From: Labia minor
Lineage: Eukaryota; Arthropoda; Insecta; Dermaptera; Spongiphoridae
Assembly (NCBI GenBank): GCA_963082975.1
Contig: OY720346.1
Location: 71,105,267 to 71,169,266, forward strand
Direction: 5' to 3'
DNA length: 64,000 bases
Below are positions 1 through 64,000 of this stretch, one piece after another. Numbering within the stretch: the first letter of the stretch is position 1; each line of letters starts with the position of its first letter. The notes below the pieces were generated by a model. The model did not search any database. It was not told the DNA's origin and saw nothing but the letters and a program-made list of their open reading frames with translations. A program made the position numbers and the translations under genes.

Positions 1-3000
1 ATAATTATTTTTTTATGCCGAAAACGGAGGGTCATCCTAGGATGACCTTTCATAATTTTTACGGTAAAACAAAAAAATGAAATTTTTTTTAAATAAATAA
101 TAAATTCGTTCATTTTACATATTAAAAATATTAAAAAAATATATTATTGATATTTCTGATGAATAATTATTTTTTTATGCAGAAAACGGAGGGTCATCCT
201 AGGATGACCTTTCATAATTTTTACGGTAAAATTAAAAAATGAAATTTTTTGTAAATAAATAATAAATTCGTTCATTTTACATCATAAAAATATTAAAAAG
301 ATATATTATTGATATTTCTGATGAATAATTATTTTTTTATGCCGAAAACGGAGGGTCAACCTACGATGACCTTTCATAATTTTTAAAGTACAATTAAAAA
401 ATGAAATTTTTTTTAAATAAATAATAAATTCGATCATTTTACATCATAAATATATTAAAAAAATATATTATTGATATTTCTGATGAATAATTATTTTTTT
501 ATTCTGAAAACGGAGGGTAATCCTACGATGTCCTTTCATAATTTTTACGGTAAATATAAAAAATGAAATTTTTTTTAAATAAATAATAAATTCGTTCATT
601 ATACATCATAAAAATATTAAAAAAATATATTATTGATATTTCTGATGAATAATTATTTTTTTATGCCGAAAACGGAGAGTCATCATAGGATGACCTTTCA
701 TAATTTTTACGGTAAAATTAAAAAATGAAATTTTTTTTAAATAAATAATAAATTCGTTCATTATACATATTTAAAATATTAAAAAAATATATTATTGATA
801 TTTCTGATGAATAATTATTTTTTTATTCTGAAAACGGAGGGTAATCCTACGATGTCCTTTCATAATTTTTACGGTAAAATTAAAAAATGAAATTTTTGGA
901 AATAAATAATAAATTCGTTCATTTTACATCATAAAAATATTAAAAAAATATATTATTGATATTTCTGATGAATAATTATTTTTTTATGCCGAAAACGGAG
1001 GGTCATCCTAGGATGACCTTTCATAATTTTTACGGTAAAACAAAAAAATGAAATTTTTTTTAAATAAATAATAAATTCGTTCATTTTACATATTAAAAAT
1101 ATTAAAAAAATATATTATTGATATTTCTGATGAATAATTATTTTTTTATGAAAACGGAGGGTAATCCTACGATGTCCTTTCATAATTTTTACGGTAAAAT
1201 TAAAAAAATGAAATTTTTGGAAATAAATAATAAATTCGTTCATTTTACATCATAAAAATATTAAAAAAATATATTATTGATATTTCTGATGAATAATTAT
1301 TTTTTTATGCCGAAAACGGAGGGTCATCCTAGGATGACCTTTCATAATTTTTACGGTAAAACAAAAAAATGAAATTTTTTTTAAATAAATAATAAATTCG
1401 TTCATTTTACATATTAAAAATATTAAAAAAATATATTATTGATATTTCTGATGAATAATTATTTTTTTATGCAGAAAACGGAGGGTCATCCTAGGATGAC
1501 CTTTCATAATTTTTATGGTAAAATTAAAAAATGAAATTTTTTGTAAATAAATAATGAATTCGATCATTTTACATCATAAAAATATTAAAAAAATATATTA
1601 TTGATATTTCTGATGAATAATTATTTTTTTATACCGAAAACGGAGAGTCATCATAGGATGACCTTTCATAATTTTTACGGTAAAATTAGAAAATGAAATT
1701 TTTTGTAAATAAATAATAAATTCGATCATTTTACATCATAAAAATATTAAAAAAATATATTATTGATATTTCTGATGAATAATTATTTTTTTATGCCGAA
1801 ATCATAGGGTCATCCTAGGATGACCTTTCATAATTTTTACGGTAAAATTAGAAAATGAAATTTTTTGTAAATAAATAATAAATTCGATCATTTTACATCA
1901 TAAAAATATTAAAAAAATATATTATTGATATTTCTGATGAATAATTATTTTTTTGCCGAAAACCGAGGGTCATCCTAGGATGACCTTTCATAATTTTTAC
2001 GGTAAAATTAAAAAATGAAATTTTTGGAAATAAATAATAAATTCGTTCATTTTACATCATAAAAATATTAAAAAAATATATTATTGATATTTCTGATGAA
2101 TAATTATTTTTTTATGCCGAAAACGGAGGGTCATCCTAGGATGACCTTTCATAATTTTTACGGTAAAACTATAAAATGAAATTTTTTTTAAATAAATAAT
2201 AAATTCGTTCATTTTACATATTAAAAATATTAAAAAAATATATTATTGATATTTCTGATGAATAATTATTTTTTTATTCTGAAAACGGAGGGTAATCCTA
2301 CGATGTCCTTTCATAATTTTTACGGTAAAATTAAAAAATGAATTTTATTTAAATAAATAATAAACAGGTTCATTTTACATCATAAAAATATTAAAAAAAT
2401 ATATTATTGATATTTCTGATGAATAATTATTTTTTTATGCCGAAATCATAGGGTCATCCTAGGATGACCTTTCATAATTTTTACGGTAAAATTAGAAAAT
2501 GAAATTTTTTGTAAATAAATAATAAATTCGTTTATTTTACATCATAAAATTATTAAAAAAATATATTATTGATATTTCTGATGAATAATTATTTTTTTAT
2601 GCCGAAAACGGAGGGTCATCCTAGGATGACCTTTCATAATTTTTACGCTAAATATAAAAAATGAAATTTTTTTAAATAGATAATAAATTCGTTCATTTTA
2701 CATCATAAAAATATTAAAAAAATATATTATTGATATTTCTGATGAATAATTATTTTTTTATGCCGAAAACGGAGAGTCATCATAGGATGACCTTTCATAA
2801 TTTTTACGGTAAAATTAAAAAATGAAATTTTTTTAAAATAAATAATAAATTCGTTCATTATACATATTTAAAATATTAAAAAAATATATTATTGATATTT
2901 CTATAAAAAATTATTTTTTTATGCCGAAAACGGAGGGTCATCCTAGGATGACCTTTCATAATTTTTACGCTAAATATAAAAAATGAAATTTTTTTAAATA

Positions 3001-6000
3001 GATAATAAATTCGTTCATTTTACATCATAAAAATATTAAAAAAATATATTATTGATATTTCTGATGAATAATTATTTTTTTATGCCGAAAACATAGGGTC
3101 ATCCTAGGATGACCTTTCATAATTTTTACGGTAAAATTAAAAAATGAAATTTTTTGTAAATAAATAATAAATTCGTTCATTTTACATCATAAAAATATTA
3201 AAAAGATATATTATTGATATTTCTGATGAATAATTATTTTTTTATGCCGAAAACGGAGGGTCAACCTACGATGACCTTTCATAATTTTTACGGTACAATT
3301 AAAAAATGAAATTTTTTGTAAATAAATAATAAATTCGATCATTTTACATCATAAATATATTAAAAAAATATATTATTGATATTTCTGATGAATAATTATT
3401 TCTTTATGCCGAAAACGGAGGGTCATCCTAGGATGACCTTTCATAATTTTTACGGTAAAACTATAAAATGAAATTTTTTTTAAATAAATAATAAATTCGT
3501 TCATTTTACATATTAAAAATATTAAAAAAATATATTATTGATATTTCTGATGATTAATTATTTTTTTATGCCGAAAACGGAGGGTCATCCTAGGATGACC
3601 TTTCATAATTTTTACGCTAAATATAAAAAATGAAATTTTTTTAAATAGATAATAAATTCGTTCATTTTACATCATAAAAATATTAAAAAAATATATTATT
3701 GATATTTTTACGGTAAAATTAAAAAATGAAATTTTTGGAAATAAATAATAACTTCGTTCATTTTACATCATAAAAATATTAAAAAAATATATTATTGATA
3801 TTTCTGATGAATAATTATTTTTTTATGCCGAAAACGAAGGGTCATCCTAGGATGACCTTTCATAATTTTTACGGTAAAACTATAAAATGAAATTTTTTTT
3901 AAATAAATAATAAATTCGTTCATTTTACATATTAAAAATATTAAAAAAATATATTATTGATATTTCTGATGAATAATTATTTTTTTATGGAGAAAACGGA
4001 GGGTCATCCTAGGATGACCTTTCATAATTTTTATGGTAAAATTAAAAAATGAAATTTTTTGTAAATAAATAATAAATTCGATCATTTTACATCATGAAAA
4101 TATTAAAAAAATATATTATTGATATTTCTGATGAATAATTATTTTTTTATTCTGAAAACGGAGGGTCATCCTAGGATGACCTTTCATAATTTTTACGGTA
4201 AATATAAAAAATGAAATTTTTTTTAAATAAATAATAAATTCGTTTATTTTACATATTAAAAATTTTAAAAAAATATATTATTGATATTTCTGATGAATAA
4301 TTATTTTTTTTATGCCGAAAACGGAGAATCATCCTAGGATGACCTTTCATATTTTTTACCTAAATATAAAAAATTTAATTTTTTTAAATAGATAATAAAT
4401 TCGTTCATTTTACATCATAAAAATATTAAAAAAATATATTATTGATATTTCTGATGAATAATTATGTTTTTATGCCGAAAACGGAAGGTCAGCCTACGAT
4501 GACCTTTCATAATTTTTACGGTAAAATTAAAAAATGAAATTTTTTGTAAATAAATAATAAATTCGATCATTTTACATCATGAAAATATTAAAAAAATATA
4601 TTATTGATATTTCTGATGAATAATTATTTTTTTATTCTGAAAACGGAGGGTCATCCTAGGATGACCTTTCATAATTTTTACGGTAAATATAAAAAATGAA
4701 ATTTTTTTAAATAGATAATAAATTCATTCATTTTACATCATAAAAATATTAAAAAAATATATTATTGATATTTCTGATGAATAATTATTTTTTTATTCTG
4801 AAAACGGAGGGTAATCCTACGATGTCCTTTCATAATTTTTACGGTAAAATTAAAAAATGAATTTTATTTAAATAAATAATAAACAGGTTCATTTTACATC
4901 ATAAAAATATTAAAAAAATATATTATTGATATTTCTGATGAATAATTATTTTTTTATGCCGAAAACATAGGGTCATCCTAGGATGACCTTTCATAATTTT
5001 TACGGTAAAATTAAAAAATGAAATTTTTTGTAAATAAATAATAAATTCGTTCATTTTACATCATAAAAATATTAAAAAAATATATTATTGATATTTCTGA
5101 TGAATAATTATTTTTTTATGCCGAAAACGGAGGGTCATCCTAGGATGACCTTTCATAATTTTTACGCTAAATATAAAAAATGAAATTTTTTTAAATAGAT
5201 AATAAATTCGTTCATTTTACATCATAAAAATATTAAAAAAATATATTATTGATATTTCTGATGAATAATTATTTTTTTATGCCGAAAACATAGGGTCATC
5301 CTAGGATGACCTTTCATAATTTTTACGGTAAAATTAAAAAATGAAATTTTTTGTAAATAAATAATAAATTCGTTCATTTTACATCATAAAAATATTAAAA
5401 AGATATATTATTGATATTTCTGATGAATAATTATTTTTTTATGCCGAAAACGGAGGGTCAACCTACGATGACCTTTCATAATTTTTACGGTACAATTAAA
5501 AAATGAAATTTTTTTTAAATAAATAATAAATTCGATCATTTTACATCATAAATATATTAAAAAAATATATTATTGATATTTCTGATGAATAATTATTTTT
5601 TTATTCTGAAAACGGAGGGTAATCCTACGATGTCCTTTCATAATTTTTACGGTAAATATAAAAAATGAAATTTTTTTTAAATAAATAATAAATTCGTTCA
5701 TTATACATCATAAAAATATTAAAAAAATATATTATTGATATTTCTGATGAATAATTATTTTTTTATGCCGAAAACGGAGGGTCATCCTAGGATGACCTTT
5801 CATAATTTTTACGGTAAAACAAAAAAATGAAATTTTTTTTAAATAAATAATAAATTCGTTCATTTTACATATTAAAAATATTAAAAAAATATATTATTGA
5901 TATTTCTGATGAATAATTATTTTTTTATGAAAACGGAGGGTAATCCTACGATGTCCTTTCATAATTTTTACGGTAAAATTAAAAAATGAAATTTTTGGAA

Positions 6001-9000
6001 ATAAATAATAAATTCGTTCATTTTACATCATAAAAATATTAAAAAAATATATTATTGATATTTCTGATGAATAATTATTTTTTTATGCCGAAAACGGAGG
6101 GTCATCCTAGGATGACCTTTCATAATTTTTACGGTAAAACAAAAAAATGAAATTTTTTTTAAATAAATAATAAATTCGTTCATTTTACATATTAAAAATA
6201 TTAAAAAAATATATTATTGATATTTCTGATGAATAATTATTTTTTTATGCAGAAAACGGAGGGTCATCCTAGGATGACCTTTCATAATTTTTATGGTAAA
6301 ATTAAAAAATGAAATTTTTTGTAAATAAATAATGAATTCGATCATTTTACATCATAAAAATATTAAAAAAATATATTATTGATATTTCTGATGAATAATT
6401 ATTTTTTTATACCGAAAACGGAGAGTCATCATAGGATGACCTTTCATAATTTTTACGGTAAAATTAGAAAATGAAATTTTTTGTAAATAAATAATAAATT
6501 CGATCATTTTACATCATAAAAATATTAAAAAAATATATTATTGATATTTCTGATGAATAATTATTTTTTATGCCGAAAACCGAGGGTCATCCTAGGATGA
6601 CCTTTCATAATTTTTATGGTAAAATTAAAAAAAGAAATTTTTTGTAAATAAATAATAAATTCGATCATTTTACATCATAAAAATATTAAAAAAATATATT
6701 ATTGATATTTCTGATGAATAATTATTTTTTTATTCTGAAAACGGAGGGTAATCCTACGATGTCCTTTCATAATTTTTACGGTAAAATTAAAAAATGAAAT
6801 TTTTGGAAATAAATAATAAATTCGTTCATTTTACATCATAAAAATATTAAAAAAATATATTATTGATATTTCTGATGAATAATTATTTTTTTATGCCGAA
6901 AACGGAGGGTCATCCTAGGATGACCTTTCATAATTTTTACGGTAAAACAAAAAAATGAAATTTTTTTTAAATAAATAATAAATTCGTTCATTTTACATAT
7001 TAAAAATATTAAAAAAATATATTATTGATATTTCTGATGAATAATTATTTTTTTATGCAGAAAACGGAGGGTCATCCTAGGATGACCTTTCATAATTTTT
7101 ATGGTAAAATTAAAAAATGAAATTTTTTGTAAATAAATAATGAATTCGATCATTTTACATCATAAAAATATTAAAAAAATATATTATTGATATTTCTGAT
7201 GAATAATTATTTTTTTATTCTGAAAACGGAGGGTAATCCTACGATGTCCTTTCATAATTTTTACGGTAAAATTAAAAAATGAATTTTATTTAAATAAATA
7301 ATAAACAGGTTCATTTTACATCATAAAAATATTAAAAAAATATATTATTGATATTTCTGATGAATAATTATTTTTTTATGCCGAAATCATAGGGTCATCC
7401 TAGGATGACCTTTCATAATTTTTACGGTAAAATTAGAAAATGAAATTTTTTGTAAATAAATAATAAATTCGATCATTTTACATCATAAAAATATTAAAAA
7501 AATATATTATTGATATTTCTGATGAATAATTATTTTTTTGCCGAAAACCGAGGGTCATCCTAGGATGACCTTTCATAATTTTTACGGTAAAATTAAAAAA
7601 TGAAATTTTTGGAAATAAATAATAAATTCGTTCATTTTACATCATAAAAATATTAAAAAAATATATTATTGATATTTCTGATGAATAATTATTTTTTTAT
7701 GCCGAAAACGGAGGGTCATCCTAGGATGACCTTTCATAATTTTTACGGTAAAACTATAAAATGAAATTTTTTTTAAATAAATAATAAATTCGTTCATTTT
7801 ACATATTAAAAATATTAAAAAAATATATTATTGATATTTCTGATGAATAATTATTTTTTTATTCTGAAAACGGAGGGTAATCCTACGATGTCCTTTCATA
7901 ATTTTTACGGTAAAATTAAAAAATGAATTTTATTTAAATAAATAATAAACAGGTTCATTTTACATCATAAAAATATTAAAAAAATATATTATTGATATTT
8001 CTGATGAATAATTATTTTTTTATGCCGAAATCATAGGGTCATCCTAGGATGACCTTTCATAATTTTTACGGTAAAATTAGAAAATGAAATTTTTTGTAAA
8101 TAAATAATAAATTCGTTTATTTTACATCATAAAATTATTAAAAAAATATATTATTGATATTTCTGATGAATAATTATTTTTTTATGCCGAAAACGGAGGG
8201 TCATCCTAGGATGACCTTTCATAATTTTTACGCTAAATATAAAAAATGAAATTTTTTTAAATAGATAATAAATTCGTTCATTTTACATCATAAAAATATT
8301 AAAAAAATATATTATTGATATTTCTGATGAATAATTATTTTTTTATGCCGAAAACGGAGAGTCATCATAGGATGACCTTTCATAATTTTTACGGTAAAAT
8401 TAAAAAATGAAATTTTTTTTAAATAAATAATAAATTCGTTCATTATACATATTTAAAATATTAAAAAAATATATTATTGATATTTCTATAAAAAATTATT
8501 TTTTTATGCCGAAAACGGAGGGTCATCCTAGGATGACCTTTCATAATTTTTACGCTAAATATAAAAAATGAAATTTTTTTAAATAGATAATAAATTCGTT
8601 CATTTTACATCATAAAAATATTAAAAAAATATATTATTGATATTTCTGATGAATAATTATTTTTTTATGCCGAAAACATAGGGTCATCCTAGGATGACCT
8701 TTCATAATTTTTACGGTAAAATTAAAAAATGAAATTTTTTGTAAATAAATAATAAATTCGTTCATTTTACATCATAAAAATATTAAAAAGATATATTATT
8801 GATATTTCTGATGAATAATTATTTTTTTATGCCGAAAACGGAGGGTCAACCTACGATGACCTTTCATAATTTTTACGGTACAATTAAAAAATGAAATTTT
8901 TTGTAAATAAATAATAAATTCGATCATTTTACATCATAAATATATTAAAAAAATATATTATTGATATTTCTGATGAATAATTATTTTTTTATTCTGAAAA

Positions 9001-12000
9001 CGGAGGGTAATCCTACGATGTCCTTTCATAATTTTTACGGTAAATATAAAAAATGAATTTTTTTTTAAATAAATAATAAATTCGTTCATTATACATCATA
9101 AAAATATTAAAAAAATATATTATTGATATTTCTGATGAATAATTATTTTTTTATGCCGAAAACGGAGAGTCATCATAGGATGACCTTTCATAATTTTTAC
9201 GGTAAAATTAAAAAATGAAATTTTTTTTAAATAAATAATAAATTCGTTCATTATACATATTTAAAATATTAAAAAAATATATTATTGATATTTCTGATGA
9301 ATAATTATTTTTTTATTCTGAAAACGGAGGGTAATCCTACGATGTCCTTTCATAATTTTTACGGTAAAATTAAAAAATGAAATTTTTGGAAATAAATAAT
9401 AAATTCGTTCATTTTACATCATAAAAATATTAAAAAAATATATTATTGATATTTCTGATGAATAATTATTTTTTTATGCCGAAAACGGAGGGTCATCCTA
9501 GGATGACCTTTCATAATTTTTACGGTAAAACAAAAAAATGAAATTTTTTTTAAATAAATAATAAATTCGTTCATTTTACATATTAAAAATATTAAAAAAA
9601 TATATTATTGATATTTCTGATGAATAATTATTTTTTTATGAAAACGGAGGGTAATCCTACGATGTCCTTTCATAATTTTTACGGTAAAATTAAAAAATGA
9701 AATTTTTGGAAATAAATAATAAATTCGTTCATTTTACATCATAAAAATATTAAAAAAATATATTATTGATATTTCTGATGAATAATTATTTTTTTATGCC
9801 GAAAACGGAGGGTCATCCTAGGATGACCTTTCATAATTTTTACGGTAAAACAAAAAAATGAAATTTTTTTTAAATAAATAATAAATTCGTTCATTTTACA
9901 TATTAAAAATATTAAAAAAATATATTATTGATATTTCTGATGAATAATTATTTTTTTATGCAGAAAACGGAGGGTCATCCTAGGATGACCTTTCATAATT
10001 TTTATGGTAAAATTAAAAAATGAAATTTTTTGTAAATAAATAATGAATTCGATCATTTTACATCATGAAAATATTAAAAAAATATATTATTGATATTTCT
10101 GATGAATAATTATTTTTTTATTCTGAAAACGGAGGGTCATCCTAGGATGACCTTTCATAATTTTTACGGTAAATATAAAAAATGAAATTTTTTTTAAATA
10201 AATAATAAATTCGTTTATTTTACATATTAAAAATTTTAAAAAAATATATTATTGATATTTCTGATGAATAATTATTTTTTTTATGCCGAAAACGGAGAAT
10301 CATCCTAGGATGACCTTTCATATTTTTTACCTAAATATAAAAAATTTAATTTTTTTAAATAGATAATAAATTCGTTCATTTTACATCATAAAAATATTAA
10401 AAAAATATATTATTGATATTTCTGATGAATAATTATTTTTTTATGCAGAAAACGGAGGGTCATCCTACGATGACCTTTCATAATTTTTACGGTAAAATTA
10501 AAAAATGAAATTTTTTTTGAATAAATAATAAATTCGATCATTTTACATCATAAAAATATTAAAAAAATATATTATTGATATTTCTGATGAATAATTATTT
10601 TTTTATGCCGAAAACGGAGGGTCATCCTAGGATGACCTTTCATAATTTTTACGCTAAATATAAAAAATGAAATTTTTTTAAATAGATAATAAATTCATTC
10701 ATTTTACATCATAAAAATATTAAAAAAATATATTATTGATATTTCTGATGAATAATTATTTTTTTATTCTGAAAACGGAGGGTAATCCTACGATGTCCTT
10801 TCATAATTTTTACGGTAAAATTAAAAAATGAATTTTATTTAAATAAATAATAAACAGGTTCATTTTACATCATAAAAATATTAAAAAAATATATTATTGA
10901 TATTTCTGATGAATAATTATTTTTTTATGCCGAAAACATAGGGTCATCCTAGGATGACCTTTCATAATTTTTACGGTAAAATTAAAAAATGAAATTTTTT
11001 GTAAATAAATAATAAATTCGTTCATTTTACATCATAAAAATATTAAAAAAATATATTATTGATATTTCTGATGAATAATTATTTTTTTATGCCGAAAACG
11101 GAGGGTCATCCTAGGATGACCTTTCATAATTTTTACGCTAAATATAAAAAATGAAATTTTTTTAAATAGATAATAAATTCGTTCATTTTACATCATAAAA
11201 ATATTAAAAAAATATATTATTGATATTTCTGATGAATAATTATTTTTTTATGCCGAAAACATAGGGTCATCCTAGGATGACCTTTCATAATTTTTACGGT
11301 AAAATTAAAAAATGAAATTTTTTGTAAATAAATAATAAATTCGTTCATTTTACATCATAAAAATATTAAAAAGATATATTATTGATATTTCTGATGAATA
11401 ATTATTTTTTTATGCCGAAAACGGAGGGTCAACCTACGATGACCTTTCATAATTTTTACGGTACAATTAAAAAATGAAATTTTTTTTAAATAAATAATAA
11501 ATTCGATCATTTTACATCATAAATATATTAAAAAAATATATTATTGATATTTCTGATGAATAATTATTTTTTTATTCTGAAAACGGAGGGTAATCCTACG
11601 ATGTCCTTTCATAATTTTTACGGTAAATATAAAAAATGAAATTTTTTTTAAATAAATAATAAATTCGTTCATTATACATCATAAAAATATTAAAAAAATA
11701 TATTATTGATATTTCTGATGAATAATTATTTTTTTATGCCGAAAACGGAGAGTCATCATAGGATGACCTTTCATAATTTTTACGGTAAAATTAAAAAATG
11801 AAATTTTTTTTAAATAAATAATAAATTCGTTCATTATACATATTTAAAATATTAAAAAAATATATTATTGATATTTCTGATGAATAATTATTTTTTTATT
11901 CTGAAAACGGAGGGTAATCCTACGATGTCCTTTCATAATTTTTACGGTAAAATTAAAAAATGAAATTTTTGGAAATAAATAATAAATTCGTTCATTTTAC

Positions 12001-15000
12001 ATCATAAAAATATTAAAAAAATATATTATTGATATTTCTGATGAATAATTATTTTTTTATGCCGAAAACGGAGGGTCATCCTAGGATGACCTTTCATAAT
12101 TTTTACGGTAAAACAAAAAAATGAAATTTTTTTTAAATAAATAATAAATTCGTTCATTTTACATATTAAAAATATTAAAAAAATATATTATTGATATTTC
12201 TGATGAATAATTATTTTTTTATGAAAACGGAGGGTAATCCTACGATGTCCTTTCATAATTTTTACGGTAAAATTAAAAAATGAAATTTTTGGAAATAAAT
12301 AATAAATTCGTTCATTTTACATCATAAAAATATTAAAAAAATATATTATTGATATTTCTGATGAATAATTATTTTTTTATGCCGAAAACGGAGGGTCATC
12401 CTAGGATGACCTTTCATAATTTTTACGGTAAAACAAAAAAATGAAATTTTTTTTAAATAAATAATAAATTCGTTCATTTTACATATTAAAAATATTAAAA
12501 AAATATATTATTGATATTTCTGATGAATAATTATTTTTTTATGCAGAAAACGGAGGGTCATCCTAGGATGACCTTTCATAATTTTTATGGTAAAATTAAA
12601 AAATGAAATTTTTTGTAAATAAATAATGAATTCGATCATTTTACATCATAAAAATATTAAAAAAATATATTATTGATATTTCTGATGAATAATTATTTTT
12701 TTATACCGAAAACGGAGAGTCATCATAGGATGACCTTTCATAATTTTTACGGTAAAATTAGAAAATGAAATTTTTTGTAAATAAATAATAAATTCGATCA
12801 TTTTACATCATAAAAATATTAAAAAAATATATTATTGATATTTCTGATGAATAATTATTTTTTATGCCGAAAACCGAGGGTCATCCTAGGATGACCTTTC
12901 ATAATTTTTATGGTAAAATTAAAAAAAGAAATTTTTTGTAAATAAATAATAAATTCGATCATTTTACATCATAAAAATATTAAAAAAATATATTATTGAT
13001 ATTTCTGATGAATAATTATTTTTTTATTCTGAAAACGGAGGGTAATCCTACGATGTCCTTTCATAATTTTTACGGTAAAATTAAAAAATGAAATTTTTGG
13101 AAATAAATAATAAATTCGTTCATTTTACATCATAAAAATATTAAAAAAATATATTATTGATATTTCTGATGAATAATTATTTTTTTATGCCGAAAACGGA
13201 GGGTCATCCTAGGATGACCTTTCATAATTTTTACGGTAAAACAAAAAAATGAAATTTTTTTTAAATAAATAATAAATTCGTTCATTTTACATATTAAAAA
13301 TATTAAAAAAATATATTATTGATATTTCTGATGAATAATTATTTTTTTATGCAGAAAACGGAGGGTCATCCTAGGATGACCTTTCATAATTTTTATGGTA
13401 AAATTAAAAAATGAAATTTTTTGTAAATAAATAATGAATTCGATCATTTTACATCATAAAAATATTAAAAAAATATATTATTGATATTTCTGATGAATAA
13501 TTATTTTTTTATTCTGAAAACGGAGGGTAATCCTACGATGTCCTTTCATAATTTTTACGGTAAAATTAAAAAATGAATTTTATTTAAATAAATAATAAAC
13601 AGGTTCATTTTACATCATAAAAATATTAAAAAAATATATTATTGATATTTCTGATGAATAATTATTTTTTTATGCCGAAATCATAGGGTCATCCTAGGAT
13701 GACCTTTCATAATTTTTACGGTAAAATTAGAAAATGAAATTTTTTGTAAATAAATAATAAATTCGATCATTTTACATCATAAAAATATTAAAAAAATATA
13801 TTATTGATATTTCTGATGAATAATTATTTTTTTGCCGAAAACCGAGGGTCATCCTAGGATGACCTTTCATAATTTTTACGGTAAAATTAAAAAATGAAAT
13901 TTTTGGAAATAAATAATAAATTCGTTCATTTTACATCATAAAAATATTAAAAAAATATATTATTGATATTTCTGATGAATAATTATTTTTTTATGCCGAA
14001 AACGGAGGGTCATCCTAGGATGACCTTTCATAATTTTTACGGTAAAACTATAAAATGAAATTTTTTTTAAATAAATAATAAATTCGTTCATTTTACATAT
14101 TAAAAATATTAAAAAAATATATTATTGATATTTCTGATGAATAATTATTTTTTTATTCTGAAAACGGAGGGTAATCCTACGATGTCCTTTCATAATTTTT
14201 ACGGTAAAATTAAAAAATGAATTTTATTTAAATAAATAATAAACAGGTTCATTTTACATCATAAAAATATTAAAAAAATATATTATTGATATTTCTGATG
14301 AATAATTATTTTTTTATGCCGAAATCATAGGGTCATCCTAGGATGACCTTTCATAATTTTTACGGTAAAATTAGAAAATGAAATTTTTTGTAAATAAATA
14401 ATAAATTCGTTTATTTTACATCATAAAATTATTAAAAAAATATATTATTGATATTTCTGATGAATAATTATTTTTTTATGCCGAAAACGGAGGGTCATCC
14501 TAGGATGACCTTTCATAATTTTTACGCTAAATATAAAAAATGAAATTTTTTTAAATAGATAATAAATTCGTTCATTTTACATCATAAAAATATTAAAAAA
14601 ATATATTATTGATATTTCTGATGAATAATTATTTTTTTATGCCGAAAACGGAGAGTCATCATAGGATGACCTTTCATAATTTTTACGGTAAAATTAAAAA
14701 ATGAAATTTTTTTTAAATAAATAATAAATTCGTTCATTATACATATTTAAAATATTAAAAAAATATATTATTGATATTTCTATAAAAAATTATTTTTTTA
14801 TGCCGAAAACGGAGGGTCATCCTAGGATGACCTTTCATAATTTTTACGCTAAATATAAAAAATGAAATTTTTTTAAATAGATAATAAATTCGTTCATTTT
14901 ACATCATAAAAATATTAAAAAAATATATTATTGATATTTCTGATGAATAATTATTTTTTTATGCCGAAAACATAGGGTCATCCTAGGATGACCTTTCATA

Positions 15001-18000
15001 ATTTTTACGGTAAAATTAAAAAATGAAATTTTTTGTAAATAAATAATAAATTCGTTCATTTTACATCATAAAAATATTAAAAAGATATATTATTGATATT
15101 TCTGATGAATAATTATTTTTTTATGCCGAAAACGGAGGGTCAACCTACGATGACCTTTCATAATTTTTACGGTACAATTAAAAAATGAAATTTTTTGTAA
15201 ATAAATAATAAATTCGATCATTTTACATCATAAATATATTAAAAAAATATATTATTGATATTTCTGATGAATAATTATTTTTTTATTCTGAAAACGGAGG
15301 GTAATCCTACGATGTCCTTTCATAATTTTTACGGTAAAATTAAAAAATGAAATTTTTGGAAATAAATAATAAATTCGTTCATTTTACATCATAAAAATAT
15401 TAAAAAAATATATTATTGATATTTCTGATGAATAATTATTTTTTTATGCCGAAAACGGAGGGTCATCCTAGGATGACCTTTCATAATTTTTACGGTAAAA
15501 CAAAAAAAAGAAATTTTTTTTAAATAAATAATAAATTCGTTCATTTTACATATTAAAAATATTAAAAAAATATATTATTGATATTTCTGATGAATAATTA
15601 TTTTTTTATGCAGAAAACGGAGGGTCATCCTAGGATGACCTTTCATAATTTTTATGGTAAAATTAAAAAATGAAATTTTTTGTAAATAAATAATGAATTC
15701 GATCATTTTACATCATAAAAATATTAAAAAAATATATTATTGATATTTCTGATGAATAATTATTTTTTTATACCGAAAACGGAGAGTCATCATAGGATGA
15801 CCTTTCATAATTTTTACGGTAAAATTAGAAAATGAAATTTTTTGTAAATAAATAATAAATTCGATCATTTTACATCATAAAAATATTAAAAAAATATATT
15901 ATTGATATTTCTGATGAATAATTATTTTTTATGCCGAAAACCGAGGGTCATCCTAGGATGACCTTTCATAATTTTTATGGTAAAATTAAAAAAAGAAATT
16001 TTTTGTAAATAAATAATAAATTCGATCATTTTACATCATAAAAATATTAAAAAAATATATTATTGATATTTCTGATGAATAATTATTTTTTTATTCTGAA
16101 AACGGAGGGTAATCCTACGATGTCCTTTCATAATTTTTACGGTAAAATTAAAAAATGAAATTTTTGGAAATAAATAATAAATTCGTTCATTTTACATCAT
16201 AAAAATATTAAAAAAATATATTATTGATATTTCTGATGAATAATTATTTTTTTATGCCGAAAACGGAGGGTCATCCTAGGATGACCTTTCATAATTTTTA
16301 CGGTAAAACAAAAAAATGAAATTTTTTTTAAATAAATAATAAATTCGTTCATTTTACATATTAAAAATATTAAAAAAATATATTATTGATATTTCTGATG
16401 AATAATTATTTTTTTATGCAGAAAACGGAGGGTCATCCTAGGATGACCTTTCATAATTTTTATGGTAAAATTAAAAAATGAAATTTTTTGTAAATAAATA
16501 ATGAATTCGATCATTTTACATCATAAAAATATTAAAAAAATATATTATTGATATTTCTGATGAATAATTATTTTTTTATTCTGAAAACGGAGGGTAATCC
16601 TACGATGTCCTTTCATAATTTTTACGGTAAAATTAAAAAATGAATTTTATTTAAATAAATAATAAACAGGTTCATTTTACATCATAAAAATATTAAAAAA
16701 ATATATTATTGATATTTCTGATGAATAATTATTTTTTTATGCCGAAATCATAGGGTCATCCTAGGATGACCTTTCATAATTTTTACGGTAAAATTAGAAA
16801 ATGAAATTTTTTGTAAATAAATAATAAATTCGATCATTTTACATCATAAAAATATTAAAAAAATATATTATTGATATTTCTGATGAATAATTATTTTTTT
16901 GCCGAAAACCGAGGGTCATCCTAGGATGACCTTTCATAATTTTTACGGTAAAATTAAAAAATGAAATTTTTGGAAATAAATAATAAATTCGTTCATTTTA
17001 CATCATAAAAATATTAAAAAAATATATTATTGATATTTCTGATGAATAATTATTTTTTTATGCCGAAAACGGAGGGTCATCCTAGGATGACCTTTCATAA
17101 TTTTTACGGTAAAACTATAAAATGAAATTTTTTTTAAATAAATAATAAATTCGTTCATTTTACATATTAAAAATATTAAAAAAATATATTATTGATATTT
17201 CTGATGAATAATTATTTTTTTATTCTGAAAACGGAGGGTAATCCTACGATGTCCTTTCATAATTTTTACGGTAAAATTAAAAAATGAATTTTATTTAAAT
17301 AAATAATAAACAGGTTCATTTTACATCATAAAAATATTAAAAAAATATATTATTGATATTTCTGATGAATAATTATTTTTTTATGCCGAAATCATAGGGT
17401 CATCCTAGGATGACCTTTCATAATTTTTACGGTAAAATTAGAAAATGAAATTTTTTGTAAATAAATAATAAATTCGTTTATTTTACATCATAAAATTATT
17501 AAAAAAATATATTATTGATATTTCTGATGAATAATTATTTTTTTATGCCGAAAACGGAGGGTCATCCTAGGATGACCTTTCATAATTTTTACGCTAAATA
17601 TAAAAAATGAAATTTTTTTAAATAGATAATAAATTCGTTCATTTTACATCATAAAAATATTAAAAAAATATATTATTGATATTTCTGATGAATAATTATT
17701 TTTTTATGCCGAAAACGGAGAGTCATCATAGGATGACCTTTCATAATTTTTACGGTAAAATTAAAAAATGAAATTTTTTTTAAATAAATAATAAATTCGT
17801 TCATTATACATATTTAAAATATTAAAAAAATATATTATTGATATTTCTATAAAAAATTATTTTTTTATGCCGAAAACGGAGGGTCATCCTAGGATGACCT
17901 TTCATAATTTTTACGCTAAATATAAAAAATGAAATTTTTTTAAATAGATAATAAATTCGTTCATTTTACATCATAAAAATATTAAAAAAATATATTATTG

Positions 18001-21000
18001 ATATTTCTGATGAATAATTATTTTTTTATGCCGAAAACATAGGGTCATCCTAGGATGACCTTTCATAATTTTTACGGTAAAATTAAAAAATGAAATTTTT
18101 TGTAAATAAATAATAAATTCGTTCATTTTACATCATAAAAATATTAAAAAGATATATTATTGATATTTCTGATGAATAATTATTTTTTTATGCCGAAAAC
18201 GGAGGGTCAACCTACGATGACCTTTCATAATTTTTACGGTACAATTAAAAAATGAAATTTTTTGTAAATAAATAATAAATTCGATCATTTTACATCATAA
18301 ATATATTAAAAAAATATATTATTGATATTTCTGATGAATAATTATTTTTTTATTCTGAAAACGGAGGGTAATCCTACGATGTCCTTTCATAATTTTTACG
18401 GTAAATATAAAAAATGAATTTTTTTTTAAATAAATAATAAATTCGTTCATTATACATCATAAAAATATTAAAAAAATATATTATTGATATTTCTGATGAA
18501 TAATTATTTTTTTATGCCGAAAACATAGGGTCATCCTAGGATGACCTTTCATAATTTTTACGGTAAAATTAAAAAATGAAATTTTTTTTAAATAAATAAT
18601 AAATTCGTTCATTATACATATTTAAAATATTAAAAAAATATATTATTGATATTTTTACGGTAAAATTAAAAAATGAAATTTTTGGAAATAAATAATAACT
18701 TCGTTCATTTTACATCATAAAAATATTAAAAAAATATATTATTGATATTTCTGATGAATAATTATTTTTTTATGCCGAAAACATAGGGTCATCCTAGGAT
18801 GACCTTTCATAATTTTTACGGTCAAATTAAAAAATGAAATTTTTTGTAAATAAATAATAAATTCGTTCATTTTACATCATAAAAATATTAAAAAGATATA
18901 TTATTGATATTTCTGATGAATAATTATTTTTTTATGCCGAAAACGGAGGGTCAACCTACGATGACCTTTCATAATTTTTACGGTACAATTAAAAAATGAA
19001 ATTTTTTTTAAATAAATAATAAATTCGATCATTTTACATCATAAATATATTAAAAAAATATATTATTGATATTTCTGATGAATAATTATTTTTTTATTCT
19101 GAAAACGGAGGGTAATCCTACGATGTCCTTTCATAATTTTTACGGTAAATATAAAAAATGAAATTTTTTTTAAATAAATAATAAATTCGTTCATTATACA
19201 TCATAAAAATATTAAAAAAATATATTATTGATATTTCTGATGAATAATTATTTTTTTATGCCGAAAACGGAGAGTCATCATAGGATGACCTTTCATAATT
19301 TTTACGGTAAAATTAAAAAATGAAATTTTTTTTAAATAAATAATAAATTCGTTCATTATACATATTTAAAATATTAAAAAAATATATTATTGATATTTCT
19401 GATGAATAATTATTTTTTTATTCTGAAAACGGAGGGTAATCCTACGATGTCCTTTCATAATTTTTACGGTAAAATTAAAAAATGAAATTTTTGGAAATAA
19501 ATAATAAATTCGTTCATTTTACATCATAAAAATATTAAAAAAATATATTATTGATATTTCTGATGAATAATTATTTTTTTATGCCGAAAACGGAGGGTCA
19601 TCCTAGGATGACCTTTCATAATTTTTACGGTAAAACAAAAAAATGAAATTTTTTTTAAATAAATAATAAATTCGTTCATTTTACATATTAAAAATATTAA
19701 AAAAATATATTATTGATATTTCTGATGAATAATTATTTTTTTATGAAAACGGAGGGTAATCCTACGATGTCCTTTCATAATTTTTACGGTAAAATTAAAA
19801 AATGAAATTTTTGGAAATAAATAATAAATTCGTTCATTTTACATCATAAAAATATTAAAAAAATATATTATTGATATTTCTGATGAATAATTATTTTTTT
19901 ATGCCGAAAACGGAGGGTCATCCTAGGATGACCTTTCATAATTTTTACGGTAAAACAAAAAAATGAAATTTTTTTTAAATAAATAATAAATTCGTTCATT
20001 TTACATATTAAAAATATTAAAAAAATATATTATTGATATTTCTGATGAATAATTATTTTTTTATGCAGAAAACGGAGGGTCATCCTAGGATGACCTTTCA
20101 TAATTTTTATGGTAAAATTAAAAAATGAAATTTTTTGTAAATAAATAATGAATTCGATCATTTTACATCATAAAAATATTAAAAAAATATATTATTGATA
20201 TTTCTGATGAATAATTATTTTTTTATACCGAAAACGGAGAGTCATCATAGGATGACCTTTCATAATTTTTACGGTAAAATTAGAAAATGAAATTTTTTGT
20301 AAATAAATAATAAATTCGATCATTTTACATCATAAAAATATTAAAAAAATATATTATTGATATTTCTGATGAATAATTATTTTTTATGCCGAAAACCGAG
20401 GGTCATCCTAGGATGACCTTTCATAATTTTTATGGTAAAATTAAAAAAAGAAATTTTTTGTAAATAAATAATAAATTCGATCATTTTACATCATAAAAAT
20501 ATTAAAAAAATATATTATTGATATTTCTGATGAATAATTATTTTTTTATTCTGAAAACGGAGGGTAATCCTACGATGTCCTTTCATAATTTTTACGGTAA
20601 AATTAAAAAATGAAATTTTTGGAAATAAATAATAAATTCGTTCATTTTACATCATAAAAATATTAAAAAAATATATTATTGATATTTCTGATGAATAATT
20701 ATTTTTTTATGCCGAAAACGGAGGGTCATCCTAGGATGACCTTTCATAATTTTTACGGTAAAACAAAAAAATGAAATTTTTTTTAAATAAATAATAAATT
20801 CGTTCATTTTACATATTAAAAATATTAAAAAAATATATTATTGATATTTCTGATGAATAATTATTTTTTTATGCAGAAAACGGAGGGTCATCCTAGGATG
20901 ACCTTTCATAATTTTTATGGTAAAATTAAAAAATGAAATTTTTTGTAAATAAATAATGAATTCGATCATTTTACATCATAAAAATATTAAAAAAATATAT

Positions 21001-24000
21001 TATTGATATTTCTGATGAATAATTATTTTTTTATTCTGAAAACGGAGGGTAATCCTACGATGTCCTTTCATAATTTTTACGGTAAAATTAAAAAATGAAT
21101 TTTATTTAAATAAATAATAAACAGGTTCATTTTACATCATAAAAATATTAAAAAAATATATTATTGATATTTCTGATGAATAATTATTTTTTTATGCCGA
21201 AATCATAGGGTCATCCTAGGATGACCTTTCATAATTTTTACGGTAAAATTAGAAAATGAAATTTTTTGTAAATAAATAATAAATTCGATCATTTTACATC
21301 ATAAAAATATTAAAAAAATATATTATTGATATTTCTGATGAATAATTATTTTTTTGCCGAAAACCGAGGGTCATCCTAGGATGACCTTTCATAATTTTTA
21401 CGGTAAAATTAAAAAATGAAATTTTTGGAAATAAATAATAAATTCGTTCATTTTACATCATAAAAATATTAAAAAAATATATTATTGATATTTCTGATGA
21501 ATAATTATTTTTTTATGCCGAAAACGGAGGGTCATCCTAGGATGACCTTTCATAATTTTTACGGTAAAACTATAAAATGAAATTTTTTTTAAATAAATAA
21601 TAAATTCGTTCATTTTACATATTAAAAATATTAAAAAAATATATTATTGATATTTCTGATGAATAATTATTTTTTTATTCTGAAAACGGAGGGTAATCCT
21701 ACGATGTCCTTTCATAATTTTTACGGTAAAATTAAAAAATGAATTTTATTTAAATAAATAATAAACAGGTTCATTTTACATCATAAAAATATTAAAAAAA
21801 TATATTATTGATATTTCTGATGAATAATTATTTTTTTATGCCGAAATCATAGGGTCATCCTAGGATGACCTTTCATAATTTTTACGGTAAAATTAGAAAA
21901 TGAAATTTTTTGTAAATAAATAATAAATTCGTTTATTTTACATCATAAAATTATTAAAAAAATATATTATTGATATTTCTGATGAATAATTATTTTTTTA
22001 TGCCGAAAACGGAGGGTCATCCTAGGATGACCTTTCATAATTTTTACGCTAAATATAAAAAATGAAATTTTTTTAAATAGATAATAAATTCGTTCATTTT
22101 ACATCATAAAAATATTAAAAAAATATATTATTGATATTTCTGATGAATAATTATTTTTTTATGCCGAAAACGGAGAGTCATCATAGGATGACCTTTCATA
22201 ATTTTTACGGTAAAATTAAAAAATGAAATTTTTTTTAAATAAATAATAAATTCGTTCATTATACATATTTAAAATATTAAAAAAATATATTATTGATATT
22301 TCTATAAAAAATTATTTTTTTATGCCGAAAACGGAGGGTCATCCTAGGATGACCTTTCATAATTTTTACGCTAAATATAAAAAATGAAATTTTTTTAAAT
22401 AGATAATAAATTCGTTCATTTTACATCATAAAAATATTAAAAAAATATATTATTGATATTTCTGATGAATAATTATTTTTTTATGCCGAAAACATAGGGT
22501 CATCCTAGGATGACCTTTCATAATTTTTACGGTAAAATTAAAAAATGAAATTTTTTGTAAATAAATAATAAATTCGTTCATTTTACATCATAAAAATATT
22601 AAAAAGATATATTATTGATATTTCTGATGAATAATTATTTTTTTATGCCGAAAACGGAGGGTCAACCTACGATGACCTTTCATAATTTTTACGGTACAAT
22701 TAAAAAATGAAATTTTTTGTAAATAAATAATAAATTCGATCATTTTACATCATAAATATATTAAAAAAATATATTATTGATATTTCTGATGAATAATTAT
22801 TTTTTTATTCTGAAAACGGAGGGTAATCCTACGATGTCCTTTCATAATTTTTACGGTAAATATAAAAAATGAATTTTTTTTTAAATAAATAATAAATTCG
22901 TTCATTATACATCATAAAAATATTAAAAAAATATATTATTGATATTTCTGATGAATAATTATTTTTTTATGCCGAAAACATAGGGTCATCCTAGGATGAC
23001 CTTTCATAATTTTTACGGTAAAATTAAAAAATGAAATTTTTTTTAAATAAATAATAAATTCGTTCATTATACATATTTAAAATATTAAAAAAATATATTA
23101 TTGATATTTTTACGGTAAAATTAAAAAATGAAATTTTTGGAAATAAATAATAACTTCGTTCATTTTACATCATAAAAATATTAAAAAAATATATTATTGA
23201 TATTTCTGATGAATAATTATTTTTTTATGCCGAAAACGAAGGGTCATCCTAGGATGACCTTTCATAATTTTTACGGTAAAACTATAAAATGAAATTTTTT
23301 TTAAATAAATAATAAATTCGTTCATTTTACATATTAAAAATATTAAAAAAATATATTATTGATATTTCTGATGAATAATTATTTTTTTATGGAGAAAACG
23401 GAGGGTCATCCTAGGATGACCTTTCATAATTTTTATGGTAAAATTAAAAAATGAAATTTTTTGTAAATAAATAATAAATTCGATCATTTTACATCATGAA
23501 AATATTAAAAAAATATATTATTGATATTTCTGATGAATAATTATTTTTTTATTCTGAAAACGGAGGGTCATCCTAGGATGACCTTTCATAATTTTTACGG
23601 TAAATATAAAAAATGAAATTTTTTTTAAATAAATAATAAATTCGTTTATTTTACATATTAAAAATTTTAAAAAAATATATTATTGATATTTCTGATGAAT
23701 AATTATTTTTTTTATGCCGAAAACGGAGAATCATCCTAGGATGACCTTTCATATTTTTTACCTAAATATAAAAAATTTAATTTTTTTAAATAGATAATAA
23801 ATTCGTTCATTTTACATCATAAAAATATTAAAAAAATATATTATTGATATTTCTGATGAATAATTATGTTTTTATGCCGAAAACGGAAGGTCAGCCTACG
23901 ATGACCTTTCATAATTTTTACGGTAAAATTAAAAAATGAAATTTTTTTTGAATAAATAATAAATTCGATCATTTTACATCATAAAAATATTAAAAAAATA

Positions 24001-27000
24001 TATTATTGATATTTCTGATGAATAATTATTTTTTTATGCCGAAAACGGAGGGTCATCCTAGGATGACCTTTCATAATTTTTACGCTAAATATAAAAAATG
24101 AAATTTTTTTAAATAGATAATAAATTCATTCATTTTACATCATAAATATTAAAAAAATATATTATTGATATTTCTGATGAATAATTATTTTTTTATTCTG
24201 AAAACGGAGGGTAATCCTACGATGTCCTTTCATAATTTTTACGGTAAAATTAAAAAATGAATTTTATTTAAATAAATAATAAACAGGTTCATTTTACATC
24301 ATAAAAATATTAAAAAAATATATTATTGATATTTCTGATGAATAATTATTTTTTTATGCCGAAAACATAGGGTCATCCTAGGATGACCTTTCATAATTTT
24401 TACGGTAAAATTAAAAAATGAAATTTTTTGTAAATAAATAATAAATTCGTTCATTTTACATCATAAAAATATTAAAAAAATATATTATTGATATTTCTGA
24501 TGAATAATTATTTTTTTATGCCGAAAACGGAGGGTCATCCTAGGATGACCTTTCATAATTTTTACGCTAAATATAAAAAATGAATTTTTTTTAAATAGAT
24601 AATAAATTCGTTCATTTTACATCATAAAAATATTAAAAAAATATATTATTGATATTTCTGATGAATAATTATTTTTTTATGCCGAAAACATAGGGTCATC
24701 CTAGGATGACCTTTCATAATTTTTACGGTAAAATTAAAAAATGAAATTTTTTGTAAATAAATAATAAATTCGTTCATTTTACATCATAAAAATATTAAAA
24801 AGATATATTATTGATATTTCTGATGAATAATTATTTTTTTATGCCGAAAACGGAGGGTCAACCTACGATGACCTTTCATAATTTTTACGGTACAATTAAA
24901 AAATGAAATTTTTTTTAAATAAATAATAAATTCGATCATTTTACATCATAAATATATTAAAAAAATATATTATTGATATTTCTGATGAATAATTATTTTT
25001 TTATTCTGAAAACGGAGGGTAATCCTACGATGTCCTTTCATAATTTTTACGGTAAATATAAAAAATGAAATTTTTTTTAAATAAATAATAAATTCGTTCA
25101 TTATACATCATAAAAATATTAAAAAAATATATTATTGATATTTCTGATGAATAATTATTTTTTTATGCCGAAAACGGAGAGTCATCATAGGATGACCTTT
25201 CATAATTTTTACGGTAAAATTAAAAAATGAAATTTTTTTTAAATAAATAATAAATTCGTTCATTATACATATTTAAAATATTAAAAAAATATATTATTGA
25301 TATTTCTATAAAAAATTATTTTTTTATGCCGAAAACGGAGGGTCATCCTAGGATGACCTTGCATAATTTTTACGCTAAATATAAAAAATGAAATTTTTTA
25401 AAATAAATAATAACTTCGTTCATTTTACATCATAAAAATATTAAAAAAATATATTATTGATATTTCTGATGAATAATTATTTTTTTTATGTCGAAAACGA
25501 AGGGTCATCCTACGATGACCTTTCATAATTTTTACGGTAAAACTAAAAAATGAAATTTTTTTTAAATAAATAATAAATTCGTTCATTTTACATCATAAAA
25601 ATATTAAAAAAATATATTATTGATATTTCTGATGAATAATTATTTTTTTATGCCGAAAACGGAGGGTCATCCTAGGATGACCTTTCATAATTTTTACGGT
25701 AAAACTATAAAATGAAATTTTTTTAAATAGATAATAAATTCGTTCATTTTACATCATAAAAATATTAAAAAAATATATTATTGATATTTCTGATGAATAA
25801 TTATTTTTTTATGCCGAAAACATAGGGTCATCCTAGGATGACCTTTCATAATTTTTACGGTAAAATTAAAAAATGAAATTTTTTGTAAATAAATAATAAA
25901 TTCGTTCATTTTACATCATAAAAATATTAAAAAAATATATTATTGATATTTCTGATGAATAATTATTTTTTTATGGAGAAAACGGAGGGTCATCCTAGGA
26001 TGACCTTTCATAATTTTTATGGTAAAATTAAAAAATGAAATTTTTTGTAAATAAATAATAAATTCGATCATTTTACATCATGAAAATATTAAAAAAATAT
26101 ATTATTGATATTTCTGATGAATAATTATTTTTTTATGCCGAAATCATAGGGTCATCCTAGGATGACCTTTCATAATTTTTACGGTAAAATTAGAAAATGA
26201 AATTTTTTGTAAATAAATAATAAATTCGTTTATTTTACATCATAAAATTATTAAAAAAATATATTATTGATATTTCTGATGAATAATTATTTTTTTATGC
26301 CGAAAACGGAGGGTCATCCTAGGATGACCTTTCATAATTTTTACGCTAAATATAAAAAATGAAATTTTTTTAAATAGATAATAAATTCGTTCATTTTACA
26401 TCATAAAAATATTAAAAAAATATATTATTGATATTTCTGATGAATAATTATTTTTTTATGCCGAAAACGGAGAGTCATCATAGGATGACCTTTCATAATT
26501 TTTACGGTAAAATTAAAAAATGAAATTTTTTTTAAATAAATAATAAATTCGTTCATTATACATATTTAAAATATTAAAAAAATATATTATTGATATTTCT
26601 ATAAAAAATTATTTTTTTATGCCGAAAACGGAGGGTCATCCTAGGATGACCTTTCATAATTTTTACGCTAAATATAAAAAATGAAATTTTTTTAAATAGA
26701 TAATAAATTCGTTCATTTTACATCATAAAAATATTAAAAAAATATATTATTGATATTTCTGATGAATAATTATTTTTTTATGCCGAAAACATAGGGTCAT
26801 CCTAGGATGACCTTTCATAATTTTTACGGTAAAATTAAAAAATGAAATTTTTTGTAAATAAATAATAAATTCGTTCATTTTACATCATAAAAATATTAAA
26901 AAGATATATTATTGATATTTCTGATGAATAATTATTTTTTTATGCCGAAAACGGAGGGTCAACCTACGATGACCTTTCATAATTTTTACGGTACAATTAA

Positions 27001-30000
27001 AAAATGAAATTTTTTGTAAATAAATAATAAATTCGATCATTTTACATCATAAATATATTAAAAAAATATATTATTGATATTTCTGATGAATAATTATTTT
27101 TTTATTCTGAAAACGGAGGGTAATCCTACGATGTCCTTTCATAATTTTTACGGTAAATATAAAAAATGAATTTTTTTTTAAATAAATAATAAATTCGTTC
27201 ATTATACATCATAAAAATATTAAAAAAATATATTATTGATATTTCTGATGAATAATTATTTTTTTATGCCGAAAACATAGGGTCATCCTAGGATGACCTT
27301 TCATAATTTTTACGGTAAAATTAAAAAATGAAATTTTTTTTAAATAAATAATAAATTCGTTCATTATACATATTTAAAATATTAAAAAAATATATTATTG
27401 ATATTTTTACGGTAAAATTAAAAAATGAAATTTTTGGAAATAAATAATAACTTCGTTCATTTTACATCATAAAAATATTAAAAAAATATATTATTGATAT
27501 TTCTGATGAATAATTATTTTTTTATGCCGAAAACATAGGGTCATCCTAGGATGACCTTTCATAATTTTTACGGTCAAATTAAAAAATGAAATTTTTTGTA
27601 AATAAATAATAAATTCGTTCATTTTACATCATAAAAATATTAAAAAGATATATTATTGATATTTCTGATGAATAATTATTTTTTTATGCCGAAAACGGAG
27701 GGTCAACCTACGATGACCTTTCATAATTTTTACGGTACAATTAAAAAATGAAATTTTTTTTAAATAAATAATAAATTCGATCATTTTACATCATAAATAT
27801 ATTAAAAAAATATATTATTGATATTTCTGATGAATAATTATTTTTTTATTCTGAAAACGGAGGGTAATCCTACGATGTCCTTTCATAATTTTTACGGTAA
27901 ATATAAAAAATGAAATTTTTTTTAAATAAATAATAAATTCGTTCATTATACATCATAAAAATATTAAAAAAATATATTATTGATATTTCTGATGAATAAT
28001 TATTTTTTTATGCCGAAAACGGAGAGTCATCATAGGATGACCTTTCATAATTTTTACGGTAAAATTAAAAAATGAAATTTTTTTTAAATAAATAATAAAT
28101 TCGTTCATTATACATATTTAAAATATTAAAAAAATATATTATTGATATTTCTGATGAATAATTATTTTTTTATTCTGAAAACGGAGGGTAATCCTACGAT
28201 GTCCTTTCATAATTTTTACGGTAAAATTAAAAAATGAAATTTTTGGAAATAAATAATAAATTCGTTCATTTTACATCATAAAAATATTAAAAAAATATAT
28301 TATTGATATTTCTGATGAATAATTATTTTTTTATGCCGAAAACGGAGGGTCATCCTAGGATGACCTTTCATAATTTTTACGGTAAAACAAAAAAATGAAA
28401 TTTTTTTTAAATAAATAATAAATTCGTTCATTTTACATATTAAAAATATTAAAAAAATATATTATTGATATTTCTGATGAATAATTATTTTTTTATGAAA
28501 ACGGAGGGTAATCCTACGATGTCCTTTCATAATTTTTACGGTAAAATTAAAAAATGAAATTTTTGGAAATAAATAATAAATTCGTTCATTTTACATCATA
28601 AAAATATTAAAAAAATATATTATTGATATTTCTGATGAATAATTATTTTTTTATGCCGAAAACGGAGGGTCATCCTAGGATGACCTTTCATAATTTTTAC
28701 GGTAAAACAAAAAAATGAAATTTTTTTTAAATAAATAATAAATTCGTTCATTTTACATATTAAAAATATTAAAAAAATATATTATTGATATTTCTGATGA
28801 ATAATTATTTTTTTATGCAGAAAACGGAGGGTCATCCTAGGATGACCTTTCATAATTTTTATGGTAAAATTAAAAAATGAAATTTTTTGTAAATAAATAA
28901 TGAATTCGATCATTTTACATCATAAAAATATTAAAAAAATATATTATTGATATTTCTGATGAATAATTATTTTTTTATTCTGAAAACGGAGGGTAATCCT
29001 ACGATGTCCTTTCATAATTTTTACGGTAAAATTAAAAAATGAATTTTATTTAAATAAATAATAAACAGGTTCATTTTACATCATAAAAATATTAAAAAAA
29101 TATATTATTGATATTTCTGATGAATAATTATTTTTTTATGCCGAAATCATAGGGTCATCCTAGGATGACCTTTCATAATTTTTACGGTAAAATTAGAAAA
29201 TGAAATTTTTTGTAAATAAATAATAAATTCGATCATTTTACATCATAAAAATATTAAAAAAATATATTATTGATATTTCTGATGAATAATTATTTTTTTG
29301 CCGAAAACCGAGGGTCATCCTAGGATGACCTTTCATAATTTTTACGGTAAAATTAAAAAATGAAATTTTTGGAAATAAATAATAAATTCGTTCATTTTAC
29401 ATCATAAAAATATTAAAAAAATATATTATTGATATTTCTGATGAATAATTATTTTTTTATGCCGAAAACGGAGGGTCATCCTAGGATGACCTTTCATAAT
29501 TTTTACGGTAAAACTATAAAATGAAATTTTTTTTAAATAAATAATAAATTCGTTCATTTTACATATTAAAAATATTAAAAAAATATATTATTGATATTTC
29601 TGATGAATAATTATTTTTTTATTCTGAAAACGGAGGGTAATCCTACGATGTCCTTTCATAATTTTTACGGTAAAATTAAAAAATGAATTTTATTTAAATA
29701 AATAATAAACAGGTTCATTTTACATCATAAAAATATTAAAAAAATATATTATTGATATTTCTGATGAATAATTATTTTTTTATGCCGAAATCATAGGGTC
29801 ATCCTAGGATGACCTTTCATAATTTTTACGGTAAAATTAGAAAATGAAATTTTTTGTAAATAAATAATAAATTCGTTTATTTTACATCATAAAATTATTA
29901 AAAAAATATATTATTGATATTTCTGATGAATAATTATTTTTTTATGCCGAAAACGGAGGGTCATCCTAGGATGACCTTTCATAATTTTTACGCTAAATAT

Positions 30001-33000
30001 AAAAAATGAAATTTTTTTAAATAGATAATAAATTCGTTCATTTTACATCATAAAAATATTAAAAAAATATATTATTGATATTTCTGATGAATAATTATTT
30101 TTTTATGCCGAAAACGGAGAGTCATCATAGGATGACCTTTCATAATTTTTACGGTAAAATTAAAAAATGAAATTTTTTTTAAATAAATAATAAATTCGTT
30201 CATTATACATATTTAAAATATTAAAAAAATATATTATTGATATTTCTATAAAAAATTATTTTTTTATGCCGAAAACGGAGGGTCATCCTAGGATGACCTT
30301 TCATAATTTTTACGCTAAATATAAAAAATGAAATTTTTTTAAATAGATAATAAATTCGTTCATTTTACATCATAAAAATATTAAAAAAATATATTATTGA
30401 TATTTCTGATGAATAATTATTTTTTTATGCCGAAAACATAGGGTCATCCTAGGATGACCTTTCATAATTTTTACGGTAAAATTAAAAAATGAAATTTTTT
30501 GTAAATAAATAATAAATTCGTTCATTTTACATCATAAAAATATTAAAAAGATATATTATTGATATTTCTGATGAATAATTATTTTTTTATGCCGAAAACG
30601 GAGGGTCAACCTACGATGACCTTTCATAATTTTTACGGTACAATTAAAAAATGAAATTTTTTGTAAATAAATAATAAATTCGATCATTTTACATCATAAA
30701 TATATTAAAAAAATATATTATTGATATTTCTGATGAATAATTATTTTTTTATTCTGAAAACGGAGGGTAATCCTACGATGTCCTTTCATAATTTTTACGG
30801 TAAATATAAAAAATGAATTTTTTTTTAAATAAATAATAAATTCGTTCATTATACATATTTAAAATATTAAAAAAATATATTATTGATATTTTTACGGTAA
30901 AATTAAAAAATGAAATTTTTGGAAATAAATAATAACTTCGTTCATTTTACATCATAAAAATATTAAAAAAATATATTATTGATATTTCTGATGAATAATT
31001 ATTTTTTTATGCCGAAAACGAAGGGTCATCCTAGGATGACCTTTCATAATTTTTACGGTAAAACTATAAAATGAAATTTTTTTTAAATAAATAATAAATT
31101 CGTTCATTTTACATATTAAAAATATTAAAAAAATATATTATTGATATTTCTGATGAATAATTATTTTTTTATGGAGAAAACGGAGGGTCATCCTAGGATG
31201 ACCTTTCATAATTTTTATGGTAAAATTAAAAAATGAAATTTTTTGTAAATAAATAATAAATTCGATCATTTTACATCATGAAAATATTAAAAAAATATAT
31301 TATTGATATTTCTGATGAATAATTATTTTTTTATTCTGAAAACGGAGGGTCATCCTAGGATGACCTTTCATAATTTTTACGGTAAATATAAAAAATGAAA
31401 TTTTTTTTAAATAAATAATAAATTCGTTTATTTTACATATTAAAAATTTTAAAAAAATATATTATTGATATTTCTGATGAATAATTATTTTTTTTATGCC
31501 GAAAACGGAGAATCATCCTAGGATGACCTTTCATATTTTTTACCTAAATATAAAAAATTTAATTTTTTTAAATAGATAATAAATTCGTTCATTTTACATC
31601 ATAAAAATATTAAAAAAATATATTATTGATATTTCTGATGAATAATTATGTTTTTATGCCGAAAACGGAAGGTCAGCCTACGATGACCTTTCATAATTTT
31701 TACGGTAAAATTAAAAAATGAAATTTTTTTTGAATAAATAATAAATTCGATCATTTTACATCATAAAAATATTAAAAAAATATATTATTGATATTTCTGA
31801 TGAATAATTATTTTTTTATGCCGAAAACGGAGGGTCATCCTAGGATGACCTTTCATAATTTTTACGCTAAATATAAAAAATGAAATTTTTTTAAATAGAT
31901 AATAAATTCATTCATTTTACATCATAAAAATATTAAAAAAATATATTATTGATATTTCTGATGAATAATTATTTTTTTATTCTGAAAACGGAGGGTAATC
32001 CTACGATGTCCTTTCATAATTTTTACGGTAAAATTAAAAAATGAATTTTATTTAAATAAATAATAAACAGGTTCATTTTACATCATAAAAATATTAAAAA
32101 AATATATTATTGATATTTCTGATGAATAATTATTTTTTTATGCCGAAAACATAGGGTCATCCTAGGATGACCTTTCATAATTTTTACGGTAAAATTAAAA
32201 AATGAAATTTTTTGTAAATAAATAATAAATTCGTTCATTTTACATCATAAAAATATTAAAAAAATATATTATTGATATTTCTGATGAATAATTATTTTTT
32301 TATGCCGAAAACGGAGGGTCATCCTAGGATGACCTTTCATAATTTTTACGCTAAATATAAAAAATGAATTTTTTTTAAATAGATAATAAATTCGTTCATT
32401 TTACATCATAAAAATATTAAAAAAATATATTATTGATATTTCTGATGAATAATTATTTTTTTATGCCGAAAACATAGGGTCATCCTAGGATGACCTTTCA
32501 TAATTTTTACGGTAAAATTAAAAAATGAAATTTTTTGTAAATAAATAATAAATTCGTTCATTTTACATCATAAAAATATTAAAAAGATATATTATTGATA
32601 TTTCTGATGAATAATTATTTTTTTATGCCGAAAACGGAGGGTCAACCTACGATGACCTTTCATAATTTTTACGGTACAATTAAAAAATGAAATTTTTTTT
32701 AAATAAATAATAAATTCGATCATTTTACATCATAAATATATTAAAAAAATATATTATTGATATTTCTGATGAATAATTATTTTTTTATTCTGAAAACGGA
32801 GGGTAATCCTACGATGTCCTTTCATAATTTTTACGGTAAATATAAAAAATGAAATTTTTTTTAAATAAATAATAAATTCGTTCATTATACATCATAAAAA
32901 TATTAAAAAAATATATTATTGATATTTCTGATGAATAATTATTTTTTTATGCCGAAAACGGAGAGTCATCATAGGATGACCTTTCATAATTTTTACGGTA

Positions 33001-34448
33001 AAATTAAAAAATGAAATTTTTTTTAAATAAATAATAAATTCGTTCATTATACATATTTAAAATATTAAAAAAATATATTATTGATATTTCTATAAAAAAT
33101 TATTTTTTTATGCCGAAAACGGAGGGTCATCCTAGGATGACCTTGCATAATTTTTACGCTAAATATAAAAAATGAAATTTTTTAAAATAAATAATAACTT
33201 CGTTCATTTTACATCATAAAAATATTAAAAAAATATATTATTGATATTTCTGATGAATAATTATTTTTTTTATGTCGAAAACGAAGGGTCATCCTACGAT
33301 GACCTTTCATAATTTTTACGGTAAAACTAAAAAATGAAATTTTTTTTAAATAAATAATAAATTCGTTCATTTTACATCATAAAAATATTAAAAAAATATA
33401 TTATTGATATTTCTGATGAATAATTATTTTTTTATGCCGAAAACGGAGGGTCATCCTAGGATGACCTTTCATAATTTTTACGGTAAAACTATAAAATGAA
33501 ATTTTTTTAAATAGATAATAAATTCGTTCATTTTACATCATAAAAATATTAAAAAAATATATTATTGATATTTCTGATGAATAATTATTTTTTTATGCCG
33601 AAAACATAGGGTCATCCTAGGATGACCTTTCATAATTTTTACGGTAAAATTAAAAAATGAAATTTTTTGTAAATAAATAATAAATTCGTTCATTTTACAT
33701 CATAAAAATATTAAAAAAATATATTATTGATATTTCTGATGAATAATTATTTTTTTATGGAGAAAACGGAGGGTCATCCTAGGATGACCTTTCATAATTT
33801 TTATGGTAAAATTAAAAAATGAAATTTTTTGTAAATAAATAATAAATTCGATCATTTTACATCATGAAAATATTAAAAAAATATATTATTGATATTTCTG
33901 ATGAATAATTATTTTTTTATTCTGAAAACGGAGGGTAATCCTACGATGTCCTTTCATAATTTTTACGGTAAAATTAGAAAATGAAATTTTTTGTAAATAA
34001 ATAATAAATTCGATCATTTTACATCATAAAAATATTAAAAAAATATATTATTGATATTTCTGATGAATAATTATTTTTTATGCCGAAAACCGAGGGTCAT
34101 CCTAGGATGACCTTTCATAATTTTTACGGTAAAATTAAAAAATGAAATTTTTGGAAATAAATAATAAATTCGTTCATTTTACATCATAAAAATATTAAAA
34201 AAATATATTATTGATATTTCTGATGAATAATTATTTTTTTATGCCGAAAACGGAGGGTCATCCTAGGATGACCTTTCATAATTTTTACGGTAAAACTATA
34301 AAATGAAATTTTTTTTAAATAAATAATAAATTCGTTCATTTTACATATTAAAAATATTAAAAAAATATATTATTGATATTTCTGATGAATAATTTTTTTT
34401 TATGCCGAAAACGGAGGGTCATCCTAGGATGACCTTTCATAATTTTTA
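1..34448. repeat. 162-bp AT-rich satellite array, block 1
   Basis: Uninterrupted head-to-tail tandem repeat. Successive copies of the ATAATTATTTTTTTATG landmark start at 1, 163, 325, 487 and 649, so the unit is 162 bp; the block length implies about 210 units. One unit counted by hand is about 20% G+C, with the G and C concentrated in one 45-bp segment around the 18-bp palindrome GGTCATCCTAGGATGACC. The rest is A/T tracts. Recognisable unit variants include GGTAATCCTACGATGTCC, GGTCAACCTACGATGACC, AGTCATCATAGGATGACC, AACAGGTTC in place of the usual ATTCGTTC stretch, and TTTCTATAAAAAATT. These recur in the same order at multi-kilobase offsets, showing higher-order organisation. No gene is visible. 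The array runs off the left edge of the window. Nucleosome-like unit length, homogeneity and higher-order structure suggest centromeric or pericentromeric satellite; this is inference. Confidence 0.97.
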
Positions 34449-34724
34449 TGTTAGAGGTCGGTTAGATCGAGGAAGTCCGTTGAAAGAACAAATCACAGTT
34501 TAAAGTTTATATATATATTTATTCAATCAAAAAACAAGATTATTTATTATTATTAATAGATTACAATTATTAATTAGTTAAAATTTATAGAACAAAGAAA
34601 CAAAATGTATAATATAAATCGAACACATGTAATGGCTGTCAAACTATATGAATATATGCTTTATAGCTTGAGCGATAGATGGCGTCTTATGGGTGGCGGA
34701 AATATAAGAAATGTATTTCTAACA
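34449..34724 (-). repeat. copia element 3' LTR
   Basis: 276 bp, from TGTTAGAGG to TTTCTAACA. Because the element reads on the minus strand, this copy is the 3' LTR in the sense orientation. It is preceded (in sense) by the purine-rich tract at 34725-34735. Confidence 0.95.
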
Positions 34725-34735
34725 CTTCCCCTCGA
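34725..34735 (-). other. copia polypurine tract
   Basis: In sense this reads TCGAGGGGAAG directly against the 3' LTR. This is the position and composition expected for the plus-strand primer of reverse transcription. Confidence 0.8.
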
Positions 34736-34753
34736 CGCGCAAAGACGACTTGC

Positions 34754-37700
34754 TTAAGTAGTGGGTGTGTAGATTCCCATAAGTTCAAGGCAAGAGTAGT
34801 GTCTCATCCTGGGAATCGACTTGGTGAACACATCTGCAACGTTTTCTTCAGATGAAACGTGATTCAATTTTAACATTTTCTTTTCTAAGATATCGCGGAT
34901 GAAATGATGTCTTATATCTATATGTTTACTTCTTCCGTGGAATACTGGATTCTCGGCTAATTTGAGTGCTCCGTTATTATCAGTATATAACGTAATATTG
35001 GATAATTCTTTAAAATTGAGTTCTTCAAGAAAGCTTTTGAGATAGATGGCTTCTTTCGTAGCGTCAGAGAGCGCCATGTACTCGGCTTCAGTTGAAGATA
35101 ATGCCACGGTCCTTTGCTTTCTGCTTTCCCAACTTATAGGACTTTTATTAAGGATAAACGCATATCCGGTGAAGGACTTTCTGTCAGTCGTACAGTTTCC
35201 CCAATCTGCATCAACATATCCTTTTAGAGATTCATTGGTCTTCCTGTATGTGATTCCTAGATCAATGGTTCCTTTAAGATAGCGAAGAACGCGTTTAGCG
35301 GCAATCCAATGTATTTGTCTGAAACAATTATTAAATTGACTTAAATAGCTCACTGAAAAACAAATGTCAGGCCTGGTGGTCACTGCGAGATACGTAAGAG
35401 CTCCAATAAGTTCGCGATATGGCAACTTCGTTTCTTCTTCACTTGGAGGATCTTCAATTTTGAATAATTTTGTATTAGGATTCATCGGTGTTCGAATCGG
35501 TTTGCATTCGGACATTCCGAAACGATTCAGGATGTCAGAGATATATCCCTTTTGATTAAGTTTGATTCGATCATCTTCTCTCTTGAATTCAATCCCTAGG
35601 CAGTAACTGACCTCTCCCAGATCTTTCACTTTAAATTCTTTTGAAAGTTTGTTTTTTATTTTCAAAATGCATTTAGAATTCTTGGACGCAATGATAAGAT
35701 CGTCAACGTAGATTGCGATTAAACAATTATCTGTTCCTTCTTTTAGTTGAAAAATGCAGGGATCAGATTGAGTAGGCAAAGCTCCAATAGACTTTAGTGT
35801 TTCACTTAATTTAGCATGCCAACTTCTTCCTGCTTGACGAAGACCGTATAGAGCCTTGTTTAGACGGCAAACTTTGTCACCAACGAGTAACTCTTCGAGC
35901 ATCCTTTCAGCTTTCTTCTTAATGTCTTCACAAACTTCATTATCTTCAGTGATATTTTTGAGGATTTCTTTAAGATTTTTAGGTGGCTCCATGAAAATTT
36001 CTTCATTAAGATGTCCACTCAGGTAAGCACATGTGATGTCCAATTGATGAATTTTCATTTCATATTGAACGGCTAACGAAGATAAAAGTCGAATGGAACT
36101 CATACGAGCAACTGGAGCAAACGTCTCGTTGAAATGAACTCCGGGTATTTGTTTAAAACCTTGAGCGACTAGGCGAGCTTTCTTCCTTTCTATTGTTCCA
36201 TCACTTCGAAATTTATTTCTAAGCACAATTCTGCTACCGATTATTTCTTTATCTTCAGGTCTTTTCTCCAATTTCCAAGTGTCGTTTTCAAGAATTGATT
36301 GAACTTCCGTCGAGATGGCTCGATTCCATTCTTCAGCTTCTGGGCTATTCATAGCTTCTTTTAAAGAAACTTCACTTAAAAATGACTGTTCATAACTCAA
36401 TAATGTCTGAACTGATTCTTGGGAAAATTGCTTTTTAGGACGACCAGGAAAACCGGTTCTTAATAATCTAGGTCTTCCCCTTCTTCTGGATGAACTTTCG
36501 GGTTTGTCTGCGGAAACCTCTTCATTTTCGGAAGCATCTTCGAGGAATTCTTCATTATTTTCTAAATGAATAAGTTGTTGGCTTGAATCTATTTCTTCTT
36601 TTTCAGCTACTTCAATTTCTAAATTTGAAAATTGATTAAAATTTCTTTTAAAATTTTCTATAAATTTCACGTCTCTGGATATTTCGACTTTCATTTCTTT
36701 AGGTATCCAAATACGATAGCCTTTGGACTCTTCAGAATATCCGAGAAAAATACCTTCCTTGCATCTAGAGTCAAATTTTCCTCTTCCGGGATTTCGATTC
36801 AAAAATAATACTTTGCAGCCAAAAACTTTAAAATTCTCGATGTTGGGAATTTTCTTATTCCACAATTCGTAAGGAGTTTTTCCATTTAAGCTTTTCGTAG
36901 GACAACGATTTCTGATATAGTTGGCGGTATTCACAGCTTCAGCCCAAAATTTTGGAGGTAGACCTGATTGCATCAGAAGACATCTTGCGGTATTCAGCAA
37001 AGTTCTGTTCTTCCTTTCAGAAACTCCATTTTGTTCTGGGTTGTACGGGACCGTCAATCGCCTGGTAATTCCATTTTCTTTAAGGAATTTATCGAAGTCT
37101 TGGTTTAAATATTCCGTTCCATTGTCTGTCTGAAGACATTTAATTTTCTTCCCAAGCTGCTTTTCGGCAAGAGCGATGAACTCTTTAGTAGCTTCGAGGA
37201 CTTGATCTTTAGACCTCAGAAATCTAACTTCGCACCATCTTGAATTATCGTCAATAAATTCAATAAAATATTTGGATTTGTTCAAAGATTCAGTTCTCAT
37301 CGGACCACATACGTCAGAGTGAATGAGCTCCAAAATATTTGTTTTTCTTTCAGATATCTTCGGAAATGAAGATCGTGTCATCTTCCCCTGAAAGCAGACG
37401 TCGCAGTTTATTTCATCATTAATTTCCATATTCAGGTTTTTAATGATTCCTCTGCTTCTTAAATTGTAGAGATCCTTAGAATTTAAATGTCCTAGGCGTT
37501 GATGCCATAACATAATATCATTAAAAGAATTTTTAATCTTAGTTGCTACTTTGCATGATTCTTCAGTTTCTTGAACAAAATATAAATCACCTTCCTTTTT
37601 AGCAATTATCTTCGTTTGCTTATCAGGACCAATAATGAATGCGGAATCCTTTTTAAATGTAACTTCGAATCCTTTTTGAGTTATCTTGCTCACTGATAAA

Positions 37701-38765
37701 AGATTCGTCCGTAGGTCGGGCACGTGAAGAGCCTTATCCAAAATTACATGTTTTAAATTACCTGAAACTTCTGTCTTGAATTCAGCTTTTCCTTCAGCTA
37801 ATATACTAGTTGATGAATTGTTGGCTAACTTGAGTGTACCATGCTTGGTATTATCAATTTCAACAAATTCATTTATATTCTTACATAAGTGTGAAGAAGC
37901 ACCACTATCTAAACACCATTTCTGTTTTATATTAGTTGAATCGGAGGTGAAAGCTTCATTAGCAATAAGACCAACTTGTTCAGAAGATTTAGCATCCTGT
38001 TGATTTTTATTTTTATATTTATTTTTACACTGTGCAGCTTTATGGCCAATTTCTTTACATGAATTACAACGAAATTTAAATGTACCTTTTCTTTGTTTCT
38101 CATTCGAAGAATTTTCTGAAGCTTGATATCTCTTGAAGAATTTTCTTTTAACAAACATTGCATTGGAATTTGAAATTCGTTCTTCATTCTTGCGTGCTTC
38201 ACTTTCTTCTAAAATTTTAATTTTTAATGTTTCGGGGGTTGGAAGATTGTCACGTGATTCAATCGCGCATCGAAAGTTTTCATAACTTCCAGGTAGACTA
38301 TATAGAAGCATAATAGATAATAAATCTGAGTTGATTTCTACTTCCATATCTATCAACTTATCAACTGCATCGAAAAATCTGTTGAGATGATTCTTAATAT
38401 CTTCGCCCTGTTCCATTTTAGTAAGAGTCAATTGTTTCAAAAGTGTTGCTTTTCTTGCGGGACCTTTTGATTGATAAATTGATTCTAATTTTTGCCAAAC
38501 TTCGTAAGAGGATTCGCAATTTTTTATTTGTTTAAGTTCGGAGGGGCTAATGCATAAAATAATGTCTGATCTTGCCTTTCTGTCGTTTTTAATCCATTCT
38601 GTAACTGCAGACGTAGAAGCGGCATCGGAGGCAGTCGCAACGGGTTTTTTTAATTTCACCAATCACGTATGACCATTCATCATTTTTGATAAGTAGGGCC
38701 TGCATTTGCATCTTCCATGTATCATAATTGTCTTTGTTAAGAGTTTCGATTTTACAAAAATTCAT
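34754..38765 (-). CDS. copia Gag-Pol polyprotein, one frame break near the N-terminus
   Basis: The main open frame (34754-38662, 1302 codons) encodes, with residue numbers from 38662: a copia-type Gag, a CCHC zinc knuckle (C199-C202-H207-C212), an aspartic protease DSGAS at 252-256, integrase HHCC (H387, H392, C420, C423) and D450/D513/E549 with the usual 35-residue spacing, RT with D875 and YVDD at 985-988, and RNase H with D1151, E1194 and D1228. All catalytic residues are present. The first codon of that open stretch is TTG, so it is not the real start. The ATG at 38765 opens a copia-Gag-like N-terminus in another frame, and the frames meet at a run of seven T (38645-38651; A7 in sense). 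One base too many there would explain the break; it may be real or an assembly error. Between integrase and RT, residues 726-744 hold two AT-hook-like cores (RGRPR and GRPKK). Confidence 0.95.
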
Positions 38766-38881
38766 CTTTATAGTATATAAATATATTAAATATTATTTAT
38801 ATAATTTTATTTTAAAGTTAATAATTTTTATTAGTTTATATTTAAACTGATTCACTTTGTTCGTTTTTTCATACGCACAAA

Positions 38882-38896
38882 TCTGGGCTCATAACC
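38882..38896 (-). other. copia primer-binding site (initiator tRNA-Met anticodon-arm type)
   Basis: In sense GGTTATGAGCCCAGA directly abuts the 5' LTR with no spacer. It does not begin with TGG, so it does not pair with a tRNA 3' CCA end. Its complement CTGGGCTCATAACC matches the anticodon arm of eukaryotic initiator tRNA-Met (CTGGGCCCATAACC) at 13 of 14 positions. This is the half-tRNA priming known for Drosophila copia. Confidence 0.8.
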
Positions 38897-39172
38897 TGTT
38901 AGAGGTCGGTTAGATCGAGGAAGTCCGTTGAAAGAACAAATCACAGTTTAAAGTTTATATATATATTTATTCAATCAAAAAACAAGATTATTTATTATTA
39001 TTAATAGATTACAATTATTAATTAGTTAAAATTTATAGAACAAAGAAACAAAATGTATAATATAAATCGAACACATGTAATGGCTGTCAAACTATATGAA
39101 TATATGCTTTATAGCTTGAGCGATAGATGGCGTCTTATGGGTGGCGGAAATATACGAAATGTATTTCTAACA
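38897..39172 (-). repeat. copia element 5' LTR
   Basis: 276 bp with the same TGTTAGA...TCTAACA ends as the other LTR. In the sense orientation it precedes the primer site and gag. It should hold the element promoter; no individual promoter element can be assigned with confidence. Confidence 0.95.
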
Positions 39173-39177
39173 TTTTA

Positions 39178-42100
39178 CGGTAAATATAAAAAATGAAATT
39201 TTTTTTAAATAAATAATAAATTCGTTTATTTTACATATTAAAAATTTTAAAAAAATATATTATTGATATTTCTGATGAATAATTATTTTTTTTATGCCGA
39301 AAACGGAGAATCATCCTAGGATGACCTTTCATATTTTTTACCTAAATATAAAAAATTTAATTTTTTTAAATAGATAATAAATTCGTTCATTTTACATCAT
39401 AAAAATATTAAAAAAATATATTATTGATATTTCTGATGAATAATTATGTTTTTATGCCGAAAACGGAAGGTCAGCCTACGATGACCTTTCATAATTTTTA
39501 CGGTAAAATTAAAAAATGAAATTTTTTTTAAATAAATAATAAATTCGATCATTTTACATCATAAAAATATTAAAAAAATATATTATTGATATTTCTGATG
39601 AATAATTATTTTTTATGGCGAAAACGGAGGGTCATCCTAGGAAGACCTTTAATAATTTTTACTGTAAATATAAAATATGAAATTTTTTGTAATAATAAAT
39701 TCGTTTATTTTACATCATAAAATTATTAAAAAAATATATTATTGATATTTCTGATGAATAATTATTTTTTTATGCCGAAAACGGAGGGTCATCCTAGGAT
39801 GACCTTTCATAATTTTTACGCTAAATATAAAAAATGAAATTTTTTTAAATAGATAATAAATTCATTCATTTTACATCATAAAAATATTAAAAAAATATAT
39901 TATTGATATTTCTGATGAATAATTATTTTTTTATTCTGAAAACGGAGGGTAATCCTACGATGTCCTTTCATAATTTTTACGGTAAAATTAAAAAATGAAT
40001 TTTATTTAAATAAATAATAAACAGGTTCATTTTACATCATAAAAATATTAAAAAAATATATTATTGATATTTCTGATGAATAATTATTTTTTTATGCCGA
40101 AAACATAGGGTCATCCTAGGATGACCTTTCATAATTTTTACGGTAAAATTAGAAAATGAAATTTTTTGTAAATAAATAATAAATTCGATCATTTTACATC
40201 ATAAAAATATTAAAAAAATATATTATTGATATTTCTGATGAATAATTATTTTTTATGCCGAAAACCGAGGGTCATCCTAGGATGACCTTTCATAATTTTT
40301 ACGGTAAAATTAAAAAATGAAATTTTTGGAAATAAATAATAAATTCGTTCATTTTACATCATAAAAATATTAAAAAAATATATTATTGATATTTCTGATG
40401 AATAATTATTTTTTTATGCCGAAAACGGAGGGTCATCCTAGGATGACCTTTCATAATTTTTACGCTAAATATAAAAAATGAAATTTTTTTAAATAGATAA
40501 TAAATTCGTTCATTTTACATCATAAAAATATTAAAAAAATATATTATTGATATTTCTGATAAATAATTATTTTTTTATGCCGAAAACATAGGGTCATCCT
40601 AGGATGACCTTTCATAATTTTTACGGTAAAATTAAAAAATGAAATTTTTTGTAAATAAATAATAAATTCGTTCATTTTACATCATAAAAATATTAAAAAA
40701 ATATATTATTGATATTTCTGATGAATAATTATTTTTTTATGGAGAAAACGGAGGGTCATCCTAGGATGACCTTTCATAATTTTTATGGTAAAATTAAAAA
40801 ATGAAATTTTTTGTAAATAAATAATAAATTCGATCATTTTACATCATGAAAATATTAAAAAAATATATTATTGATATTTCTGATGAATAATTATTTTTTT
40901 ATTCTGAAAACGGAGGGTAATCCTACGATGTCCTTTCATAATTTTTACGGTAAAATTAGAAAATGAAATTTTTTGTAAATAAATAATAAATTCGATCATT
41001 TTACATCATAAAAATATTAAAAAAATATATTATTGATATTTCTGATGAATAATTATTTTTTATGCCGAAAACCGAGGGTCATCCTAGGATGACCTTTCAT
41101 AATTTTTACGGTAAAATTAAAAAATGAAATTTTTGGAAATAAATAATAAATTCGTTCATTTTACATCATAAAAATATTAAAAAAATATATTATTGATATT
41201 TCTGATGAATAATTATTTTTTTATGCCGAAAACGGAGGGTCATCCTAGGATGACCTTTCATAATTTTTACGGTAAAACTATAAAATGAAATTTTTTTTAA
41301 ATAAATAATAAATTCGTTCATTTTACATATTAAAAATATTAAAAAAATATATTATTGATATTTCTGATGAATAATTTTTTTTTATGCCGAAAACGGAGGG
41401 TCATCCTAGGATGACCTTTCATAATTTTTACGGTAAATATAAAAAATGAAATTTTTTTTAAATAAATAATAAATTCGTTTATTTTACATATTAAAAATTT
41501 TAAAAAAATATATTATTGATATTTCTGATGAATAATTATTTTTTTTATGCCGAAAACGGAGAATCATCCTAGGATGACCTTTCATATTTTTTACCTAAAT
41601 ATAAAAAATTTAATTTTTTTAAATAGATAATAAATTCGTTCATTTTACATCATAAAAATATTAAAAAAATATATTATTGATATTTCTGATGAATAATTAT
41701 GTTTTTATGCCGAAAACGGAGGGTCATCCTAGGATGACCTTTCATAATTTTTACGCTAAATATAAAAAATGAAATTTTTTTAAATAGATAATAAATTCAT
41801 TCATTTTACATCATAAAAATATTAAAAAAATATATTATTGATATTTCTGATGAATAATTATTTTTTTATGCCGAAAACATAGGGTCATCCTAGGATGACC
41901 TTTCATAATTTTTACGGTAAAATTAGAAAATGAAATTTTTTGTAAATAAATAATAAATTCGATCATTTTACATCATAAAAATATTAAAAAAATATATTAT
42001 TGATATTTCTGATGAATAATTATTTTTTATGCCGAAAACCGAGGGTCATCCTAGGATGACCTTTCATAATTTTTACGGTAAAATTAAAAAATGAAATTTT

Positions 42101-43211
42101 TGGAAATAAATAATAAATTCGTTCATTTTACATCATAAAAATATTAAAAAAATATATTATTGATATTTCTGATGAATAATTATTTTTTTATGCCGAAAAC
42201 GGAGGGTCATCCTAGGATGACCTTTCATAATTTTTACGCTAAATATAAAAAATGAAATTTTTTTAAATAGATAATAAATTCGTTCATTTTACATCATAAA
42301 AATATTAAAAAAATATATTATTGATATTTCTGATGAATAATTATTTTTTTATGCCGAAAACATAGGGTCATCCTAGGATGACCTTTCATAATTTTTACGG
42401 TAAAATTAAAAAATGAAATTTTTTGTAAATAAATAATAAATTCGTTCATTTTACATCATAAAAATATTAAAAAGATATATTATTGATATTTCTGATGAAT
42501 AATTATTTTTTTATGCCGAAAACGGAGGTTCAACCTACGATGACCTTTCATAATTTTTACGGTACAATTAAAAAATGAAATTTTTTGTAAATAAATAATA
42601 AATTCGATCATTTTACATCATAAATATATTAAAAAAATATATTATTGATATTTCTGATGAATAATTATTTTTTTATTCTGAAAACGGAGGGTAATCCTAC
42701 GATGTCCTTTCATAATTTTTACGGTAAATATAAAAAATGAAATTTTTTTTAAATAAATAATAAATTCGTTCATTATACATCATAAAAATATTAAAAAAAT
42801 ATATTATTGATATTTCTGATGAATAATTATTTTTTTATGCCGAAAACGGAGAGTCATCATAGGATGACCTTTCATAATTTTTACGGTAAAATTAAAAAAT
42901 GAAATTTTTTTTAAATAAATAATAAATTCGTTCATTATACATATTTAAAATATTACAAAAATATATTATTGATATTTCTATAAAAAATTATTTTTTTATG
43001 CCGAAAACGGAGGGTCATCCTAGGATGACCTTGCATAATTTTTACGCTAAATATAAAAAATGAAATTTTTTAAAATAAATAATAAATTCGTTCATTTTAC
43101 ATATTAAAAATATTAAAAAAATATATTATTGATATTTCTGATTAATAATTTTTTTTTATGCCGAAAACGGAGGGTCATCCTAGGATGACCTTTCATAATT
43201 TTTACGGTAAA
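39178..43211. repeat. 162-bp satellite array, block 2 (between the two LTR elements)
   Basis: Same satellite, same orientation, about 25 units, continuing the monomer broken by the copia insertion. Units around 41370-41430 are a near-identical uninterrupted counterpart of the monomer pair into which the copia element inserted, and so act as a paralogous empty site. No gene is visible. Confidence 0.96.
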
Positions 43212-44115
43212 TGTAACGTGCCGCGTACTTACTTGCACCAATGCTAGAAAGAAGGAACGAGATCATGCCACCTATATACGACGAATGTGTCAATTGTTTA
43301 TTAAAAACATCATTTAATTTAATTCAAATATAATTTATTTAATTTAGTTACAATTATTAATTTTATATTAATCCAGTTAATTATAATTTATATTATTTAA
43401 TTTAATTATTCAATCAATTTTACATTAATTCTTTTAATTATAACTTATTTAATTCAACTTGTTTATTTAATTAATTTTACATTAATTCATTTAATCATAA
43501 TTTATATTATTTAATTTATTTATTCAATCAATTTTACATTAATTCTTTCGATTATAACTTATTTAATTCAACTTGCTTATTTAATTAATTTTATATTAAT
43601 TCATTTAATTATAATTCATATTATTTACTTTATTTATTCAATCAATTTTACATTAACTTATTTAATATATCTTATTCAAATTAATTCATTTATTTACTCA
43701 ATTTCATACGAATTTATTCAAATGCATTTGATGTAATTAAATTTGCTTTACTCACACTCTCCTGGCCAGGAACACATATTCACTAAACAGATCAATATTA
43801 ACACAAACATTTTATAATTATCGATAATTCATTCACTTCGCCTCTGATGTACTATCTCAGCTCGCCAGCGCAACTGTGTCCTCCCTCTCCTCTCGGCCTT
43901 CGTTCACATCACCTTCCGCTATCCACTCCGTCGGGCTCCCCACCTCCTCCTCCATCTCTTATCACCTATCTCGCTTCCACTTACATGCATTTTTCCTTAA
44001 CTTATTTCTATTATTTCTATTATTTCTATTATGAGAATTGCCAGCTTGTGAAAAAAATACATTCTCTAGGGGCCCTTAATGGGTGAACAGCGATATATAT
44101 TCCTAATATATTACA
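43212..44115 (-). repeat. gypsy-like element 3' LTR
   Basis: 904 bp, TGTAAC...ATTACA, with 5-bp inverted termini. The left half holds an AT-rich internal tandem repeat (CAATCAATTTTACATTAA at about 43411, 43525 and 43639, period 114 bp). The right half is a GC-richer stretch near 43850-43980. A short open frame at 43847-44086 is identical in both LTRs and has no coding character, so it is not called as a gene. Confidence 0.95.
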
Positions 44116-44129
44116 CTCCCCTACCCTTT
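44116..44129 (-). other. gypsy-like element polypurine tract
   Basis: Sense AAAGGGTAGGGGAG lies directly against the TGTAAT start of the 3' LTR, as expected for the plus-strand primer. Confidence 0.82.
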
Positions 44130-44135
44130 AAAAAA

Positions 44136-44169
44136 GATTGTTTCGGTAAAGATTCTTACCGAAACAATC
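44136..44169 (-). promoter_or_regulatory. long hairpin in the element's 3' untranslated region
   Basis: A perfect 14-bp inverted repeat (44136-44149 and 44156-44169) encloses a 6-nt loop. Beyond it a G-U pair and four A-U pairs could extend the stem. It begins 4 nt after the env stop codon and fills nearly all the space to the polypurine tract. A role in RNA export, stability or packaging is possible but not shown by sequence. Confidence 0.7.
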
Positions 44170-44173
44170 CTTT

Positions 44174-45971
44174 TCAACAGTTCGACCCCTCCTCTGTTTT
44201 GTCTATGTCCACATCACTTCCCAGTTGATTTTGCAGCTCCTCGGCCTCCTTCTTTCTGCGTGCGCACTTCTTCCACCAAAGATACCCCACTAGTCCACAT
44301 AGACTCACTAAAACTGTTCCACCACCGGTTCCGCCAGCGATAAGATGTTGTTTCCTTTTGCTCTGTATCAACCTCGCCTCCTCTCGCAACCTGGATAATG
44401 GAACACTCATCGAGGTCCTTCCCAACTCCGCTCTTATCGACTCCAAACTTTTCAGTCCCTCCGCCAGTATCGTGTTCTCCTTACACGATGTCTCTGTTAT
44501 TAGGGGTTCTTCTTTCTGGCCGGTAAATATCGCTGGAGTTGTTATCATGATTCTCGATTGACCCGCGCTCCTAGACATCAACAGATGTTGATTTGTATGT
44601 AGCTGACATCCCTCCGGAATGGTAACGATGCCTTGTCGATGTAGTTGAATATCATCGAACCTAGGTTCGCTACCGGTACGGCAACTTTGTCGGGCCACTT
44701 GAGGTCGTGATATACTATAATACCAATGGGAACCAGAATATGATGGTTCCCAAAAATCAGTAACCGCCCCTAATAACACTTCCCATGAGCAGTAACTGTC
44801 TAGATGCTCCGCCTGTTTGAAGAAGAGGGCGCTGACACAACTGAGTTGGGATCGGGCTACGAGTGGAATAGGCTGTTGACACACCATAGGCTCCCGTCCT
44901 CGGCAGTTGTCCACATATCTATGTTCTAGCGTGGTATATTTTTGGTGGTCATGCGTTACTAGGATCCACGGGGAAATTTTCACTAACTTGGTCCTCACTC
45001 CCCCCCGAGCTGTAGGCACCACATGAACGAAATATATTGTTCCTGACTGGGATACTGTCTTCAACGGAAGGGAGATCACGAAACGGATAGCGTCCCTGAC
45101 ACTATACACTTTCACTAATGAGGTGTCATAGTACTTATAAATAAATCGTAATTCTAGCGGGGTCAGCCATTCTTGTCCTTCGGGGAGTTTCTTATTTATA
45201 TCTATCATTAATTCTAATAACATTTTTGGGTTGATCAATCGCGCATCGAGGCGTCCCGCTGCCGCCGATTGAACAATCCCGAGGATATCCTCTAACCAGT
45301 TTCGAACTGACGTCACTGCTTGCCCCAGGCGTCGTGTCTTAGTCATTAATTCTAACGCTTCTTGAAAAAATTTTTCGGCTGCGTTTTGCCGTCCAAGTGT
45401 CGAATTAAAATTTTGGTCTATCAAAGTGGCTAATTCCAATAATGTTCTAGCATGTTGTTTAATCAAGTCGAAATTTTGATTAGTTTTATGGTCGAGTTGG
45501 TCTAATGCTGTAATTTGATCATCGAAGTAATGACTCATTTGTTCATTAACTTCATTTAAATTTTGTAATCTGGTATTCAATTCCACCAGATCTTCATTAT
45601 CTAAAGTTCCGAAAATGAATTTTAAAACGTGCCCCCCCCGCGTCCACCAGACCACGTCGACTTCGCGCCGGGGGTAGCATTTCACTCAAATGTGAAATAA
45701 TCCCCTCCGTCATCTCGAAACTGGTCTTAATATAGGACATATCCTCCTTAAAATCTATTGTCTTCAAAGGTTCTCCTTCCAAGAGAGCGTATCGGTCATC
45801 CTGTAATTTCTCCAGAGAATCCCTGATGACCGATACCTTCCCTTGAATCTCTTTCACGTCGACTTCCGTTACAATCCGCCACTCATCTCCCGTAATTATC
45901 ACATCGTCGACTGGTTCAAAATAGACTCCCAGTGGCATTATCTCCTCCCTCTCCCTCGCCTGCTTCCCCAT
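44174..45971 (-). CDS. env: env, baculovirus-F-like envelope glycoprotein, frame broken at a G8 run
   Basis: Two overlapping frames make one gene. Positions 45971-45597 (124 codons from an ATG) hold the N-terminal part, ending with a basic RSRR cleavage motif followed by GLVDAGG. The second frame (45685-44174) holds the fusion-peptide-proximal segment, a long heptad-rich helical region (about residues 30-130), a cysteine-bearing ectodomain (C261, C269, C283, C299, C335, C360, C401), a predicted membrane span at about 448-470 and a basic tail. This layout matches insect errantivirus Env and baculovirus F proteins. The frames part at a run of eight G in sense (45632-45639); one base gained or lost there explains the break. 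No clear signal peptide follows the ATG at 45971. Because a splice acceptor lies just upstream, an earlier exon may supply it. As assembled, full-length Env cannot be made. Confidence 0.85.
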
Positions 45972-45988
45972 CGCATCGTTAGTTTGGC

Positions 45989-46013
45989 CTGTGAGAGAAG
46001 AAACAAAGAAACA
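45989..46013 (-). promoter_or_regulatory. env splice acceptor with polypyrimidine tract
   Basis: In sense a pyrimidine-rich run (GTTTCTTTGTTTCTTCTCTC) is followed by ACAG, with the predicted cut after 45989. It sits just after the stop of the preceding frame (46014) and 18 nt before the env ATG. Env of insect gypsy-type elements is made from a spliced RNA, so position and sequence both fit. The donor was not identified with confidence. Confidence 0.72.
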
Positions 46014-46874
46014 TTACTCCTTTTTTTTATGGAAATTCCAAATGGTTCTCTTTTTAGGACGCCCTACCCCTCTCTTTTTTGGTGGGACTCCAACGGGTGG
46101 TTTACTCGTATTAGGGTTCTTTGTCGCCCCGGCTGTTGTGGGAGGGCTTGTCCCCGGGCTACTGGTACTGGGTTGGGCCTCCACGCTACCCCTAACCGGG
46201 ACATCTCTATTGGGTGGTGTGTGAGGAGGGTGTGCATTCTGGTCCCGAGTGTTGGGTGATTTCTCCGGGCTAGCCGGGGAATCTATATCCTCCCACCCCT
46301 CCTCCCTTTGACTTTCTTCATCCTGCGAAGCTTGTCCTGTTTCCCCTTGAGTAACGTGCTCACCGGTCTCTGTCTCCTGTCGCCCAGACTCTGGATCTCT
46401 TCTGTCAATCCTGAGGGATTCCTCTTCCCTTAGTGCTTCTGCGATGTCTATTTCATCTTGGCTGTCTAAATTTATTACAGGGGGTGTTTCCTTCTCCCCT
46501 TCTGGCTCGATCTCCTCTATCTCGCTGGGTCTTGCGGAATAATCTAGTTGTCCTACTCCATTCCAATTGGGCTGGGAGTCATTCTGTTCTCGCCACGGAC
46601 TCAATGAAATGTCCTCTTCCCCTGACCACACATCGTCATCCGAATCGCTCTCCCAAATCCGGTTTTTCTCCTCTTCATCATCAGTTGGCGTTGGGGTTCC
46701 AATGGCCGCTGGTGTGTATACGTGTACTCTCACCGGGTAGTCGGGGGTTAGCTCTTTTAGCCACTTCTTGACTTGTACCCATTTGAGGCCGTCCATTCCG
46801 CATCCTAAGCGCGGAACCGCCAATGCTGGAATTCCTACCTCGGTCGCTTTCAGTAGAAGGTTCTTGATTGTCAT
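46014..46874 (-). CDS. accessory frame: C-terminal half of a macrodomain, acidic disordered region, AT-hook-like tail
   Basis: The frame is open from about 46937; the first ATG is at 46874, just after the pol stop (46879-46877), and an upstream GTG at 46880 shares a base pattern GTGA with that stop. Counting from 46880, residues 1-56 are the distal half of a TARG1/OARD1-like macrodomain, with PRLGCGMDGL at 23-32 (the family's catalytic Asp corresponds to D30) and a final beta strand RVHVY. Residues about 60-265 are rich in Asp, Glu, Ser, Pro and Gln and look disordered. The end is strongly basic, with an AT-hook-like KKRGVGRPKKR at 268-278 (46047-46079). It could be made as a continuation of Gag-Pol through a second -1 shift, by reinitiation, or from a spliced RNA. 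I know no standard gypsy protein with this layout. Confidence 0.75.
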   Translation of the reverse strand: MTIKNLLLKATEVGIPALAVPRLGCGMDGLKWVQVKKWLKELTPDYPVRVHVYTPAAIGTPTPTDDEEEKNRIWESDSDDDVWSGEEDISLSPWREQNDSQPNWNGVGQLDYSARPSEIEEIEPEGEKETPPVINLDSQDEIDIAEALREEESLRIDRRDPESGRQETETGEHVTQGETGQASQDEESQREEGWEDIDSPASPEKSPNTRDQNAHPPHTPPNRDVPVRGSVEAQPSTSSPGTSPPTTAGATKNPNTSKPPVGVPPKKRGVGRPKKRTIWNFHKKKE

Positions 46875-46876
46875 TT

Positions 46877-49800
46877 TCACGTTTTCAGGGCGCGGCTTGT
46901 CACTCGCTTTTGTTTCGTGACACAGTGAAGTATTACTCTATCTGGGTGGTATTGCACTAGGATCTCTCCGATGGTTGGTTCTGGGATCTTTTCGCAAGGG
47001 TGCCTCGGATAGGTGTCTCGTATAGTTTTTGCAACACCTTGGGACATGCGTAAGTCGGCCGATACGCAATGAGCTAGGGCGTAATTTTTGGGTGCCATCA
47101 ACATATCTCCCGTGTGTTCATATACACGGTTCACTCCGCGGCGTTCTATATTGGCTGGTTTCAAACGATTCACATGTATGTTGACAATCTTAGTGGGGCT
47201 CCACCACACTCCATATACCACTTCGGAATTTTTTGTCGCTATTGTGTAGGGGCCCTTCCAAGGCTTATAAAATTTCCGAGCTTCTGACTCTTTCAGGACG
47301 GGGTTGTATACATATACTTCATCCCCTACCTCGAACCTTCGGAATTTTCGATGTTTATTAGCCTGTTTCCTGCTCGCCTGTAACCTGGCTTCCGACTGAT
47401 TTATCGACCGTTGTTGTAGATGTTCTATCCGGTCACACAAGTCGTTTAGATATGCCCATCTATCTGGCTCTTCTTGATGATGTTGATTTTTTACGGTGAT
47501 ATTAATGTCTGTTTCCCGGCCGAATGCTAGCACATTCGGCGAAAACCCAGTGCTGGAATGGGGTCCGCTCCGATAAGCCATTAACGCGTATGGCAACCAA
47601 ACATCCCAGTCTTTACCGTCTGTTCTCACCCACGGTCGAAGCATCTCATTTATTGTTTTGTGTACCCTTTCCACTCGTCCATTCGATTCTGGATGATAGG
47701 CTGTTGTTTGTACCTTTTTTATTCCTAAACGTTGACATAGTCCCAGGAATAGTTTAGAGGTGAAATTTCTTCCTTGATCGGTTAAGATGATTTCTGGGAT
47801 CCCATGCCGGCTTATTACTTCTTCCGTGAGCGCACGGATCACTCTGGCCGCTGTTTGGTTCGGCATGGGTATCGCTTCCAAGTACCGGGAGTAGTGATCT
47901 AGTACCGTCAAAAGGTATCTATTACCTCGGGTGGACTTCGGGAATTCCACGACATCTAGTGCTATCATTTGGAAGGGCCTTCTGGGGATCTCATGTGGTT
48001 GAACGGGAGCTCGAAGTCCAGTTGGCGACTTCATCTGGGTACATATACTACACTGTTTCACCCAGGACTCTACGTCCCGTTCCATTCCCTCCCAAAAATA
48101 TTGTCGCTGGATTCGTGATAAGGTTCCCTGTACCCCTCTATGCCCCGCCGTGGGTCTATCATGATTCTCTTCCAATATCATGGGCACCTTTTCTCGGGGT
48201 ACCATTAGACGGGTTTGGTGATCATCTACTACGTACAAACACCCATCGGATCTTGCTTGGGCTTTGCCGCTCCGTGCCCACCGCTGACAGTCCTCATCTT
48301 GATCTTGTGATTCGCGCCATTCTTTTTCGGTCGCTGTGGTTCTCAATAAAGTTCGAATCGTATGCACCTTCGACTCAGGGCCTTCCTCACTAACTTTCAC
48401 CCTACTGAGAGCATCCGCATTCCGATGTAACTTCCCCGGTCGATGTTCTACTGTATAGTCATATTCCGCCAGTCGTAGCGCCCATCGTGTCAACCGCTGT
48501 GACGGATCATGCAGACTTAACATCCATTTCAAGGCCGCGTGGTCAGTTATCAGTTGGAATTTCCTCCCATATAGGTAACACCGAAATTGTTGCGTCGCCC
48601 ACACTACAGCAAGTAGTTCTTTCTCCGTTACTGTGTAGTTACTTTCGGCCTTGTTCAACGTTCGACTAGCGTAAGCAATCGGCCTTTCATATCCGTCTCG
48701 ACGCTGTGATAACACTGCGCCTAAAGCCTCGTTCGAGGCGTCTGTGGCCAAGATAAACGGCAGTGTGAAATCTGGATAAACGAGTACGGTGTCACTACAC
48801 AGGAATTTTGTGAGAGAAAGAAACGCTTGTTCCTGGTCCTTCCCCCATTGGAACTTCTGGTCTTTCTTCGTGAGGACCGTCAATGGCTTCGCAATATTAG
48901 CATACTCAGGGATAAACCTCCTGTACCACCCTGAGAGTCCCAGAAACTGTTGTATCTCTTTTACGTTTTTCGGTTGTGGGTAGTTATTAATCGCTTCCAC
49001 TGTTTTTGGATCGGGTCGGACTCCATCTTTCCCCACCCGATGCCCCAGGTACCCAACTTCTCCCACCGCGAAATGACATTTCTCTAGTTGTATTTGCAGT
49101 CTTGCCTGTCGGAGGCATTCGAATACGTTTCGCAACCTTCTTTGATGTTCTGAAAATGTTGTACCAAATACTACCACATCATCTAGATATACGAAACAGT
49201 CGCTTCCTTTAATTCCAGCCAACACCCGATCCATCAAGCGTTGGAAAGTAGCTGGAGCCCCGGCTAAACCGAACGGCATTCTTGCGTACTCAAAATGCCC
49301 CATAAAAGTAGTGAATGCGGTTTTCTCTCTATCTTCTGGAGCTACCTGAATTTGGTGGTACCCACTTGCCAGGTCTAGGGTAGTGAAATATTGTGCATTT
49401 CCTAAGGATTCTAGCGTCTCCGTGATATTAGGTATCGGATACACCGGAATCTTCGTTACACTGTTCAGAGCTCGGTAGTCAGTACAAAATCGATATTTAA
49501 CCCTCTCGTCTGTACTCTTTTTGGGTACTAGTACTACGGGTGCTGACCATGGCGAATCTGATTCTACAATCACTCCTTCTTCTAGCATCTTCCCGATCTG
49601 TTTTTCTACTTCGGGTCTCATCGCATGCGGCACTCTATAGGGTCGTTTAAAGATGGGAGCTGATCCTTCAGTGACAATTTTATGCTTCACACCTAGTGCA
49701 CAACCCAATCCCGTTGTTCCCTCTTCATACATCAATGAAGCATATTCGTTCAATAGCTCGAACATCTGATGTTGGTGATTTTTAGGCAGGTGGGTCAACT

Positions 49801-50983
49801 TTTCCTTGAACTTAGATACCCATTGATGTTTGGTCTCTTGTTCAACCACCTGCACTCGGCAAATACAACTTTGGTCTAATATTGGTATCGTGCTGGCTTT
49901 GGCAAGTTGTTGGCGACGATCTATCACTGCCTCCCTACTAGATAAGTTTATTACTCTGACCGGTACACTTCCTTTCTCGACTCTCACACAAGTCCGCCCT
50001 ACCCGTAACACTGGTTGCGCCAATATAACCGGTTCCACTACCATTTCTGAGCCATCTTGTGCATTATCTACCTCAGCCCAGACCACTACCTCGGACCACG
50101 CCGGAATTACTTTCCTCTGTTTTGCTCTCACGACCTCCTCTGGCAATCCTTCTATCCCGGTGACAGGCGGAATGCCACTAATGGCTTCAAATTCCGTGTC
50201 CTCTTTCCCAGTGCTAATTACCCTTGCTCTCACGACCTCCTCTGGCCCTCCTTCTATCCCGGTGACAGGCGGAATGCCACTAATGGCTTCAAATTCCGTG
50301 TCATCTTTTCCAGTGCCAATTACTCGTGCTCTCACGACCTCCTCTTGCACTTCTTCTATCCCGGTGACAGGCGGAATGCCACTAATGGCTCCAAATTCCG
50401 TGTCATCAGTTTCAGTGCTAACTACTCCTCTAGGTCGTTCCAGGGGAATAATCTCCAAATTACTCCCATCCCCAACACCCCTTTTCCCCTTCCCGTTACC
50501 TCGTGCTGTGCCGTTCCAACGGCACTCCCTTTTCTGCACATCAATCACCGCTCCCAAAGCGGTCAACACATCCATTCCCAGGAGCCCATCTCCCGCTATT
50601 CGTACATCGCAAATAATGAATGGATGCATGATTCTTCTCTTCGTCACCAGTATCGGAAGCGTTTGTTGACCACTAATGGGCAACAGATCTCCCGTAACTC
50701 CACACGCATTTCGCGGATATCCCATTACAGGGATATCTGGAATAGGAGCTTTTAAGATCGACACTTCCGACCCCGTGTCCACTAGCATCTCCAATTCCCG
50801 TCCCCCTATACTCAGTCTCACTCTAGTAGCCTTATCCGCATTGGTGTTGATTGCGGTTACCAGGAGAGATCCGAATCTCTTCGGACTCACTCTTGGGGCG
50901 GAGGGAGTCCGAACTCTTTTGGGGCCACTTGCGTATGGATGTTTTCTTCGGCCACACACTTTACCTGGGGAGGTCGGGGGCAC
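46877..50983 (-). CDS. pol: Pol: protease, RT, RNase H, integrase and the N-terminal half of a macrodomain
   Basis: A 1368-codon frame that opens at a GTG inside the end of gag, so it is best read as the -1 frameshift extension of Gag joined at 50917-50923. Residues counted from 50983: protease DTGS 69-72; three 34-residue tandem repeats at 193-287; RT with D537 and YLDD 599-602; RNase H with D748, E789 and D814; integrase zinc motif H941, H948, C978, C981 and catalytic D1010, D1069, E1105 (35-residue spacing); GPY motif at about 1244-1246. From 1286 to the end the sequence resembles the first half of TARG1/OARD1-type macrodomains: a GD at 1292-1293, an AHC at 1304-1306, and a VTK whose K1357 matches the family's catalytic Lys. 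The frame then stops, and the rest of the fold lies in the -1 frame downstream. Confidence 0.93.
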   Translation of the reverse strand: MPPTSPGKVCGRRKHPYASGPKRVRTPSAPRVSPKRFGSLLVTAINTNADKATRVRLSIGGRELEMLVDTGSEVSILKAPIPDIPVMGYPRNACGVTGDLLPISGQQTLPILVTKRRIMHPFIICDVRIAGDGLLGMDVLTALGAVIDVQKRECRWNGTARGNGKGKRGVGDGSNLEIIPLERPRGVVSTETDDTEFGAISGIPPVTGIEEVQEEVVRARVIGTGKDDTEFEAISGIPPVTGIEGGPEEVVRARVISTGKEDTEFEAISGIPPVTGIEGLPEEVVRAKQRKVIPAWSEVVVWAEVDNAQDGSEMVVEPVILAQPVLRVGRTCVRVEKGSVPVRVINLSSREAVIDRRQQLAKASTIPILDQSCICRVQVVEQETKHQWVSKFKEKLTHLPKNHQHQMFELLNEYASLMYEEGTTGLGCALGVKHKIVTEGSAPIFKRPYRVPHAMRPEVEKQIGKMLEEGVIVESDSPWSAPVVLVPKKSTDERVKYRFCTDYRALNSVTKIPVYPIPNITETLESLGNAQYFTTLDLASGYHQIQVAPEDREKTAFTTFMGHFEYARMPFGLAGAPATFQRLMDRVLAGIKGSDCFVYLDDVVVFGTTFSEHQRRLRNVFECLRQARLQIQLEKCHFAVGEVGYLGHRVGKDGVRPDPKTVEAINNYPQPKNVKEIQQFLGLSGWYRRFIPEYANIAKPLTVLTKKDQKFQWGKDQEQAFLSLTKFLCSDTVLVYPDFTLPFILATDASNEALGAVLSQRRDGYERPIAYASRTLNKAESNYTVTEKELLAVVWATQQFRCYLYGRKFQLITDHAALKWMLSLHDPSQRLTRWALRLAEYDYTVEHRPGKLHRNADALSRVKVSEEGPESKVHTIRTLLRTTATEKEWRESQDQDEDCQRWARSGKAQARSDGCLYVVDDHQTRLMVPREKVPMILEENHDRPTAGHRGVQGTLSRIQRQYFWEGMERDVESWVKQCSICTQMKSPTGLRAPVQPHEIPRRPFQMIALDVVEFPKSTRGNRYLLTVLDHYSRYLEAIPMPNQTAARVIRALTEEVISRHGIPEIILTDQGRNFTSKLFLGLCQRLGIKKVQTTAYHPESNGRVERVHKTINEMLRPWVRTDGKDWDVWLPYALMAYRSGPHSSTGFSPNVLAFGRETDINITVKNQHHQEEPDRWAYLNDLCDRIEHLQQRSINQSEARLQASRKQANKHRKFRRFEVGDEVYVYNPVLKESEARKFYKPWKGPYTIATKNSEVVYGVWWSPTKIVNIHVNRLKPANIERRGVNRVYEHTGDMLMAPKNYALAHCVSADLRMSQGVAKTIRDTYPRHPCEKIPEPTIGEILVQYHPDRVILHCVTKQKRVTSRALKT
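50880..50923 (-). promoter_or_regulatory. gag-pol -1 ribosomal frameshift signal
   Basis: In sense the heptamer C CCA AAA (50923-50917) lies in the gag frame as CCA AAA, the canonical X XXY YYZ form. Three bases later comes a perfect 9-bp stem (50913-50905 with 50888-50880) around a 16-nt loop. The pol frame is -1 relative to gag (start coordinates 0 versus 1 modulo 3), as this signal would produce. The gag stop codon lies in the stem-loop. The spacer is shorter than the usual 5-9 nt, so the first stem pairs may be open on the ribosome, or a pseudoknot may form. Confidence 0.85.
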
Positions 50984-51810
50984 TGCCTTATAAAGTGCTC
51001 CCTACTCCCGCACCTATAGCATCCTTCACGAGGTTTGATGTTCCCTCTTTTCTCTGTACCCCCAATGGTACTATTCGGTTCCCTCTTTATGGGGCACATC
51101 CGAGCCATGTGTCCCTCCCGATTACAATTGTAACACCTGCCCCTAATCGCAGGGTTACTCGTGAACCGTGTGTTGTCTCTACGTCTCCATGGGTAGGTAA
51201 AGCGGGTTTCCGGGACATTCCTTCCCTCTTTTTCCCACCGTTGTGCAATTTGTAAGGCTCCTTCCTCGGTCGTGGGGGCTGCTAATCGGGCTTGTCTACC
51301 CGGTTCGCCTCTGAGCCCTTCTAGAAACCGAGCCAATAGGGTAATTCCTGTACCCGCCCAATCTATCCCGGCCATTGCATCTCGTAATCGATCTAGATAA
51401 TCCGCTGCACTCTCTTGCGGAGTTTGACCCATAGTCAGGACCATTCTCATCCTTTGGGTGGCCGTGTCTTCCGGCTTGAACCTCGCTCTCAGCTGTTCCT
51501 TCACCCCTTCCCAAGTGATATCTCCTGGTAAATTTCTGACGACTCTCAACGCCGTTCCCTCCAGCTTCCATTCCAAGACCTCCCTCCTCTGGTCCTCGGG
51601 TATGTTACCCATTTTGGCCAATTGCTCAAATTTATTGAGGAATAGGTCAATCTGTCCTGTCCCCGTCCAGGGCGACATCCCCTCCACTATTCCCCAATTA
51701 GGGTCTCGATTGACGCGTACCTCCACGGGACCAGCCGCCCCAGTCAGATTTGATAACTGGGCCTGCAATTGTCCTAATTGTTGTTCCAAATTATGGATCT
51801 GTTCCTCCAT
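50887..51810 (-). CDS. gag: Gag with two CCHC zinc knuckles
   Basis: 307 codons from the ATG at 51810. The frame is open further to a GTG at 51888, but that is not an ATG and the stretch before 51810 has no Gag features. Residues 1-25 form a likely coiled coil (MEEQIHNLEQQLGQLQAQL). Residues about 45-180 resemble the retrotransposon Gag capsid region, including a WEGVKEQLRARF segment. Two CX2CX4HX4C knuckles lie at 226-239 (CYNCNREGHMARMC) and 264-277 (CYRCGSREHFIRQC). Gag assembles the particle and its knuckles bind genomic RNA. It overlaps pol and carries the slippery heptamer 11 codons before its stop. No break is visible. Confidence 0.92.
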   Translation of the reverse strand: MEEQIHNLEQQLGQLQAQLSNLTGAAGPVEVRVNRDPNWGIVEGMSPWTGTGQIDLFLNKFEQLAKMGNIPEDQRREVLEWKLEGTALRVVRNLPGDITWEGVKEQLRARFKPEDTATQRMRMVLTMGQTPQESAADYLDRLRDAMAGIDWAGTGITLLARFLEGLRGEPGRQARLAAPTTEEGALQIAQRWEKEGRNVPETRFTYPWRRRDNTRFTSNPAIRGRCYNCNREGHMARMCPIKREPNSTIGGTEKRGNIKPREGCYRCGSREHFIRQCPRPPQVKCVAEENIHTQVAPKEFGLPPPQE

Positions 51811-52052
51811 GTTTCGTGGGGGTGCTTTCAACTTCGATGTTGAGCAAACACCAGGTCTAGGGTTTAATTTTATCGTACTCTCCCTCACTTAAATACTCCC
51901 AAATTTCCGTATCTCTGCTCTCAGAATTTTACTTTATCTTTGGTTTGAAAGGAATTAAACTATTAACAAAATATTCCCATTTTAATTAAATTTTATCGAT
52001 GCAATCCTCAAAATTTTGCTTAATTATTTTACTCTCTACCCCTAAACCCTCA

Positions 52053-52070
52053 ACCCCACACCTGACACCA
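52053..52070 (-). other. gypsy-like element primer-binding site
   Basis: Sense TGGTGTCAGGTGTGGGG starts 2 nt after the 5' LTR. It begins with TGG, complementary to a tRNA CCA end. The implied tRNA end, ...CACCTGACACCA, resembles some eukaryotic leucine tRNAs; the exact tRNA cannot be settled here. Confidence 0.7.
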
Positions 52071-52072
52071 GT

Positions 52073-52976
52073 TGTAACGTGCCGCGTACTTACTTGCACC
52101 AATGCTAGAAAGAAGGAACGAGATCATGCCACCTATATACGACGAATGTGTCAATTGTTTATTAAAAACATCATTTAATTTAATTCAAATATAATTTATT
52201 TAATTTAGTTACAATTATTAATTTTATATTAATCCAGTTAATTATAATTTATATTATTTAATTTAATTATTCAATCAATTTTACATTAATTCTTTTAATT
52301 ATAACTTATTTAATTCAACTTGTTTATTTAATTAATTTTACATTAATTCATTTAATCATAATTTATATTATTTAATTTATTTATTCAATCAATTTTACAT
52401 TAATTCTTTCGATTATAACTTATTTAATTCAACTTGCTTATTTAATTAATTTTATATTAATTCATTTAATTATAATTCATATTATTTACTTTATTTATTC
52501 AATCAATTTTACATTAACTTATTTAATATATCTTATTCAAATTAATTCATTTATTTACTCAATTTCATACGAATTTATTCAAATGCATTTGATGTAATTA
52601 AATTTGCTTTACTCACACTCTCCTGGCCAGGAACACATATTCACTAAACAGATCAATATTAACACAAACATTTTATAATTATCGATAATTCATTCACTTC
52701 GCCTCTGATGTACTATCTCAGCTCGCCAGCGCAACTGTGTCCTCCCTCTCCTCTCGGCCTTCGTTCACATCACCTTCCGCTATCCACTCCGTCGGGCTCC
52801 CCACCTCCTCCTCCATCTCTTATCACCTATCTCGCTTCCACTTACATGCATTTTTCCTTAACTTATTTCTATTATTTCTATTATTTCTATTATGAGAATT
52901 GCCAGCTTGTGAAAAAAATACATTCTCTAGGGGCCCTTAATGGGTGAACAGCGATATATATTCCTAATATATTACA
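52073..52976 (-). repeat. gypsy-like element 5' LTR
   Basis: 904 bp, reading as identical to the 3' copy throughout the parts compared, including the short spurious frame at 52708-52947. It directly precedes (in sense) the primer-binding site. An identical LTR pair means very recent insertion. Confidence 0.95.
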
Positions 52977-52981
52977 GTAAA

Positions 52982-55900
52982 TATAAAAAATGAAATTTTT
53001 TTTAAATAAATAATAAATTCGTTTATTTTACATATTAAAAATTTCAAAAGAATATATTATTGATATTTCTGATGAATAATTATTTTTTTTATGCCGAAAA
53101 CGGAGGGTCATCTTAGGATGACCTTTCATAATTTTTACGCTAAATATAAAAAATTTAATTTTTTTAAATAGATAATAAATTCGTTCATTTTACATCATAA
53201 AAATATTAAAAAAATATATTATTGATATTTCTGATGAATAATTATTTTTTATGCCGAAAACGGAGGGTCATCCTAGGATGACATTTCATAATTTTTACGC
53301 TAAATATATAAAATGAAATTTTTTTAAATAGATAATAAATTCGTTCATTTTACATCATAAAAATATTAAAAAAATATATTATTGATATTTCTGATGAATA
53401 ATTATTTTTTTATGCCGAAAACATAGGGTCATCCTAGGATGACCTTTCATAATTTTTACGGTAAAATTAAAAAATGAAATTTTTTGTAAATAAATAATAA
53501 ATTCGTTCATTTTACATCATAAAAATATTAAAAAGATATATTATTGATATTTCTGATGAATAATTATTTTTTTATGCCGAAAACGGGGGGTCATCCTACG
53601 ATGGCCTTTCATAATTTTTACGGTAAATTTAAAAAATGAATTTTTTTTAAATAAATAATAAATTCGTTCATTTTACATCATAAAAATATTAAAAAGATAT
53701 ATTATTGATATTTCTGATGAATAATTATTTTTTTATGCCGAAAACGGAGGGTCATCCTAGGATGACCTTTCATAATTTTTACGGTAAAACTATAAAATGA
53801 AATTTTTTTTAAATAAATAATAAATTCGTTCATTTTACATATTAAAAATATTAAAAAAATATATTATTGATATTTCTGATGAATAATTATTTTTTTATGC
53901 CGAAAACGGAGGGTCATCCTAGGATGACCTTTCATAATTTTTACGCTAAATATAAAAAATTTAATTTTTTTAAATAGATAATAAATTCGTTCATTTTACA
54001 TATTAAAAATATTAAAAAAATATATTATTGATATTTCTGATGAATAATTTTTTTTTATGCCGAAAACGAAGAGTCATCCTAGGATGACCTTTCATATTTT
54101 TTACGGTAAATATAAAAAATGAAATTTTTTTTAAATAAATAATAAATTCGTTTATTTTACATATTAAAAATTTTAAAAAAATATATTATTGATATTTCTG
54201 ATGAATAATTATTTTTTTTATGCCGAAAACGGAGGGTCATCTTAGGATGACCTTTCATAATTTTTACGGTAAATATAAAATATGAAATTTTTTTAATAAT
54301 AAATTTGTTTATTTTACATCATAAAATTATTAAAAAAATATATTATTGATATTTCTGATGAATAATTATTTTTTTATGCCGAAAACGGAGGGTCATCCTA
54401 GGATGACCTTTCATAATTTTTACGCCAAATATAAAAAATGAAATTTTTTTAAATAGATAATAAATTCGTTCATTTTACATCATAAAAATATTAAAAAAAT
54501 ATATTATTGATATTTCTGATGAATAATTATTTTTTATGCCGAAAACGGAGGGTCATCCTACGTTGACCATTCATAAATTTTACGATAAAATTAAAAAATT
54601 CGTTCATTTTACATATTAAAAATATTAAAAAAATAAATTATTGATAATTAAAAAATGAATTTTTTTTTTAATAAATAATAAATTCATTCATTTTACATAT
54701 TAAAAATATTAAAAAAATATATTATTGATATTTCTGATGAATAATTATTTTTTATGCCGAAAACGGAGGGTCATCCTACGTTGACCATTCATAAATTTTA
54801 CGATAAAATTAAAAAATTCGTTCATTTTACATATTAAAAATATTAAAAAAATAAATTATTGATAATTAAAAAATGAATTTTTTTTTTAATAAATAATAAA
54901 TTCATTCATTTTACATCATAAAAATATTAAAAAAATATATTATTGATATTTCTGATGAATAATTATTTTTTATGCCGAAAACGGAGGGTCATCCTAGGAT
55001 GACCTTTCATAATTTTTACGCTAAATATATAAAATGAATTTTTTTTAAATAGATAATAAATTCGTTCATTTTACATCATAAAAATATTAAAAAAATATAT
55101 TATTGATATTTCTGATGAATAATTATTTTTTTATGCCGAAAACATAGGGTCATCCTAGGATGACCTTTCATAATTTTTACGGTAAAATTAAAAAATGAAA
55201 TTTTTTGTAAATAAATAATAAATTCGTTCATTTTACATCATAAAAATATTAAAAAAATATATTATTGATATTTCTGATGAATAATTATTTTTTTATGCCG
55301 AAAACGGAGGGTCATCCTAGGATGACCTTTCATAATTTTTACGCCAAATATAAAAAATGAAATTTTTTTAAATAGATAATAAATTCGTTCATTTTACATC
55401 ATAAAAATATTAAAAAAATATATTATTGATATTTCTGATGAATAATTATTTTTTTATGCCGAAAACATAGGGTCATCCTAGGATGACCTTTCATAATTTT
55501 TACGGTAAAATTAAAAAATGAAATTTTTTTTAAATAAATAATAAATTCGATCATTTTACATCATAAAAATATTAAAAAAATATATTATTGATATTTCTGA
55601 TGAATAATTATTTTTTATGGCGAAAACGGAGGGTCATCCTAGGATGACCTTTCATAATTTTTACGGTAAATATAAAATATGAAATTTTTTTTAATAATAA
55701 ATTCGTTTATTTTACATCATAAAATTATTAAAAAAATATATTATTGATATTTCTGATGAATAATTATTTTTTTATGCCGAAAACGGAGGGTCATCCTAGG
55801 ATGACCTTTCATAATTTTTACGCTAAATATAAAAAATGAAATTTTTTTAAATAGATAATAAATTCGTTCATTTTACATCATAAAAATATTAAAAAAATAT

Positions 55901-56005
55901 ATTATTGATATTTCTGATGAATAATTATTTTTTTATGCCGAAAACATAGGGTCATCCTAGGATGACCTTTCATAATTTTTACGGTAAAATTAAAAAATGA
56001 AATTT
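52982..56005. repeat. 162-bp satellite array, block 3 (right edge of the array)
   Basis: Same satellite and orientation. Units near this edge are more irregular: short internal deletions (for example near 54290), GGTCATCTTAGG variants, and a tandem pair of enlarged 218-bp units at 54541-54976. The array stops within a unit at about 56005 and single-copy-like DNA begins. Greater divergence at the border is what unequal exchange predicts for the edge of a satellite. Confidence 0.95.
54541..54976. repeat. tandem pair of enlarged 218-bp satellite units
   Basis: Two adjacent near-identical units begin at 54541 and 54759, period 218 bp. Each contains GGTCATCCTACGTTGACC in place of the palindrome and a partial second copy of the ATTCGTTCATTTTACATATTA part of the unit. 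They look like a standard unit that gained about 56 bp by internal duplication and was then itself duplicated. Confidence 0.85.
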
Positions 56006-56840
56006 TCATTTTCGGGGTTTATTCATTCTCCATCAATGCCCAGATTATCCGACAAAAATTTTGAAAACTTGGTTTATTTGAAAGGTAATCATCATTACAA
56101 AGTATATAATACTCAATATACAATATGTCTAATATTCTTTGTTTGCTTTCAATTAGTCCATTATTTATTTTATGATTATATTTATTTATTTATATTTATT
56201 ATTATAAATTTACAATAAAATATTAGTATGTAGTATTTTCGTATTATTTACAAAATTCCCTCATGAATAACCTTTTCTCATTTTTATAAATAAATGTTCT
56301 TTAATATCATGATTAATTTTATTGTTTTCGATTTTCCAAAGTATTCTTCAATATAAGTTTAGTTGCCTAACTAAATTTATTTAGGGTTCTAGAATTACCC
56401 CACCAAAAATTATTTTAAAATCAAAAATCGCTGTCGTCATAAGGCCGCCGCAAAATATTCAATAAAACAATTAGGCAACTTTCTTGGAATTTTCAATTCT
56501 CGAATTTTCTGGACAACAATCGTGTATGCTGACAAAATTGCAAGAATTTACCGATTTTTGTAGTCTTTCCAAATGCATAGCTTTCTCCATTTTTTTTGTT
56601 TTGACCCAAAAAAACAACCTTCGCCCGCTAGATCCAACACTGATAATTACTTATAGTTATTAAACTTATACTTGGTTTTCATTAATTGTTTTAATGATTT
56701 CAAATTATCTCTTTTTTTTAATGGACTACAATAAATCCTAATATGTTATATTTCTATAAATCTTTCTATAGATCATAGGTTCCCAAACTTTTTTGTGTCG
56801 TGAACCCCTTGCCATGATTTTCGGTTACGAGGACAAAACC
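56006..56840. other. AT-rich single-copy-like DNA beside the satellite
   Basis: No convincing gene. Short open frames (for example 55997-56218) overlap the satellite end and lack coding character. A segment near 56778-56815 (GGTTCCCAAACTTTTTTGTG) resembles ends of degenerate hAT-type transposons; this is only a resemblance. Confidence 0.5.
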
Positions 56841-57194
56841 AATACATTCGTGGTGATATATAAAAAATCTCCTCATGTGAAATTTGGTGTGAAAATAACC
56901 CTTCCCTTCCTATTGTCGATCGCTAATACTACCACTTCCAGTTTCCGGATTTGCACCAAAAGTTGATCAATTCATCCCACTGATGCATTAAGTAAATATA
57001 CCAAATTTCATCAAAATCGGTTGAGCCGTTCAGGCTGTACACATCTATACGGACGGACGGACAGACGGACAGACATCATGCTAAAAATACTTTTTTCTGT
57101 TAAGAAAATGCATGATTCGTGGAGATATGTAAAAATCTCCACATGTGAAATTTGGTGTGAAAACAATACCTCCCTTACTATCGTCGGTCGGTAA
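56838..57194. repeat. dispersed repeat fragment with GACGGACAGAC tail and hairpin
   Basis: Contains a stretch of the type seen in many arthropod dispersed repeats (CCAAATTTCATCAAAATCGG followed by GACGGACGGACAGACGGAC, 57003-57075). The segment 57105-57194 includes an 8-bp hairpin GTGGAGAT/ATCTCCAC. A diverged direct copy of the hairpin segment lies at 56848-56928, and an exact-looking inverted 90-bp copy at 60541-60630. The family is not identified. Confidence 0.7.
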
Positions 57195-58289
57195 AAAGCA
57201 TTGAAAAAGTCCTTTTTTTTCAAGTAAACAAAATTCAATTGTTAATGTAAAAAAATCTGGGTTATCCTCATTCGACTAACTTGCAAATTTGAATTGGATA
57301 ATCAAGCTTTTTCTATATTTAGAAATTAATTAAAATTTCATTCTATCCGATCATAGAATTTAAAGGTGTTTAACATCATTTTCACGAATAACATTTTATT
57401 GAAATAAGAAGGCAATCAAATAATATCAACATTGTCTTGATTTTTTCCAACGTAAATAAAACCTTTTCCTTCATTTTTAAGATAAAATTTTAAAAATTAA
57501 TTCCGGTATTTTCAGCGATTCAATCAAGCTGAAATTCTATATATAGCAATTTTATACAATTTTTAATCATGTGAAAAACTATCAAACATATATCTTTATT
57601 GCTATCACGAAAATTTTCGATGTTGAGATTTTGATGTTTTTATACGTTTTGAAGGTTCCTGAATCATTTTCACTAAGGTTGAGAAAAATGTCTGTGAGTG
57701 TGTGTGTGTATGTATGTATGTAGATTACCCAAAAACGGTTTGAGCTAGAATGATGAAATTTGGTACATGTGCATTATTCAAAATTCATAGTTTTCTATCA
57801 ACTTTTGAGAAATGTAGCTCAACCGGAAGAGATCATTACTTACAACGTTTTGATTTTTTTTTTCTCTAAAGTGACTAAAAATAAAGAAATATGTTTGATA
57901 ATTTTTCACATGATTAATAATTGTATAAAATTATTATATATATATATATATATAATTTAAGCTTGATTGATTCGCTGAAATTATCAGAATTAATTTTTTA
58001 ATACTGGAAATCTCACGCGCCAACACGTGACGTGGTGCCATCAACAAAAAGCCAAACATGCGCTAGTTTATTATTTATTATTTATAATATATAATTAATT
58101 AAATTTAATTTAAATATAATATATTATGTTATTTGATCCATATCAAATTCCGAGATAGTCGAGTGTCTCACTGCAGCTAATTTTTAAAAAGAAATCTATA
58201 AGGTCCATTTTTGGAACAACAATCCAATTTTATTTCTCCCTGCAGATATTCACCAACCTTTTTTCTTTCAAAGGTATTAAAAGAAGATG
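57195..58289. other. AT-rich intergenic DNA with microsatellites
   Basis: No gene seen. It holds a (GT)n(GTAT)n microsatellite at about 57691-57722 followed by a GGTTTGAGCTAGAATGATGA stretch that looks like part of a dispersed repeat, and a (TA)n run at about 57936-57953. Open frames here are short and of low complexity. Confidence 0.6.
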
Positions 58290-59738
58290 CTAGAGTATCA
58301 TAGTCAGGAAAAAAGGTCCATTAAAGAAATCATGGAAATATTGAACGGCAGTCGATTCAATGATTAGGGATAATTTTTGGAAAGGAACCCATTGGTTTTT
58401 TAATGAAAGTAATATAGGCTTTTGATAAAAATCTTCTAATAGATAGTTTGTGATAATGACAATAAATATCATAATAGGAGACATTTAATTTTAATAACGT
58501 ATCCATGGATGGATATCTCCCTGGAGGATTTAAATTCATATATAAACGAGATTGGAAAAGTGAAATTATAATAACAGAGGTTAGGATAATAATACCAGAT
58601 AAAATTCTGGATCTATTCCGGTGTGGTGAGTTGATCCAAGGGACAACGTAAGTGAGAAAGAGAGAAAGAATATCAGTGAGAGATTGTAGGAAAGTGTTGG
58701 GTGGGAGTGGTTTAGGGTTATTGTTGAGTTTTAGAAGAAACCTACAGTCATAGTGACGTGAAGTCTTTTGTTGTGACGATGTGATTTTATTTATAAGTTG
58801 CCAAAATATGGCACAAGTAATCCATGCAAATACCACAATAAAAGCCATATTCTCCAGTTGAAACATCGTGGCAATGCCTTCCAAGAGGGTTGAAAAGGTG
58901 CTCTATGAACAACTACACAAATTGATTGTGTTGTCATCGTAGGAATATAATTATCATCAAAATGAGAGTTTAAAAAATGATCATAATCTTCAACAAGCGA
59001 TAAATCATAAACTGGCGACATTTCTAAACTTGCATTATAATATTGAAGAATGGATTTACGAATAGGTATAAATTTACTATCAACTTTCGGTACATTTAAC
59101 AGAGATGATATAAATTTATCATTTATTCTGAAAGGCCAGTGATGAAAATTAGGTGGATGATTAAAATAGCCACTTTGGAGTAATTGAATTTGTTTGAATT
59201 CGAGCTTGTATGGTTCTGTTAATTCTTGCACCCACAATTCATAAATGGGTAAACTATTTAATATATATTCACAAAAGATTAGTGTTCGGTAGAAACGAAA
59301 AAATATAGTATATTCATATTTTAAATATTTCTTGACCAAAAGCTTACAAGTGTTGTTTTGATTTTCAGGCAAATCACGAAAATCCAAATATAGAATGATA
59401 TTCCGTTGATTGGTGCGAATGTTTATGAATTGACTTATAATTAAATGTTCATCAATGTTGCCTACAATTAACATATTCTGAACTGGATATTTGCATTTTC
59501 TACTGAAATAGATTACATTTAAATGGTTACTCAACTCAGGTAACAAAGAATTGTTATACGGATATTCATTGGCCGTTAAGATACATGTGACACCATCTTT
59601 GTTAAAATGTGCCAGGCCATAATTAATTAAATTATTAAAATTTCTTGTGGAGACATTCAATACTAATTCCAATGGTACCACCGATTTCAAATGAAGAAGA
59701 ATTGATATGAAACATAAAATAATGCATTTCATTTCCAT
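58290..59738 (-). pseudogene. divergent ionotropic receptor (IR) pseudogene
   Basis: Three overlapping frames form one damaged gene. From the ATG at 59738 (315 codons to 58791) come a signal peptide (about residues 1-22), a poorly conserved extracellular domain and VVVHRAPFQPSWK (about 275-287), typical of the segment before the first membrane helix of insect chemosensory ionotropic receptors. The second frame (58884-58357) carries on with a membrane helix, a pore-region-like stretch, a second helix (ILSGIIILTSVIIISL) and a SMDTLLKL ligand-domain motif. The third frame (58484-58290) overlaps its end. At least two frame changes, at 58791-58884 and 58357-58484, and no recognisable final helix indicate a pseudogene. 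Unmodelled short introns could explain a frame change, but the frames overlap without visible splice sites. Confidence 0.72.
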
Positions 59739-60540
59739 CTTTTTTTCTAGACCCTTTAAAAAAACAGAAAAAAGAAACGTTATTTTAAAAAAAAAATTAT
59801 TTTATATAGATGTGATTATTTAAGTTTAATTATAAAAAAAATTTTAAATTTAATAAATATTTTAAGTTAAGTTGTAATTAAGTTTTAATAAATTGAATAA
59901 TTTTTCAATCAAACGTTAATTAAATTAAATAGACAAATAAAAAAATTTAAAAAATCAAAATTTAATTTAAAATCTATAATAGAGAACAAATGAAACAAAC
60001 AAAATTTTTTCCAATAGTATTACAAATAAATTTTAAAATTGTGAAACATACTGTTAAGATTCACAAGACGTCCTACCTTTAATATTAATTCCTATCAATT
60101 TTTAGTTTTAGAATGACTTTTGTTATAAATGTTTAATACAATGAATATTATTGATATCTTCAAGCATATATATTTAATTTTTAGTTTTATCTATTAAAAA
60201 TAAAAAAGTTTTTATTTCAATATATAAACATAAACTTATAATGAATATAAATATACACATCTACATAAAATGTATATTTATTTAAACAAATATAGAATAA
60301 TTGTTTTATTTATTTATTATACAAAGATGATTTTATAGTAATCGCTCCAAACAATTTTAAAGACCCAGAGAGACATACATGCACATTGTTTAATGTTATA
60401 ATTGAATTTATCAAACAAAATAACGAAATTGTTTGTTAATTTTGTTTATATTCTAAGACTACGCAAAGTGCAGTCAAAGATCTCTAGCATGGGTGGCCAA
60501 CTTCTTTATATATAGGATCGGAGCTTTTTTTTTTTCTTTT
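59739..60540. other. AT-rich intergenic DNA
   Basis: Upstream of the receptor pseudogene. Long A/T runs, no open frame of interest, no RNA gene recognised. A short stretch near 60489-60500 (GGGTGGCCAACT) resembles a transposon end but is too short to assign. Confidence 0.55.
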
Positions 60541-60630
60541 TTACCGACCGACGATAGTAAGGGAGGTATTGTTTTCACACCAAATTTCACATGTGGAGAT
60601 TTTTACATATCTCCACGAATCATGCATTTT
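60541..60630. repeat. inverted copy of the 57105-57194 dispersed repeat
   Basis: Reads as the exact reverse complement of 57105-57194 over 90 bp, including the GTGGAGAT/ATCTCCAC hairpin. Such a match 3.4 kb away marks a recently dispersed family. Confidence 0.88.
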
Positions 60631-60642
60631 ATTAAAATTATA

Positions 60643-60662
60643 TGACGTCATTCATGACGTCA
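60643..60662. promoter_or_regulatory. paired CRE-type palindromes
   Basis: Two perfect TGACGTCA octamers (60643-60650 and 60655-60662) separated by 4 bp, with a third at 60881-60888. TGACGTCA is the consensus CREB/ATF site. No promoter or gene start is recognised nearby, so function is uncertain. Confidence 0.45.
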
Positions 60663-62437
60663 CAGCCTGGTCTTGCATCTTATCTTATTATGCTAGCTAA
60701 AATTGTATATATCTATCTATATTTCTATATTTCTATATTGGTTCTCAAAAACCGTTCTAACGATTTTTTTCAAATTCACACTAGATATAGAATTTATAAA
60801 GAAAAATTGAGTTTTATTGATCACATCTCTTGAAACATACAGCTTCATTATTTATTTCTTAATTAAAAATTATATATGGGTGACGTCAATGGCATCCATT
60901 TTGAAATTTTACTCCCGCCTTTTTTTAAAGGATATTGTATTAATATTTTTTTATTTTTAAAATATTTTAAAATTTATTATTTAATTTCGAAATAAAATTA
61001 AAAATATTTATTTTTAATAAAATATATATATATATATATATATATATTAATCTCACTCAAAAAAAAAAAATAAAAACAAAATAAAAAATGGTTTGGTATT
61101 TGGTGTCGGAAGATGGTAAAAAGATTATCTAAATATCTTAGACAAGTGGGAAAAGCCACTGTTTTGACGAGTCAACTTCGCAGGATCGAAACCGGCGGAA
61201 AATAATTTTTTTTTTTTTTTAATCTATTATTTTTTAATAAATTACTATTTTATATTTATTTATTCATTGTTCTTTTATTAAATTTAATATTTGTTAATAT
61301 TATTTATTATTAATTTATATATAGACAAATGACACTCATATTGAAATTTGACTCCCGCCTTTTTTTAAAAGATATTGTATTAATATTTTTTTTATATTTA
61401 AAATATTTTAAAATTTTTTATTTAATTTCGAAATAAAATTAAAAATATATATTTGAATAATATTTTATAATTATAAATTACGATATATATTTATCATTCT
61501 TCCAATAAAAAAAAAATATTCATGCACTTAGAAACATATCTAATAATACATATTTATGTATTATTGAGGACCCCAAGTTCCATTCATTTTAATCAGATTG
61601 ATGCAATGATGCAACATTTAAAAATTGTAATAAATAATTAAAGAATTGTATATCAGCTCGGTGTCCCAAGTATTAATATTAACAGCCAAACCCAATATAA
61701 TAATGAATTATTTTTTTTTAACTTAATTACCTAGCCGAGGCTCGGGGTCCCGGTGTATTCTTAATATATTGTCAGAATTAGATAAATAATGTAGAGAGAA
61801 AAATTATTTAAAAATAGATATTTATTTAAATGAAATAAAATTATTTAATTTACAGAATGAAAATGTCTATAATAATGTCTAAACATTTTTTCGAGCGACA
61901 GCTCGGTATCCCAGGTATTAATATTACCAGCCAAACCCAATAATAATGAATCATTTTTTTTAACTTAAGTACCGAGCCGAGGCTCTAGATAGATATATTA
62001 TATATATTATATATTATATATTATATTATTATAGATATATTATATAAGGATTTATTTTTATATTATATATAAAGAATATAGGAAAGGATATTGGATTGAA
62101 TAAGGAAAATAAAATAAATTTACAAATTTCATTTTATAATATTTATTAATATTCAATGAATTTATTATTATTATTATTAATTAAGATCAACATTAAAAAT
62201 ATAAAATACAATCGCTATTTTTTAAATATAACAGCAATTACTATAATGAACAAGAATAGTAATATTTATTTTAATAGAGGCATTATATTTATAATATATG
62301 ACTTAAATAATAAAATAATTTTATAAATTTATTAAAATTATTTTTTAAATAATTTAATTTAAATAAAATAAAACAAAATTTAAAAATGTTTATTTATTAT
62401 TATTCTACATAAATATAATATAGTATATGTTTATGAT
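60663..62437. other. very AT-rich intergenic DNA with local direct repeats
   Basis: No gene seen. It contains two direct-repeat pairs (60896-61013 with 61333-61450, and 61653-61744 with 61899-61986), a (TA)n tract at about 61022-61049 and AT-rich simple sequence at 61987-62046. It lies downstream of the leucine-rich gene. Confidence 0.6.
61653..61986. repeat. direct pair of ~90-bp elements with short inverted ends
   Basis: Copies at 61653-61744 and 61899-61986 share CAGCTCGGT, CAGCCAAACCCAAT and AGCCGAGGCTC blocks. The second copy begins GCTCGGTA and ends TACCGAGC, an 8-bp inverted repeat, suggesting a small MITE-like unit. No family recognised. Confidence 0.6.
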
Positions 62438-63808
62438 TTAACAATTTAAATCTCGATAAATATTTACACTTTCGATATTACTTGCACAAGGTAACAATCT
62501 TTTTAAATTCCTACGGTTATATAGAGTGTGCAAAATTTGTGGGTAGGCCAAATTAGCGTTGAGGAGAACGTGTTCAATGTTCAATGTATGAAGACGCAAG
62601 TTATATTTAATTGTCCTCAAATCAATTTGTATCTGGGTGCCTTCAAGAATTAATTGATAGAATGTTTTACATTGAAAAATGTATGGAAGTACTTCATTAC
62701 ATATTGATTGACATCCATACAATGATAAAATATTTAATTTTTTTATTTCATGGATATTCTCTAGATCACTAGAAATTAATGAAGGACAGAATTCTAATCG
62801 GAGATCTGTTAAATTTTCAAATTGATTAAGCAATTTCAAGGCATTTTTCTGGACATCATTGCAACCATATATTTTCAAATTTGTTAATGGTAATCTTTTT
62901 TCAAGAAACACTTTAACTAGTTGCTCTGTAAATGATTGAATTTCCATAAGCATTACTTTTTTCAATTTACCTAATGGTGCAATTTCAAAATAACTCCTGA
63001 GAATTTCTTCTGGGCCATCGTATGTAATCTGTAAGTGTTGTAAATTTTCTAATTTAGACAAATAAGATGGCCAGGTTTTATTATCAGAAGGAAAACCAAT
63101 TTCTAAACGCCTTAAATTAGAGAAGTTAACTATTGTTTTCAATGATTCAATTGTTTTTATCCAAAAATAAGGCAAATTTAATGTTTCCAGTTTATTCATT
63201 TTGATAAATAATTTATTAGTTAATAACTTATCACCTCCAAAAATTAGATGATTTGGAATAATTAACTTTTTTAAATTTGGAAAAAAATAATTAATAGCCC
63301 ATAGAAAAATATCATCATTTGTTAAAGTATCACATAAAATAATTTCTTCTACCTTCTTGAAAATAGGACAATTTGGAAATTTTCCTTCTTGGAGATCACT
63401 TGATAATTTTATTAGAAGATCTCGTATTATATCTAATTTACTTGTGAAGAAATCTTGAAAAACAATTTTTTTTAATCTTGGCATAGATGAATGTTTTATA
63501 ATCTTAATTAAAAATTCAAAATTCGATTCACTTACTTCAACAGTTTCTATTAAAAAATAGAATCGTTCAAAAAACTGTTCAGCGTAGCAGGAATTCGGAC
63601 CGTCGAATAAAATAGCAGGTAAAGAAGATAAAATTCCACTGTTGATAATCACATCGTAATAATATTGATTTTCACTAAACACAAACAATTCTTGTATTGG
63701 TGAATATTTCAGAATATTACCTACTAATTCTTGTGGTAATCTCCTCATAATTTGATCTAATACTTGATCACAACTATAATTAGCAGGTGATTCATTTACA
63801 GGAATCAT
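62438..63808 (-). CDS. leucine-rich-repeat protein, F-box-like
   Basis: 456 codons from the ATG at 63808, ending in TAA at 62438. The frame stays open upstream to a GTG at 63940, but those 44 codons do not look like the family and are probably leader. Residues about 20-65 (QIMRRLPQELVGNILKYSPI...) resemble a weak F-box. The rest is irregular leucine-rich repeats, for example LKKLIIPNHLIF, LRRLEIGFPSD, LTNLKIYGCND, LTDLRLEFCPSL and LNILSLYGCQSI, in the cysteine-containing FBXL/AMN1 style. Such proteins commonly serve as substrate receptors of SCF ubiquitin ligases; that role is inferred from the family. The coding DNA is intronless and AT-rich like its surroundings, with no internal break. It may belong to an expanded, fast-evolving insect family. 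The upstream promoter is only partly in the window. Confidence 0.72.
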   Translation of the reverse strand: MIPVNESPANYSCDQVLDQIMRRLPQELVGNILKYSPIQELFVFSENQYYYDVIINSGILSSLPAILFDGPNSCYAEQFFERFYFLIETVEVSESNFEFLIKIIKHSSMPRLKKIVFQDFFTSKLDIIRDLLIKLSSDLQEGKFPNCPIFKKVEEIILCDTLTNDDIFLWAINYFFPNLKKLIIPNHLIFGGDKLLTNKLFIKMNKLETLNLPYFWIKTIESLKTIVNFSNLRRLEIGFPSDNKTWPSYLSKLENLQHLQITYDGPEEILRSYFEIAPLGKLKKVMLMEIQSFTEQLVKVFLEKRLPLTNLKIYGCNDVQKNALKLLNQFENLTDLRLEFCPSLISSDLENIHEIKKLNILSLYGCQSICNEVLPYIFQCKTFYQLILEGTQIQIDLRTIKYNLRLHTLNIEHVLLNANLAYPQILHTLYNRRNLKRLLPCASNIESVNIYRDLNC

Positions 63809-64000
63809 CTTAGGAACACAATTGGTGCTACCGCTATACACTTGTATGCTCTGTGGTATAAGATGCACTGATGCACAGACTATCTTTATGCACCCACTCC
63901 GGGTTAAATTTTGAAGCAAAGTTTTAGCACATCGCGCCACCTGGTACTATGAGTCATATACTAATTTTATAAAAAACGATATAAAAAAGCGGGCTTATGT
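63809..64000. other. upstream region of the leucine-rich gene
   Basis: Somewhat richer in G and C than the downstream side. It could hold the 5' untranslated region or a short upstream exon; no clear TATA box or splice site can be assigned. Confidence 0.35.

What the first reader, a model, noticed from the sequence alone, without database searches (positions are those of the whole stretch)
46713..47128. LTR retrotransposon encodes a TARG1/OARD1-like macrodomain
The end of Pol (from about residue 1286) and the start of the next frame together read like a single-domain macrodomain of the terminal ADP-ribose glycohydrolase group. Seen directly: the early GD, the AHC strand, RMSQGVA, VTK near the break, then PRLGCGMDGLKW and a terminal RVHVY strand. 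From established knowledge of TARG1, the catalytic residues are a Lys after the central beta strand and an Asp in the PRxGCGxD loop; both are present (codons 46915-46913 and 46793-46791). Macrodomains occur in some RNA viruses, where they counter host ADP-ribosylation. I know of no described gypsy-type element with one, so this may be a captured host gene serving the element.
Basis: partly seen in the sequence, partly recalled or inferred. Interest (0 to 1): 0.87.

Follow-up and report, generated by a model that had tools for sequence, protein, structure and literature searches.

The report
Retrotransposon Pol with captured ADP-ribose eraser
A young gypsy-type jumping gene carries, fused to its replication protein, a domain that looks like the cell's own enzyme for removing ADP-ribose tags, and relatives in separate branches of the gypsy family carry it too, which hints at a weapon against host silencing or DNA-damage signalling.

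Summary
Minus strand 43212-52976 is a Ty3/gypsy-type element with identical 904-bp LTRs and an F-like env. The end of Pol and the start of the next frame each match human TARG1/OARD1 on their own (E 3.1e-6, 4e-5).

Of the 120 relatives listed (of 3096 matches), 8 carry such a domain: after integrase, between RNase H and integrase, or before RT. On RT-RNase H trees they fall into three or four groups; one clade is rejected (p-AU 2e-9).

I read it as a Pol-embedded mono-ADP-ribosyl glycohydrolase that erases host ADP-ribosylation around the element's DNA or integrase. Activity, donor and function are untested. Fish endogenous retroviruses with macro-domain ORFs are already reported (PMC4977317, passage), so this is a new variant of a known kind.

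The parts
52073..52976 (-). 5' LTR (element reads on the minus strand)
   Evidence: 904 bp, 100% identical to the other LTR; starts TG, ends CA in sense orientation
43212..44115 (-). 3' LTR
   Evidence: 904 bp, identical to 5' LTR
43207..43211 (.). target-site duplication GTAAA, copy 1
   Evidence: flank read; inside a 162-bp satellite array
52977..52981 (.). target-site duplication GTAAA, copy 2
   Evidence: flank read
52053..52070 (-). primer-binding-site-like TGGTGTCAGG... two bases after the 5' LTR
   Evidence: sequence; tRNA not identified
44116..44129 (-). polypurine tract just before the 3' LTR (one T in 14 bases)
   Evidence: sequence
50890..51888 (-). gag ORF with Retrotrans_gag and CCHC zinc knuckles
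   Evidence: Pfam E 7.5e-6 and 1.9e-11
50917..50923 (-). CCCAAAA, canonical -1 heptamer in the gag frame, inside the gag/pol overlap
   Evidence: six canonical heptamers also occur in frame elsewhere in the 4.1-kb pol ORF, so use is not shown
46880..51001 (-). pol open frame: protease, RT, RNase H, integrase, then the first half of the macrodomain
   Evidence: Pfam RVP, RVT_1, RT_RNaseH, Integrase_H2C2, rve; frame limits
46913..47128 (-). first half of the TARG1-like macrodomain, in the pol frame, up to the catalytic-type Lys
   Evidence: OARD1 E 3.1e-6; 53% identical to P0001 over 68 aa
46913..46915 (-). Lys codon aligned with TARG1 Lys84
   Evidence: catalytic role recalled
46880..46937 (-). 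overlap of pol frame and next frame, in which the domain changes frame; no canonical -1 heptamer
46710..46913 (-). second half of the macrodomain, in the next frame
   Evidence: OARD1 E 4e-5; 44% identical to P0001 over 64 aa
46791..46793 (-). Asp codon aligned with TARG1 Asp125 (PRLGCGMD loop)
   Evidence: catalytic role recalled
46128..46709 (-). acidic, probably disordered linker (26% D/E, 8% K/R)
   Evidence: similar make-up in P0001 and P0003; disorder is inference
46017..46127 (-). conserved basic tail ...KKRGVGRPKKRTIWNFHKKKE, AT-hook-like (motif recalled)
   Evidence: 41% over 22 aa to P0001, 56% over 18 aa to P0003; GRP-type plus WNF tail in 2 of 120 relatives, P0001 and P0003
45600..46013 (-). 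env, first part (Baculovirus F-like)
   Evidence: Pfam Baculo_F E 0.0071, below cut-off (residues from 45971 on)
44177..45685 (-). env, second part, other frame (Baculovirus F-like)
   Evidence: Pfam Baculo_F E 1e-21; the two parts overlap at a run of eight G

Best explanation
This is a Ty3/gypsy-type, env-bearing LTR element whose lineage extends Pol, after integrase, with a TARG1-class macrodomain, an acidic linker and an AT-hook-like tail. The likely function: the domain is made as part of Gag-Pol and travels with integrase in the particle. At or near the pre-integration complex it removes mono-ADP-ribose that host PARP-type enzymes (or sirtuin-type ones) attach to integrase, to the element's DNA or to chromatin at the nicked insertion site. 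That would blunt silencing or DNA-damage signalling long enough for insertion and expression. Shown: domain identity, fusion, in-frame relatives, retained catalytic-type residues and recurrence in three or four groups of gypsy Pol. Inferred: enzymatic activity, target, tethering to integrase and benefit to the element. In this copy the domain is split across two frames, most simply by a small insertion or deletion (real or an assembly error), so this copy probably makes no complete domain.
Against: No activity is shown. P0059 lacks the Asp, P0003 departs from the PRxGCG loop, and the early GD aspartate is kept in only 5 of 9 (lost in P0003, P0113, P0115, P0110). P0099 is only a remnant. The macrodomain is less conserved between the window and P0001 (53% and 44%) than RT (78%) or RNase H (77%), though close to integrase (57%). 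The window copy is broken in the domain and in env. In PMC7712786 only 5 of 8 significantly changed elements were up; ten more that rose, nine of them gypsy-superfamily, were not significant, and the authors say effects may be indirect. No second genomic copy could be examined: all 14 calls to the genome search did not complete.
Confidence: 0.55

Rival explanations
1. The domain binds rather than cuts: macrodomain plus AT-hook-like tail form a targeting arm of integrase that steers insertion to ADP-ribosylated or AT-rich chromatin, as chromodomains do in chromoviruses.
For: It sits directly after the integrase C-terminal domain with a GRP-type basic tail in the window, P0001 and P0003. This copy lies inside an AT-rich 162-bp satellite array. 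P0059 keeps the fold region without the Asp.
Against: Lys and Asp are both kept in 8 of 9, which binding alone does not need. In the other carriers the domain lies between RNase H and integrase or before RT, and the GRP plus WNF tail was not seen there. One insertion site says nothing about preference.
Confidence: 0.2
2. In this element the domain is a passenger: it was acquired by an ancestor, is no longer selected, and is decaying, as the frame break suggests.
For: Frame break in the window copy, decayed examples P0059 and P0099, lower identity than RT.
Against: Identical LTRs point to a recent insertion. Both halves keep their motifs. P0001 keeps an open frame across integrase, domain, linker and tail at about 60% Pol identity. 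Recurrence in three or four groups.
Confidence: 0.15
3. The two frames are joined by programmed -1 frameshifting, so that a minority of Pol carries the complete macrodomain and tail.
For: The next frame lies at -1 and overlaps pol by 58 bases. The gag/pol overlap has a canonical heptamer.
Against: No canonical X_XXY_YYZ heptamer in the pol/next-frame overlap; one A-site-only candidate in 66 bases scanned, against six in the 117 bases scanned at gag/pol. P0001 and P0003 need no shift. Caveat: a protein database holds single-frame products, so shifted relatives would be missed.
Confidence: 0.1

Closest known systems
TARG1/OARD1 (C6orf130), terminal ADP-ribose protein glycohydrolase
   Different: A stand-alone cellular enzyme; here part of a retroelement polyprotein and, in this copy, split between frames
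DarG, antitoxin of DarTG (DNA ADP-ribosyl glycohydrolase)
   Different: Far below the DarG family cut-off (58.4 bits or less against 250)
Fish epsilon-like endogenous retroviruses with macro-domain ORFs (Basta et al. 2009, as cited in PMC4977317; passage read, original not seen)
   Same: Retroelement that carries a macro-domain protein
   Different: Described there as additional ORFs in retrovirus-type elements; here fused in Ty3/gypsy Pol. Sequences not compared
Errantivirus-type Ty3/gypsy elements (insect endogenous retroviruses; genus traits recalled)
   Same: gag, pol (PR-RT-RH-IN), Baculovirus F-like env, LTRs
   Different: Macrodomain, acidic linker and GRP..WNF tail after integrase
Chromoviruses (chromodomain after integrase) and retroviruses with dUTPase between RH and IN (recalled)
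   Same: Accessory domain placed beside integrase in Pol, in the same two positions
   Different: The domain here is a TARG1-class macrodomain
Macrodomains of alphaviruses and rubella virus
   Different: 9-17% identity in these rows; TARG1 is far closer

Membership tests
TARG1-class macrodomain | Best sequence match is TARG1/OARD1 | tested here: met
   Against solved structures only: window halves E 3.1e-6 and 4e-5; P0001 1.4e-25; P0113 1.5e-31
TARG1-class macrodomain | Macrodomain fold with TARG1 as nearest structure | tested here: met
   Tested on relatives P0001 and P0113, not on the split window domain
TARG1-class macrodomain | Catalytic Lys84 and Asp125 (roles recalled) | tested here: met
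   Both in the window; Lys 9 of 9, Asp 8 of 9 element sequences
TARG1-class macrodomain | Early GD aspartate (TARG1 Asp20; ligand role recalled) | tested here: met
   Present in the window, but in only 5 of 9 element sequences
TARG1-class macrodomain | Hydrolysis of ADP-ribose from Glu/Asp or DNA | not testable with these tools
   Needs a bench assay
Ty3/gypsy (Metaviridae) element | Pol order protease-RT-RNase H-integrase | tested here: met
   Pfam coordinates
Ty3/gypsy (Metaviridae) element | LTRs TG..CA with short target-site duplication | tested here: met
   904 bp identical LTRs, GTAAA on both sides
Errantivirus-type (env-bearing) element | Baculovirus F-like env ORF after pol | tested here: met
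   Baculo_F E 1e-21 for the larger part; ORF split between two frames
Errantivirus-type (env-bearing) element | Insect host | not tested
   Host not named; own-genome search unanswered
Programmed -1 frameshift at pol/next frame | Canonical X_XXY_YYZ heptamer in the overlap | tested here: not met
DarG antitoxin | Score above the NCBIfam DarG cut-off | tested here: not met
   P0001, P0113, P0118: 58.4, 46.5 and 54.8 bits against 250
Fish ERV macro-domain lineage | Common descent of the domain | not tested
   Those sequences were not at hand

The most novel reading that the evidence does not exclude
Ty3/gypsy elements have repeatedly captured a TARG1-class ADP-ribosyl glycohydrolase and placed it beside integrase, because erasing ADP-ribosylation at the integration complex (on integrase, nicked DNA ends or chromatin) defeats a PARP-based host restriction of LTR elements: a Pol-borne counter-defence parallel to the macrodomains of RNA viruses.
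Probability: 0.35. Interest if true: 0.88.

Novelty: new variant of a known kind. Interest (0 to 1): 0.74.

Why it matters
ADP-ribosylation is linked to silencing of retroelements (PMC4695847 and PMC7712786, passages read), and RNA viruses use macrodomains to remove it (recalled). A TARG1-class domain sitting in Pol of several gypsy lineages would be a retroelement-side counterpart. It gives a direct handle on whether PARPs restrict LTR elements in invertebrates: one small domain, two catalytic-type residues and assays that exist for human TARG1 (recalled).

Tried and rejected
Chance resemblance: rejected (two independent OARD1 matches; in-frame relatives).

Separate downstream gene: rejected. 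The second frame carries the second half of the same domain and a tail shared with P0001 and P0003.

Searches that found nothing: Pol C-terminal region alone (16 candidates, none at E 0.001 or better) and the second ORF alone (1010 candidates, none at E 0.01 or better) in the protein collection. The Pol relatives came only from the longer query. Scans of viral contigs with five queries and of bacterial/archaeal genome contigs with P0001 gave no confirmed locus, so no DNA of a relative was seen and no dN/dS could be computed. One alignment (A1) was not conserved enough for a scan.

Origin of the domain: a tree of 8 element domains with human OARD1 and six phage or plasmid homologues is unresolved (no starred branch; one clade for the elements not rejected, p-AU 0.19). 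An earlier LG+G4 tree was no better. So 'host gene' remains unproven, and one gain with domain exchange and losses is not excluded. The AU rejection for Pol concerns Pol, not the domain. P0110 sits with P0113/P0114/P0118 at 0.513 and apart from them (79/56), so 'three or four groups' is all I can say.

Profile caution: P0003 entered the seed by eye (Pfam Macro does not list it at E 0.01), and the final profile includes the sequences it scores; the first-pass values are the fairer ones for P0114, P0115, P0110 and P0059.

Literature: ten searches in the open-licence library only. No listing or opened passage showed a Ty3/gypsy element with a macrodomain; most listed papers were not opened. The one relevant paper was PMC4977317 (passages). 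Passages of PMC11642819, PMC4299795 and PMC2774666 showed none. The TARG1 disease paper was not held.

Full report
What is there. On the minus strand, 43212-52976 is a 9765-bp LTR element. Its LTRs (904 bp) are identical over their full length and begin TG and end CA. The flanks read GTAAA on both sides, a PBS-like TGG follows the 5' LTR by two bases, and a purine-rich tract precedes the 3' LTR. It lies inside a 162-bp satellite array. Pfam finds Gag with two zinc-knuckle stretches, then protease, RT, RNase H, integrase H2C2 and core, and a Baculovirus F-like envelope. So it is an env-bearing Ty3/gypsy-type element, and the identical LTRs point to a recent insertion. The host is unknown to me.

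The macrodomain. The pol frame ends at 46880. The next frame is open from 46937 to 46017 at -1 and overlaps pol by 58 bases. The last part of pol and the first part of the next frame were searched apart. The pol piece finds human OARD1/C6orf130 at E 3.1e-6 and the other piece at E 4e-5. Pfam Macro alone does not reach its cut-off for either piece. The Lys codon 46915-46913 and Asp codon 46793-46791 align with positions 84 and 125 of TARG1. Their catalytic role is recalled, not tested.

Relatives. A search with Pol residues 440-1368 gave 3096 proteins at E 1e-10 or better among 7976 scored, of which the best 120 were listed. Pfam as precomputed marks Macro in 3 of the 120 (P0001, P0113, P0118). 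After iteration these 8 match at E below 1e-50, partly by construction; P0099 matches weakly (1.3e-4), and the other 111 do not at E 20. The list is ranked by similarity to this query, so 8 of 120 is not a frequency in nature.

Positions. In P0001 and P0003, as in the window, the domain follows integrase. In P0113, P0114, P0118, P0110 and P0115 it lies between RNase H and integrase (with about 72 further residues before integrase in P0115). In P0059 it lies before RT. P0001 and P0003 also share with the window an acidic linker (22-26% D/E) and a GRP..WNF basic tail; that pair of motifs occurs in 2 of 120, namely these two. Against P0001 the window is 78% identical in RT, 77% in RNase H, 57% in integrase, 53% and 44% in the two macrodomain pieces, 26% over 98 residues of linker and 41% over 22 residues of tail.

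How often it arose. On an RT-RNase H tree of 121 sequences the nine carriers fall into three groups: window + P0001 + P0003 (0.965); P0113 + P0114 + P0118 (0.999) with P0110 joined weakly (0.513); and P0115 + P0059 with the remnant P0099 (0.916). A more careful tree of 64 of the 121 (all nine, P0099 and the odd-numbered others) supports the first (99/93) and the P0113 group (100/99), puts P0110 apart with weak support (79/56), and needs 5 changes of the trait, of which starred branches force 3. Holding the nine and P0099 as one clade is rejected, p-AU 2e-9. Three changes may also be one gain and two losses. The tree of the domain itself is too weak to say whether the domains share one capture (p-AU 0.19) or came from hosts. 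There P0001 clusters with a phage homologue at 89/91, not starred, on a long branch, and I give this no weight.

The frame break. The domain changes frame inside 46937-46880. No canonical -1 heptamer lies in that overlap, only one A-site-only candidate. The gag/pol overlap has CCCAAAA in frame, but six canonical heptamers also occur in frame elsewhere in pol and one lies in the env G run, so a heptamer alone proves little. P0001 and P0003 carry the domain in one frame, though a protein database would not show shifted relatives. Env is also split, and its overlap holds a run of eight G, a usual place for length errors. The simplest reading is that this copy, or its assembly, carries small length changes in both genes.

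Mechanism. Shown: a TARG1-class domain with the catalytic-type residues is part of Pol in several gypsy lineages, and is the neighbour of integrase in 7 of the 8 relatives and in the window. Inferred: it is an active mono-ADP-ribosyl glycohydrolase delivered with integrase. ADP-ribosylation is tied to retroelement silencing. In Drosophila parp-1 mutants, 5 of 8 significantly changed mobile elements rose, and ten more rose without reaching significance, nine of them gypsy-superfamily; the authors note that effects may be indirect (PMC7712786, passages). SIRT6 MARylates KAP1 to repress LINE1, and TARG1 goes to DNA-damage sites when overexpressed (review PMC4695847, passages). An eraser tied to integrase would act where nicks call in PARPs (inference). 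The main rival is a binding/targeting arm, favoured by the AT-hook-like tail but not by the kept catalytic pair.

Novelty. In ten literature searches (listed in Tried and rejected) no listing or opened passage showed a Ty3/gypsy element with a macrodomain, in an open-licence library only. A review of fish ERVs mentions epsilon-like elements with macro-domain ORFs (PMC4977317, passages; the original paper was not seen). The kind is thus known (a retroelement with an accessory macrodomain); the fusion in Pol of Ty3/gypsy elements, beside integrase, and its recurrence are what appears new here.

Noticed in passing
window 34757-38662, minus strand: A long Copia-type gag-pol ORF of 1302 aa (Retrotran_gag_2, rve, RVT_2), a second retroelement next to the same satellite array.
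   Followed up: partly
window 1-34448, 39173-43211, 52972-56006: Satellite array of 161-162-bp units, also reported with 323-, 479- and 485-bp periods and, at 54432-55034, a 218-bp variant.
   Followed up: no
window 50123-50427: Three tandem 102-bp repeats in pol (34-aa repeats around TEFEAISGIPPVTGIEG..EEVVRA) between protease and RT.
   Followed up: no
window 45600-45685: The env frame change overlaps a run of eight G, a likely spot for a length error in the copy or the assembly.
   Followed up: partly
P0099, residues 892-1027 (protein): A worn remnant of the macrodomain between RNase H and integrase, in the group of P0115 and P0059: an example of decay.
   Followed up: partly
window 58360-59738 and 62441-63940, minus strand: Two overlapping ORFs, by eye like an insect ionotropic-receptor-type protein (no Pfam hit at E 0.1), and an F-box/LRR-like ORF with below-cut-off hits.
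   Followed up: no
L001-L006: TARG1-like stand-alone genes in phages and large plasmids (Bacillus phage G, Lactobacillus phage LP65, Fusobacterium phage Fnu1 and others) at 29-36% identity to the P0113 domain.
   Followed up: partly
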